Shown: positions 1-64,000 of the stretch, piece by piece | Position numbering within the stretch: the first letter of the stretch is position 1 | Layout: each line of letters opens with the position of its first letter | Notes under the pieces: generated by a model | The model's database searches: none | The model's input: only the letters and a program-made list of their open reading frames with translations | Told to the model about the DNA's origin: nothing | Made by a program: the position numbers and the translations under genes | Origin: Harmothoe impar | Lineage: Eukaryota > Annelida > Polychaeta > Phyllodocida > Polynoidae | Assembly: GCA_947462335.1 (NCBI GenBank) | Contig: OX381704.1 | Location: 26,001,955 to 26,065,954 of the forward strand | DNA length: 64,000 nt | Direction of reading: 5' to 3'

Positions 1-3000
1 TCTCTACTGTTGGTTCGCTGCCTATGTGTTCCACAAATGTACTTACTTAGTTTTTGATCTTACATGTGTGTCAATCAGTGGCATTACCTCTTGTTACACT
101 TTGCTTAATTCCAGCGTATCTGACTCACTTTATGTAATCCATGTGAAGAATATAATTGAATATATAACTCAGGCCTTACCTTGGAATCAGTAGTGCCCAC
201 AGAAAAATACAGACGGATCATTTTAATGTCTCCTTTAAACTGTAAACTTTAAACTTTAAAACAGCTTAGTTTCCACTTGTTCAAGATTGGGATAAAAGAA
301 ATTGGCCCTGCCCTCTGTGTGTGCGGTGGGTGGGGAGGGGGGGGGGGGTCCTGCTGTGTGTGACATACTCCGGCAAAACCAGCTGGGTGTCTTTTAAAAT
401 CAATAATCGTTTACTATGTCACTTGATGGAAGATGTACTTCAATTTCTGTACTTCATATTCTTGAAACGTATTGCATATTTAATTTTAGAATTGTATTGC
501 ACGGGTCATCCTTGCCGTCCTGTATTAAAAGTGATTCTATCAATAAATGCGTAGTCCGACTTGAAATAGAGTGGGTCAATTATTGGTAATAATATATGTA
601 TTTTATATTGTGTATGCATAATTATGTTGCTACATACTCTAAGAATGCCTTCCATGGTATATAACCTGGTATGGCTGGTTTACGAACAATGTGCCACATA
701 TTTGCGAGTATAGGAATAGTATCCACTTGGAGCCATATAAATCCAAGCGAATGTGCATTGTACACTAGTAGCATGTGGGTACGAACTCAACAGGTGGCTA
801 GACGCCACACATATTACCTATGATCTCAATACGTTTATATTTTTAGTAGTCTTAATTAGTTTCCAGGTCTATCCTCTAGATGACATTACTGTAAGTTGGT
901 AATATTATTGTATATATATATATATATATCGGGGGCACCTTTTCTTTCTTTCTTTTTTTTCTTTCTTTTCTTCCTTTTCTCTTTCGGATAACACAACTTT
1001 AACCGAACCCATCTTTAGTTTTAATGATTAAGAGTACGGGAACGATCAATACTACAGGAAATATGACAAGTAATATGCGCGGTGTCCAGTCACTTGGTGA
1101 GTTCGTCCCTTGTTGCATACTAATACATAGCAAAATCCCAAAACACAACACTTGAGTTCGCACCTACGTATAGCAATTACTACTTAGGCCCAGTGGGAGT
1201 TCACTATGAATTAAGCAGATGAGTAGCTAATACATGTGCTAGGCTGTGAGCCGGTACCCTGCTTTAGTTGTGGCATTGTCTTAAAATATGTATCTTGGAG
1301 GGTGGCTACTGAGAGAATTCAGAATAAAAGATTATTGATGCCAATGCTGAATCAATAGTTGACCCACAGCTTTTACATTTTTGGAATTGATCATGTTATG
1401 CTCTATATTATAGTTTATTTTTTGAAATACAAGCTTTACTATGCTTAACTATAGGAAGGGCCGTATTCAATGCCCCCCATTTAATACAATGTGGCCGTGT
1501 TCAATGGCCAAAGAAAAAGCTGGGTTTTTTTTCATTAAATGGCTTCAAAGCAAAAAATAAATGCAAATGCCAACTACATTGATACCTCTCTGCTGTATTT
1601 CACGAGTGGGGGCTGGGGCCCCAGCCCCCACGAGTATCAATGGGCGTTGGCATTTAATAAGAAATAAAGTCAAACAACTATGTATCATAAATATGCCAGT
1701 TTTTATTTTTTGGAAGCTGCTTCTCTTTTTCATTTTATGGTAGTCTGTATATGTACACACAAATAATAAATACGTTGGGCACAACGCCATAGTATAGAGT
1801 CACACCCTGACAACAGACACGGAACTGTGTGCACTATTTTGTGTTCATTAATTTAAATTCATTCACCGCATACTTACAATATTCTATGTACAATGATAAC
1901 ATTCTTGATGAACAGTGACATCCACGTGTCAATTATTATAAAATACTGATATACACTATATTTGTTTGAATCCTTAACGATTCATAATATAGCAGAAAGG
2001 TATGGAAACAATTGGTACGCATCACCGTATTCTAAAACAACAAGACACTATAGAGTACTTTGACTTCACCGACCAGGGCATTGGACAGGAATCGGTGTTT
2101 CCAAATATGGTGTTGAATCAAGAACCGTTGTATGAATCAAGTTAATTAATTCATCTCCTAATGAATGAGTAACGATTGTGTCAGAACCCTTCAACCCTTC
2201 TAGAATATGAATGTTTTCACTGCACTCTTTGAGAGATGAAGACTGAACATAAGTCATTTGACGTGGTGGAACAGCCTATTGAAGCAGATGGAAATTCACA
2301 ATAAAGAAGATAGTGCTAGACTCTTTTTCATAGAACAGTTTTGCACCTTTTTCTTGAAGGATGTTCAACAAAAGAGTATTGTAAGAGACATGTGTATAAT
2401 TAACCTATTGGTAAGTGTGAACCTAAATTGTTTTTATGCGAATTATTGATGAACAGTCCAGAAGTGATGGGAAGAGCAATCAGTAATGGATATTTCGCAT
2501 TGCTAGTACTTAGTTTATTGCTTTCAGAGTCTATGTGCCTGTTTCCCCATGAACTTTTTTAAAGTGACAGGTATACTTAGTAATTGGGCACCCTTGGTGG
2601 TGACTGCCCTACAACCCAGCCAAACCATAACAAAGCATCCAAGTCGTATACACCAAACTATTTAATAAATATTCAGCTTGCCCTTTATGTTTTACATGGC
2701 ACGAGCAGTGACATAGAGTGTCTTTTAAAGATGATCCTGAGGACGGGTCGTTTTACAACAATATTCACATAAGGACATCTGGACTAGGCCTGTGGTGTGC
2801 AGTAACTGCAGTCCTACTTTGACTGTTAATGGTGTCACAACCCAGGCTTCACACATAGTGACATCCCAGGACGAGTGGAGGGAGAAGTTATGTTGTTTTT
2901 TAAGTGGACGATCATCCTCCCTGAAAAGCAATATATGACATGGAATTGAAGTTGTGATTGTTATGTTCATTGGTATCATATTGAAGTAGTTTTAGGAAGA

Positions 3001-3206
3001 AAATGCTTTAAAATAGTACAAGTTGTCATAAGTACAATGACATGATGTGTATTTAATATACATGTAGCAGAAGCAGTTTATGATATCGATATTGAGCTGG
3101 TATTCGAAATGCCACACACTCTTAACTCAAAATCATTGATGATACTATACATTTGCAATGCATTGAAATCAAATGTAGAAATATCAGAAATCAGTCAAAT
3201 TCTTAC
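1..3206. other. AT-rich non-coding sequence left of recognised PKDCC exons
   Basis: No exon was recognised on either strand. If PKDCC has a further 3' coding exon, this stretch is intron 5 or 3' flank. It holds a G-run (about 339-349), a TA microsatellite (about 912-929), a pyrimidine-rich CTTT tract (about 937-986) and the small palindromic repeat annotated at 1565-1655. The short ORFs show no family resemblance. Confidence 0.5.
1565..1655. repeat. Short palindromic MITE-like repeat
   Basis: The arms AAATGCCAAC (from 1565) and GTTGGCATTT (to about 1654) face each other, with matching inner words CATTGATAC and GTATCAATG. The centre is a perfect 26-bp GC-rich palindrome at 1606-1631. The words ATTGATAC, CTCTCTG and GTATTTCA recur at 10676-10740, so this is a dispersed family rather than a chance hairpin. 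Confidence 0.65.
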
Positions 3207-3380
3207 CCGTCCATGTCTGTTTATTTGATATGACGAATGCTTTGCACTCAGAGTCCAAGTCACACAACTGCTCAGCCTCCCGCTGGTCTAGCACAGACAA
3301 GGTGCAACCAGACGCTATAGAAAAACGGCATTTGTAGTCGTAGAGACCCGGCAAGTCAGCATCATTGCTGACAATATATC
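3207..3380 (-). CDS. PKDCC: PKDCC exon 5, C-terminal cysteine-bearing segment
   Basis: This exon continues the PKDCC reading frame from exon 4 with codon AGA split A/GA. It encodes a segment with the patterns DYKCRF, GCTLSV, CKAFV and QTWTG, matching the C-terminal region of VLK in which spaced cysteines follow the kinase fold. The acceptor is TTACAG at 3381-3386 and the donor is GTAAGA at 3206-3201, both read on the minus strand. The next exon should start with two bases completing a Gly codon. Reading straight through the donor gives six more residues (KNLTDF) and a stop at 3184, so a truncated terminal exon is possible. The vertebrate protein continues for a few tens of residues with a VFFK-like segment that I could not find in 1-3200. 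The missing end is either outside the window or too diverged to see. Confidence 0.8.
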
Positions 3381-3707
3381 CTGTAATGACACATGATACA
3401 CGTGAATTTAGCATCCTCCATCGTCAATGATATGAAACAATATTAGCACCAATAATTTAGATATCTCAAATATGCCTAAAAGAAGTTATCATAATTATTC
3501 ATATAATGGTATAACTAGGGTTGGTATCATTTCCTAGTAAAATCCCTCGCTCTCCCCAAGCCTAATATCTACCTTCCTGCCATGGTATTTTTAAATACCC
3601 AGGGGGCATGCATTAAGCTCACTACATTTATAGAGGGGAGTGGCTTTCCGCAAAAAAAAGATCAAAAAGAAAAAAAGATTGTTGATATATTTAAAAATAA
3701 TACTCAC
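3381..3707 (-). other. PKDCC intron 4
   Basis: A 327-base intron between exons 4 and 5. The donor is GTGAGT and the acceptor TTACAG on the minus strand. It contains an A-rich stretch (about 3653-3676) and nothing else recognisable. Confidence 0.7.
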
Positions 3708-3961
3708 TATTGACTTTTTCTTCTGGTGATCTTTGGATATAGTCTCCCTTCCTGTACCTTTCTACTACTTGGTCTAGTTTCTCTAGTAGCTGCCCTGCCC
3801 GCAAGGTGGCGTTACTGTATGCGTGTATGATGGCGTCTATGGCAGGACGCAGTGACGGTGGCGCCCCGTGTGGTAGCAGGAAGGTAGTAAAATGACGAGC
3901 TGCATTGAAGACATTCTTCTTTTCGTTATAACCCTGACACCGTCCTTTAACGCACGGAGTT
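3708..3961 (-). CDS. PKDCC: PKDCC exon 4, C-lobe of the kinase
   Basis: The minus-strand frame completes the split AG/A codon from exon 3. It encodes a segment containing CQGYNEKKNVFNAARHF, LLPHGAPPSLRPAIDAI and LEKLDQVVERYRKGDY. This aligns with the VLK C-lobe, where an NEKxNxxNAxRxFFxxLLPHxAPPSLRPLLD pattern follows the catalytic segment. The acceptor is ATAACAG at 3962-3968 and the donor is ATA|GTGAGT at 3707. Length is 254 bases (1 + 84 codons + 1). It was missed as a continuous ORF because it uses two partial codons at its edges. Splice phases agree with exons 3 and 5, which strongly supports the model. Confidence 0.85.
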
Positions 3962-4429
3962 CTGTTATAAACAATACAGAGAATCCTGTTAGATATGGGA
4001 GTACATGAGGTGTGATGGAGATCATCATCAGATGTAAAGGTATGATCTTCTCACAAAGTTAATGATGATGTGTATTATAGCTTAAAGAATCTCCTAAAAT
4101 AGTTGACTATAAAGTGTTAAAGTAGTGTATCAAATCTCTTGCAATTTAATGGGAATTGAATAATATTTTTTTCATAATATGGCGAGTTATGCATAAAATC
4201 TCCACGAAACAATAACAGCTAAGCCTGTGCATGCGCTACCGTGGGATAAGAGACAGACTATAGTCTCTTATTAACAGAACATTAAGGAGTGTTATGGTAT
4301 TTAGACCTATTAACATATCAACTCTGAGAGACCATGTATAATTTAAAAACGTGTGCTTAGCACGAACTATCACCAATGGCAAACATACATTAATCATTAA
4401 TTACAGTAGCTAAGAGCACTGTAACTTAC
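3962..4429 (-). other. PKDCC intron 3
   Basis: A 468-base AT-rich intron with donor CAG|GTAAGT at 4429 and acceptor ATAACAG at 3962-3968 on the minus strand. No repeat or RNA feature was recognised inside. Confidence 0.75.
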
Positions 4430-4638
4430 CTGAGAGTGAAATTTGCGGATGAGAAATAATGACTACAGTCCTGCTGCACTTCACACCTTGGTTCCTCAAA
4501 CCCTACGTCATCCAGGTCCGTCAGCGTTACGTCATCCCGAACCAGGACAAACTGCTGACGTCTGAAGTCGTTGAGTGCAACAGAACCAAAGGGGGAGTCT
4601 GCCAGGTATTTAAGGAGCTGAGTAACGCCATAGGATAC
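4430..4638 (-). CDS. PKDCC: PKDCC exon 3, catalytic core
   Basis: Encodes 69 codons plus two bases, starting VSYGVTQLLKYLAD. It carries the catalytic region: GSVALNDFRRQQFVLV corresponds to the VLK version of the HRD loop (Asp in NDFRRQQF), and LTDLDDV corresponds to the DFG-like metal-binding segment that VLK writes as TDLDD. The acceptor is CTACCTCCAG and the donor is CTCAG|GTAAGT. VLK is an unusual tyrosine kinase of the secretory pathway that phosphorylates secreted and luminal proteins. The Asp residues expected for activity are visible here, so the gene looks functional. Confidence 0.9.
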
Positions 4639-5182
4639 CTGGAGGTAGAAGGGAATACCATCAATGGACTGCGTGGGGGTCAAGAACTTGGTGAATACTT
4701 GGTTTACTCTGTTGCAGAAAAGAGTAATGGTTGAAAAAACGTGACTTATTTAACCCAATACTTCAATTATCATAGCTGTACATGACATTATCGAGGACAT
4801 ATATAGCTGAACTCTTTTGCAATGACCGCTGATCCCTGTAGTACTATTCCTTTTGGTGTATGAATTCAGTTCTACAAATTACATTGGGTTTGGTTCGCTG
4901 GATAGATTCCATCCTGACTATCAGAGGAGAACGTATTACACAGTATCTCATGCGATCTCTATACACATTTGCTAAATCTAATAGTATGGCTATGTTAAAG
5001 TCTAAGATTCAAAGAAAAAAGGCTTAGGCAATTCTAATCACAAAGCCGTGGTACACAGGGGACGCGCACTGATTTGACGCAGGCCCCCTAGCGGCCTGTG
5101 GCGGCGGTAATGAGGCCGCATCAGGACGGGAAGCCACAGAAGGAGCCACTCCCACACATGGCTTCTCTGACTCCAACTCACT

Positions 5183-5196
5183 CAGGCAGGGGGCGC
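5183..5196 (+). promoter_or_regulatory. CTCF-like motif in a CpG-rich patch
   Basis: CAGGCAGGGGGCGC matches 12 of 14 positions of the bilaterian CTCF core CCASYAGRKGGCRS. It lies in a CpG-rich stretch (about 5045-5225) inside PKDCC intron 2. Sequence match only; occupancy is unknown. Confidence 0.35.
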
Positions 5197-6107
5197 CACT
5201 GCCGCGCGTGCGCACTCCACCTTAATTAGGCGGCATTCTGGGAAACACTATGTATGTGACCTGCTTTCGCAAAGTCGTCTGCTTCTAGTGGGAGGTGACT
5301 CCTGCCGTATGGAGATGCTATATTGGTACAGGATATGTAATTACTTAATTGCCTTAGGGATAATTGACATTATCACAGAAGGGAGATATTAGAGACGGTT
5401 TTCTGGTTATCGTAATGCCATATGCATAGTCAAAGGTCAGTGGTTTGTTTATGCGGTTGAACATACATATTGGCTTAACTATGATGGTACCAAATTGTGA
5501 TTAGGCCTGGGTTTAAGGCTCACCGTATAAATACATTGTATAACCTATAGGATAACGTACACCTATTCAATTTGTAACAGGCATGACACGCGCTGTCCGT
5601 ACATGCAGCCTCTCTAGCAATATCTTTCCATATCTCCTCTCAGGTAGTTATTGGGATTTTGGGTAGCAGGAGATGGGGAAGGGGGGGGGATCACAATTAG
5701 CGACATTCACTTGTCATGTGTTTACCAAAAAGGGGGACATGTCAAACACCTCGCTAATGGTCACAAGGCCTCGTTATCCGCAGGCACCGTGCCCCCTGCC
5801 TTCCGTTTGACCGGGCCAATGTTACAAGTCGCCCGAACCCGTTACAACGCCGCACTGTTGCCGTGATTAGCTTCGTTAGGGAATCTGCCTGCTGCCTGCC
5901 TTGCCCTTCCCCACCCCTACTCCCCACCCTTCCGCCTTTACACCTACAAGGGGGCCTAGGCACCACATCTGACACAGCATGGGCTGAAGGTTTGCTTAGC
6001 TCCGTTGGTAAATCATGCCCTCTCTATTCCCCATTAGCGAGATACAGTGGCTCCACCTTTTGGACCACTGGTAACAATCATAACCCTTTGCTCTGCAAGG
6101 ACCAGCT

Positions 6108-6541
6108 CAGCCAAATCTCGTGGCCGAGATTAGGGTACAAACAGGGCTCAGGTATTGTGAATAGGTTGTACCTGGACACTCCTAATGTCACCTGTGTCCA
6201 GTATAGTGTAGTGGTTAGCACTGTGGACTCATAATACTGGGAGCCCAAGTTCAAATCCCTACCAGGCCAAATAACACTATGTCCTTTAAATACATATTTC
6301 TAAATTTTCTTTAGTGTTGTGAATAATGTATTCTGTTTCCAAAATTGCTATACTTATGAATTTGATTACCAGGCATTGCCTGGAAGAGATTTGAACTCAG
6401 GTACTCTGCATCATGAGTCCACAGTGCTAACTACTACACTATACTGGACACAGGTGACATTAGGAGTGTCCAGGTACAACCTATTCACAATACCTGAGCC
6501 CTGTTTGTACCCTAATCTCGGCCACGAGATTTGACCAAGCT
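6108..6541. repeat. Head-to-head inverted pair of a tRNA-like SINE unit
   Basis: A unit of about 160 bases (6108-6268) is repeated in inverse orientation at about 6369-6541, with a spacer of about 100 bases. Each unit contains a degenerate pol III A-box-like word (AGTGTAGTGGTTAGCACT) and a B-box-like word (GTTCAAATCCC). This is the tRNA-derived promoter layout of SINEs. The anticodon stem does not pair, so it is not a tRNA gene. The arms are nearly identical, so the transcript would fold into a long hairpin. Confidence 0.7.
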
Positions 6542-7185
6542 GGTTGCTGTGAGTACTGGGAATAGACCTAGTACCAGTGGGAATGGCGCTATCCACTGAT
6601 CATCTCGCTAAGGCCCTATATATACGAGCCTAATTTTCTGTTATCAGCTGTGTATGAATACAATGTATACAAATCAACATTCACGAGGCTTTTCCTAATG
6701 CATGTAGTGATAGACTTGGAGAGTTGAACTGACACGACAACGTCCTAATAATAGAGTTCCGGGTACAAAAAAAATACATTCTAAATTCACAAGCACCCTC
6801 AGCCAAATCCTTCTTCACAGCCGTAGACAGCTGGCCTTTTGGATTGTTATCACCAAACTGAGGACCCCGCCTTACCCCTGCCTATACTATAGCCCCCACC
6901 CTTGGCCCCCACCTCTCTCCTCCCTCCCACATCCAGCTTCTCCTATTCCCTCCTGTAGGACGTCTGGGTGACGGCAAGCACCTGCCCCTACGTCACCCTG
7001 ACGTAAAGGGCCTGCCATGGCAATGGTTCCCACGCTAAATGACCTGCCATTCCCACCTGACTATCAACTGGAGAGTGTGGCCCTTTACTATTGCCTCTCA
7101 GTGAGCACTGGGTGTGTACGCTCACACGGCTCCTGCAGCCAACGTGAATAGGTAGGGGTGCATTATGCACATTATATACTACACT

Positions 7186-7286
7186 GGCTCGTTTAAGCAC
7201 CGGGTATTTGAATAAGCACCGGTCTTGAATAAGCGCCGGTGTACAGGGTATTGGAATATGTAAGCGCCCGTGTGCTTAAACGAGGC
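7186..7286. repeat. Small MITE of the AAGCGCCGG family
   Basis: The terminal arms GGCTCGTTTAAGCAC (7186-7200) and GTGCTTAAACGAGGC (7272-7286) are inverted copies with one mismatch. Internal AAGCGCCGG and AAGCACCGG words repeat several times. The same internal word fills the element at 42321-42517. Confidence 0.6.
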
Positions 7287-7687
7287 GCATCTGCTTACAC
7301 ATATAATATTATTTATAATTACTACTGTATAAAATAAACGAGGCAAGAATTTATAAACACCCATGAATGAAGGCAAAGAATAAGAGATGCACATATATAA
7401 ACTGTATATATGTGATAGTGTTAAAGTATGTACTTTATATTATATACACTTGCTCAGGTAATAAAACCTGGCTAACTCATGTCACTGGGAACAGCTGTAT
7501 GGTTCATCAGGTTATGATCAGTATACCTGACTGCAGGTGATATCATAGGAGCACAGGACCTATAGAACAAAAAGTACCATGCATATAGTGGATTCGGTCA
7601 CTTTGCTATAGTCTATATAGATATGAACCATCCCTCCCTCCTCCAGGCCATGATCATTACAGCCAACCTGTGGCGCTCACCACTCAC

Positions 7688-7819
7688 CCTCAGCCGGTCC
7701 TCCCACGACATCTGAAGCAACTTGATGATGTCTATTGTTTCTCCCAGTTCCGTTACCATGGCGACAAGGCTGTCGGCGTCCCCGTTGTAAAGCTTCTGTG
7801 GCACGCAGTAGCCGAGCAT
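7688..7819 (-). CDS. PKDCC: PKDCC exon 2, kinase N-lobe to hinge
   Basis: Encodes exactly 44 codons in phase 0, beginning MLGYCVPQKLY and ending SWEDRLR. It joins exon 1 as HIIK|MLGYC, equivalent to the VLK segment in which the strand-4 region precedes YGYC. MVTELGETIDIIKLLQMSWEDRLR corresponds to the VLK hinge region with TELG...LLQTSWEDR. The acceptor is CTTGTTGCAG at 7820-7829 and the donor is AGG|GTGAGT at 7687, minus strand. The ATG at its start is internal to the protein, not a start codon. Confidence 0.9.
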
Positions 7820-8887
7820 CTGCAACAAGGTGAGAGGAAAGAGGTTAGAGTCACTTACAGGCGGCGAGCTGCTCATGGCAGAGAGTGAGTTAATTACGAG
7901 TTTGGAGCGCAGCAAAAGGTCAATGAGATTGGGAGGGATTTCTACAGGTGAATGGCTGGTAATAAGAGCGATCCGACAGGTGAGAAACAGGTAGGGGTAG
8001 GGTAGGTAGTGCCAGATTCAGTTGTCGGTGTGGCTGAACAGTAATACATTTTGAGATGTGTGCAAAGGCTATTTGTTTACACATTAAGGCCAAACAATAA
8101 TGTAGGTGTGTCAGCCAACATGATCCGAAAATTAGGCCAGGTACTAAGGTCGGATTTTATCTACTTTTGAGATTGCCAGGAATGAGTCGCGAATCGTCAT
8201 ATCGACTCCCTGCTCTTCAGGATGACTCCCTGATCTCTCCAGTAGCTAAGAATAGCAGGACATCTTTTGATAATTCTGTTTAAAAGCTGAGGTCAGATCC
8301 TTATTAACTACGAAGCTACTGATGTCTACTGACTTCCAGAAATGGAGGCGGGGGTGTGTAGGGCCGGCTATGTTTTGTAGCTATAGAGTTACAGAAACAC
8401 ACATCATTTCTTTTTATTTGACCTATGTAGAAAGACATGAAGCAAAATGCATTGCTGTAAATGTAGATGTTTCTGCGTGTATACATTTTCGCGATTTTGC
8501 TACAGCGCGAAAATATCTACGTTTACAGTATATCACATATCTCACAAATGATGACATTGGTGCCGGGTGACTGATATCTATAGGTTTTCCACTACGTAAT
8601 CTGCATAGAGATCTACGGCGGACACCTCTGATTGCAACTAACAATATCATTCCTGATATGTATACATGGACTATGATTCTACCGAATATAGAGACAGATT
8701 GGTTTCAGGACAAGAGGAACTAAGACAATATGCATACTGTGGAAAACAACCACGACCCCAGCCAGATTTAGAGCCCTCACGACAATTGATAAAGCGGAAT
8801 GACATTCATGGTGTTGAATGTGAGCCAACCATTCTGGCAGTGTCGTGTCCAACAATCAGTGTCCTCTATATGTGTCCACCGGCTACA

Positions 8888-8935
8888 TCACCCCCCCCCC
8901 CCCCCACACACACACACCACCACCACCACCACACC
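8888..8935 (+). repeat. C-run plus CA and CAC microsatellite
   Basis: A poly-C run is followed by CA repeats and then CAC repeats. It accounts for the proline- and histidine-rich ORFs in this stretch, which I do not call genes. Confidence 0.9.
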
Positions 8936-10432
8936 AACCAGTCTCCTCTCTACACGCCAACTGCATGCACCTCCCCCCGGGGCACCTCCACCCTACTGGA
9001 GGAGCTCCTCATTTAGCAGTATTCACAGAATGCTTTTCACCCGGGGCTTTTCATGGGATCACAAACCATTGCGTACCAAATGCTTTTGATATAGCAAAGT
9101 ATATTGCTGACCTTTCTACTTTTAGCCTACCCACCCTTACTCTACTTTTTGTTTTCAAATATGGAACAGCCTTGAATCGACCATCCATGCATCGTGAAAC
9201 CGAGCATAATATAAATTCAAAGCATTTAATGATATATTTAGCAGGCTGGCCACTATAAGTGTGACGACACAAAAACTTATGTGAGACGCTCACTTTTGTG
9301 TGTGTACGGATCCTGTATGTATTGTTAGATAATATATCGACCTGATATAATGGTGGTGGATAGCCTTTAATATCGGTAGATGTATTGGGCATCGATTACT
9401 GTAAACACCCAGTATGGCACAAATCCATGGTAGTATGTGCCTCCAATGCAATACACTGGCCTCCTATCTGCATGTATACCTGCGTCCTCCCGCCCCCGCC
9501 CTGTATACATGCAGGTGCTGTACAGGGCCGTGTGTTCACCTTTTGACACTGGCTGTGGGCTGGAGGTAGGGGCATTGAGGAGGGGTGGGGGAGGGGGGAG
9601 CATTTGCTGGCGCGATGCAATTTTCTGGCGGCGTACATCGCTCAAGGTGGCCCCGCCCCGAATTCAATTACCGTCTACCAGTGGAGGGGACGGAGGAAAT
9701 TCGTGTCGGAGGGCTAAACGATTGGCGAGGTCATCGGCGGGCGCCGGTGGGCGGGCTTGTACTGCTCGACAGCTACATTCAGACCTATTGGGGCCCAGTT
9801 CCATCAAATCTGGAATCTAATAAAAGCCTGAAGGTCATTGGTAGACGCTGGCTGGTGAAGGTCACTGACCGTGTTTTTCGGCCATAAAGACGGCCCTAGT
9901 GACCTCTGGTGACCTGGTGTTAGCTCCATAGAGAAGGTCCTCCAGTCCTGTGTGGTCAGGGCTGTGGGCTGAATGGTCAGTGAGGAGATTGTTATTGGGC
10001 TTGGAGGAGCCCACTGCTTGCTGAACAAATAGTACACATGTTGGGCCCTGTTGGTTGTCTGTAAAGTTTCATACGCTGTCAAATGCAATGCCATGTATAA
10101 GCTAATGATTTCTCTTGTGCTTTTATGGTTGCTACAAAGCACCAGATTTCTGTTATACAACCGTGGACATATAGTGAACGGCTCACTACTGTATCTACCA
10201 TGCAAAGTATGTGTCCCAAAGTTTGGGATAGGTACTTACCATAGTATATACTAGTGTGCAGTTCACTTAAAAGGGGTATCGGTGTATACATAGACCAATA
10301 GTGAGTTATAGGGGGTGGACCCCTAAATTCGACACGGCACAATGGCCTTAAGTGACATAGACATGCGACATCGCCATTTCTTAAAATCGACATGTGACAT
10401 GGAGACCCCCCCCCCCCCCAATCTATACCCCT

Positions 10433-10845
10433 GAGCAGCTCATACCTTGAGAAATACCTGTCCCAAACAGTGAGCTGCTCATACCATTGGGAATACCTGT
10501 CCCATAGATTGATCTGCTCATACCATGAGAAGGACCTGTCCCAAACAATGAGCTGCTCATACCATGGAAAGTCTCAAACAGTGAGATGCTCATAGCATGG
10601 TGTGTGCCTATCCCAAGTAGTGAGCTGCTCATACCATGGGAAGTATACCTGTACCAAAAAAGTACATATATAGACAAATGCCAACGGCCATTGATACTGT
10701 CTCTGTCGTATTTCATGATGGGGGGGGGGGGGGGGGGCTAGGGCAGTATACCACAATAATTCACGAGCTGCTCATGTCATGGGAAACACGTTCTAGTATT
10801 ACAAACTGTGAGCTGCTCACGTCATGGCAAGTAGCCTATACCTGT
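10433..10845 (+). repeat. About 39-bp minisatellite interrupted by a MITE
   Basis: GAGCTGCTCAT followed by ACCATGGGAA and ACCTGTCCCA recurs with a spacing of about 39 bases at about 10433, 10472, 10511, 10550, 10582 and 10622. It resumes after 10762 with two further copies. The gap is filled by a copy of the 1565-type repeat, so the insertion post-dates the tandem array. Confidence 0.75.
10676..10760 (+). repeat. Second copy of the 1565-type MITE-like repeat
   Basis: Shares AATGCCAAC, CCATTGATAC, CTCTGT and CGTATTTCA with the element at 1565-1655, followed by a G-run of about 18 (about 10720-10737). The right arm is less clear than in the first copy. Confidence 0.55.
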
Positions 10846-11929
10846 CGGTGTGGGCCTAAATCACCTCTCAATAATGATAATGCTCGCTATAGATAGTGGC
10901 TAATATAAAATACCAGTAGCTGTATGCACACCCAGAGCATGTATATATCATGGGGAATACAAATGTATAAACAAAAACCCCACCCAGACATCAGGACATG
11001 ACCACTGGATGCCCACGTGAACAGGCCGCCTGTTATAGACCCAACATCAGCAGACACCACGTCCACATGCAATCCCCAGACCCCTTTTCATTTCATCCAA
11101 GAAAGGTCTTTTTTTCTATATTTTTCCTTTGGGAAGTCCAGGCCGCATCATAAGCATTGCTTGCAGGCTGAAACACATTGAAACCCCATTGGGCTTCACA
11201 GGGCGGACATGAAATTGCCCATTTCATCTGGCCGGGCCAGTACCATCAAAGGAAGTGATCAATAAGAGATTTGTTCGTGTAAAAGACGGCGGAGGGAGGT
11301 TCCTTCATAAATGAAACGGGTCCAGAATATGACAGCTCATCTCGGGGCAGGGCTTCACTCGACCGGTCTCATCGTCAGCCCACGTGTTCCCACAGGCTCG
11401 GACGGACAGGTTTCGCGCCAAAATTGTGGTATCGTCTGCTTTTGAAATGTTTGTTGTGTAGCCATTCATATGAGCTCGTCTATCTCAAAATGATGCTTTA
11501 TTTATAGATCGATATTATATGATATACCCCCTAGGGCCTATTCATTCCTCAACCGGTAATAACCCCAATTTTAAACATATATATAATGCAATGGGACCTC
11601 ATTGATCTATTTTCTGAGCGGTTCTGATGAATAATTGGAACATTAACCGTGAACAACTCGGCAGTAGAACAGAGCGCGTCCCCCATTTTTCTTGATACCA
11701 TAGAATAAGATGCATTACCCTTTCCATGCCACTATTTCAAGATCAACTTGAGAATATGCTGTCCACTTAAATATGAATCATCAAAGTAATATACAATGTG
11801 TAGTTATACATTCCCTCTTGAAACAGTCAAAGAGCCTCATCAATAATAGATACCGGTAGATGAACGGCTGAACTTCCATTCTTCAGTGTCCCTCTTGGCC
11901 ATCGCTAAGACGGTCAGTGTGCATTATTA

Positions 11930-12340
11930 ACGGCAAGGCGGAACAGGAAGGATTAAATACGCCTGCGCCAGCGTCCTCAGGGCCTTTGTGGACATACGGC
12001 CGTAGGACGCGCATGCCCCCACGAGCATCCGGCTCTAATCCTTGCATTTCTACGGCAACTTTGCTCGAAGGCCCTCCGCTGCCGGCAAGGATGCAGCCCT
12101 TGCTTCCATTTACATGTTCTACCCAGCCGCCAGAACCATCGCAATCAGGCGCATGCGCAGTCGACGCCGCCGTGTATCGTCACGTGACTGGAAAGGGAAC
12201 GCTGCCTCGTTTTCGAATCCCATCATAGAGTGTCAGGGAGCGCAGACAGGTTCAGTCACAGCCCGCCAGAGGTCGCCTCGCCCTCAGACGGCAACACGGA
12301 AAGGGGCTCTTCAGGGTCAGAAAATACATCTCCAGCAAGG
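11930..12340. promoter_or_regulatory. CpG-rich intronic island with NRF1-like site
   Basis: A GC-rich block in otherwise AT-rich intron. It contains a near-perfect NRF1-type word (GGCGCATGCGCAG at about 12148) and CACGTG at about 12182. This base composition resembles CpG-island promoters or enhancers. ORFs on the plus strand here are not recognisable as proteins. Confidence 0.35.
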
Positions 12341-13295
12341 AAAAAATTAAAGATAAGGCGATAAGGATTGGCAGGTGACGTGTGGTGTGTGAGGCTAAGG
12401 GTTAGAGTGGTTATATTGGATGAATAGGTTGTCTGTAGCAGAATGCTGCCTCTACTATAACGCTCTGCATTCTTATTGTAAAGGACTTTTGGATATGTTT
12501 ATCCGTATCTAGATCTGAAAACTTGCACAAAGGCGTTCTCCATACTGATGCAATAGACTGCAGTATAGGCTGTATATAATTTTATCTTTGTAGATCTATA
12601 GACAATTTGGAAATCTGCGATTAGAATTAACTGTCATTATATTATCTACATTATATGCATGTATATGTCAGGGATAATTGTCCAAATCCCTTTCCAATTA
12701 GGATGTACATCGTTTTTATGCCTGTGTGTTGGGGTGGGGATGATTTGAATGTTCATGTTCCATCTATACAGTGTCAGAGGTTACGTCTACATAAGATATA
12801 AATTGGATTTAAAGAGCAGTCACGGGGTTTGGCAGCACAATGAGAACTTAGCGTGTTGCCATATGCAGCACAGCACAGCCCGGCCAGGGTGTGGCAGGGG
12901 CCTGGGGCAGAGTTGATTCTAGTAATTAGTGCGACGTACAGAACAGGGCCCGATAACAAAATAAACGCCGACCCGTTGCAAATCGCCGACTTTGCACGCT
13001 TAATTAGAACGGCTGTGTGGTGCCTGCGGCGGGGCATGGAGGGGGTGTATACCGCAGTCATTGGGGCTACCACCTCCATCTATAGAAGCTGCAACCTGCG
13101 GTAGTGAGGGGCACTTTTTGTGTGCCCTTCTGACCCCGATTCACATTGCCCTCGGTCCTATGTATACATGCTTCTCCGGGATGTCTGTTCGAATGGAATT
13201 AGTTGTAGATAGTGCAAGTTAGTGTAAGCATTGGAAAAGGTTCCATTAAAATGTGGAGTAATATGTATTGGATGTTTCAAATTGCCACTAGGGTA

Positions 13296-14039
13296 CACTG
13301 TAAAAAATTCCCGTTGAAATTATGGGGAATCAGTGTAAAATTTTACAGTTTAGAACAGTGTCAAATTCAACACTTTTACACTGAACATCCCTAAACCTCT
13401 ACAGTGAAACACCTTATTTTCATTAACGGTGAATCTCACGTTAGATATTTGCCCACCAGGTGGCAGCCTGAGAGATATCAGGACTTTAGTAGAACCTCTC
13501 ACTTTAAAACGTATCTAAATGTGTTAGAATGATTACAATGTCCAATTACCTCATCAATCACAGGGTCAACCTTGAAGCCTATGGTACATTATAGATAATA
13601 GAAATATTATTTCCTTTTCTATATCAGTGGGAACAAGCAAGGATTGTAAAAACACCCATTTTGTGGTAATTAGAATTATACATAATAACACTACTGTCAG
13701 AGTTGCTTTGTAACAATCCTAGAGTACCCTTTGCTCATGGATTATACTTGCATATTACTGTGAGGCATTCAATTATGTTTCTTATGGCCTAATATTTACA
13801 GGCCTGAAATTAAGTTGATATCATGAAATATACCAATGAATCAAGAAAAAAGAGAATCATCAATGAATAGCAGAGAATCATCATATAATAATGATGAATC
13901 ACCGTAAAATGACAACTGGAAAGCTCCATAAAATTTAGGGGGATTAGGAGAATACGGTGACCGTAAAAACAACGGTGAAAGCTTGGCATTAATTGATGCC
14001 AGTGAATCACCGTAATTTTACAGGATATTTCTAAGAGTG
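13296..14039. mobile_element. MITE, CACTG ends with TA target site
   Basis: Begins CACTGTAAAAAATTC at 13296 and ends degenerately in AAGAGTG at 14039, with TA on both outer flanks. Inside, words such as CCGTTGAA, ACGGTGAATC and its complement, and TAAAATTTTACAG recur in both orientations. No ORF was found. Related by ends to the elements at 18097 and 39559. It carries a perfect CTCF-like core at 13453-13466. Confidence 0.7.
13453..13466 (+). promoter_or_regulatory. CTCF-like core inside a MITE
   Basis: CCACCAGGTGGCAG fits all 14 positions of CCASYAGRKGGCRS. The same 14 bases occur in the related MITE at 40256-40269. CACCTG/CAGGTG E-box proteins could also bind this word. Confidence 0.45.
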
Positions 14040-14879
14040 TAGTGAAAGGAATTATCGCCTTACAAGTCCCATATATATATTTTATGTACAATAACTACTG
14101 TATAAATCAAACTCTTTATATTTATATGGGCACACCAGCTGGTGTTCTGCAGAATTAGTCTAAGGTAGTAACTATAATAGACTCTAAATATGATAGCCCC
14201 ATAAATGGACGATAATGTGTGCATTAAGGCACCAGCAGCAAAGCCCCCATAGTGGGTGGTTGGTGGTAGAGGGGGTGCAGAAAGGGCCCCGCGGACAATG
14301 ACCGTGCGATTGCTATTAATTCAGGCGATAATGGACAATAATGAACGCTCCCTGGTCCGCCCTCCATCATCACCAGCTGCCTCTCAATAACTACCGCTCC
14401 CCAAAATGGCTGGCACTTCAGAAATACTTCAGAAATTCTCAAAAATGTTCAAGGGATCTTGTTTGGGAGATTATTGTATTATCCTACTTAAGAGGCCTTT
14501 AAATCTTGGATATGGGTTTTCTAAAGGTAAATACTGCATGTGTATGGCTGTCCTCGGTCCCACCATTTTGACACATTGAAATGCAATTCAAAACGTTTTT
14601 ACCAGAATACAGCCTCGATCATGGTACCTAATTAAGTCCAAACTTATGAGCTTCGACACAAATAATGTGTTATTAACTTATTCATCAAAGAAAGCTTCTC
14701 ATCTGTATTTTTATAGTAAATGCACAATCATAACTGAATCTGTTCGGTGAGTCTACCTATTGTAAAATCATTTGTCTGGATATTCAAGCGCCAAGCCTTA
14801 AATCATGTTGGTGCTGTAGACAATATTAGCTCTATTTACAGTTGACTGCAGCTTGGTGATAGGTGTGACATGCGGACAT

Positions 14880-15160
14880 TGTTCAGGCCCCTCCTCTGTC
14901 AGCCCTGGATGAGCTGATGTGTGTGAGTGTGTGTGTCAGGAGGGGAGGTCTATTTGGTCAGGGACATGGTCCCCCTGTCTCCGTGCAGGGAGTTGAATCA
15001 TGCCCCGCGTCCTCCTGAGATTACTTTACTAATTCACGATTTGTGTAGTCACTAATTGGCTTATGTGGACGTCTGTTGGAGCTGTCAGCCCTAATAACGC
15101 TGACACTGCTGCCTCCAGAGCCACTGCCCTACTGTCAGCCCCTGTCAGCATGTGCTCTGT
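14880..15160. promoter_or_regulatory. Cluster of TGTCAG (MEIS/TGIF-like) motifs in intron 1
   Basis: CTGTCAG occurs at about 14895, 15082, 15132 and 15142, with related TGTCAG and TGACA words at about 14934 and 15099, and homeodomain-like TAATT cores at about 15029 and 15052. This is the look of a homeodomain-cofactor enhancer. It is a motif-level suggestion only. Confidence 0.25.
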
Positions 15161-15689
15161 CTACGGCATCTCCATAAAGCACTAACACGCACACTATGAG
15201 TAAAGAAACTAAGGAATATCCAACCAATGTCAGCACAATAATTCACATACAGAAATAGGCGTAATACAACTTAACCTGTATATATACCACTCACTGTTTA
15301 CTCTAGACACTTGCAGAGAATCCATATATTTTTCAGGGTGACTTGGTTTATCGTGTGAAAGTAAGCAGATGCGCCCATTGACGTTCAGTGTGAAGGCGTG
15401 ATTTCTGCATATTCTCAACATTCATATACTGTTTACCTGAACAAGAATAAAACCCTTCTGCATGCATATAGCCCAGTGAGGCATTTGCAGCTGGCCCTTC
15501 AGGAATTGCTGCCACGGCCGTTCCTCATAAACCTTATGCAGGCAGTTGTGTTATTATACAAACTGACAAAGTCAAACATTGCTGTATAATCAGATTTGTG
15601 TCTGGAATTCATTTTCTACGGTGCTTACCAATGCATGTTCATATTGCTTGATTATACTAGGGCTTACGCCCTGTAAGGGTCACATAGTC

Positions 15690-15970
15690 ATATAATGTAC
15701 TATGCCCTAATTTGTCGTCACGATGCATGCATGAGTGCAGCCCTAGCGAGTTATCTCACCAGGTTGCATCCATGTAGCACTCATGTATCATGTATAGTGC
15801 ATCAACCCCGTAGGAGTGGCATGATGCATGAATGCAGCTATGGCGAGTTACTCTCCAAGACTGTATTCGTGCATCATGGCGACCATGGCCATACTGTATC
15901 AAAACACAATGCTGCCCTTAAAGGGTTAGTGCATATAGCAGCCGTCAAGATGATGCTGCCAAGACGTTGA
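15690..15970 (+). repeat. Dispersed repeat, GCGAGTTACTCACCA family, copy 1
   Basis: Shares ATGATGCATG, GCAGC.CT.GCGAGTTA.TC.CCA and CCCTTAAAGGGTTA with 25660-25945 and 44240-44460. Within this copy the motif is present twice (about 15730 and 15830). No ends with clear inverted repeats were found, so its class is unknown. Confidence 0.6.
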
Positions 15971-16708
15971 CAAGGTGTATAAATGTAATCATTATTCAGT
16001 GGCTGTGCTAATAACCTCATGTTTATATTCATGAGGCTGGACTAACAATCCTCCCACCCCCGACCCCCTCCTGCTGGATCCCTGACGTCCTCCCCTATAT
16101 ATTACTATCCTCCAGTGTATATTGTGAGGGTGGGCAGGAGGGATGAGGTCACATAAGGTAGGCGCCATGAGTCACCTCAGTGACACAATGTCATCATTAT
16201 AAATCGTTATGGATCAGATGTCTCATTGGTGCATGAAGCAAATTCAATTACCCATCCAGAATGTCCCTATAGAGTGCCTATATAGGCCTAAATATACACC
16301 GTTAGACGTAGTTTATAGTTATGTATCATATCCCAAGGTCTGGTCCTAGATATTTTGAATATTAATTCCTGGACTTTCATTCATGATGTATACCACAGAC
16401 CTCTGGCCTGAAAACCAATACATGTACATGTAATATCATTTTCTTTTTAATATACCAGTATGGTTTCAAAGCCTCTACCATTGATACTATTGCTCCTCAT
16501 AACAGTGGTTTACATATGTTATGGATGATATAATGGCCCGGGAATCAGCTGTCAGCATGTATCGCGCATACTGAGTTGTGTAAAGGTAGTTTAAATTCGG
16601 CTTGCTGGACATTGACCCTGAGGTATCCAAGGTGACAAAAAGGTCGACCTCGTTACAAGAATCTCGCATATTCTCGCATGGTCACACATTTCTCGAAAGA
16701 TGACCCCT

Positions 16709-17356
16709 GTGGGGTGTTTCACAAGGAGAAAATAGAGACAATTAATTTTACATGTTTTCTAAGGCCAACTTAATATCACCCAATATTAATTTTATCTTGG
16801 TGTTTCACAAGTTTCAATTGTATCTATGGACATATACTTAGATACAATTGAAGATAATAATGCGGCTTGTGAAACACCAACATAAGACTAACATTTGATA
16901 AAAGTAAGTCAACCTTAATAACCATAAAGCGTTAATCTTAAATACGCTCCCCTTGTATAATGACCACATAGGATCAACATAAGTGTTGTTTAAATGTGTA
17001 TAACTAGTTTATTTTCATCCTAAATAAACAGATATTTTCAGGGATTCTTGTGTGTAGTATGACACATATATTGCATGAAAAAAACATGAAAAAATATGTA
17101 AGGAAAATATTAGCGGGCATGGTATGAGCTGCACGCTAATATGCATTGTGAAACACTTATACATTAGTTGTACCTCAATTGTAGGCCAAGACCCTGACTT
17201 AACATCTTGGTTGTAGACCTTTGTGAAACACTTTTTAAAAGCAGTATACAATTGATACAACCAAATGTCGGTCTTACTGGTTATATACAATCAAGTCCTC
17301 CTATAGAAACACTTATTCTACAATTAATTGTATATGCCCCTTGTGAAACACCCCAC
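16709..17356. mobile_element. MITE with 18-bp TIRs
   Basis: GTGGGGTGTTTCACAAGG at 16709-16726 is the exact inverse complement of 17339-17356. Inside, TGTGAAACAC or its complement recurs at about 16799, 16866, 17148 and 17221, giving subterminal and internal repeats. The flanks are TGACCCCT on the left and TGACCTCG on the right, possibly a decayed 8-bp duplication. No transposase ORF was found. Confidence 0.8.
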
Positions 17357-17454
17357 TGACCTCGTCATTAGGTGTACAGTAATTAGTCAAATCAGTGGAG
17401 ATCAGCTTCCACAGGCACACGGTCCCGGTCGCTGCACTCAGTACCCAAAGGGGG

Positions 17455-17866
17455 ACGTCACCTGCGTTCTCCGTTTAAAATAAAAACCTATTCCACGGAT
17501 TTCCAGCCCAAAAAGCACCCCCTTTTCCCCAGGAACACGGGTATTTTGGGGTCCAAAAAGACCCCCTTTTACTAATAAGTGTGGGGAATTTTACCAACAT
17601 ATCCCCTTCTCTATGAATGACAGATATTTGATAGACAAGAGTCTAAAAGTGTCAGTGGAATGCAGCATGATTTATTCTCCAATACATTGTTTCAGGATAT
17701 TCAAGTTTTCTCCAACCAAGCTCACATCCCCATTTAAAATAACCCCTTATCTTGAAAAGCAGGGGGATTTATTTAGAAAAATACCCCCCTTTTCTTAAAA
17801 TCCACGGGGAATTGGAAATTCTCTGAAAAGGACCCTTTTCCCGTGTTTTTAGAACGCAGGTGACGT
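17455..17866. mobile_element. MITE with 16-bp TIRs
   Basis: ACGTCACCTGCGTTCT at 17455-17470 is the exact inverse complement of 17851-17866. The interior contains repeated CCCCTTTT-type words and their inverses. No ORF of note and no clear target duplication. Confidence 0.75.
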
Positions 17867-18096
17867 ATATCATGTACACAAGTGCGGGGACCGGGCACAC
17901 GGTACTCGTCTTATGACGGAGGGATGCCATGATGACAATATCTACATCACACATGTAGGCCTACAGTTGTCATGAAGTATATTGTGCATAGTGATCGTGG
18001 GAACCATCGTGCCGAAAATTCCATACCTTGGCAGCTGTATTAGTTTCCATATTTTGAGATACAACAAACAATATATTTTCTGCAGGTGAGATGGCA

Positions 18097-18789
18097 CACT
18101 GTAAAAATATTCCGTTGACTAAACGGAGAATCAATGCAAAACGTAAATGTGATAACGGTGAGGCAATGTTAAGTCAACCAATTTTACTGTGAATATCTGT
18201 AACCCAGTACGCTGAAACACAGTGTATTCATTTACGGTGAAGCTTTGTCATGTAAAAATATTCCGTTGAATATACAGAGAATCAATGTAAAATTCTACGG
18301 CAGATCATCATCATATACATGTATATTATTATAGTGGGGCAATGTAAAATCAATCAATTTTACTTTGAATATCCGTAATTCAGCACAGTGCAACACAGCT
18401 GTAAGGTTTGCTTTGTAGCCATCCTAGAGTGACTTCTTCTCATGGACTGACATTACAAAGTGTCATGAAGCATCTTATAAGGCTCTCATAGACTGATTCC
18501 TAATGATTAGGCCTGAAGCCTTGACACCAAGATGCTAAATACTGGGATAAATGAGTTAAATTACACAAAATACCATTATAACTATTGTTTAGGCACTGTA
18601 TTGAAATGACAGTGATGTCCCGTATTCTGTTAGAATAACGATGATTCACTGGCACCTCTGGGTGCTGGACTTTCACAGTTAAAATTACGGTGAACTTGAA
18701 ATAACAGTGACCGTTATTTTCACAGTGAAAGTCCGGCACCCAGTGTTGCCATTGGATCTCCGTTATTTTGACGGATTCTTTATACAGTG
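18097..18789. mobile_element. MITE, CACTGTAAAAATATT family
   Basis: Starts CACTGTAAAAATATTCCG at 18097 and ends ACAGTG at 18789, followed by TA. An internal partial duplicate of the left end begins at about 18250. Words CCGTTGA, TTACGGTGA and their inverses match the element at 13296-14039. No coding capacity. Confidence 0.65.
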
Positions 18790-19179
18790 TATGCAACCTA
18801 CATACAGTATACCAATTTTCAAGAATATGAGCTGTCTGGAAAAAAAACACAACGGCGTTTGTTTTGTAATTATCTATAGGTACCAGGATAGACAACATCC
18901 AATATAGTCCAATGTCCACTAGCACAAGAAGCTTGCTACGGTGAATGTCGAGTGCTATCTGGTCTGCTATATGGTCTGACGCTGCTTGGAGGCTCTGCTA
19001 CAGATTTGTCTCAATGACCAGTCATCAGACCCGAACACACCTGGCTCCCCGCTCACGGACGGTGGCTGGAGGCAGGTACATTGGTGTAATTGAGGAGCTA
19101 GTTAGCTCTGTATCTCCCCTGCCTGCCCTGGAGGACCCGCCCCATGCCCCCGGCAACACATCCCATCGATCCTCCAGAC

Positions 19180-19345
19180 CTCACCGGAAGTCAGCAAAAG
19201 ACATGTCTGCGCGCGCACCAATCCCGCCCATGTGATCCTGACGTGACCGCGAGGCGAATCCTCGCTACTTCTCGCGAGATTACCAATCGGCGCTAATCAA
19301 TGTCGCGGCCTAATCGGCCTTAATTAATCCCGGCAGGGGGCGCGT
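19180..19345. promoter_or_regulatory. CpG-rich intronic island with TCTCGCGAGA, CCAAT and CTCF-like motifs
   Basis: In 165 bases there are CGCGCG words, two CCAAT boxes (about 19218 and 19284), the palindromic promoter word TCTCGCGAGA (about 19271), several TAAT cores and CCGGCAGGGGGCGC at 19330-19343 (13 of 14 to the CTCF core). This combination is typical of CpG-island promoters. It could be an alternative PKDCC promoter, an antisense promoter or an insulator. It directly abuts the 47-bp minisatellite. Confidence 0.4.
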
Positions 19346-19392
19346 CGGGCGAGCTACTCATATCAGGGTAGGACATGTCTACTGAGCAGCTC

Positions 19393-20645
19393 ATAGTCTG
19401 GGTGCAGCCTGTGAGCAGGTTGTCAGGTGCCTGGTGGGGATAGTCTGGGTGCAGCCTGTGAGCAGGTTGTCAGGTGGCTGGTGGGGATAGTCTGGGTGCA
19501 GCCTGTGAGCAGGTTGTCAGGTGGCTGGTGGGGATAGTCTGGGTGCAACCTGTGAGCAGGTTGTCAGGTGACTGGTGAGGATAGTCTGGGTGCAGTTTGT
19601 CAGGTAGCTGGTGGGGATAGTCTGGGTGCAACCTGGGAGCAGTTTGTCAGGTGCCTGGTGGGGATAGTCTGCGTGCAACCTGTGAGTAGGTTGTCAGGTG
19701 CCTGGTGGGGATAGTCTGGGTGCAGCCTGTGAGCAGGTTGTCAGGTGCCTGGTGGGGATAGTCTGGGTGCAGCCTGTGAGCAGGTTGTCAGGTGCCTGGT
19801 GGGGATAGTCTGCGTGCAGCCTGTGAGCAGGTTGTCAGGTGGCTGGTGGGGATAGTCTGGGTGCAGCCTGTGAGCAGGTTGTCAGGTGCCTGGTGGGGAT
19901 AGTCAGGGTGCAGCCTGTGAGCAGGTTGTCAGGTGGCTGGTGGGGATAGTCTGGGTGCAGCCTGTGAGCAGGTTGTCAGGTGGCTGGTGGGGATAGTCTG
20001 GGTGCAACCTGTGAGCAGGTTGTCAGGTGACTGGTGAGGATAGTCTGGGTGCAGTTTGTCAGGTGGCTGGTGGGGATAGTCTGGGTGCAACCTGGGAGCA
20101 GTTTGTCAGGTGCCTGGTGGGGATAGTCTGCGTGCAACCTGTGAGTAGGTTGTCAGGTGCCTGGTGGGGATAGTCTGGGTGCAGCCTGTGAGCAGGTTGT
20201 CAGGTGCCTGGTGGGGATAGTCTGGGTGCAGCCTGTGAGCAGGTTGTCAGGTGCCTGGTGGGGATAGTCTGCGTGCAGCCTGTGAGCAGGTTGTCAGGTG
20301 CCTGGTGGGAATAGTCTGGGTGCAGCCTGTGAGCAGGTTGTCAGGTGCCTGGTGGGGATAGTCTGCGTGCAGCCTGTGAGCAGGTTGTCAGGTGCCTGGT
20401 GGGGATAGTCTGGGAGCAGCCTGGGAGCAGGTTGTCAGGTGCCTGGTGGGGATAGTCTGGGTGCAGCCTGTGAGCAGGTTGTCAGGTGCCTGGTGGGGAT
20501 AGTCTGCGTGCAGCCTGTGAGCAGGTTGTCAGGTGCCTGGTGGGGATAGTCTGCGTGCAGCCTGTGAGCAGGTTGTCAGGTGCCTGGTGGGGATAGTCTG
20601 GGTGCAGCCTGTGAGCAGGTTGTCAGGTGCCTGGTGGGGTTAGTC
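19393..20645 (+). repeat. 47-bp minisatellite with higher-order structure
   Basis: About 26 head-to-tail units of 47 bases built on GATAGTCTGGGTGCAG, CCTGTGAGCAGG and TTGTCAGGTGCCTGG. A distinctive run of variant units (ACTGGTGAGG, then a shortened unit, then CTGGGAGCAGTTTG) appears at about 19571 and again at about 20030, 459 bases apart. A block of units was therefore duplicated together. There are no spacers and no unique sequence between units. Confidence 0.95.
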
Positions 20646-22382
20646 TGGGTGTACAGCCCTGGACCTGACTACACCACCCAGGTGTGTTGACATATGGGCT
20701 GCTGACGGGCGTAACCTGGGGGCAGGCATCCATGGCAGAGGTCGGTGTAGGTAAAACGCGCCACTGCCGGGACCCGCTACAACTGCCATACATCAGCCTC
20801 CTACCCCTGGACCTGTCCTCCGGGCCATGTACGGGAAGATACTTCACAGTCACCTGGACCTTGTCTACATGAACCGTCTACACCAGCATTGACATATCTA
20901 ATACGTCGATACAGATTCTATACGTATGCATCTATAACTTTAAAGAAGGGATTTAGTGAAGGCCCCGATCATTATGATATTGGTGTTGATATTTTTAAGT
21001 TCAAATATATTTCATTGCGTCCAATCATAACATGTCTTTCATGTGCTTGTCTGGATTTACGTGGAGGAGGATGCTTTCTTGAATTTGCCATTTACAAGTA
21101 TATCTCTATGAATAAGCATATTAAATGCCAAAGAATGATGACACAGTTTTCAATTGAATTTATATGTGCATGCTGCCTTTGTAGTACAATAGTGCAAATC
21201 ATAACAAATCAATCTAATGTGCTATTGTACAGTACATAAGATCTATACATGCACGAGGGGAATTTGGTCTTATCTCCGAATCTCACAGGTTCACATAAGA
21301 TATGAAGTATACAACCACTTGTATATGACCTTGAGGTCATTTTATACAGGGGTCAAATGGCAATGTCTCACCGAATTGACACTTATTCTCTGCTCATGTA
21401 TTAATTGTATGTAGATCCCAACCCCTTATTGTTGTCTCATCATGACTTCATGTAAGGATTTCATGGGAGACTGACCAATGTCACTTTCCATGCACTCCAA
21501 TCTGTTCTAGGTGACTAGCAGAGCTGAACATCACTATAACTAGGGTCACACAGCATAACTTACATTCACCATGTACAGTGGCGTACGCATTCAGGAGGTG
21601 TTATAGTATTTGGGTATATGTGTAAAGTGATTTCCTGGCTCAGTTATTTTGTTTACCCTGTGCTGTTTTATTCAGACATCAGTAGGCCAAGGGGACCCCC
21701 CCCCCATCCTAGACATGGGGAGGGGGCAGAGTATCCCCCCTCCCGAAACATAATACCGGTAATCTAAGGAAATACATAGATTCCTTTGGAAGCCACTTCA
21801 TTAATTTTGTGCCCCCCCCCCCTAAAAAAAAAGAAGGAAGAAACGTCAAGTATTGCTTCCGACACCCTATCATCAGTCAAACTGTTGTGTTCTACATGAA
21901 AGTGATAAAGTTGGCAATTAACATGGCCAGAGACGCTGAGGCAGGCTATAGACCCGGGTAATAGGTCGGATATTCTTTTACTTTTATCATTAATATACAA
22001 AGAAAGTATTTCTACCCGCAACCTTGTGGTTTATAACATTACAAATCCAGTAAAAAGTATGTAGGAATACCTTAGAAATAGACACCGATATTCAAGTCAT
22101 GTGTAGGTTTATACCTACATTATGGGAGGGTTGATCAGCATGTTGAGATCTATAAAATGATGTTCCTGTTTATTTCAGTTAAAGTTGTGTGGCTTCATTT
22201 AAATAGAACGACCCTGAACTGATGGCTGTCTGATTTCATTTTCCCCAATCACTTGAATTTTATTTAATTGGCCATGAGCGCAGTACTTCTTATGGTTCAC
22301 GTTTTGCCTCTTTGACAAAACCCGACCAATGTGATTCTTACCCCCAAGACACAGGTGGATCTGTCATCGATTATTCGCACAG

Positions 22383-22618
22383 GATTATGTGCCTCTACAT
22401 GGGTACCCATATAATTTACTGTGTCGCTGTGTCGATTTTTAGCAAGGGGGGGCCTGTCATCGTGTCGATTTTTATATGTATGGAATATACTATGCCCTTA
22501 TAGAAATGGGTGTGTCCGTCGATTTTTAAACCCCCCGTGTCGCACGTGTCGATTTTTAAACCCCCCGTGTCGCCGTGTCGCACGTGTCGATTTTTAACCC
22601 ATGTAGAGGCACGATTAT
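22383..22618. mobile_element. MITE with 16-bp TIRs and 6-bp target duplication
   Basis: GTGCCTCTACATGGGT at 22389-22404 is the exact inverse complement of 22597-22612, and GATTAT flanks both sides (22383-22388 and 22613-22618). The 224-base body is mostly tandem GTGTCGATTTTTA, AACCCCCC and GTGTCGCAC words. A related string (AAAATCGACATGTGACATGG followed by a C-run) lies at about 10383-10418. No ORF. Confidence 0.8.
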
Positions 22619-22968
22619 GGACAGACCCGGGCAAAGAACGGAACAAGACCCCGACAACGCTCACATCACTGTGCATGGTGTTTAACTTTAATACATGGGC
22701 CCCCAGAAATTGGGATGTAACGTCGTTGGTATCTGGGAGACGTTGACATGCATAAAGATTTTTAAAACGATACAGCGAAACTCTAGTTATAAATGAGCAC
22801 CTCCTAAATAATTGTATTCATAATATAACTTTATTTTTTGTTGGTTTATGGTATTAAACATGCAGGTCAAATCTGAGGTTGGGACCAACGTTTCGGTCCT
22901 TTGTTTTGATGTCTAAATAGACTAGAAATGCTCTAAAAATATAATTTAAGATGTAAAATTACACGTAC

Positions 22969-23913
22969 CTTGATGATGTGCTGGTTGTTGAAAGCCTGCA
23001 GCAGTAACATCTCTTTTAACAGTTTCTGACTGGCCAGGTGGTAACAGGCCACTGGTCCCTTCCCCTGCCTCTCCCCACATGCCGCCATGTCGTGCCCGGC
23101 CAGGTCCACAGTTTTGACGGCTACGGGCTCACCACGGCCCGGGTCGTCGGCACGGTACACAGTCTTGGTCCACCCGGACCCCACGTACTCCCGGCCCGTG
23201 AGGCCGTGCACGTACCCGCACCGGGACCCGCCCGACAGGAGCCGCCGCAGCTCTACAGCCGGCACGTCTATTACCCTCCTGGGGGTGTTACTGTGAGGTG
23301 TACTACCCCCACCGTGTAAGGTATGTACTCCAGGGTCCAACCCATCACCTTGTATAGCTACTGGGTGGAAGTACAGAGCGCTGTCCTCCAGGTTGTTACT
23401 GGAGTGGCCGGGTGGAGGATAGGGCTGATGGTCTCCAGTGGGTTTGGCACCGAGCACAAGTTTGTTTGTCTCCTCCAGGTGAGGTCTGTGCTGGAGGTGT
23501 GCCTCAGGTCCCCACTCCCTCCTGTTCCCCATCAGCTTCCTAAGCCGTGCTTCACCAAACCCATGACTTCCCGCCTCGTCCAACTGCGGCTGTAAGATCC
23601 CAATATCCACTCCCCCAGCCTTTCTCCCCACTCCCCCACCTACCATGTACCCCAAAGCTTCCAGCGCCAGTACAGGTAATCCCTCCAGCACCCCAGCGTC
23701 CACTAACGTGGTACCGGAAGTGCGCGCGCCTTGTACTTCCGGCGCGTTGAGCTGGTCGTCGTATGCGGCCATGTCGCGGTAGGCCTGTGAGAAGCCGGAG
23801 TGGAGGATGTAGAGGTTGCCGACCAGGAACACCACGCCGCACGTTATAGACATGGCCGACAGCGGCGACACACCGCGCCACCGACCCCGCGACCGCTTCT
23901 TCCAACCCATCAT
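22969..23913 (-). CDS. PKDCC: PKDCC exon 1: signal anchor, linker, kinase N-lobe
   Basis: Encodes 315 codons from ATG at 23913 (a second ATG follows at once) to donor AAG|GTACGT. Residues 1-16 are basic and about 19-38 are hydrophobic, a signal or signal-anchor expected for a secretory-pathway kinase. Residues about 45-235 form a Pro/Gly/His-rich linker longer than in vertebrate VLK. The kinase domain starts at about residue 238. The glycine loop is GREYVGSGWTKTVYRA (240-255), the ATP lysine lies in VAVKTVDL (Lys267), and the alpha-C Glu lies in KLLKEMLLL (Glu301). The exon is GC-rich and CpG-rich. The identification rests on the join with exons 2-5, which together read as VLK. The full gene phosphorylates tyrosines on luminal and secreted proteins in that family. 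Confidence 0.88.
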
Positions 23914-24349
23914 CGACCGTTTCCGCTTCCGCCGCGACCAGCGCCGACCACCGCACCTGCAGGGCTATGAGGACAGAAGCCGCTCAGGATGCGGCAAATC
24001 AACATGCTGTCGTCGCGCGGCGGGGTGGTGGTGGTGGTGGTCCTTGGATGGAGGGATCCCAGAACTAGCTATTCAGATCAGGTTGGTGGAGTGGCGAGCT
24101 GTAGACAGATCCATACTGATCCTCTCCCAGCAGGGCCTGGTGCCGGGATCGATGTCCGTGATCAGGTCGTGGATCAGGGGTGGATGTCGACAGATCCCAC
24201 CTGGATCCTGGAGTGACGCGTGTCCGTGCTGGAGTCCGGCCGGATCAGGTCCGTAATGAGAACAGGGGAGTGTGGTGTAACACTGATTGAAGGAGGATCC
24301 TGCAGACCGGGTAGCAGAGATCTCTCAACATGCAGCAACTCTGTGGTCC
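23914..24349 (-). other. Probable PKDCC 5'UTR (start-exon part)
   Basis: Upstream of the ATG the minus strand runs GC-rich back to a strong acceptor TTTATATTTTCCAG ending at 24350. The sequence between would be 5'UTR in the same exon as the start codon. Inferred from the splice signal only. Confidence 0.45.
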
Positions 24350-24534
24350 CTGGAAAATATAAATAAAGAAATATTGATTGTACTTGATTGGCAGAATTGC
24401 ATGACATACATGTTTAGCATGCATGGACAATTCTAAAGCAATGGGTGACAGCAATGATCTGTATCAATATCTGACCATGGCCTTTCATATCTCAGTTCCT
24501 GTAAATGTTTTAAAACTAAAAGAAGTAAATTTAC
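24350..24534 (-). other. Possible 185-base 5'UTR intron of PKDCC
   Basis: Donor CTGAG|GTAAAT at 24534 and acceptor TTTTCCAG at 24350 on the minus strand frame a short AT-rich stretch between two GC-richer ones. Not confirmed by transcript data. Confidence 0.4.
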
Positions 24535-24720
24535 CTCAGGCTGAATCAGCCCATGCAGTTCCCCAGAGGAGAGCCTCACTTGAACTACCCGGTAACCACA
24601 GACCTCAACTGACAACTTGCGCTGTCCGCATGCGCAGGACCCGCTGACCAATCAGTGATCAGCGGTCTGCCCACGTGACCCGCCACCTCACGCTTGATTT
24701 GGCGCCCCTCGACAATTAAT
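24535..24720 (-). promoter_or_regulatory. Putative PKDCC promoter, TATA-less CpG type
   Basis: Contains an NRF1-like word (GCATGCGCAGG, about 24628), a CCAATCAG box (about 24648) and CACGTGACC (about 24673) within 60 bases. It lies just upstream of the inferred 5'UTR donor, and GC content is raised out to about 25000. No TATA box was found. The arrangement fits a housekeeping or developmental CpG-island promoter for the minus-strand gene. Confidence 0.5.
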
Positions 24721-26594
24721 TAGCGCCTGAATTGTCAGCTCAATCTGGTTACTCAAACGCCTTTCATATGCTAATCCCCGCACCTCCTCACCGGTCCAGG
24801 GAGACTTATCAAGTGGTCGCTGCGACGTGTCCTACCTCAAAGTCTCGCGCCACCTCCTAGCGGGAGATCGACGAACTACAAAACCTGAACAAATCTCCTT
24901 TCTTTGGGCGCCAGGGGACGCAACAGGGCCGGAATAAAGGCTTCCCAGGGGGCCTTTCACGCCCGTCCCTGCCGCCCCCTCCTCCCTCCTGCGGTCCCTT
25001 TCTATACCCTCTATACTTCACGACTCCTGACCAGTTTGAATTGAGACCTTTTCGCCAACTGTCAATTTGTTGGCCATGTGGGGTAGTACATATATAATAT
25101 AAGTATATATAGTGAGAGGAGGAGAGGCAAGCGTTGACGTTAAAGGAGGAGTGCTCTGAGGATGGTGTGGTAGGGTGAGGGTGGCAGGTTGGTAAGGAGG
25201 TGGGTGGGGGTGTGACTGTTGGTTCCCTTGTGGCTCACCAGACAGAGACCTCCCCGACTCCTCAAGACGGACCCGTTTTGTGTTGACATAGCTATTTCAC
25301 GGACTGTCGTGTTCGTACAAAAGGCGTTGTAGTGCAGGCAGCCCCCACATCATCATCAGGAGGCCTAACACCACAATCTACAACTCCATCCCAGGGCCCA
25401 CCTTTACCTGCTATTGATGAGAGTCCAGCCAAGGTCGTCATGTCCTAATGGGCGCTCCCCAACTACAAGGGGTCAGGCAGGGTCCAGTCAGCGTGAAATC
25501 AATTTAATCTGAGTGAAGCCTGGATGAGGTGGGTTAGCTGGCCGGGCTTCACTACAAGGCCTGACGGAATAATGGCTTTATTGATTCTATAATTACAAAG
25601 TGAATCGGTCCTCTCCTTATGTGTGCAGTGACCAGAGAGATGCAGGGCCCACCATGGTGTAACCTCGTAAAGGACATGACAAATAGATGTAGTTTTAGTC
25701 TGGTTCTTAACCCTTTGTAGGCAGAATAATCTGTAATACCCTCTGTCCTTGTCACCATGATGCATGGATGCAGTCCTGGTGAGTAACTCACCAATGCTTC
25801 CTTCTTTAAGAACCATGCCGCGGCCCTTTAGTAGGCTATACGGTTGATACATTGCCGAGGGCTAACTGGGGTTTGCACTCATGTAGCATGACAACAAAGT
25901 GGATAGCAACAAAACCACGTTGCGGCCCTTAAAGGGTTATAATATATTACAGCACTCCCCATCCCCCTTTCACAGTATTCACCTATAGCCTCGCCGATGG
26001 CTTGATTTGAGTAGGGGACATCTTAATTCGTAGGCATAGTTGAGTTAACATTGTAATGAGGTGCTTACTTTAACCAACAACCAGTAACTAGGCTATAATG
26101 CTATATCGCCTGTGGCTGACAGAAATTCCCCTGTTGACACATGCCACGAAGAAATGTGGCTAAAAGTGGTCTATAAGGACACACATAAAAGTACAACACA
26201 GGAAAATCAGACCCGGCTACCCCGGCCGCCATAATTACTGTGATTAAAGTCGGCTTTTTACGCGGTATCCTGGAGCAAATTATCGAGCACAGAAGGAATT
26301 TAAAGTAAGTTCCTTGGGTAATTTCCCCCCTTTGGAGAGCAATCAACCCGTAGAATGTTGATAGTGATAAACATCCATGCTGGTAGGCGTGTTATTACTA
26401 TGACAATCAGGCTCTTGAGATGTCGTAAAGGAGGTCTTTTTTTCTCCAGCTCAGAGGCATGTTTGGGCTGTGTATTTGTCTATGTGTTTTGTGTCTACCC
26501 CCTATGTATGCTACAGAGACATACTGCTGGTGTGCGTGCTATATTGCTATTTGTCAATGTAGATGCCATGGATCAACCACTAGCTGCATGACTA
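24721..26594. other. Intergenic, upstream of PKDCC
   Basis: A GC-rich shoulder of the promoter extends to about 25000, then the sequence becomes mixed. It holds dispersed-repeat copy 2 (25660-25945). ORFs of up to 117 codons show no recognisable family. Confidence 0.5.
25660..25945 (-). repeat. Dispersed repeat, GCGAGTTACTCACCA family, copy 2
   Basis: Contains CACCATGATGCATGGATGCAG, GTGAGTAACTCACCAATGC and a terminal CCCTTAAAGGGTTA. It shares these with copies at about 15.7 and 44.25 kb. Mixed orientation of the sub-motifs makes its boundaries uncertain. Confidence 0.5.
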
Positions 26595-26596
26595 TA

Positions 26597-28687
26597 CACT
26601 GATAATAAAACCTATAGTCAGTACTGACTATACCACCATATTTTGACCCCCGTAGTCAGATGATTATACATGTTAGTCACATATTAGTCATAAAGATAGT
26701 CAGTAGTGACTATATGTGGATCACACAAATTGATGATGTCATAGGAATGTGTGCACAGGAAACAGTTAGGATTCAAAATTGAATGCTCAACTGACTTCAG
26801 GTAGGCACATCTTATTCTATCTAAACCACTCCTTTACACATTTCCCTGTGCATTAGCTCTTGTGTTAGTGTTGAGTATGTTTAGTTAAGGCATCATAGAA
26901 CACATGCTTTCTCAATTTTGATTGAAGTATCATGTGGTTTTGTTCAAATTCTGATCATGTAACTGTGGATTTCTAGGCTTCCAGACTAGAATATACAGAG
27001 GTTGACTGTGTGGGTTATAGTGAGGGTTATAGTGTGCCGGGCATATGGCCCATGCTCATCTACTTCATCCAATGGTGCTAGGGCAGGTACCCCGGACATC
27101 TACCCCCAGACATCTACCCCTGGACACCTACCACCTGAAAATCTACCCCCTAGGACAGGGGATGGGGATGGATGTCCTGGGGGTAGAAGTCATAAGGGGG
27201 TAAAAGTCCAGGGGATGGATGTCCAAGGGGTAGATGTCCTAAGCATGGTAAACATTACCACAACATTAACACCCGGACTTCTACTCCTGGAAATCTCCCC
27301 CCTAGGACTTCTCCCCCCTAGGACTTTAATCCCCTTGGACATCTACCCCCTTTACCCTCTAGGATTTCTACCCCTGGGGACATCAACCCCCTCCAAATGT
27401 CCATAATAAGTCATATCATGTGGCGGGGTAGATTTCTCCAGGGACATCCGACATCTATCCCTGGACATCTACCCCCTGGGAATCTACCACCTAGGGCATC
27501 TACCTCCAGGACCCCCCTTCGGCACCTATTCGGCACCTATCCCCTTAAAACTTCTACCCCCTAGGATATCCATCCCCTTGGACATCTACCCCCTTTACCC
27601 CCTAGGAGTTCTACCCCTGAGGACATCAACCCCATTCACATGCCCATATGGTTGAGCCTTATCATGTGGAGGGATAAGATTTCTCAAGTGACATTGGACA
27701 TCTACCCCTTAACATCTACCCCCTAAAAATCTACCCCCTAGGACTTTTACCCCCTTAGGACTCTACCCCTAGGACTTCCACCCCCTTGGACACCTACCCC
27801 AGGACATCTACCCCATGGACATTTAGCCCCTGGGACATCTACCCCTAGGACATCTAGCCCCCCCCCCCAGACTTGTACCCCTGGAGAAATCTACCCCTTC
27901 CACACATGATGGGTCATAAGGGGGTTAAACTACAGGGGGTACATGTCGAGGGGGTACATGTCCTGGGGGTACATGTCCTGGGGGTACATGTCCTGGGGTA
28001 GGTGTCCAAGGGGTGGATGTCCTACAGGGTAGAGTCTTAAGGGGCCAAAGTCCAGGGAAAAAAAGGGGTAGATGTCCAGGGGTAGATGTCTGATGTCCCT
28101 GTAGCAATCTACCCCCTCCACATGATATGACTAAGAGAGTAAAGGGGTAGATGTCCCAGGGGTAGATGTCCCAGGGGGTAGATGTCCCAGGGGGTAGATG
28201 TCCAGGGGGTAGATGTCCAGGGGGTAGATTTCAAGGCAGGGGATATCCAAAGAGGGTAGAAGTCCTAGGGGTAAAATTCCAAGGGGTAGATGCCCATAGG
28301 GGTAAAAGTCCTAGGGGGTAGATGTCCTAGGTAGCGGTAGTTGGCCTGGGGTAGATGTCCTAGGGGGTAGATAGTAGGCCCTAGGGTAGATGTCTTGGGG
28401 GTAGATGCCAGTGGGGTACTTGTCCTGACTTATTGTCCTGCTGTCTCATGATGGACTATATCTATTAGTCAGAGTGACTACTTTAGAGCATGAAAGCATT
28501 AAATTCATAGTCATTTGACTATTATATCCCAAATCAGCTCTTTTAATGCATGACTATAGGTTGACTATATGACTAACTTACTATAGACATAGGTGACTAA
28601 CTTGGTATAGTCGTTTTTGCTACATTCACATGACTATAGAAATGTAGTCAGTAGTGACTAACATTTCCAGGGCCATTATTATCAGTG
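26597..28687. mobile_element. MITE of the CACTGATAATAA family, carrying minisatellite A
   Basis: Ends CACTGATAATAA (26597) and TTATTATCAGTG (28687), flanked on both sides by TA. The subterminal regions are crowded with TAGTCAGTACTGACTA-like words. About 230 bases at the left end and 240 at the right end match, inverted, the ends of the element at 31884-34479. The middle does not match: here it is the CATCTACCCC array. No transposase, so it is non-autonomous. TA duplication suggests a Tc1/mariner-like or similar mobiliser. Confidence 0.85.
27090..28420. repeat. Inverted minisatellite A (CATCTACCCC / GGGGTAGATG)
   Basis: Short imperfect units of about 16-20 bases. From about 27090 to 27900 they read ACATCTACCCCCTAGG-like. 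From about 27930 to 28420 they read mostly as the inverse complement, GGGGTAGATGTCC. The array is thus a large imperfect palindrome about some point near 27.9 kb. A longer sub-motif (TAGATTTCTCCAGGGACATC) recurs at about 27430 and 27670 and, inverted, at about 27885 and 28100. Confidence 0.85.
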
Positions 28688-28689
28688 TA

Positions 28690-29336
28690 TGCTATACATC
28701 GTGCATGTATATAGTGGGATATAGCGAGAGTGTATACCCCACTGTTGTCCATCTTAGTAGAATATGGGTTTGGCTTGGTCTAAGCCTATATGCCTGGCAA
28801 CACATTGCAATATATATTAGATTTCATGAATCATATCAAAATAATTTATAAAGTCATAAACCCAGAATTCTTGTTATTGTGATAGTTTTTCATAGGTCGT
28901 TGAGGAAATTGCTGTTACAACCATTTGGGTCCCCATTTTTACTTTATGTACTTTATTTGTTTACCACATCTATACCATAATGCTGCAAAATGGTTAATGC
29001 ATGGAAGAACCGCACTGTTATGAATAACTGGAGTTAGTATAAAATATAGATTACGTACAACATAACTGCACGGGACCTTCCATCAGAATTGACAATTCTC
29101 TATGTGCTACATACTTGATTTTGTATTCATATTTATGAACGTTGAATAAAAATGCAATTGAACACCTTCCATGACATCAACACTCATAACATCCATCACA
29201 GTTGACAGACATATAAATGTATGTCCCTCAACTGTGATGGATGTGGCTGTGAGGCCAATGTAATATTATATTTATTAGTTTCGTATCTGTAGGCCTCTCC
29301 TGGATACCAGTTGAAAAGTTTAATTTACTAAATGCT
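28690..29336. other. AT-rich intergenic stretch
   Basis: No gene seen. A small inverted repeat around ACATCCATCACAGTTGA and TCAACTGTGATGGATG lies at about 29188-29245. Confidence 0.5.
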
Positions 29337-29938
29337 AAAGGTCAAATCCCACAACGCGAAAAATGGGCCAGAAAGTGTTGATTATTGACATAATAACAAG
29401 GGGCAACTGTTGCCAATATTGTAAATCGCAACACTTGTCCCCCGATTTTAGACCTCTCCAAATCCCACTGTACCCGATTTGGACAAAGAGAGTGTTGCGA
29501 TTTGGGCCATGTTGGACATGGTATAGGGTTTGAATTCGCAACAGAAGGGACTTTAATATTCAAATCTTAAGGAAAATTGATGCAATTACAATATCTGCAA
29601 CTACATTCACCAATATATGCATAGCTAGGCATTATACATCATAGAGCAAAATCTCTTAAATACATGGATCAGGTGGGATTTGGATAATGATTAATCAGTG
29701 ACACAACCATTGCAATATAGTAAGAAACCTTGACATAATTCCAATAAGCAACATTTTCTAGGCCTTCTGGGGGAAAATATCTAACCTTTTTGATCCTTGC
29801 AATATCCCAAATCACAAGACATAGGCAACACTTTCTTGCTGATTTGGGCCTGTCTTGGCCAATGTAGGCCCCAAAATCGGTGACATTACCAATTTGCAAC
29901 ATTTTCTGGCCCTCTCTCGCGTTGTGGGATTTGACCTT
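29337..29938. mobile_element. About 600-bp MITE, AAGGTCAAATCCCACAACGCGA family, copy 1
   Basis: The left end AAGGTCAAATCCCACAACGCGA and right end TCGCGTTGTGGGATTTGACCTT are inverse complements of 22 bases. Internal CAAATC and CGATTTGG words recur. A copy at 59046-59643 is nearly identical along its whole length, and a diverged, interrupted copy lies at 58242-58819. The small ORFs inside are shared between copies but look like shadows of the repeated words, not a transposase. Confidence 0.85.
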
Positions 29939-31883
29939 AAACCATTTTACCTTTTAGCCCAAACGTCACAATGGAAACTTTGTTCTCTGCTTCTATACAT
30001 CCCCCATATGTTAGTCAACTTAACCGATCCCATATGAATTATTTTCAGGAATATCTGAGGCCATGTCCTCCATAAGGAAAGCCAAGTAAACAATGGTGAC
30101 CCCGCTCATATGGTGAGGGTGGGAGGTGGTGCTATAGGTGGTGCAGGGGTGGTGCAGAGGGTGGTTCTAGCTGTCACCACCACAGCGGGCGTTCTGACAA
30201 CACCGTCTACGTCTACCCTGACCGTGTCAGTTTTCATTGTGACACATTTCTGTCTTTATTATGGCAATGTATGTCATACTCCTGTTTGGGCAGGCTTCCT
30301 CCTGTGATGCTATGGCAAACACGTACTGACAGCAACTTACAGCGTGGGTGGCAGACTCAAATCGTCGACAAGTTTCACGTCAGAGGTTTCTATGTGGAGA
30401 TGCAATGTCCACTGCTCTACTTGAAGTTGAATCTACCTGTTGAACCAATGCAGTGATATCAAGATGATATACACCCCATTGTCACTGTCTGGTTAGTCTT
30501 ACCCTAGGTATGACCCTTGGTGTATAGGGTTAATTCATCCAATGATTGGGACTCAAAAATCAATTTTCTTGAAATGAGTCAGGACGTTCACATACTTTAT
30601 ATTTCCTAAAACCAAATCTTCCCTCACCCCCCGATATTGCTTGCATTTACGTGTTATTGTCAAATGTAGGTACCATGACACTTCATATCTGAGCCCTTAC
30701 TACTCAGTACCCATGCATGGGTACCATTTGATTAACTGCTTTTCTTTCAATAGACTGTAGAAGAAATGCATATTTACTAACTTTTAATGCAGATTTAATA
30801 ACTTTGAACATTTTCTCACGGTGGCGTATGCAGGTGCATATGGCCAACACGACAATCACAGGCAATCCACATCCAGGTAACAATGCCCATATTTATAGCT
30901 TCTCTCCAGAATAATGGTCCAGAAAATATCCAACAATGGGAAATCGTCCATTACATAAAAATCCATCTGCCTGCACACCATAAACTCTATAACCTTATCA
31001 ACTGCACATGCAGGGAGGGCATCCAACGTGAGGTGAACAATGGCACATTGGTGTGGGACTGGGCGCTGTGCTTGTGTGGGTGTTGATGGAGAGGCTGGTG
31101 TGTTTTTTAAGGATGCATATTGCGGTGTAGGATGTTGTCTGGTTGGGTGTGATGCCCCCCCCCCCCCAGCCTACATGCCAGCACATACACTGGATGTAGA
31201 ATGCATTATATACCTGGCTGACTGCCACCGTCCCTACACGTACCTCTAACCTCCGTCAGCCCATCCCCGATCCCCTGTCTCTACCTGGATAGATACTATA
31301 GAGGTGTAGTGTTCCACTATTCTATGCTGATTGCGATGGACCTAGCTGGTATACTAAGGCAGGATTCCAATGTCTAGACTGACAGGTATGCATGCCAGGT
31401 GTAACGTTAGTGACCAGTGGCGGCTTTTTGGCCAGAATTAACGTTTTTAATGTGAAATCTGGTCCGAACGTTGGGAAGGAGAAATATTTCGAACAGCGCC
31501 CCCCTTTTTTTCAAAATCCTGGATCCGCCCCTGGCAACGTCCATACTACATTGTAATTTGTATAATGCCATGCCTACCAACAGCATGTATATTTACCATT
31601 ATGCATGATAACACACCCCAAGGCTTATAACAATTACCCATGTACCCCATGCACCTCCCATATACAGAGATAACCAGCATAAAGCTGTGTCAAAAAGCAT
31701 TAGTCCCCACACCCACCCACCACCTCATCACCTAAACTCACTATACACCATCACCAGCCTCACCTCATACCTTCACCCCCACTCTATACCACCCACTCAC
31801 AGAGCCCTGGGGCGGGATGGGGAGGCAGGGATCCAGTTTGGCCCCTACACTAATGACTCGTCCGGATCGGGCGGCGCAGCCTA
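29939..31883. other. Intergenic
   Basis: Mixed-composition sequence without a recognisable gene. It contains a C-run (about 31147-31158) and a CA/CAC-rich stretch near 31705-31800. ORFs of up to 95 codons lack family features. Confidence 0.5.
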
Positions 31884-34479
31884 CACTGATAATAATGGAC
31901 CTGGAAATGTTAGTCACTACGGACTACATTTCTATAGTCACATGAATGTAGCAAAAACGACTATACCAAGTTAGTCACTTATGTCTATAGTAAGTTAGTC
32001 ATATAGTCAACCTATAGTCAGCCATTAAATTGGCTGATTTGGGCTATATAGTCAAGTGACTATGAATTTAATGGTTTCATGGTCTAAAGTAGTCACTATG
32101 ACTAATAGATATAGTCAATCATGAGAAATAAGGGAAACTTAATTACTGAAGGCAGGTCAAGGTTCAGCAGGGTAAACATGGCTAGGATAAAGCAGGGCAG
32201 GGGACAGGCCAGGATAAGGCAGGCCAGGGGACAAGCTAGGATAAGGCAGGGCAGGGGACAGGTTAGGAAAAAGCAGGGCAGAGACAGGCTAGGATAAGGC
32301 AGTGCAGGGGACAGGTGAGGATGAGGCATGGCAGGTGACAGGCTAGGATGAGGCAGGGCAGGGGACAAGCTAAGATAAGGCAGGGCAGGGGACAGGCTAG
32401 GATAAAGCAGGGCAGGGGACAGGCTAGGATAAGGCAGGCCAGGGGACAGGCTAGGATAAAGCAGGGCAGGGACAAGCTAGAATGAGGCAGGGCAGGGGAC
32501 AGGCTAGGATGAGGCAGGCCAGGTGACAGGCTAGGATAAGGCAGGCCAGGAGACAGGCTAGGATATGGCAAGGCGGGGGAAAGGCTAGGATAAAGCAGGG
32601 CAGGGGACAAGCTAGGATGAGGCAGGGCAGAGGACAGGCTAGGATAAAGCAGGGCAGGAGACAGGCTAATAGGATAGGGCAGGGCAGGGACAGGCTAGGA
32701 TGAGGCAGGGCAGGGGACAGGCTAGGACAAGGCAGGGCAGGTGACAGGCTAGGATAAGGCAGGGCAGGGGACAAGCTAGGATAAGGCAGGCCAGGGGACA
32801 GGCTAGGATAAGGCAATGCAGGGGACAAGCTAGGATAAGGCAGAGCAGGTAACAGGCTAGGATGAGGCAGGGCAGGGACAGGCTAGGATAAGGCAGGGCA
32901 GGGCAGATGCTAGGATAGGACAGGGACAGGCTAGGATAAGGCAGGGCAGGGGACAGGCTAGGATAAGGCAGGCCAGGGGACAAGCTAGGTTCAAACAGGC
33001 CAAGGGAAAGGCTAGGATGAGGCAGGACAGGGGACAGGCTAGGATAAGGCAGGCCAGGGAACAGGCTAGGATTATGCAGGCCAGGGGACAGGCTAGGATG
33101 AGGCAGGGCAGGTGACAGGCTAGGATAAGGCAGGCCAGGAGACAAGCTAGGATTAGGCAAGGTAGGGGACAGGCTAGGATAAGGCAGGCCAGGGGACAAG
33201 CTAGGTTAAAACAGGCCAGGAGACAGGCTAGGATGAGGCAGGGCAGGGGACAGGCTAGGATAAGGCAGGCCAGGGAACAGGCTAGGATAAAGCAGGGCAG
33301 GGACAAGCTAGAATGAGGCAGGCCTGGGGACAAGCTAGGATAAGGCAGGCCAGGGGACAAGCTAGGTTAAAACAGGCCAGGGGACAGGCTAGGATGAGGC
33401 AGGGCAGGAGACAGGCTAGGATAAGGCAGGCCAGGAGACAAGCTAGGATTAGGCAAGACAGGGGACAGGCTAGGATAAACAGGGCAGGGACAAGCTAGGA
33501 TGAGGCAGGGCAGGGAACAAGCTAGGATGAGGCAGGGCAGGGGACAGGCTAATAGGATAGGGCAGGGCATGGCAGGGACAGGCTAGGATGAGAGGAGGGC
33601 AGGTGACAGGCTAGGATAAGGCAGGGCAGGGGACAAGCTAGGATAAGGCAGGCCAGGGGACAGGCTAGGATTATGCAGGCCAGGGGACAGGCTAGGATAA
33701 GGCAGCGCAGGTAACAGGCTAGGATAAGGCAGGCCAGAGGACAAGCTAGGATAAGGCAGGGTAGGTGACAGGCCAGGATAAAGCAGGACAGGGACAGGCT
33801 AGGATAAGGCAGGGCAGGGCACATGCTAGGATAGGGCAGGGACAGGCTAGGATGAGGCAGGGAAGGGGACAGGCTAGGATAAGGCAGGGCAGGTGAAAGG
33901 CTAGGATAAGGCAGGCCAGGGGACAGGCTAGGATAAGACAGGCTAGGGGACAGGCTAGGATAAGGCAGGCCAGGGGACAAGCTAGGATAAGGCAGGCAGG
34001 GGACAAGCTAGGATAAGACAGGCCAGGGGACAGGCTATGATAAGGCAGAGCAGGTGACAGGCTCCTGTGTAGGCCTATCATGCTCTGTCAGTCTAGACAT
34101 ACACTGTTCATGTATTTCCATGTTATCAAAATTGGAACAAATTACCATGATAACTCTATCAAACATGAGAACTCATGCACCCTATAACATCTTAAGTTGT
34201 CATAGTCAACTGTAACATAACATATAACAAGCAGGGATATCCATAGAACAGTGGTTTAGGAAAGGATGTGCCTACCTGAAGTCCATGGACCACTCAAATT
34301 TGAATCCTAACTGTTTCCTGTGCACACATTCCTGTGACATCATCAATTTGTGTGATCCACATATAGTCACTACTGACTATCTTTATGACTAATATGTGAC
34401 TAAGTTGTATAGTCCCCTGACTACGGGGGTCGAAATATGATGGTATAGTCAGTACTGACTATAGGTTTTATTATCAGTG
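31884..34479. mobile_element. MITE of the CACTGATAATAA family, carrying minisatellite B
   Basis: Same family as 26597-28687 in inverse orientation. It starts CACTGATAATAATGG at 31884, ends TTATTATCAGTG at 34479, and has TA on both flanks. The outer 230-240 bases on each side match its sister, including GACTATAGG, GTTAGTCAC and the GATGATGTCA/TGACATCATC segment. The middle is a wholly different 27-bp tandem array. No transposase. Confidence 0.85.
32150..34065 (-). repeat. 27-bp minisatellite B, about 70 units
   Basis: Units of GATAAGGCAGGGCAGG, GGACAGGCTAG (27 bases) run for 1.9 kb with point variants and occasional shortened units. Since 27 is a multiple of three, every frame without a stop stays open, giving long minus-strand ORFs of nine-residue repeats (such as LACPLPCLI). 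I treat those as by-products of the period, not genes. Confidence 0.95.
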
Positions 34480-34481
34480 TA

Positions 34482-37400
34482 CCTTCATCCTGCGCCGCTG
34501 GGCCGGCTCAGGGCCGGGTAATTATCCCTCCTGAGGTAGCCTGCCTCCCCTGCCTCCCCACCTGGCTACGACACGCCTTACTAATGGCCTTTTTACCGGA
34601 TGGGACTCATCCCGTGCTGCAGATATTGGACACGAGATGGTGCCCTGCTATATTGGCTGCTACTGCAGTGTGGCTGAATTAAGGCTGCCTGCTGATGATG
34701 AAGATGGTGATGATGGTGATGATGTAAGTGGTAGCCATAATGGCGATCTAGGAGTGATTTGTATTAAAGATAATGGTACATTTAACTCGCCCTAGATGAA
34801 TTTCTTTCCACGCATCCTGCAACTGAAAGCTAGCTTCGCAATTACAGCATTTGTAACATTTCATATGTGTATACATTATTCCTTCATACATAATATGTTT
34901 TAAAAGGGTTGCTTTTTGTCGTTTCAAAGTCTCGGAGAGTTTGTGTAATTTCGATTCAATGTCATAGGGATATTACGATACTAAATCAGTTTTCCCGCCA
35001 CCTGAGCATTGAGCCAACAAGAGGTATGATGTATGAGAGGTGTTGGTGTGAGAAACATGCAGTTACAGTACACTTACAGTATGCAGGAGGTAAAATACTC
35101 TATGTATACTTCAATGATGTACTAGAACAAAGCCCCTGACCCCATTCTTCCATCAGGGGTTGATCACGGGTTAAGGTAGGTGGAATCAGAGGTGAGCCAA
35201 ACCAGAACAGAGGGGTGTGTGCTGGCACTGTCAGACAGACAATAGAGAGCTGTCACATGAGGACTGTCAACTGTCAGATTTGGGTTGTGACCAGGTGCAC
35301 TAGACCCCTGCTGCTGTCATGTACTGTCCCCACACTACACTATGGGACCCTGTCTGTAATGGGAATGATGCCCCTTAATGTGTCCTTTGTACAGGTCTTT
35401 GTGACAGACAACTGCTTCTTTTCTCTGGGCACTTAAGGTTTAAGCCTCCGCACCTTTTACCACTTGAACCTCAGACCTATCTTGTTCCACTGTTTGGGGT
35501 TGAAGGATATGGATTAGAATCTTGGGTAAAATCCTTGTAAATGGAATGTTTTTCTGGCGTGCAGCGATTAATGCTTGAGAAATTTCTATCTGTAAATCTA
35601 GAACTAGTCCCTTTTTGATCAGATATAGAGATTAATGTTTCTTGGAAAGGTCCTGTTACAAACAAAACCATGATCCTTTTTCAAAGAGGTCCAAACTGCT
35701 AAAATCAAAATTCTACTTGGTGAATTTAAGTATCCACGGTTAAGAGGAAGTTATGAGAATGGTCGTGCGAGTCTTTACATTGTCCTCTTTATATTGTCAA
35801 ATCTACATTTTATGATCTTAAGTCGTATAAAAACAATACACCTCATGTTCTAAACGCCACCCTAACTTCTATACATAATTTGTATATAACCATAGAGCAT
35901 CATTGGAATCAGCCCCTATCCTATTAGTCTAACGTGCAGAGACAGCATCCTAACGCCGAGTGGGCTGGGTTTTACTATGACAGACAGATCCAATTATTTC
36001 CCGGGCTAACTATGACCCAAGGTTGACATGTGTCTGCTGCAGATTCCTAATAATTATCTCCAGTTTCCCCATCTCCACTTCAACTTCTGCCCCCACTATT
36101 TTTCCCAGACGCTACAGATGTAGAAGTCAGCTGTGGCGTGAGCTGCTGCCGCTAGGGCCTGGTTTGTTTTTCTTACCTTGTCTACAGACGGGGACTGACT
36201 ATAACAGGCTGAGAATTTTTGTCAATCTTTGGAGGAACAGATTCTACCCCATCAACAACAGGTGTTGAACACACCTTCTCAATGGAGATGGTGAGTGGTA
36301 CTTGTAGAGTAAATAGGGTTCTGCTAACGTATTGCATGTTGGATAGAATAGGTACCAAACCAGGGACACAAGGATGATATAACCCTTACCGGGAACTCCT
36401 TCTTTAAAGCAATCTTTAGAGAAATCTCTAATCATATATCTGGCTCTAGTCTGCTGTTGAACTTTACATTACATACTATGAGCAGACACCTCTCGTGTGT
36501 AGCAGCAGTCGTGTCCAATAAGTCTTAAACCTCTGTGATATATGTGGTGCAGTCATTACGACGGTCTGAGTCAGGATGAAGGCAGTCCAACAAATATCTT
36601 ATTCCCCTCTAACTAGATTGCCTGGTGAGGCACAGGATCTAGTAGAAGAGAGTCTGAGAAACAGCTGAAAGCTGTTGGGCTTCCACCGCCCCACTCAACC
36701 CACAGTCTACAAGAGCTCCTCACGACGCGCCCTCTGCTGTGGTGCGCAGCAACTAGCTCTGTGGGCGAGCAGCTCAGCTAAGGTCTGGAGCAGCTCAGGC
36801 TGACCGACTTGGCGTTTTGTGCCTCGTTAGGCCCAATGTGACGGGCGGACGAGCTGAGGGGAGGCAGCCTTGTTAACATAGAGCCGACAGCCTGTCCAAA
36901 TACTGCACATCCTCAATGCCATCACTCCCCACGGCTATACCCCACCCCTGCCCCTTTAGCCCATGCTTCCAGGTGGGCTGCATGTCTGATAGACACCAAC
37001 ACTGACCATACCCGTCCACCTGGCGTCACTGTTAATGCCCTCCTTAACACGTGTGAACCTACATGGTGTATATCAACCATGGGATGTACTACATCTCACA
37101 CCTGCCGTGATTCTGAGGTATTGATACCGTACTAAGTGGGGTAAGCCTCCGGGGACATGGCCAGAACATCTGAGACAGGGATTGTGTGTTGGTGCTTCTT
37201 GTTCTTCTTGTGTGTGTATTTTAAAGATATACAGGCACCCTTTTCCGGGTTGTCCTTTTAAGGACGGTGGACTGACCAAAAACCTTTCTTTTCACGGGCA
37301 ATCCCCCATCCCCCGTTGAACCCCAGTGGATCAATCCGTGTAGACAGGAATGCTGCAATCCCTGCAAACAGGCATGCTGCAATTCCAGCAAACACTGCCA

Positions 37401-39556
37401 AACAGACATGCTGCAATTCATAAAACAGGGATGCTGCAACCCCATGCAGGGCTGCTGCAATCCCTGCAAACATGCATGCCACATTCCCTGCAAACAGGAA
37501 TGTTGCCTATACATGCAGGTGATGGATGTTTCATTTCATGGAAGGATCTCACAGCCAAATTTTCGTGATGATCATATAAAAAGTAGTTGGTATCATTGAC
37601 TCGTGATGTATAGAGGAACATGCATGTATTCGTTTGTATGTATATATAAATACAAACATGCATACAAACATGCTGTCCAGGCTCCAACAAGCACACAACA
37701 TGTACAGGAGGAGGCTGTGTTGTGTCGACAGGCAATAGGGCGGCGTCTGTTGATGTGAACCGACATGCAGCACATGCACGCCGCCCCATGTACAGGAGGA
37801 GCAGTGGTGGGGCCTCCTCCTCCATGTACACAGATACAGCGTGCGTCTCATACATGCTGTCTGTTTTTATAGGGCCACAGACAGCAGATAACGACTCATA
37901 TTCCGACAAGCAGACAGCTTACTGAGCGGACACATCCTTGTCAGAACTAGACTATAGGAGTTTATGTAAAACCCCCATACATATGTCGCCTGCATGCTGG
38001 CAGATTCGCCTGTGATGCATCAGTGTTGGGTCTTATTAAACCGTACATGTCATTGGTAATAGTACATGTAATCATGAATGTGAGGTGCATGTTGAAAAGC
38101 GATAGGTTAAAAAGCCCATGGGTTACTATGAATCTCGAGGTAGGGTGTGTGTGTGGCAAAAAGAGTTCGATGCCATTGAGGAAAGGCGGGGAGGCCGAAA
38201 AAACGTCCACTACTAGCACCCTTCCCACCCCTGCCATACAGAGCCTGCAGCAAAGGCCCTGCCCCCGTCTGAATGCGTGCATCACCAGGAGGAGGAGGAG
38301 GAGCAGGAGGAGACATGCTTACCTGCATGCCGCCTGGATGTAGGACGTCACCGACCAGGTCACACTGTCTACCTATACCTACCTGCACCCCCCCTCCCCC
38401 CATCTGTACACCGCGTGTGTGGCTCGTGCCGCACGCGAGCATGTCTCCACAACGATCATGTATTCATCCTGTGATGCTGCTATAGTCCTAACTGTATAGT
38501 ATTATACTGATGAGCCTACTCTCTAAGCTCTGCAGGTGTAGATATGCGCTCCAATATACTCCAGGGGATTGCAATTGGCTTGAAGAACGATAACCACACT
38601 GTAAAAGGGATTGGGAGTCTAAATACCATCCATTACAAGTACATGTGTTCAATACCCATGTCCAGATACTGGTGTGGGCCTTAAACCTTGGGGCATTCAC
38701 TGCATCTAAGAATAGGCTAGCACTATACAGTCACAGGTATGACGTACAAGGTGGATCTATACATTTCTTTCCAATATATAATCCTTGGGTCAATACGGTT
38801 GTACATACATTATCATATATGCTTACTTAGTATTTAATTTCCAAATATCTTTTTAACTGCACCATGGTGTATACTCCAATCATATATCATTTTCCCAGAG
38901 AGAATATTTCAAAATGTTCAGCTCTGACTATGACCAGCCAGTATAAAATAAAACCCTCTGTATAGAGGCCCCTACATATTCAGGTAAACTGTGTGATACT
39001 ACTTAAATGCCAAGACCTACCTCATCATTCTAACAGACAGAGACATCCAGGTAAATGGGAGAGTACAAACAAACGTCATGGCTGACGTAGGGCCCTGACG
39101 TAGAGGAGGATCGAGACACGTCCACACGTCCACAGGCAAACACAGACTCAACAGGACTCACGCACCTATTTAACATGAGGCAGTGTGTGCTTTTTGTTCC
39201 ATTCAGTTGTACACAGATATACATTACTATAATACATACAAGTATAGGTGAAGTTAATTATACATATAGAGAACCTGTACAGGTAAATGTCCATGACTAC
39301 ATGGAAATGATGTGAATCTGACCATTGAACCGAAACATCTGCCCCTGCCCACATGTCTCATTTATACACGTTTTGCCCTTCCTTTGATATACGTTTACTT
39401 CAGTGGGGGAATGTGATACATACCCCATTTATCATATGCACGGATATATCACCATATATCTATGACTGCATGTTGTTGTGCTTGAGTAGCCAACACATGC
39501 ACAGAGTGTACCACAGACAGTGGGTTGACAAACCTCTATACTGTATATATATCCTG
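34482..39556. other. Intergenic
   Basis: No host gene recognised. It includes the short tandem repeat at 37335-37515 and GC-richer patches near 36650-37000 and 38270-38440. A donor-like GCAG|GTAAGC on the minus strand (about 38325) has no convincing exon behind it. Confidence 0.45.
37335..37515 (+). repeat. Short tandem repeat, CATGCTGCAAT units
   Basis: About six or seven imperfect copies of ACAGG.ATGCTGCAAT.CC.GCAA, spaced about 25-35 bases apart. They account for the overlapping small ORFs in this stretch. Confidence 0.75.
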
Positions 39557-39558
39557 TA

Positions 39559-40981
39559 CACTGTAAAAACTGTGTTTAACTTTAAACACCAAAAAAGCTA
39601 AACGTGTTTAATCTCTACACACTTAAGCAATCTAAACAGACATTTTGTATGTTAAACACATAATTTCTAAATGCCTAAACACCAAAGACATGTATGTGTT
39701 TAGACATTTAGAAAGTAAACACTTATGCAGATGGGTGTTTACTATTTAAACATATGTTTTCTTTGTGTTTAGGCTTTAAACATACATCTACCACCTGTTC
39801 AGCATTTAAACAATGAGGTGTTTAGATAACAAATCGTGCATGAAACACTTTTTAATTATTCCAATTAGCTTAGCAGTTTTTTTATAACCTATTGGAATGA
39901 AAATTTAGTTCTGATCCAAACATAAGTTTGGCTTTTCCTAAGTACATGTATCTCTCTGTAGTTCAGATAATCTGCAGAAATGAGATAAGTACTCCAATTA
40001 CAAGCAGATTTATAATCAGAAAAGTGGTAATTAATGGAGTATAATCCCCTGCCTATATTAGAGGCACAGCTTATAATCGAGAAAAAGTGGCTGATCATGT
40101 GTCTGTTTGTCATGATTGGTATAGTTGTTTAAACAATTAACAAATACATTGTAAGCATGCTTAACACTTTATCAGGTGAGATTTAAACACATCTAATCTA
40201 AACATCTAAACACCTAAACATGTTTAAGTGTTTAGATATTAAACACAATTTTATCCCACCAGGTGGCAGTTAAGTCATTGGATGGACTTTCCCCACCCAT
40301 TTATAAGCTGATCCTTGAATAAACATGCAAAAGCAAACAAAAATCACATCAATTGAGTGATTTAAACATGGGAACATATGGCTATTATTACTGAGAGGGT
40401 AATTTTATGATTTGGGGTTTAGACTATGTGCAGAAAAGCTATAATCACTAGGGACACCTATTCTGTGGGATATAAGAAAATATATAGCAAGATTCTCTCC
40501 ACCATTCAATTGTGCACATTTCCCAGTTACTTAGCATGGATGCTATGTAACATATGTGATGACACTCTACAAAAGTGTTATAAAACTATATCTATCTGAA
40601 TGATAAGATGATAGATTGGACTGATAATATATTCTCATATGCAAATTAGATCAACTTACCTAAACACTATGTAACTAAACATCTACTAAATCTAAATGCT
40701 ATTTATCTAAATGCCTAATAATTCTAAACACTACAAATGTAAACACCCTATAGATCTACACATTAATTATTTAAACCCTTCCTTGGTCTAAACTCTATAA
40801 TTGTAAACACCTACTAGATCTAAACACTTTGCACACTAAACACGTTTTATCTAAACATGTTTAGAAATTAAACATGTTTAGATGGAAAAAGGTGTCTCAA
40901 AATGTGGGACAAGATGGTGTTTAGAAAAGTGTTTAGCCACTAAACATGCACATTTATCATCTAAACACTGTTTTTACAGTG
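39559..40981. mobile_element. 1.4-kb MITE with CACTGTAAAAAC ends and TA duplication
   Basis: Starts CACTGTAAAAACTGTGTTTA at 39559 and ends AACACTGTTTTTACAGTG at 40981, with TA at 39557-39558 and 40982-40983. The words TCTAAACAC, GTGTTTAGA and TTTAAACA recur dozens of times in both orientations through both flanks of the element, while the central 0.5 kb is unique. No ORF of note. It shares the end sequence and a CTCF-like core with 13296-14039. Confidence 0.85.
40256..40269 (+). promoter_or_regulatory. CTCF-like core inside the 39.6-kb MITE
   Basis: CCACCAGGTGGCAG, 14 of 14 to CCASYAGRKGGCRS, identical to the site in the MITE at 13296-14039. In both elements it follows an AGATATT word. Confidence 0.45.
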
Positions 40982-42320
40982 TATATATGTACATACCTAG
41001 ATAGAGTGTGACTGCACACTGTCCTCCAGTAGCCCTATATCTACGTCACCTCTCCTCCCGCACCTCCTCACTGCTGCCTCTAGTCCCTCTCCATGCCTCC
41101 TCCTGCCTGCCTCCTCCACACTCCAACAGGTATGTTCTCACGGGGATGAGGAGGAGCAGGAGGAGGTGTGTTGTCCTGCCTTCTCCTGGGGAGACCCTGG
41201 AGGTGAGAGGCTGAGGCTGAGGAGGACAGTGGTGGCACAGGAGGGATCCTGTATGGTGGCTACCTGGACACTGCAGTGACCCAATGTTAGTGGCACTTAA
41301 CAGTCCGAGTTAGCCGTTATGGTGCCTATACCTTGCAGTCTGAGGTATGATGGTGAGTGGGGACTCCTCCTGTTGCTGTGCTATATGTGTAGCTTTGACT
41401 GAGGAGGAGGAGGCGGCGACTTGTAGTGGCCGGGCCGTCTCCTGCTGCTATAGTGCTGGTCGCCGCGCTAAGTCCTCACAGCGTGCCGGGTTCAGGCCAC
41501 CACCACAGCCAGGTAGGCAATGTGTGGAGAGGGCGGGGAGGGGAGGACATCAGCTGGGCAGCAGCAGCACATCCAGCAGCCAGCAGTCGGCAGCAGCAAT
41601 GGGCAGGAGGAGCAGTGGTGGGGGCCTCCTGTGTCGGGCTGTAGTAGTAGCAGGCCCTCCCGGCACGGCGATGAGCACCTGACAAGCCGGGGCCGGCGGA
41701 GGTTGCTGCCGGCGGGGGTGGGGGATGTTCTCAGGGAGGGGGAGGGGGGTGGGGGTGGCTGCTGGCGGGCAGGGATGACATGGCAACACGTGAACCCACC
41801 TGACGTTCATCCTGCGTGCCTGCCACCGGTCCCAGACCCTGCCTCTATAGTGCCCACGCCTTATACTACAAGCAAAGACTGTCTCCTATAATAAGCCTCA
41901 GTCGGCAGAAGGCCCTGACTATCACGATATCGGACGGATGTTTCTATCTAATGTGCCCTTACATTGGCACATGTCTGAAAGGACAGGTATATGTTTCCTC
42001 TATATGTTTCCTGAGTAGAGAAGGGTTCCTTTGAAACAGAAAACCTTCATGCAATGTCATCAATGGCGTATGAAAGGAGGTGCAGGGCCTCCCCACCCCC
42101 CACCCAACTCACATAGGATTGGGGCCTGAATATGTTTCCCCCAACCTAAAATACCCTAAAATTATAAATATACACAAGACTCACAACCCCCCCCCCCCCC
42201 ACACTAGACCCATGCACAGATACTGAGGTAAGGTGCTGAGGCAGGAGGGCCTGGGGCCTGGGCCCCAATCAGAACTAATTGGATACTTTTCTTTACAAAT
42301 ACTATATTAATTTTAGCACC

Positions 42321-42517
42321 TACCGTACCGTCGCGTTTAAGCGCAGGGTATTGAATAAGCGCCGGTCTTGTATAAGCGCCGGGGGTATGAGGGTCTTGAA
42401 ATTACTCTTAAGCACTAAAACTGGATCTTGAATAAGCGCCTGTCTTGTATAAGCGCCGGGGGTAAACACCCCTCCAAAGTTATAAGCGCCGGGGCGCTTA
42501 TACACGACGGTACGGTA
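42321..42517. mobile_element. Small MITE of the AAGCGCCGG family
   Basis: TACCGTACCGTCG at 42321 and CGACGGTACGGTA ending at 42517 are inverse complements, extending with mismatches to about 25 bases each. The outermost TA may be the target duplication. The inside repeats TATAAGCGCCGGGG and TTGAATAAGCGCC. Related in internal words to 7186-7286. Confidence 0.75.
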
Positions 42518-44239
42518 TCTACCCCTGAACGTTTCCAACAGGAGGATGCAGCATCACCACTGACATCTATTTTAGCAATTGCTAATGCTTACTATACTGA
42601 TGATCAACGTTCATAATACTAGTTATATGGCCATGTCTCTTTCTGATTTCTCAATGAAATGTATACACCTGTACTAAAGGCTGGTCTCGGTAGCTGGTCC
42701 ATTTCTCTTTCCACCATTACTCTGAGAAGACACCCAGGACTGCACCTGTGTGATACCCGAGTGGCACCAGACGGTGGATCCTAATGAGAGCCGCTGTGTG
42801 GATGGCGTCCTTGCCACACCTGTAATTACGGGTGGCTAAAGGTTAAAAGGCCTTAACTATGGAGGCTGCAGGCCTCAGTGGTCGGCAGCAGCACACAGCA
42901 TGCAGTATCTACAGCCAGGGACGAGCACGCATGACTTATACCGGGTATTCAGTACCTCTGTACTGATGTGTCTGATAGCTAGTTGGCCTGGTCATTATGC
43001 TCTATATTATCTATAGTAGGCCCTTGTAGGATATATTGAACAATTGTATAGGGTATTGGTGCATGTAGTACGAGGCATATATGTCCATAAGTCATGTTCT
43101 AACCAAATTTGAGAAATTTCATTTACAAGCATGTGTCTTTTAATAAAAATGAAGGCGTCCATGTGAGTCAATGTTTTACACGTCTACAGGTACATGTGTC
43201 TACCTGTACCTGCCAGATTATATCTAGTGACAAAATATGACGTATAAAGGTGGCTTATACACGTGCTGGACAGTGGCCCCCAGAGACGTCACACCCTGTC
43301 AATATGACGTCATGTGTGCGTTATGGGTGGACACCTTGTGAATCTGTAGGTAGGCCATCCAGGTGAGCAGCACCTGAGTAGTAGCTGAGTGCTCTAAGCA
43401 CACACACCGGCATTACCCTGGTTACACAGGTAATTACCACACAGCAGGACACTACAGCCGCCTCTCCAGGGCCATCTCTTGTCTGCAGGCTATTTCACCA
43501 GTTTCTACAGGAAGTGCGTCATACATGTATTGTGCATAAGGCATTGCATTGGATTAGAAATTGTTATGAATCGTAACCTTCTAGGCAATAGCTTTGGCTA
43601 TTGACAGTCCATATATCTCTTAAAGTAGGTCCGGTATTTTGTATGAGTGCCCATGCCAAATATATCAGTTGTCCATGCCAAATACCAATACTGAAACATG
43701 CCTTATGGGGCCCAAGCCTCAGGCTACAGCATGGTGTCACTTTTACGAGCAGGTGCCAAACTGGTTTTGCAATGGTTGGCGCTACATGGCACAGTTAAAG
43801 GTAGAGTTGGCTACCGTGGACACCTATGATGGTCAGTCTGATTCCCATATAGCACGGAATGTGGCTGGACTGACCAGTGGAAGGGGGATGGAGAGAGAGA
43901 GAGGCTAGCTTTAATAGTAGCACAATGTACATGGGTACCACTCAGGGAGTGGTCAGAGCTGGGGTCAGAAGGGGGCTGCAGTGGGTGGCAGAGGACGTGG
44001 ACAGCTTGTCAGAGTGGACGCTGACCGGGGGCTGACCACTGCTGTTCTCACCAGGGGGCCATGCCAGCTGACCAGCCGCCATTTTGTTGCTCTCCAAGCC
44101 TAGGCAGCAGCTGCTGCTCTGTGTGAGGCAATGTGACTGCTGCAGGAACTGTGCTTGGAGCTCACAGGTAGCAGTGACCAGCATGGATGGACGCTGCTAC
44201 AGTTTACCTATACTAGCCCTCTAAGGGTTGCATACTGCT

Positions 44240-44460
44240 TTATTGTAGTACACACTCTTTGTCGGCATGATACATTCATGCAACCCCTGCGAGTAAGTCA
44301 CCAAGGCTGCTCTCATGCCGAACCTTTGGGACTGAGTAGGGTCGGCATTATTATGTCTGCATGCAGCACTAGCGAATTACTCACCAATGCAAAATGCATA
44401 CATCATGATAAAGGGCATGATTCATTAAACCACAATGCACTCCTTAAAGGTCTAGGCGTG
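44240..44460 (+). repeat. Dispersed repeat, GCGAGTTACTCACCA family, copy 3
   Basis: Carries GCATGATACATTCATGCA, GCGAGTAAGTCACCAAGG, GCGAATTACTCACCAATGC and CTCCTTAAAGG, each comparable to copies at about 15.7 and 25.7 kb. Confidence 0.55.
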
Positions 44461-46624
44461 CTATATTGTATTTGTACGTCGCTGCACATGGATAACTGTC
44501 ACAGAGCAGACAAAGACCGACTCCATAAGCATACCTCATTGAACCTGCAATTATTCCAACATATTATTCCCAAGGTATGTCCATACATTATATATGGTAA
44601 GAGGACACCATCCTGCAGCTACATGTCATTTAGTAACAAGTGGTATATTTCAGAAGGATATTCCGACAATCATATTAAAATCTTGCATATAAATGTATCC
44701 CACTTCATGGGTTACCACTGTTAAAATAATTATAGAAGACTCTGTACGCCCCTGATGACCCTAATGTCATCAGCAGGACTATTAAACTTGGCTCACTAAA
44801 TATAGGTCGAACATGTTGTCCAAGCAGTATCTTTGTATAGTTTGAGCATACATCGGGTGAGTGACATCACCGAACAACCAAAGTATAGCTAATTGCAGCT
44901 CTGCCGGTGCATGTAGTTCCATTAAAATTGAATAGCACAAATGGCATATTAAAATGGCGATGTCTATTATTGATAAGGCGCACCACTTGAAGATCAGTCA
45001 TGGCGGTGTAATTACAAGCGGTAATCTCGAAGATGAGCCTCATGCGAATGATATATAATGAGTAGATGTATCTCTGGGAACTCTCTGCATTGTAGGGTGT
45101 GTGGTGATTTCCTTCTCCATTCTTACCATGTATGGACTATCTTCCCAACTGATATTAAACTGCCATTGGAGGCCTAGGCATGTCATTATAGACACAATTA
45201 AGCCCCTGGGAATGATATCCTTTAACTGGACATACTGCTTATTATCCATACAACTTGAGGGACACTGACTGTGTACTGTATAGAGAAGTGCTTACCTCGC
45301 GGTGGTGCAGTGGGTGGAGGAGAGATGCGGATGCTGAGGAGGCCCACCCTGTACTGACAACACCACTCAGCAACTGAGGCACGTCGGGCTGCAGCCTGCA
45401 CCATGTGTCCCCCGGGCTACACCAGGACATTTATGGGTCACAAACTAGTCTGATCCCACACACTGACCACATGTGGCCCCCAAACAAAAGGTAGAGCACG
45501 GCCATGCCCCATGTGTATGTATATACACCTCATCTATTTATGTATAGGTCATATTATATTATAGAGATACCCACCAAACCTCCCTCCTCCCTATGCATGA
45601 TGTATATAAATTCATCATGATATATGCCCTGGTAGACACATGTCTTGTTAGCAGACAGAGTGGGAGTGAGAAGCAGAAAATAACAAAACTGTATAACATG
45701 GATTTACTCCACTTGATGTGTCGGTTGAGATTTGTCAGATGGCAGAGGGGGCTGTCAATATGTCAGCCCCGAGTGTCGACTGAAGACTTTAGACTGTCAG
45801 AATAGATAGAAAGGGCATTAAGTCGTGCTTGTAGATAAAGGGACCCAGTGATGAAGTGCTAATCCGCTAATCCTACCCGGGCTGGGCGGATTAAGGCCGA
45901 TCAAACACCTCCAGGTGTTTAGAGCCTGTGCGCTATATGCTGCAGCTCTATGGGTAAGTAACACGTAGCGGTGGGAGAAGACTGGACTCTATCTTCATTT
46001 AGCTCACGTCAGGAGAATATCAGTACGTCATATATACCAACACCTAGCTGGATTGCTTCTTCCCCTGAGCATGTAATAGCTATACCAGTTGCGATGCGGC
46101 TACATACATGTTTATACCACTTTGAACTACATATAGATGATACATTAGCCTGTTTACAATAATGTTGATATAATGAATGGGCAAATCGTCCTATGCACAA
46201 TACAATTGATATCAAAATGAATGTTTATAATTCCTAGCATGTACAACCGTTAGGGGTGCTAAAGAACAAATAATGCCCCATGTCTCTAGGATTCCCCTTG
46301 TTCCGAAACCCCTTGTATGTTGGGCTCATGTTGACATTTAGTATAGAACGGAAAACTGTTTATTTTTCTAGACATGTGACGGACTAGATACATAATAAAT
46401 GTATATACTTTGTATGAACATTATGACCTGCATATGATGCAGCATCACAGAAGGGTACTGTTATTGTACTGAATGTGCTCGGAATTGATACTGACCTATA
46501 CTGTTGTAAAGGGGTCTCTTCATGGGTGTATTATATTAGCGATGTGCGTGACATCGGCTAGTTCTATGATATACCTCTATTATATATCAGCACTATATAC
46601 ATGTAGATCTTCATACAGTTATGT

Positions 46625-46630
46625 GGTGTG
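46625..46630 (+). repeat. Polinton target-site duplication, left
   Basis: GGTGTG immediately precedes the left TIR. The same six bases follow the right TIR at 57131-57136. Six-base duplications are the Polinton/Maverick hallmark. Confidence 0.95.
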
Positions 46631-47022
46631 AGTAGTATAGTATGTATCGGAACGGGACTATAGTTAAGTACTGTTTATTACTCAATCGACATGCAGCCAA
46701 TCAGAGGCCTCCATTTGGTCACGTGACCCGTTGCCATGGTAACGTGACCTACTTAGGGCTCTCAGCCAATCAGAAGCCAGCATTCTGGGTGACCTACTGA
46801 CCTACTTAGAAGCTCTCAGCCAATCAGAGGCCGGCATTCTGGTAACCATGGTAACGTGACCTAATTACGTCACGTGACCTACTTAGGCTCAGCCAATCAG
46901 AAGCCGGCATTCTGGTAACTAGGGTAACGTGACCTACTTAGGGTTTGTTTGTAAACAACACCACGTGGCTTTCTTGTTTGTAAACAACACCACGTGACAC
47001 GTGACTGTTTGTAAACAAACAA
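46631..47022 (+). repeat. Polinton left terminal inverted repeat (392 bp)
   Basis: Matches the inverse complement of 56739-57130 with five single-base differences and no gaps. The outer part contains four CCAATCAG or CCAATCAGA boxes (46697, 46766, 46820, 46893) and three paired GTAACC or GTTGCC plus GGTAAC motifs (46730-46743, 46842-46855, 46915-46928). It also has TCACGTGA at 46719 and 46870. The inner part has three TTTGTAAACAA words, each near CACGTG. An AATAAA on the minus strand sits at 46674-46679. Confidence 0.95.
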
Positions 47023-47090
47023 ACAAAAAAAAGTTATGTAACTTATATATAGAAATAAAAACACAACAAGATAATTTCTTTTCTTTTCAT

Positions 47091-47103
47091 TTTATTCTTT
47101 ATT
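47091..47103 (-). terminator. Two polyadenylation signals ending the minus-strand gene train
   Basis: TTTATT at 47091-47096 and 47098-47103 reads AATAAA twice on the minus strand. The pair lies 33-45 bases beyond the last small ORF stop, in a U-rich setting. It would serve the protease, the small ORF and possibly the upstream capsid transcripts. Confidence 0.65.
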
Positions 47104-47135
47104 TTTTCATTTTCAATCAGAAAAAACACACAAGT

Positions 47136-47435
47136 TTATGCTTTTTTAGCTCGCTTCTTCGATTTGCAGCAACTCAACAGGCCGCAAAGTCTCACGCCGC
47201 CGTCACTCGCACCACCACACCCCGGACGACTTTTCTCCAATAGACATTGCACGACTTTGGATAAATCCAACACCATTTCGGCAAGGCAGAGAATCTTTGT
47301 CTCCATGAAACGGCCGCCATCGCAACAACCCGTCACAACAGCATCATCGATAGCTTCTGACTCACGACCCGGTCGCTCAGCTTTGGGATTTTGCTCATGC
47401 GCCTGACGCACTTCTTGGGGTTTCTTGTTCGACAT
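47136..47435 (-). CDS. Small Polinton ORF, unknown, overlaps protease
   Basis: A 99-codon ORF from ATG at 47435, the last in the minus-strand train. It overlaps the 3' end of the protease by 103 bases in another frame. A shorter start (ATG at 47306, 56 residues) would avoid the overlap. The N-terminal third is charged and polar, the middle (METKILCLAEMVLDLSKVV) looks helical and amphipathic, and the tail has a Cys cluster (CGLLSCC) followed by lysines and arginine. I do not recognise the family. The position immediately before two polyadenylation signals favours expression, but chance opening cannot be excluded. Confidence 0.4.
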   Translation of the reverse strand: MSNKKPQEVRQAHEQNPKAERPGRESEAIDDAVVTGCCDGGRFMETKILCLAEMVLDLSKVVQCLLEKSRPGCGGASDGGVRLCGLLSCCKSKKRAKKA

Positions 47436-47785
47436 GCTTCAATTAGGAAATGAACGCAATGAGGTCCACAGGTGTCAGCAGAAGTGTCTTGTAGTTGAAT
47501 GCGGTTTCTTTGCCACTTGAACGGAGCAGAGCGTTCCACGAAAGACAAGAACTCCGCACTCAGCGGCGGTAAGCCGAAGGAATCAAAGTAGTACACTTCA
47601 CCCGTGCTCGACACGTAAAACGCCACCCAATGCTGACCTGGTAAATGTTGCGGATCTGTGTTGCTCACGAAACAAGTGTCTTTGATAGGGTGCTTCGGAA
47701 TAGTGTCACAAGAGAAAACGCCCAGGAAACGATGTTTTGTGTGAACGTTTTCCTTCAACACTCTGCTTATTTCAAGCGTGTTCAT
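47333..47785 (-). CDS. Adenain-like cysteine protease (PRO)
   Basis: A 150-residue protein. An open frame upstream extends to 47974 but has only a GTG there and runs through the capsid gene, so I use the ATG at 47785, 29 bases after the capsid stop. The C5 (adenovirus protease) catalytic series is visible in order: His52 in PGQHWVAFYV, Asp68 in YYFDSFG, Gln99 in QLQDTSADTCG and Cys106 in TCGPHCVHFL. In adenoviruses and Polintons this enzyme matures capsid and core proteins inside the assembling particle. It is shorter than adenovirus adenain (about 200 residues), as is common in Polintons. All catalytic residues are present. Confidence 0.93.
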   Translation of the reverse strand: MNTLEISRVLKENVHTKHRFLGVFSCDTIPKHPIKDTCFVSNTDPQHLPGQHWVAFYVSSTGEVYYFDSFGLPPLSAEFLSFVERSAPFKWQRNRIQLQDTSADTCGPHCVHFLIEACRTRNPKKCVRRMSKIPKLSDRVVSQKLSMMLL

Positions 47786-47814
47786 ACGATACGCCAAGTA
47801 CCGCCGTCTTGTCT

Positions 47815-49119
47815 TCAGTTCATGTGGTAGTCGGTGACGGGGTGTCGATCTCGGGTCAGCTCGACGACGTTGTCGTACACCAAGTAGAGTAGCACCGTTG
47901 TTGTCGCTTGTAGCGCCGAGCGGAAACTGACTTCCACCCTCAGCTGACCCGCTCTTATAAGGTTCACGCGACACCCGTCGTGCGATCTGTCTGGGGTTAA
48001 GTCGAGGGGGAACACCGTGTAACCGTTCAGGAATTGTTCGTATGAAATACCGCAGGAGCGCGCGCCCTCGTACATCCCCGTTTCCGTGTGTAGCGCCAAG
48101 TACTCTCTCACGGCCGCTTTGGTCTTAAAGTCGGGCACGTAGGCGTCGTTCGGCACTTTCTGATCGTTCACTATCACTTGAAGCGAGCTGATGTCGTAAT
48201 GCTTCATCTCGAACGGGTTCTTGGTGTAGCTACCGTTGAAGGCGTCGTGGTCAAGGAAGCAAATCATCATCGACTTGGGAAGCTGGCCTGTGTTGGAGTG
48301 CGTGTAGCTGTGATCTCTGTTACCTTGAGGGATGGCGTAGGTCGTCACCTCCACTCTGTTCACCGGGTAGTCGAAGGGCCCGTGTTCTATCACCGCTCTC
48401 TCGTGCGTTTCCGCTACAGCGTCCGCCACCAGCACGCGTCGCACGTAGAGCTTTGCTTTGTAGATCTTCAAGCTGTAGCCTCCGTCAGCGGCGCACATCA
48501 GATAGAAAGAGGGCGCCGCTTGTTTCAGAGTGAGATTGATTTCTGTCTCTCCAACGATGAGCTTCGGTTGATGAGCCAGGTCAAAGTGCAGTCGCGCCAT
48601 CAGCGAAAAGCGCTTGTTGGAGATTAGCTTCTTGCGCGCTTTGTACCCCGCATTCGCGTCAGTCAACGTGTCAAACTGACCGGGCGTATCTTCATGCCAC
48701 CCCTGGGCGCTCATGACGCCGTCCTTCACGTCTTTGTTGTAGTTGAGTAACCCTTCCAAGTAAGCTCGGTAAGGGTAGGTCTCGGTGTTGCCAGACACTT
48801 TGAAACCGCCGATGGAGACTTGGACGTCTTTGAAGAGCGAGTGAGCCAAGTTGTTCACCGGAGCTACCGCGTCGGTGGCCTCGATCGCCGCTCCGTCCTT
48901 TAGCACTTGACATTCCAGATGAAGGTAGTTCTCGTTCAGGTCTGTGTACTCTTGCGACTTGTTGATGGTGAAATTTATGTTACCTCCATCCTCTAAAGAG
49001 TTTTTTGTTTCTATCCCCAGGAAAGACGACTTTAAGATAGTAGTCTGAGTCGGCGCTACGGTGTGCAGGTCGAGCTCAGAGAGCGCGCACTCGTTACTGC
49101 TCTCGTGTACGTAAGCCAT
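47815..49119 (-). CDS. Double-jelly-roll major capsid protein (hexon-like)
   Basis: A 434-residue protein of the family often annotated in invertebrate genomes as F54H12.2-like, recognised as the Polinton major capsid protein. Diagnostic segments are the N-terminal YTDLNENYLHLECQV and LAHSLFKDVQVSIGG, the PYRAYLEGLLNY block near residue 120, and the C-terminal FPLDLTPD with RVEVSF and TTTVLLYLVYDN, where the second jelly roll ends. It should form pseudo-hexagonal trimers of the shell. It has its own TATA-like box about 55 bases upstream (49174-49181, minus strand) and starts at an ATG with A at -3. No frameshift. Downstream spacing to the protease is 29 bases. Confidence 0.93.
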   Translation of the reverse strand: MAYVHESSNECALSELDLHTVAPTQTTILKSSFLGIETKNSLEDGGNINFTINKSQEYTDLNENYLHLECQVLKDGAAIEATDAVAPVNNLAHSLFKDVQVSIGGFKVSGNTETYPYRAYLEGLLNYNKDVKDGVMSAQGWHEDTPGQFDTLTDANAGYKARKKLISNKRFSLMARLHFDLAHQPKLIVGETEINLTLKQAAPSFYLMCAADGGYSLKIYKAKLYVRRVLVADAVAETHERAVIEHGPFDYPVNRVEVTTYAIPQGNRDHSYTHSNTGQLPKSMMICFLDHDAFNGSYTKNPFEMKHYDISSLQVIVNDQKVPNDAYVPDFKTKAAVREYLALHTETGMYEGARSCGISYEQFLNGYTVFPLDLTPDRSHDGCRVNLIRAGQLRVEVSFRSALQATTTVLLYLVYDNVVELTRDRHPVTDYHMN

Positions 49120-49173
49120 TGTGTTCTCTCTTCACGCGGCCGACAGACTGACGCCGGCCCCCTCCAGTCTTTT

Positions 49174-49181
49174 TATTTATA
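49174..49181 (-). promoter_or_regulatory. TATA box of the capsid gene
   Basis: TATAAATA on the minus strand, in the only sizeable gap (79 bases) between the virion genes, 55 bases ahead of the major capsid ATG. The position fits a start site about 25 bases before the ATG. Implies separate transcription of the most abundant virion protein. Confidence 0.6.
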
Positions 49182-49198
49182 CCTGAACGCCTAGGCGC

Positions 49199-49630
49199 TT
49201 ACCGGTCGAATACATCCCCTCTACGTCTCTTGCAAGAGCCACCGCCCGTCTGAGGGGAATGCCCACGACGACGTTTCGACCCTTTCTTAGACGCGACAGA
49301 CGTCTTTCCTCCCGAGAACGCCGTACTCGCCAGTCTCTTCAGAGCGCCTGCGCCTCGGTCTTTCACGCTGCTCTTTAAAGTCCGACCCGCCAGCACATCT
49401 TTAGCTACGCCCACACCGGCGCGGAGCAGCGTTTTTCCCACCGACTTCAATAGCGGGGTAGCCGAGCGCATCAGACCTAACAGAGCGCCGCCTAAACCGT
49501 GCCCGCTCTGGAAAGAGCGCCCGCTGTACACGGTCACGCCGTTGCCCAGCTGCGCGTTGTAGTAATCGCTGTACCCTCTGCCGAAGTCGGTGCGCCTGGG
49601 TGGAAAGTACGGAACGCGTTGACGCATCAT
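49199..49630 (-). CDS. Basic virion protein with glycine-rich hydrophobic segment (pX/pVI-like)
   Basis: A 143-residue protein starting at a double ATG (49630). Residues about 43-83 (GHGLGGALLGLM, then PLLKSVGKTLLRAGVGVAKDVLAG) form a glycine-rich amphipathic or hydrophobic stretch. The C-terminal third is strongly basic with KRRR clusters, as in DNA-binding core peptides. Proteins of this build sit next to the capsid genes in many Polintons and adintoviruses and are compared with adenovirus pX or pVI. The exact homology is uncertain. Likely roles are genome condensation or membrane penetration. It starts 11 bases after the penton stop, and an A-run directly precedes the ATG. Confidence 0.75.
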   Translation of the reverse strand: MMRQRVPYFPPRRTDFGRGYSDYYNAQLGNGVTVYSGRSFQSGHGLGGALLGLMRSATPLLKSVGKTLLRAGVGVAKDVLAGRTLKSSVKDRGAGALKRLASTAFSGGKTSVASKKGSKRRRGHSPQTGGGSCKRRRGDVFDR

Positions 49631-49641
49631 TTTTCTCTCTT

Positions 49642-50760
49642 TCAGCGCTCAATAGGTCTCAGATGAAGTGTCACGGTCACCTCGCCTCTACCGAATGGGA
49701 TGGAATGACCGGATCGGTCTCTTAAATAGATGCCGACCTCGGTAAACCTCTTGGATTTCAAGGGGAAATAATCCAAATGGGGAAAACTGATAGCTTGCAC
49801 GCCACCTCGACGCTTTCCGCCTCTGTCCACCGCCACGCAGCGCAACAGCGGCACTTGCATGTCGCCCACACGTCTCTCCTGGATCATGTCGGTGTATATG
49901 TACACAGAGTGCACGTCCCCGTAAACATCCATCGAGTAGGCGCCGGTAGTCGGCGACGCGAAACACGTCTTCTCTCCGAAGCCTAGAACGCATGCGAGAT
50001 GCTGACTCAGCAGGACAGCACAGTGTCTCGGCGGTTTGATGGTGACGCGTTTCGTCTTGGCGTCGTACGATAAGATCCGCATCGGTTTGAGCAAGAAGCT
50101 GTCGCCCTCTAGTCTGTCATCTCGCAACGTCTCACTCAAGCGCTCGACTAGGGTGTGGTTGCTTCCGGTGAAAATAGGAGGTATCTCGAATATGTTTGGC
50201 ATGAAACTGCGCACTCCCATGTCCTTCTCCATCTTTTCGATCATCTGTCTTGCTTGATGGCTGATCGTCTTCTTCTTCACCGCCGGGGACAAGAACTGCT
50301 TGTATACGGCATTCGTCTGTCTCAAGTCGACCTCTCTCTTGAACCTTTTTGTTTCCGGTTTCAATTGCTGCTCTTCCGACGTGTCTGATATCTCTTCCAC
50401 CGTTACATAGCTCGCTTCCTTCCAGTTCAGCGGGAATTTTGAGCTGAACGTTAGCTTGCTCAGACCGTTCGCGTTTTTCATTCTCTTCCAGTCTACCTGT
50501 GGTTTTTTTCCTTCGGAGAAATTAGTTTCTTTTAAAACCTGGATCGCCTCCTCTAGCGAACCTTTGGTGCGCAGAGGAACAACGATGATCAAGTCGTCGT
50601 CGTGCACGTTAGTCCATTCTGTAGGGAGGATGATCTCAGTCAGAGCCGCTTCGTACGCTTCGGGCAGAAGGAGCGGCGAGTCGAAGTGAGTTCGGAAAGA
50701 CGTCAAGCTGTTGTCAGGATAATACTCCATAGAGCTGTTGCTAGGTAGAGTGATGTTCAT
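49642..50760 (-). CDS. Penton-like minor capsid protein
   Basis: A 372-residue protein. The N-terminus carries a beta-rich segment (YYPDNSLTSFRTHFDSP, then EAALTEIILPTEW, residues about 12-50). A polar, lysine/glutamate-rich middle (about 85-190) follows. The C-terminus has CVLGFGE and the signature FPHLDYFPLKSKRFTEVGIY followed by SGHSIPFGRGEVTVTLHLRP. This layout is the Polinton minor capsid protein (single jelly roll), expected at the fivefold vertices and usually found beside the major capsid gene. It begins four bases after the integrase stop, with a short A-run before its ATG. Intact. Confidence 0.88.
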   Translation of the reverse strand: MNITLPSNSSMEYYPDNSLTSFRTHFDSPLLLPEAYEAALTEIILPTEWTNVHDDDLIIVVPLRTKGSLEEAIQVLKETNFSEGKKPQVDWKRMKNANGLSKLTFSSKFPLNWKEASYVTVEEISDTSEEQQLKPETKRFKREVDLRQTNAVYKQFLSPAVKKKTISHQARQMIEKMEKDMGVRSFMPNIFEIPPIFTGSNHTLVERLSETLRDDRLEGDSFLLKPMRILSYDAKTKRVTIKPPRHCAVLLSQHLACVLGFGEKTCFASPTTGAYSMDVYGDVHSVYIYTDMIQERRVGDMQVPLLRCVAVDRGGKRRGGVQAISFPHLDYFPLKSKRFTEVGIYLRDRSGHSIPFGRGEVTVTLHLRPIER

Positions 50761-50764
50761 TTTG

Positions 50765-51901
50765 TTACGTTATTTTTTTGACGGGGATCCACTCGTTGAA
50801 CTTGTCGTCGTAACCTAACCAACGTACGAAAGCTAACTCTTTACCGTCGACGGTCTTGCGGCGCAACACCTCGTCTATCAGGTAGTTCTTGTCGTAACGA
50901 CTCTTGTACACCTTCTGAACCTCTTCCGGGTAGAAGACGCCTTTTATCTCCTCGCCCTTGTCGTCTTTCAGCTCGAACCCTCTGCTTCCCAACGTGTTAG
51001 CAACGTCCACCACTTCCTCGCGCCAGTTTCCCTCGTACCCTTTGTCGAAGGCGCCTTTGGTTCTCAACATCCTCACTCTGTCACCCGGAGCGATGACGTC
51101 GACGGCGGACGTCTTTGTTTTTTTCTTCTTTTTCCATATTTCGTCGATTTGTTTGTTAGTTGGGAGATCTTGTCGGTAGAAAACTGTTTCGCTGTTTTCC
51201 GAGCTGACTTGAGCCGGCGCCATTTTCAACGTCTTGTGGTGAGTGCGATTGTAAGAAGACACTACATGGTGCAGCACGTCTACGTAGCGATACGTGCGCT
51301 TGTGTGTGAAATAACGCCACAGCTTCTCCTTCAGACTGCGGTTCAAGCGCTCCACTAGACTAGCTTTGATGTCGTCGTTCTCGCCAGTGAAGAACTCTAT
51401 GCCCTCGCTCTTCAAGTGATCTTGAAAGATCTTGTTCAAAAACTCTTTCCCCTTGTCTGTCTGAACAGTGCGCGGTCGTCTCTCGCCAGGGCCTGTCATC
51501 TCTCGGAAGGCCTCGGTGACATCAGCGCCGCTCTTGGATTTAATGGGAACGGCCCACGCGTACCTAGAGAAAACGTCGATCGCCGTCACCACGTACCGGA
51601 AGCGGTCGTTGTGAGACGCCAAAGCTTGCATGTCCATCAGATCTATCTGCCACTGCTGATCGATTGCGCCGGTTATAGTCTTGTTCCTTGCGAATTTTCT
51701 CCGAATGGGTTTATGTTTAGTGTAGGCGTCCAGCGACACTAAAGCGTCTCGGATGACGGCCGGGTTCAGGTGGCGAAAATGCTGTTTCTGGAGTTTAGTC
51801 ACGCTAGTGAAACTGGAGGGCGCTTTGACGTCGGTATATCTAGCTACTACGCGCTTCTTTTCTTTTTCCTTCTTGGTCAGTCTCTTCACTGGTTTGCCCA
51901 T
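50765..51901 (-). CDS. Retrovirus-like DDE integrase with C-terminal chromodomain
   Basis: A 378-residue protein. The catalytic core runs from about residue 80: Asp87 in QWQIDLMDM, Asp149 in VQTDKGKEF and Glu184 in SLVERLNRSLKEKL, with 34 residues between the last two. About 270-333 is an SH3-like region (PGDRVRML to FYPEEVQKVY). Residues about 338-378 form a chromodomain (YLIDEVLRRK, then FVRWLGY and NEWIP). I do not see a full HHCC zinc motif in the lysine-rich N-terminus. Polinton integrases insert the linear DNA and make the 6-bp duplication seen here. The chromodomain probably steers insertion toward modified chromatin. The start overlaps the upstream gene by 16 bases. Confidence 0.95.
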   Translation of the reverse strand: MGKPVKRLTKKEKEKKRVVARYTDVKAPSSFTSVTKLQKQHFRHLNPAVIRDALVSLDAYTKHKPIRRKFARNKTITGAIDQQWQIDLMDMQALASHNDRFRYVVTAIDVFSRYAWAVPIKSKSGADVTEAFREMTGPGERRPRTVQTDKGKEFLNKIFQDHLKSEGIEFFTGENDDIKASLVERLNRSLKEKLWRYFTHKRTYRYVDVLHHVVSSYNRTHHKTLKMAPAQVSSENSETVFYRQDLPTNKQIDEIWKKKKKTKTSAVDVIAPGDRVRMLRTKGAFDKGYEGNWREEVVDVANTLGSRGFELKDDKGEEIKGVFYPEEVQKVYKSRYDKNYLIDEVLRRKTVDGKELAFVRWLGYDDKFNEWIPVKKIT

Positions 51902-53073
51902 CGCGGGTCTCTTGAGGGCGTGAAAGACGAGCTCGCCGCTAGGCGGTTGCGCGCTTTCCTTTTCTTACTACGCGGCGCGCTCCTATAGGAAGTCGGAGTT
52001 TGGAAAAGTTCACGGTCGTCCTCCTCGTCGTCAGAGGATTGATCGTCCACCACCTGCAGAGAAGAGTCTGCTGCTGCTACTGCTGCTGCTGCTGCTGCTG
52101 CTTCTCCTTCTTCCGATTCGAAGCTCGGTCGTTTCCGACCTCTGTCAGCAAGCCGTGTGTCCAAACTTTGGCCAGGTCCGCTCGCTTTATACAGATGGTT
52201 TCCGATCAAGGCGTCTGTGGTGGGAACCGCTTCGCGCAGCGCTTTCGTGAACGGCGAGTAGCCCGCCGGTCTGGGCGCCGTCTTCCTGAACCTGGCGGCG
52301 TCGTTCAGTAAGTCCACTATGTTGATGCGCTGCTCAGGTGGTATTCTCCGACCCGACATCTCGCGCACCGCCCCGTCCTCGTTCCACTTGATCACTCCGG
52401 ATTTCTCCAATTGTTTGTACAGCTCCACGGTCCGGCGGCGACTCCTCTTGGGAACTTGGTTCGCCAACCGCTCGAGTAGGGACGCGCTGGCCTCTTCAGC
52501 AGACTGACGGAGGTGAGCCGGGGGCGAAGAAGAGTAGGACGAAGAGATGTTGCTGTTGTGGGGATTCGCGAGAAAAAATTGCAATCTATTCAACAACCTT
52601 CGGTATTTCAACATTTTCTCGCGCGATTCCAAAGTGGGGTCGTTCAACACTAAATCCAAGTCCCTGTAGATAAACTGTAGCACCTGGTGCAAGGCCGCGT
52701 CGGGATGAAGGGACTGCTCTGCCTGCTTGTGGTAATAGGCCATGTCGGCGGGTAGGCGGGCGGCGGTGGCAGGAGCGGAACTCTCGTTCTTTTCAGTGCG
52801 CTCATCAGGAAGAGGAGGAAGGTTTGGAGCAGTAGAAGTACTAGCAGCAGCGACTGCAGTAGTAGCAGCGCTAGTAGTAGCAGCAGCAGCGGGCACATGA
52901 TGAAGTAGACCTGCTCGTGATGATTTGTAGAGCGTCTCAGGATCCACGAGCGCTAAACGTTTGTAGTGTTGTTGCTGCTCTGAGTCCGTCATGGGGACGC
53001 CGGTGGCAATGACGCTGGTGGTGGCGGTAGTGGTGGTGCTGTCGGCGAGTAGGTGTCGAATGACGTGTCTCAT
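51886..53073 (-). CDS. Conserved Polinton protein of unknown function
   Basis: A 395-residue protein. The first ~110 residues are Thr/Ala/Ser-rich and low-complexity. Residues about 110-170 are predicted helical (ALHQVLQFIYRDLDLVL). A block at about 206-292 (RRRTVELYKQLEKSGVIKWNEDG, then RINIVDLLNDAARFRKTAPRPAGYSPF) looks like a conserved module I associate with invertebrate Polinton-like elements beside the integrase; no function is known to me. An acidic Ala/Glu/Asp stretch and a basic KKRKARNR tail follow. The ATG at 53073 overlaps the stop of the preceding gene. A TATA-like word at about 53088-53096 could instead favour the ATG at 52992. The 16-base overlap with integrase suggests coupled expression. 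Confidence 0.75.
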   Translation of the reverse strand: MRHVIRHLLADSTTTTATTSVIATGVPMTDSEQQQHYKRLALVDPETLYKSSRAGLLHHVPAAAATTSAATTAVAAASTSTAPNLPPLPDERTEKNESSAPATAARLPADMAYYHKQAEQSLHPDAALHQVLQFIYRDLDLVLNDPTLESREKMLKYRRLLNRLQFFLANPHNSNISSSYSSSPPAHLRQSAEEASASLLERLANQVPKRSRRRTVELYKQLEKSGVIKWNEDGAVREMSGRRIPPEQRINIVDLLNDAARFRKTAPRPAGYSPFTKALREAVPTTDALIGNHLYKASGPGQSLDTRLADRGRKRPSFESEEGEAAAAAAAVAAADSSLQVVDDQSSDDEEDDRELFQTPTSYRSAPRSKKRKARNRLAASSSFTPSRDPRWANQ

Positions 53074-53402
53074 ATACGGAGAATGCTCTTTATAAGCGGT
53101 AAGGCCATCCCTATGAGAGCCGGAATGAGGAAACCTCCCTCTTGTACCAAGACGCGTCTCTTTTTTTTGATGGGCGTAGATTTTTTGCCGACCTCCCTCA
53201 ACACGTCAGCCGATTCTCGAAGCTTGTCCAGTTGTTTGTCGCTGAGCGGGATGTTCCCTACCAGTAAATTGTGACAGATCTCACTCAACGCTGCGATCAG
53301 CTCGTCGCTTCCAGAGTCTATTAGATGCGAGCAGTCCTTTGGCGAGCACTTAGCTAAGTGCTTGAGAGTACCAAAGTGTCTTTCGAGTAGATGAGAAGAC
53401 AT
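53070..53402 (-). CDS. Small Polinton protein with C-terminal hydrophobic segment
   Basis: A 110-residue protein. Residues about 33-70 (ELIAALSEICHNLLVGNIPLSDKQLDKLR) form a helical module that I recognise as recurrent in invertebrate Polinton-like elements. A basic cluster (KKKRR, 79-83) is followed by QEGGFLIPALIGMALPLI, a glycine-led hydrophobic tail to the end. The basic-then-hydrophobic layout resembles viral membrane-active or capsid-associated peptides. Function is inferred only. The start is set by an ATG right after a nine-A run. The stop overlaps the next start by four bases, and the gap to the ATPase stop is ten bases. Confidence 0.75.
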   Translation of the reverse strand: MSSHLLERHFGTLKHLAKCSPKDCSHLIDSGSDELIAALSEICHNLLVGNIPLSDKQLDKLRESADVLREVGKKSTPIKKKRRVLVQEGGFLIPALIGMALPLIKSILRI

Positions 53403-53412
53403 TTTTTTTTTG

Positions 53413-54132
53413 CTACTGCTTTCTGTTGTTCTTTTTTTTGTCTAGCGGTACGAACACTAGCTGAGAGTGTATGGCCGTCAAAGAGGAGCGTATTCTCAGA
53501 TCGTCAGGTGTTGACTGCTTGAAGTCCAGGAGGAGGTATGAGTGAGGTCGCTTGAGTTCATGGGTAAATATACTAGAGAGGGCCGCCGCGTTGGACGGAA
53601 ACACCTGGCGAGACAGACTAGCTATTTGCCCCATGTCGCGCGGGTTCTTGAAAACGATCATGTAGTGAGCGTTCAGACTCATAGTTCGAAAGTCGGGTGA
53701 TTTCTGGAAGAGGTTCTGAGTGATGTATATGACGCTCACGTTCCAGTGATGCGAGTATTTAGTAAAGATGTCGGCTACCACTTGCTGATTGGAACTGCTC
53801 ATCAGATCGTCCAATATCAGTAGAGTGTGGGGTCGTACAGCGTCTTCTGCTACTTCCACGTCTCCCGCTATAGACTCTTTGCTAGGAAGACCTTCTCTGA
53901 ATTCCACACCGTACCGATTTGCCATTTTTTCAAACAGAGGTTGCCACTCGCCGTAATGGTAAAAAGTCTTTTCCACCGGCGGCGTGACCAAATTGTTCAC
54001 GTCGCTCAGAAATTGATCCACCAAGCGCGATTTTCCACAACCCGACGGACCGCTAATGATACAACTAAAGGGTCCTTGTAGTCGAGCGTCGAAATGAATT
54101 TCTGTGAAGAGTTTGCTTTTACTACTGGACAT
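53413..54132 (-). CDS. Genome-packaging ATPase (FtsK/HerA, A32-like)
   Basis: A 239-residue protein. Walker A is GPSGCGKS at residues 28-35, Walker B is LLILDD at 104-109, and NVSVIYITQN at 131-140 ends in the polar sensor residue typical of viral packaging ATPases. The size and the SRQVFP and YLLLDF segments fit the Polinton ATPase. It should pump the linear genome into the preformed capsid. The ATG follows an A9-C-A9 tract directly. It is intact and lies upstream of the other virion genes, 350 bases from the preceding 216-residue gene. Confidence 0.93.
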   Translation of the reverse strand: MSSSKSKLFTEIHFDARLQGPFSCIISGPSGCGKSRLVDQFLSDVNNLVTPPVEKTFYHYGEWQPLFEKMANRYGVEFREGLPSKESIAGDVEVAEDAVRPHTLLILDDLMSSSNQQVVADIFTKYSHHWNVSVIYITQNLFQKSPDFRTMSLNAHYMIVFKNPRDMGQIASLSRQVFPSNAAALSSIFTHELKRPHSYLLLDFKQSTPDDLRIRSSLTAIHSQLVFVPLDKKKNNRKQ

Positions 54133-54334
54133 TTTTTTTTTGTTTTTTTTTCAGGACGCGTCAGAGAGCGGTTGTGTGTCTGACTGTCTGCTGTGTTTCT
54201 CACTCGAACGGTCGGTGGTGAATGGTTGTGGAGAAAAGTCCGCCGACCTTTTTATTGATTCCGGCCGGTGTCACAGTAGCGGCGGCAGAAGTGCTTTTTT
54301 TTTTGCGATAAAATTCTATTTTCACTCAATAGTC

Positions 54335-54381
54335 ATAAATGTTTGTATCAGACTCCAGAGGAGTCTGATACAAATATTTAT
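54335..54381. repeat. Near-perfect hairpin with 3-base loop
   Basis: TTTGTATCAGACTCC (54342-54356) and GGAGTCTGATACAAA (54360-54374) pair perfectly around loop AGA. Pairing continues outward for about six more A/T pairs after one G/T wobble. The minus-strand right side includes AATAAA. It could be a 3'-end signal, a protein-binding palindrome or a replication-linked structure. Confidence 0.85.
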
Positions 54382-54389
54382 TTTTTTTT

Positions 54390-54445
54390 AAAAAAAGAAG
54401 AAGAGGAGGAGGAGGAGGAGGAGGAGGAGGAGGAGGAGGAGGAGG

Positions 54446-54476
<31 letters not shown>
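54390..54476 (+). repeat. GAA/GAG purine microsatellite followed by T-run
   Basis: AAG and GAG repeats (about 54390-54448) are followed by about 28 T. A purine tract of this length can adopt triplex or slipped structures. It is directly next to the hairpin. Confidence 0.95.
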
Positions 54477-54482
54477 GATCAT

Positions 54483-55133
54483 TTAGGCAAAGCTCGTCGC
54501 TTTGCCGTTTTTTTTTCTATTTCTGTGTTGTGACACGATCGTCTCGAAAAAGCAATAAGGCGTGTGAGCGCGGCGGTGACAAATACATATTGGAGCGTAT
54601 GGTTTAAAATAGTGCGTCCCTATCTTCTTCAATTCGGCTGCGTTGCAATATGCGGGATAACAAGTGACGACGTCGAAACGTTTAGAGACCGTGTTCACGT
54701 CGGCCACAACGCGCGCCCACCGAGTGGGAGCTGCAGTCGCTCCCAAGAAACCGATCGGCTTGTCGAATCGTTTCATAGCACTTATTCTCACTTTATAAGA
54801 GGAGGCAGGGTGAGGAGAGTAGCGGCGCTCTTTCTTTTCATGAAACGCCCAACGAGTGGGGGCGCTGAGAGCAGCTGTTATGCAATAGTAGAGTAAATGC
54901 TGTTCTGAGAAGACGGCTCTCGGCCATGTCGCTACGTTTTCCTTTTCCGCTCTTGTATAACGACGATGGCGCTCAGCTTTGCATTTCTCGAGAATTCGGT
55001 ACGCCTCAAGAGAAGCGTGAACCTCAACTACGTGACGCTCTCTCCTTTGAGATAAAAAAATAGCCGGGCAGTTGAGGAGAGCGCTTTGTTCGCGCGACCG
55101 TCTTTTAGAAACTCGCGCCCTCTGCAGCGCCAT
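54483..55133 (-). CDS. Unknown basic Polinton protein
   Basis: A 216-residue protein from the first ATG (55133). The frame is open to 55175, but only from a TTG. It is rich in Arg, Lys, His and Cys. A short phrase, APTRWA, occurs twice about 45 residues apart in similar surroundings, suggesting an internal duplication. The C-terminal half has Cys/His pairs (CYPAYC, then ICICHRRAHTPYC) that might bind metal. I do not recognise a family, and it is not a piece of DNA polymerase B. The long open frame in balanced-GC sequence, a TATA box about 230 bases upstream and polyadenylation signals after the stop support it being a gene. It is first in the minus-strand train. Confidence 0.6.
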   Translation of the reverse strand: MALQRARVSKRRSREQSALLNCPAIFLSQRRERHVVEVHASLEAYRILEKCKAERHRRYTRAEKENVATWPRAVFSEQHLLYYCITAALSAPTRWAFHEKKERRYSPHPASSYKVRISAMKRFDKPIGFLGATAAPTRWARVVADVNTVSKRFDVVTCYPAYCNAAELKKIGTHYFKPYAPICICHRRAHTPYCFFETIVSQHRNRKKNGKATSFA

Positions 55134-55358
55134 ATTTCTTTCCTCCGAAACAAAAAAGCCTGAGTGAAAATACAAATTTAAGAAAACAAAAAAAAGCTCA
55201 AAGAAAAAAAATAAGCAATAAGCAGACTCAGCTCGAAATTCCCTGCTGGCGTGATGGCGGTGACTGCAGGCGGTGGCGGCGGTCGGCTGGCCGGCCGGCG
55301 GTGGCGGTGTCGGCGGCGATGGTAGAAGGGTGTGTGGAAAGAGAGACGCATCTCAGTC

Positions 55359-55368
55359 TTTTATAGGA
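55359..55368 (-). promoter_or_regulatory. TATA box for the minus-strand 216-residue gene
   Basis: CTATAAAAGA on the minus strand in the divergent control region. The leader to the ATG at 55133 would be about 200 bases and includes a strong acceptor-like pyrimidine tract ending CACTCAG just before the ATG, so a spliced leader is conceivable. Confidence 0.5.
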
Positions 55369-55870
55369 GCGGCGAGTCTGACATTTTCAGCTGTCGCATG
55401 CTGACCTGCTGCTAGCATAAGAGAAACAAAAGCCCTAATCACACTTTTCAGCTGGATCCTTCCACCCCGCCAGACATGGATCCCAGATGGGAAGGCGGTT
55501 TAAAATTAAATCCGTGTACCGACTGTCATACAATAGGGTAATTAGTTGAACGCGTGTTACCTGTATAAAGGATTAACGGGTCATGGGCTCAGCGTGTGTA
55601 TAGAAAAACAACTACAGGTAGCGTGAACAAAGCGACCCCCTCCCTTTCTGTCACTCTGTCTGTGACTAGAGGGTGCGCGTGTGGTAAGCGGCTTATATCT
55701 AAAGAAAAAAACAAATCACCCTCGCCTGTCATCAGCAGACAGCCGGCTGGCGGCTGGAAAATGCGATTAGAGGGATGATGAGCCACGTAGTAAGCGACTT
55801 AAGGCTGATCTAAAGACCTGCCGTGAAGGGGCAGCTGGCCGGTGGCTTGAAAAAAGGCGGGGCGTAAGGG

Positions 55871-55878
55871 TATATAAG
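55871..55878 (+). promoter_or_regulatory. TATA box of the Ala-rich gene
   Basis: TATATAAG in context GGGTATATAAGGGG. A start about 30 bases on falls near 55900, past the GTG at 55883. That supports the ATG at 56003 as the true start. Confidence 0.65.
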
Positions 55879-55917
55879 GGGAGTGAAACCACATTCAGCA
55901 TCGTCATCATCGTTCAC

Positions 55918-55918
55918 G

Positions 55919-55970
<52 letters not shown>
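55918..55970 (+). repeat. CTA trinucleotide microsatellite
   Basis: About 15 CTA units in the predicted 5'UTR of the plus-strand gene. Translated, it gives a poly-Leu run that could be mistaken for a signal peptide. Confidence 0.95.
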
Positions 55971-55972
<2 letters not shown>

Positions 55973-56002
55973 GCACCGCGCCTCAATTTGCAGATCCTCG
56001 TG

Positions 56003-56638
56003 ATGGAAAGTTGCTACCGTGACATGAAGCGGAATGACGAAGCGGCGCGCGAATGTGAAGCTGATGCTGTAGCCTCTGCTGCTGCTGCTGCTAGTGCTGC
56101 TCAGCGTGCTACTGCTGCATTTACTGCGGCTGTTAGTGACGCGGGTCGTGATGACGTTGTTGTTGTTGCCGCTGCGGCTGTGACTGCTGCTGTTGCTGCC
56201 GCCGATGCAGCTACTCATGCCACCGATGCCGACGCTGCTGCTGCTGATGCTGTTGCGGCTGCCGATGACGCCGCTGATAACGCTACTAGTGCCCGCTCTG
56301 CCGCCCTTGCTACTGTCGCTGCTGCTGTTGTTGCTAATGCTCACGCTACTGCTGCTGCCGCTGCTGCTACTGCTGCTACCGCTGCTGCCGAGGCTGCTGC
56401 CGCTGCTGCCGATGCTGCTGCCGATGCTGCCGATGCTGCTGCCGATGCTGATGTTAGCAGTCGCGTCGACAAAGAATCGTCATTTGTCACTCTTAAAGCC
56501 GCTCCAGTGGAACGCGCGACGGGTAGTAGGGCTACCAACGCGACGGCCGGATGGTGCAAATGGTGTCGTCGCTTCTGCTCGTGCGCTTGCTTTTCTTCCG
56601 GTCCTACCTGCTGCTGCTACGGTATGATAGTGTTATAG
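56003..56638 (+). CDS. Alanine-rich protein with cysteine-cluster tail
   Basis: The only plus-strand gene of the element, 211 residues from ATG at 56003. A longer frame begins at a GTG (55883) upstream of the predicted start site and includes a microsatellite-encoded Leu run, so I reject it. After a polar charged N-terminus, residues about 21-150 are mostly Ala with regularly placed Asp, Thr and Val (ADAAADAADAAADAD-like), which should be strongly helical. The last 28 residues contain eight Cys with Trp and Arg (KWCRRFCSCACF, then CCCYGMIVL), as in multiply palmitoylated or metal-binding tails. The gene is largely GCN/GAT repeat expansion, so homology would be hard to see. No family recognised. 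Possible roles are a particle or membrane component, or an inhibitor of something in the host. All speculative. Confidence 0.6.
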   Translation: MESCYRDMKRNDEAARECEADAVASAAAAASAAQRATAAFTAAVSDAGRDDVVVVAAAAVTAAVAAADAATHATDADAAAADAVAAADDAADNATSARSAALATVAAAVVANAHATAAAAAATAATAAAEAAAAAADAAADAADAAADADVSSRVDKESSFVTLKAAPVERATGSRATNATAGWCKWCRRFCSCACFSSGPTCCCYGMIVL

Positions 56639-56738
56639 TGTTTGAATGAGAACGCGCGTAGTTACAGATGTGCTTTTTTATTCGAAAATATAATTTTAAC
56701 ATAAGATGGAACTTGTTGTGTTTTTTTCTATATATACG
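56639..56738 (+). other. 3' spacer of the Ala-rich gene
   Basis: AT-rich, with no canonical AATAAA. The nearest plus-strand AATAAA is inside the right TIR at 57082-57087, which may serve as the 3'-end signal. Confidence 0.45.
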
Positions 56739-57130
56739 TTGTTTGTTTACAAACAGGCACGTGTCACGTGGTGTTGTTTACAAACAAGAGAGCCACGTGG
56801 TGTTGTTTACAAACAAACCCTAAGTAGGTCACGTTACCCTAGTTACCAGAATGCCGGCTTCTGATTGGCTGAGCCTAAGTAGGTCACGTGACGTAAGCAG
56901 GTCACGTTACCATGGTTACCAGAATGCCGGCCTCTCATTGGCTGAGAGCTTCTAAGTAGGTCAGTAGGTCACCCAGAATGCTGGCTTCTGATTGGCTGAG
57001 AGCCCTAAGTAGGTCACGTTACCATGGCAACGGGTCACGTGACCAAATGGAGGCCTCTGATTGGCTGCATGTCGATTGAGTAATAAACAGTACTTAACTA
57101 TAGTCCCGTTCCGATACATACTATACTACT
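56739..57130 (-). repeat. Polinton right terminal inverted repeat (392 bp)
   Basis: Inverse complement of 46631-47022 with five mismatches. It carries the same CCAAT, X-box-like, CACGTG and TTTGTAAACAA word series and ends ...CTATACTACT. The X-box-like GTTACCATGGCAAC lies at 57018-57031, exactly mirroring the left copy. Confidence 0.95.
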
Positions 57131-57136
57131 GGTGTG
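57131..57136 (+). repeat. Polinton target-site duplication, right
   Basis: GGTGTG, identical to 46625-46630. Confidence 0.95.
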
Positions 57137-58241
57137 AGCTTGATCTTCTGACAGAGCTCTTAAGAATTCGTAATTCCGGAATGCACTAGTGCATTTTGAT
57201 CCTCAATTGCTCCTTAATTGGTCTTTATACCATGTGCACAGTTAGCTGAGAGAACAAGAACTGGCCTGATTGTATTTTACATGGACACATGACTGTATGT
57301 GGATGCGGTCCATTGTGCACACTCTCCTACTGTGAGTGTAAGTCAGATATGATACGTGTGACTCGCTGTATTAGTGCTATAAGCCTTAGACAATGTTAAT
57401 TAATGTTAATGGCGCCTTGGACAGTTACCCTGTCCTTGGCTTATAACATTTATACAGCAAGTCACTTGTACCATATTTAAAACATACACGTGATTGTGCT
57501 ACAGTGTGTTGATAATGCCATGCCAGATTTAAATGCTACACTTTAAGGCTCGTATATAGACCGCTTCCTAGTCCCTGATAGTTCATGATGTCACCATATA
57601 TAGGCTCTGGGACGTGCGGAATTGTCACAGAACCATTACTCAGGCTAATACTATTAGGTCCTCTATATTGTGCATATATGCCCATGCTCATGACTATGGG
57701 ACTGGGGGTATGCATGGCTAGTGAAATGTACGTTCAATGTTGTAGGTATGATGGAAGTATTTAATATCATATCCATAAACCAAGCAGGTGGCCGACTTGG
57801 TCAGACTCAGTGGATAATTCACTAACTTACCTTACACAGACGATATAGGTTGCTGAGATCCCCACCCCAGACTTATTCCCTCCAACCTTTGTTGGCGTGT
57901 CTACTGAGTGCACTCACAGACACCACTGACTTGTTTCGCGGCAAGACGAAAACGACTTTCACAAGCCGGCTACAACAAACACAGGGGAGAGAGGCCAGTG
58001 GTCAACACAGCCCACCCCTGACCCTTCCCTCATTTACATAGCTTTACTTGCCGCTCTGGGAACACAAACATGGCGAGCAGCTTGAATGTCAGCACTCTGT
58101 CAAGGAGGAAGAGACCAAGGAAGTTCTCACCACCCTCAGCGACCTAGCTGCCCGGCCTAGCTGTAGCTGCATAGCCTTTAACCGACAACTCGCCTTCTCA
58201 TTCTAGCTTTGGTCCATTTGTTTTTCTGACACAATGATAAG
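57137..58241. other. Intergenic, right flank of the Polinton
   Basis: No gene recognised. AT-rich to about 57800, then mixed. Confidence 0.5.
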
Positions 58242-58819
58242 GTCAAATCCCACAACGCGAAAAAATGGACCAGAAAGTGTTGATTATTGACATAAAAACA
58301 AGGGGCAACTGTAGCCAATATTGTAAATCGCAACACTTGTCCCATGATCTTATGGCTCTCCAAATCCCACAGTGGTCAATAATAGGCAAGCAAAGTGTTG
58401 CGTGCAGGACTGGTTAATGGATCTGTTTAAAGCCGCAGTTCTTACTGCACGTGCAGTAACAGTCAGAGCGCAGTCGGGACAGGTACTCAGCTCTATATAT
58501 AGGGGCGCTGGGCCTTTAAGGGGAGTTACTTCACAGTATGATTTGTCCTCACTATTCCCTCTCAATTAGCCTTAAGATATTTGGAGTGTCCCCCCTATAT
58601 AAGCCAAATCATTGACATATTCCAATAAGCAACATATTCTAGGCCTTCCAGGGGCAAATATCTAACTGATTTGATCCTTGTGATTTCCCAAATCAGAAGA
58701 CAAAGGCAACCCTTTCTCACCGATTTGGGCCTGTCTTAGCCATAATAGGGCCCAAAATCGGCAATAAGACCAATTCACAACATTTTCTGACCCTCTCTCG
58801 CGTTGTGGGATTTGACCTA
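58242..58819. mobile_element. AAGGTCAAATCCC MITE, copy 2, diverged and interrupted
   Basis: The left end (AAGGTCAAATCCCACAACGCGA, about 58241) and right end (TCTCGCGTTGTGGGATTTGACC, to about 58819) match the family. The first ~130 and last ~210 bases align with copies at 29337 and 59046. The middle (about 58375-58600) is different sequence, so material was inserted or swapped. Confidence 0.75.
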
Positions 58820-59045
58820 TACATGTGGAGGCATTGGTAAAAAACAATGGATGGGAGAAATTGAATAAGTTTTGATTGGCTGCGGAGAAGAAAATGCAGT
58901 CGTAGGCATTTGGACTTTAGAACAGGTTTATCATGGTGTCAAATCTGGCCAACATTGGTGAAAGTTAAAACAAGCCAGGTCCTACCATGCAGTAGGCATC
59001 CTGCTGCTTTGGTGAGAGGATAAAGTACATACACTTTGCTGCATA

Positions 59046-59643
59046 AAGGTCAAATCCCACAACGCGAAAAATGGGCCAGAATGTGTTGATTATTGACATA
59101 ATAACAAGGGGCAACTGTTGCCAATATTGTAAATCGCAACACTTGTCCCCCGATTTTAGACCTCTCCAAATCCCACTGTACCCGATTTGGACAGAGAGAG
59201 TGTTGCGATTTGGGCCATGTTGGACATGGTATAGGGTTTGAATTCGCAACAGAAGGGACTTTAATATTCAAATCTTAAGGAAAATTGATGCAATTACAAT
59301 ATCTGCAACTACATTCACCAATATATGCATAGCTAGGCATTATAAATCATAGAGCAAAATCTCTTATACATGGATCAGGTGGGATTTGGATAATGATTAA
59401 TCAGTGACACAACCATTGCAATATAGTAAGAAACCTTGACATATTCCAATAAGCAACATTTTCTAGGCCTTCTGGGGGAAAATATCTAATCTTTTTGATC
59501 CTTGCAATATCCCAAATCACAAGACATAGGCAACACTTTCTTGTCGATTTGGGCTTGTCTTGGCCAATGTAGGCCCCAAAATCGGTGACATTACCAATTT
59601 GCAACATTTTCTGGCCCTCTCTCGCGTTGTGGGATTTGACCTT
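59046..59643. mobile_element. AAGGTCAAATCCC MITE, copy 3, near-identical to copy 1
   Basis: Aligns with 29337-29938 along its full length, with only scattered single-base and short indel differences visible. Both have the 22-base TIR and similar flanks (TAAA on the left, TTAA on the right). The high identity implies recent mobilisation of both copies. Confidence 0.85.
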
Positions 59644-62215
59644 AAGCGTCTGAGCTCATATGGAAAGGTGTGGACAGAGGAGTTACTGAGCAATATAATC
59701 ACATTCTGATCACGGCACTATGGCGACACATCGCAGCCAGCTAAGTGACCACTCAACGCTCGTAATCGTTTCGGGCTATCCCTTGGCCGCCCGTTCCACG
59801 TCCGCACATTCGTCTCCCTGGTACCTTGGGCAGCCTTGTTTACCAAGTGTCTACAGCTAAGTAGTTGTCTTATGCAAGCCATATCAAGTGCCAGATTACT
59901 CTGGGATGAGTGCCTAGGGTGCGCCATTAACATAATAACGTGGCGCCCCTGACGTCACTTTGGTTGGTTGTCGTCTGCTCTGAGAGGTGATCGTGTTGCT
60001 ATGGCAACGACCTGAGCACTTCTCTAGTGGACGCAGCTAAGACGCTGATCACTGCTTCCGGTGCTAATACATGCATACAGAGAGTGCTATTAGTTTGTTT
60101 TGTTGTTTACTTCAGACGCTGTGTACAGTCATTTGGTAGATTATATAGTCTTTAGTTTAGTAAATGGAAGTCCAGAGACACGCTATTCGTGCATAACGGT
60201 AGTTGTTAAACTGCAAAGTACAGATAACAAACCCAATTATGTTGGGCCATTTGCATAACATGGGGGTAGGCTAGTCCTACATAGATGTACAGGCTCATAG
60301 CTTGCTGTCATCGTTTCCCCTTTCCTCCCCTCTGGGCATTCAGAAAGTCATAAACAGCAGATAAATGCATCAGGGATTGGTGGGATAGAAATTATTTGCT
60401 ACCAGGTGTACCATAAAAAAATGAATAACGGCGGGTGTGTGAATTAAGGTGACGATGACACGGATGCTAGTGTGCGACGTAATCACACCTTTGTCCAATT
60501 TCCCACCTGAGGAAATCTGCCATAACGTACCGAACACATGCTATTTTACCATGAGGTCATAAAATGTTGTGCAAGAAAGATGACTGGATAGATCTAATTG
60601 CTACCCAGACAGTGCTGTTGTGTCATGTACAGGGCATGATATTTATGTAATAGATTTCTCGTTTTTATCTCTATCCATAAATGTGTCCAGCATGGACATG
60701 CTGCTTGCATGCATGCTATAACTAATAAAACTGTCACTGAAAAAGTTTCCAAGTAAAAAGAGTGAGCAGTGCGTGCCCTCCCAGGTGCCCCCCCCCCCCC
60801 CCCTCTTTGTCTACAAGTGAGATAATGTGTGAACTTCAAATACTAGTAGGCATATGGTATGACCTATCAATCGTGACATGTAAATGTAGGTCTACACGTC
60901 TAGCGAATATTTTTAATTTGTGTTATAGAACTCTTTTTTTTCAGATTTAATATTTCCATATCCCCTCTCATAATCACAGCCTATACACTCAAAAAATAAG
61001 AGTTGTCAACCCTCCTCATCATCGGACTTATGCACATCTTGGCCATGTAATGTGTGCACATGTAAGTATCCTTTAGGGCTTTAAGGTAAATGTAGTGTGT
61101 GTAATGCTGTGGCGAGGAGCTGGGACCGTCTTCAGTTGGTGATGGGTGAGTGGGGCTATCCTCCATAGATCACCGTCAGCAGCGCGCCTTATGGACACCG
61201 CTCATTTGGCGAGCCGCTAACAAGGTCTGTGTTCCGTCAACACCCAATAGACGGCGCTGATTTGTGTGCGCGGCGGCCGCCGGGAGGTGTCGCTCCCGTC
61301 GTCAGGTTGGGGGCAGTATCCGGGTACTTACTGCTACAGGACGACGACGTCACGTCATTGACTCTCCAAGCAGATGCTCTGTTGTCACTTCCTGTACGTG
61401 CTTAGAGTTTGAGATAGTGCATGGATCCTTGCAGAGCGGAGGAGGGTGGGGGGAGCTACCTGACCCAGGTCTACAGACAGAGCGGTATTAGATACTATTT
61501 GGCCCTGTCCCGACCCTGCCTCTTGTCAAATTATCATAGACACAATCAGGCCATGACAATCATCTGCCCTAAAGAGCCAAATGCCTAGCCCAGCAATTTT
61601 GATATCCATTTTATTCTCACTATCCAGCTGTTTTATCACGATGCGCTTACGACGAGGTGCCCATGTATGTAATGATAACCCCAGTCTGTATCAAACATAC
61701 CGTATATGGAGTTTGGTCATAATGACTTTGACAAAGCAGATGTATTCAGCGCACCCAGTGCGGACCCAGTGGTACTACATGGCAGCCCTTCTCCTATTGC
61801 TCGACGAGAATACACTTTAGAATTGAGAGCCAACGGGCAGCGATAGATGTGATGGTATTCATAGTTTCACAACAGACTGGAGTCCCAACCGGGAGTCCCA
61901 AGAAATATATAGATGAGCAACTAGCGGGATCGAATATTAACACGGACAAAGGATAGGCCATACATTTTAAACAAAATTAAATGCTGGTACAGAATAAAAC
62001 TAACCTTAAACTGCCAGCGTCCCACTATCGTAAATCCCCATGGAATTGAAGAGAGAATCCTGGCACTGTGAGAGGCTTTGCCTTTCTAAAGGGTGAGAGG
62101 TCTATAGCTGCCACCACAAGTGAGTAAGAGAAATCTCCAGTTGGGGGTGGGGGTATTCCGTGGTATATTCCCCTTTCACCCTCCTGGGAGTTTCAGCACT
62201 GTGGTCCTGCTATCT

Positions 62216-62229
62216 CCAGCAGATGGCGT
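62216..62229 (+). promoter_or_regulatory. CTCF-like motif
   Basis: CCAGCAGATGGCGT matches 13 of 14 positions of CCASYAGRKGGCRS. Opposite orientation to the perfect match at 63504-63517. Confidence 0.4.
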
Positions 62230-63503
62230 TTGAATGCGCATAGGGCCGCGCCAGAAGTTCCCTCCTGAGACTCAAGTGTGCAGCCCTTCCATTCAAATGT
62301 GGCGGCGGCCTCCTCCTTCAATAATGCTTGGCCCTAAAAGGCTGAGATAGCTGCCGCCTGGCGTCTAGATCTCCTGCTGTAACTGCCGGCTCCAGTCCAC
62401 CACCGGCTGCCCCCGCTCCGTCCGCAGCCTCTCGGCACAGCCGTACAACAACCAACAAGTGAATGTCGGGGCAGGAGGAGGGAGAGGCCACAGGAACCTT
62501 TTGGGGGTGGGAGTAGGGGTGGGAGATATTAGACGGTCTGTCACTCAGGAGTCAGTCTGCACAGGGGGTAGAGAAGTAAGGCTGGGTCTCCCCCCACCAA
62601 TCCCTCCACCCTTCTCAAGTCTCCTCCCTCCCACGACCCCCCTCCAGTGCCCCCGGCGCCCGCCCTCGGCCTCAGGTGTCAGCGACCAATAGCAGGGAAG
62701 TGGGAAGCCAGCATTGACAAGCACTCGACTGCTAAATGAATTCACTGACTTTTTGGGTGCCCCTTCATGGTCCCATATCGCCCCTGGAAGTGTGGAATCA
62801 GCCTGGCTATAGCGTGATGTGTTCCTAGCCTTATACTGCACCAGAAACACTAGCCGGACAGGACAAACAGGGCGGCCAACTACAAGCTAAACATGCCCAG
62901 GATAGGTCGACAGAGTCTCCAGGCATAGTATACGTCCAAGAGTAGAAATAGGGCAACGTGGCTTCAACCATCAAATACATGATGCCTTTAATATAGCGCA
63001 TATTTGAAATTGATGTCATAAGCCTTCCAGCGATATATTACACTAGAATATGTTATTTCTAGTTTTTGAGGAATGGCTTCATGAATATGTGTGGGCATCA
63101 CCCTTTCCAAAATCCAGATAAGCTCTATGTCTCATATTTTCCAAGATATACCTATTTAATTAGCATCATCTATGATAATTAGAAATTCATGATACATTTT
63201 CATTCTTTAGGTCATAAAATTCGATCTAGGAATGGTAAATTTATTTTATTTTCACCATCGCAATCCTCAGAAATCATTCTATCAATTTATGTCTTAATTT
63301 CCTCTATTTGGAATAAAATCATGTTTCCATGGCAACACATATCAACAAGCACACCCATTTAGGGTTTAAAGCGTTCCTTTTACCTTCCAAATATAGAAGC
63401 TTTTTACCAAAAATGGAATGTTTTATGTAATCCTATTGAATTCTCCAGAAAAAAGTACCCAAGAGCTATTTTTAGCCTAATTCTTTAATTTTAGGCCATA
63501 GTG

Positions 63504-63517
63504 GCGCCCCCTGGTGG
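63504..63517 (-). promoter_or_regulatory. CTCF-like motif, perfect core
   Basis: On the minus strand CCACCAGGGGGCGC fits all 14 positions of the CTCF core. Not inside a recognised repeat. Confidence 0.5.
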
Positions 63518-64000
63518 CTAAAATCGGAACTAATTCCGCGGGGACTATCCTTTCTGCTTGGCTGCTCACATTATATGATAATCTGTGTAGTTGATATCTG
63601 TATTGTCCATTTCAGAATTCCTGGGTCCTATTTCTCTGTGTGCCATTTTGGCCCCATGACTGTTTTTGGGCTCTATCATCTGAGGCTGAAATGGGTGCAC
63701 ACATTTGAGATCCCCACCCTGTCCCATCTCCCTCACCCTCACATCCTGTCCCTCCCTCTAGGTGCCATGCACCAGGACCTGCACGACCAGACCCAGACCT
63801 GCCTCTAGTCCCCCTCTGTACTCCCCACCCCTCACCGCCCAGCTTAGGTTACTTGTTTGCCTTGGGTGAGGACAAGGTGCTAAGAGGCTCACACTAAGGA
63901 CCGTTTCCACAGGGGACAAAACGTGCTCAGAGAATCACAACTGTGACGTGTCACACCAGTTTTTGTCTAGATATAAATCATCCTTAACCATGCACAGGGC

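What the first reader, a model, noticed from the sequence alone, without database searches (positions are those of the whole stretch)
46631..57130. A 10.5-kb Polinton with a full virion kit but no DNA polymerase
Seen: exact 6-bp duplication, 392-bp TIRs with five differences, intact integrase, packaging ATPase, protease and both capsid genes. Known: Polintons are normally self-synthesising through a protein-primed PolB and are 15-20 kb. Here no PolB is encoded and every gap under 900 bases is accounted for. The intact ORFs and near-identical TIRs say it moved recently, so it probably relies on a polymerase supplied in trans, by the host or by a full-length relative. It would be a capsid-making, integrating element that outsources replication, a satellite-like lifestyle.
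Basis: partly seen in the sequence, partly recalled or inferred. Interest (0 to 1): 0.88.

Follow-up and report, generated by a model that had tools for sequence, protein, structure and literature searches.

The report
Maverick provirus without its DNA polymerase
A 10.5-kb virus-like DNA element, likely in an animal genome, has open genes predicted to integrate, package and enclose its DNA but no DNA polymerase gene, so it is likely a deletion derivative of a known kind of element that would need a polymerase from a relative or the host to copy itself.

Summary
46631-57130 has an exact 6-bp target duplication, 392-bp inverted repeats with 5 differences, the published Maverick end motif AGTAGT//ACTACT, and eight packed minus-strand genes: ATPase, orf110, orf395, integrase, penton-like, orf143, major capsid protein, protease. 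A PolB profile finds no PolB anywhere in the 64 kb. Four related contigs in bacterial genome bins hold all or part of the same gene block in the same order; 3 of 4 also hold PolB, beside the ATPase (L001) or the protease (L003, L004). In the window 2,606 bp without a recognisable gene separate ATPase and right repeat in an otherwise tightly packed element. The likeliest reading is a PolB-deleted Maverick that would need a polymerase in trans. A second copy in the host genome would decide this; that search did not complete (15 attempts). PolB status of the closest relatives (MCP 72-95% identical) is unknown. Variant of a known kind; interest moderate.

The parts
46625..46630 (.). Left copy of the 6-bp target-site duplication (GGTGTG)
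   Evidence: Read directly; identical to 57131-57136
46631..47022 (+). Left terminal inverted repeat, 392 bp, begins AGTAGT; holds 5 CACGTG, 4 RRCCAATSRG and 2 X-box-like sites
   Evidence: end motif as in PMC8097293
47333..47785 (-). Adenovirus-type cysteine protease (PRO), 150 aa
   Evidence: Pfam Peptidase_C5 E=7.8e-5; weak match to adenain in PDB, E=0.07; homologs in L001, L003, L004, none found in L002
47815..49119 (-). Major capsid protein, 434 aa, F54H12.2-like family
   Evidence: 73 homologs; model pLDDT 84; Foldseek top hits are double-jelly-roll MCPs incl. mavirus
49199..49630 (-). orf143, small basic protein; sits where PW lies in vertebrate Mavericks (name by position only)
   Evidence: Homologs in the same place in L001-L004
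49642..50760 (-). Penton-like minor capsid protein, 372 aa, with an insert not in two relatives
   Evidence: Homologs in the same place in L001-L004; own model unreliable; assignment by position
50765..51901 (-). Retrovirus-type integrase, 378 aa, DD35E
   Evidence: Pfam rve E=3.2e-13, weak C-terminal chromodomain; catalytic residues
51886..53073 (-). orf395, conserved protein of unknown function
   Evidence: 5 homologs at 52-96%; counterpart in PolB-bearing L001
53070..53402 (-). orf110, small conserved protein
   Evidence: Homologs in L001 and L002 in the same place
53413..54132 (-). Genome-packaging-type ATPase, 239 aa
   Evidence: Pfam Adeno_IVa2 8.4e-5, Pox_A32 4e-4 below its cut-off; 45% identical to L001 ATPase
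54133..56738 (.). 2,606-bp stretch with no recognisable gene; PolB lies next to the ATPase on this side in L001
   Evidence: Six-frame Pfam scan gave no replication gene, only five matches under their cut-offs; PolB profile negative; gaps inside the gene block are -16 to 79 bp
54483..55133 (-). orf216, open frame longer than shuffles give, no known relative; possible accessory gene
   Evidence: Stop-to-stop 289 codons, reached by 0 of 500 shuffles of its surroundings and 1 of 500 of the 2.6-kb stretch, but also by 1 of 36 pieces of that size taken from window 1-48106; no significant match
56739..57130 (-). Right terminal inverted repeat, 392 bp, ends ACTACT
57131..57136 (.). Right copy of the target-site duplication (GGTGTG)

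Best explanation
This is a Maverick/Polinton-type provirus with no PolB gene, most likely because PolB was deleted from a PolB-bearing ancestor, and if it still replicates it would likely do so on a polymerase supplied in trans by a full-length relative. Shown: both ends, the target duplication, the open eight-gene block in the order of PolB-bearing relatives, and the absence of PolB. Inferred: that PolB was lost rather than never present. Inferred: that the element's own integrase would insert copies and its own capsid genes would package them, while a helper PolB recognises the shared kind of termini and copies the DNA. Untested: that the PolB-less form has ever moved.
For: Ends and TSD; AGTAGT//ACTACT is the commonest vertebrate Maverick end motif (PMC8097293). 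Colinear block ATP-110-395-INT-penton-143-MCP-PRO in L001 on one strand, with a PolB of at least 1,397 aa directly upstream of ATP. L003 and L004 hold penton-143-MCP-PRO and then PolB, convergent. The PolB profile detects these three, even in broken L003, but nothing in the window (best window piece E=4). Genes are packed at -16 to 79 bp, yet 2,606 bp lie between ATP and the right TIR. Size fits: Drosophila-associated adintovirus 1 is reported at 14.6 kb with PolB (PMC8363768 passages); this one is 10.5 kb, and the L001 PolB is 4.2 kb. All eight ORFs (2,221 codons) are open. Near relatives with open MCP and orf395 frames are listed, though a protein database shows open frames only.
Against: Only one copy was seen; the host genome could not be searched, so no helper element and no second PolB-less copy is known. 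The PolB-bearing relatives are distant (33-39% MCP identity) and disagree on where PolB sits, so the site of loss is uncertain. No TIR pair was found on any of the four related contigs (one AT-rich 43-nt pair in L002) and this TIR has no similarity to them, so shared ends rest on the literature alone. L002 also has most of the block, in decay, without a PolB signal in 21 kb, which leaves open that PolB-lessness is older. orf216 could be a gene that replaced PolB. The tandem repeats and T-run at 54403-54476 leave room for a misassembly.
Confidence: 0.5

Rival explanations
1. PolB was deleted after insertion. The element came in as an ordinary full-length Maverick and is now a single, replication-dead copy; the PolB-less form never moved.
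For: Needs one deletion and no helper. TSD, TIRs and the other genes would look exactly as seen. Vertebrate Mavericks are mostly degraded (PMC8097293 passages).
Against: The deletion would have to take the whole gene with no remnant of 15 or more codons that the profile can see and leave the ATPase and its upstream sequence; all eight other genes are open.
Confidence: 0.3
2. An established PolB-less lineage that copies itself with host enzymes or with an unrecognised replicase such as orf216.
For: orf216 is longer than shuffles give and stands where PolB lies next to ATP in L001; L002 also shows no PolB; many protist capsid-bearing integrated elements lack a detectable polymerase, though that paper warns that unknown replication enzymes may be missed (PMC10120064 passages).
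Against: orf216 has no significant relative in Pfam, PHROGs, NCBIfam, the PDB, the four loci or 198 fetched proteins, its codon use does not resemble the core genes (-0.037 against 0.07 to 0.155), and 1 of 36 other pieces of the window has as long a frame. No replication protein was recognised in ten ORFs or in six frames of the void; the only helicase-type matches are the packaging ATPase's own P-loop to RNA_helicase (20.8 bits, cut-off 21.5) and Viral_helicase1.
Confidence: 0.13
3. Assembly error: PolB is present in the animal but was lost from this assembly.
For: (GAG)15, a 28-base T-run and (CTA)16 lie in the void, places where assemblies misjoin.
Against: TIR, TSD and coding frames are all clean, and the void is filled with 2.6 kb of unlike sequence rather than a sharp join; reads were not available.
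Confidence: 0.07

Closest known systems
Maverick/Polinton elements of animals (vertebrate set of PMC8097293; F54H12.2-like MCP family)
   Same: 6-bp TSD, long TIRs with (AGT)2//(ACT)2 ends, rve integrase, packaging ATPase, adenovirus-type protease, MCP with double-jelly-roll fold, similar gene neighbours
   Different: No PolB; 10.5 kb against 12.7-24.6 kb for intact vertebrate elements
L001, Maverick-type contig in the 'endosymbiont of Escarpia laminata' bin
   Same: All eight genes, same order, same strand; 45% ATPase and 39% integrase identity
   Different: Carries a PolB of at least 1,397 aa directly upstream of the ATPase; no TIR pair on the contig
Adintoviruses
   Same: Adenovirus-type virion genes with an rve integrase
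   Different: Their definition asks for a PolB with an OTU-like domain (PMC11071296 passages); none here
Polinton-like viruses, virophages and Tlr elements without ordinary PolB
   Same: Capsid genes, ATPase and protease; some integrate; some depend on a helper virus
   Different: Those carry other replication proteins (helicase-polymerase fusions, primase-helicase; PMC11071308, PMC10120064 passages); none found here

Membership tests
Polinton/Maverick (self-synthesising) | Long TIRs with conserved end motif | tested here: met
   392 bp, 5 differences, AGTAGT//ACTACT (motif from PMC8097293)
Polinton/Maverick (self-synthesising) | 6-bp target-site duplication | tested here: met
   GGTGTG both sides
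Polinton/Maverick (self-synthesising) | Retrovirus-type (rve) integrase | tested here: met
   E=3.2e-13, DD35E
Polinton/Maverick (self-synthesising) | Protein-primed DNA polymerase B | tested here: not met
   Pfam on the void, tblastn and a PolB profile with three positive controls all negative
Polinton/Maverick (self-synthesising) | Packaging ATPase and adenovirus-type protease | tested here: met
   colinear homologs
Polinton/Maverick (self-synthesising) | Double-jelly-roll major capsid protein | tested here: met
   Predicted fold matches iridovirus, PBCV-1, mavirus and Sputnik MCPs, E to 2.7e-16
Polinton/Maverick (self-synthesising) | Minor capsid (penton) protein | tested here: inconclusive
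   Homologs in the right place, fold model too poor, no significant PDB match
Adintovirus | PolB with OTU-like domain | tested here: not met
   No PolB
Adintovirus | Integrase with C-terminal chromodomain | tested here: inconclusive
   Chromo E=0.0013, 19 bits against a 25.1 cut-off; L001 integrase passes at the same place
Polinton-like virus / Tlr type | Other replication protein (helicase, primase, PolA) in place of PolB | tested here: not met
   None recognised in ten ORFs or in six frames of the void, apart from sub-cut-off P-loop helicase matches of the packaging ATPase itself; an unknown replicase is not excluded
Helper-dependent satellite | Replication requires gene products of a helper | not testable with these tools
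   Host genome search not answered; no expression or infection data

The most novel reading that the evidence does not exclude
The element is a member of a lineage of satellite-like Mavericks: proviruses of animals that keep their own integrase and complete capsid kit but have given up PolB, spread as 10-kb capsid-making parasites of full-length Mavericks, and use shared kinds of TIRs to hijack their helper's polymerase.
Probability: 0.27. Interest if true: 0.78.

Novelty: new variant of a known kind. Interest (0 to 1): 0.45.

Why it matters
Mavericks are treated as self-synthesising, and the vertebrate survey PMC8097293 counts as intact only copies with a conserved ORF set that includes PolB, so PolB-less but otherwise whole copies would drop out as defective. 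If such elements spread, animal genomes hold the reverse of the usual non-autonomous transposon: an element that makes its own shell and integrase but borrows replication. It would make helper-satellite relations among animal Mavericks testable from sequence alone, by asking whether PolB-less copies are multi-copy and share TIRs with PolB-bearing ones.

Tried and rejected
Decayed PolB in the void: rejected; the profile found PolB pieces in the broken L003 but nothing in the window. PolB elsewhere in the 64 kb: rejected. orf395 as a replacement replicase: rejected, because PolB-bearing L001 carries its homolog. orf216 as a PolB remnant: rejected; no match to the profile, and none to 198 fetched proteins better than E=0.33. 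Exact 350-bp spacing from the ATPase start to the orf216 stop in the window and to the PolB stop in L001: noted, taken as coincidence. Pfam matches in six frames of the void (five, best PRIMA1 E=1.7e-5, all under their cut-offs): taken as low-complexity chance. IMG/VR: 4 scans with ATPase, P0007, MCP alignment and integrase alignment gave no relative. tRNA and Rfam scans empty. Penton model unusable. PDB matches of the MCP profile (10 chains, all forms of ribonuclease A, best E=0.003) judged chance beside the fold result. Dating: 5 of 392 gives K=0.0129, or 0.6-6.4 million years at assumed (recalled) rates of 1e-8 to 1e-9 per site per year. On that clock, eight ORFs free of lesions have a chance of 0.008-0.08 without selection, depending on the assumed indel rate, and 0.23 if nonsense changes alone are counted; so either the insertion is younger than the TIR differences say, or selection acted, or some of these differences were already there when it inserted.

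Print: nine paper searches listed no paper that I recognised as reporting a PolB-less animal Maverick with integrase and full capsid set. I saw the listings, passages of seven papers and one section of one of them. The library lacks most subscription journals and the adintovirus founding paper, so this is no proof of absence.
Full report
What is there. The window holds a bounded element at 46631-57130. Its two 392-bp inverted repeats differ at five positions, and an exact GGTGTG stands on both sides. The ends read AGTAGT and ACTACT, the commonest end motif reported for vertebrate Mavericks, which also have 6-bp target duplications (PMC8097293; passages and section 7 read). This ties the ends to Mavericks independently of the genes. 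The host is not identified; 'animal' is inferred from the MCP family and from relatives found in bins of animal symbionts.

Genes. Eight genes lie on the minus strand, read from right to left: ATPase, orf110, orf395, integrase, penton-like, orf143, MCP, protease. Gaps between them run from -16 to 79 bp. Pfam supports protease, integrase and ATPase; the integrase has D87, D149 and E184, the last two 35 apart. The MCP has 73 homologs at E<=0.001 among 5,490 candidates; the one informative name is 'F54H12.2-like', from Paramacrobiotus, a tardigrade. A model from 27 sequences (pLDDT 84) matches double-jelly-roll MCPs of iridovirus, PBCV-1, mavirus and Sputnik at E down to 2.7e-16. The penton call rests on homology and position only.

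No PolB. A six-frame Pfam scan of 54133-56738 shows no replication gene; its five matches are all under their cut-offs. tblastn with L001 PolB on the window gives nothing better than E=1.5. A sharper test used a profile of L001 PolB plus 44 homologs, searched without filters on 4,513 open pieces of 15 or more codons from the window and four related loci. It finds PolB in L001 (2,540 bits), L004 (462 bits) and the broken L003 (88, 50, 31 bits); the best window piece has E=4 and the best L002 piece E=0.94.

Relatives. A scan of bacterial and archaeal genome contigs with the MCP alignment gave 4 confirmed loci from 41 candidate stretches, all in genome bins (endosymbiont of Escarpia twice, Bathymodiolus symbiont, Breoghania). 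I infer that these are eukaryote, likely animal, contaminants. L001 carries all eight genes in the same order on one strand, with a PolB of at least 1,397 aa directly upstream of the ATPase. L003 and L004, short contigs, carry penton-143-MCP-PRO followed by PolB on the opposite strand. L002 carries the block from ATPase to MCP in decay, with extra integrase similarity to the left, no protease and no PolB signal in 21 kb. So 3 of 4 relatives have PolB, in two different places. None of the four shows a TIR pair beyond one AT-rich 43-nt match in L002, and the window TIR has no similarity to them, so ends could not be compared. In the window the protease side offers only 310 bp before the TIR, and the ATPase side 2,606 bp without a recognisable gene, against tight packing elsewhere. 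The window MCP groups with P0001-P0006 (72-95% identical) at 100/99 support, and P0007 is next (tree of 26 rows). The contigs of P0001-P0006 are at most 3,830 bp, so whether they have PolB is unknown.

Is there another replicase? orf395 is not a candidate, since PolB-bearing L001 has its homolog. The one gene-like minus-strand frame without a counterpart is orf216: stop-to-stop 289 codons, reached in 0 of 500 shuffles of its surroundings and 1 of 500 of the whole 2.6 kb, though also in 1 of 36 pieces of the same size from window 1-48106. Its codon use does not resemble the core genes, and it has no significant match in Pfam, PHROGs, NCBIfam, PDB or fetched sequence. The alanine-rich frame at 56003-56638 is a codon repeat. 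I treat orf216 as a possible accessory gene. The packaging ATPase itself has sub-cut-off P-loop matches to viral helicase families, as expected for such ATPases.

How it would work. Integration by the element's integrase, and packaging by its ATPase, protease and capsid, are predicted from gene content. Copying would have to be borrowed. A full-length Maverick in the same nucleus is the likeliest source, because protein-primed polymerases start at the ends and ends of this type are shared across Mavericks (established knowledge). The TIRs also carry 5 CACGTG, 4 RRCCAATSRG and 2 X-box-like palindromes per 392 bp, against 0.16, 0.012 and 0.013 on average in 1,000 shuffles, and none in the element's interior. 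By motif names I recall (E-box, NF-Y, RFX), they look like promoter or origin-enhancer arrays read by host factors.

What does not follow. A deletion after insertion leaves the same traces. The TIR clock even predicts about 1.7 nonsense changes and 1.6-6.2 frameshifts in the eight ORFs, where none is seen (P 0.008-0.08; nonsense alone 0.23). That points to a young insertion, to selection, or to TIR differences that predate the insertion. It does not say when PolB went. The decisive test, a second copy in the host genome, was asked for 15 times and never answered.

Setting in the literature. Intact vertebrate Mavericks measure 12.7-24.6 kb and are counted with a conserved ORF set including pPolB (PMC8097293). 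A complete adintovirus from a Drosophila sample is 14.6 kb with PolB and integrase (PMC8363768 passages). In protists, 'many' integrated capsid-bearing elements lack a detectable polymerase, with the warning that an unknown replication enzyme may be missed, and virophage-like dependence has been proposed for some groups (PMC10120064 passages). Virion genes of adenovirus type on genomes without recognisable PolB and integrase are also reported (PMC11071296 passages). A copy with integrase and virion genes but without PolB is therefore a variant of a known kind. My nine searches listed no paper that I recognised as reporting one in animals.

Verdict. Real, well bounded, correctly described in its main points. 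Likely a PolB-deleted Maverick; a satellite-like lineage is possible but unproven.

Noticed in passing
46631-47022 and 56739-57130: TIRs are arrays of CACGTG (5), RRCCAATSRG (4) and X-box-like palindromes (2), far above shuffles and absent from the interior; the left TIR also has two exact copies of a 23-bp unit with a forkhead-like core. Possible host-factor-driven promoter or origin (motif names recalled).
   Followed up: partly
L001, L002, L003, L004: Maverick-type contigs, likely from eukaryotic hosts, sit inside published bacterial genome bins (Escarpia and Bathymodiolus symbionts, Breoghania): contamination of reference genomes.
   Followed up: partly
L001:39-4232 against L003:3774-4706 and L004:2777-3607: In related elements PolB occupies two different places: upstream of the ATPase on the same strand, or convergent beside the protease, so gene modules are rearranged between relatives.
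   Followed up: partly
49642-50760: The penton-like protein (372 aa) is 108-120 residues longer than the two relatives aligned (264 and 252 aa); the extra residues lie between about 80 and 230.
   Followed up: no
19393-20651 and 32180-34063: Two large tandem arrays (47-bp unit, 27 copies; 27-bp unit, 70 copies), the second with strong strand skew in base composition.
   Followed up: no
22936-23964 minus: A 343-codon open frame in the host part, with no Pfam match and only two doubtful PDB matches; possibly a host exon.
   Followed up: partly
54483 against L001:4232: The distance between the ATPase start and the stop of the ORF upstream of it is 350 bp both for orf216 here and for PolB in L001; taken as coincidence.
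   Followed up: partly
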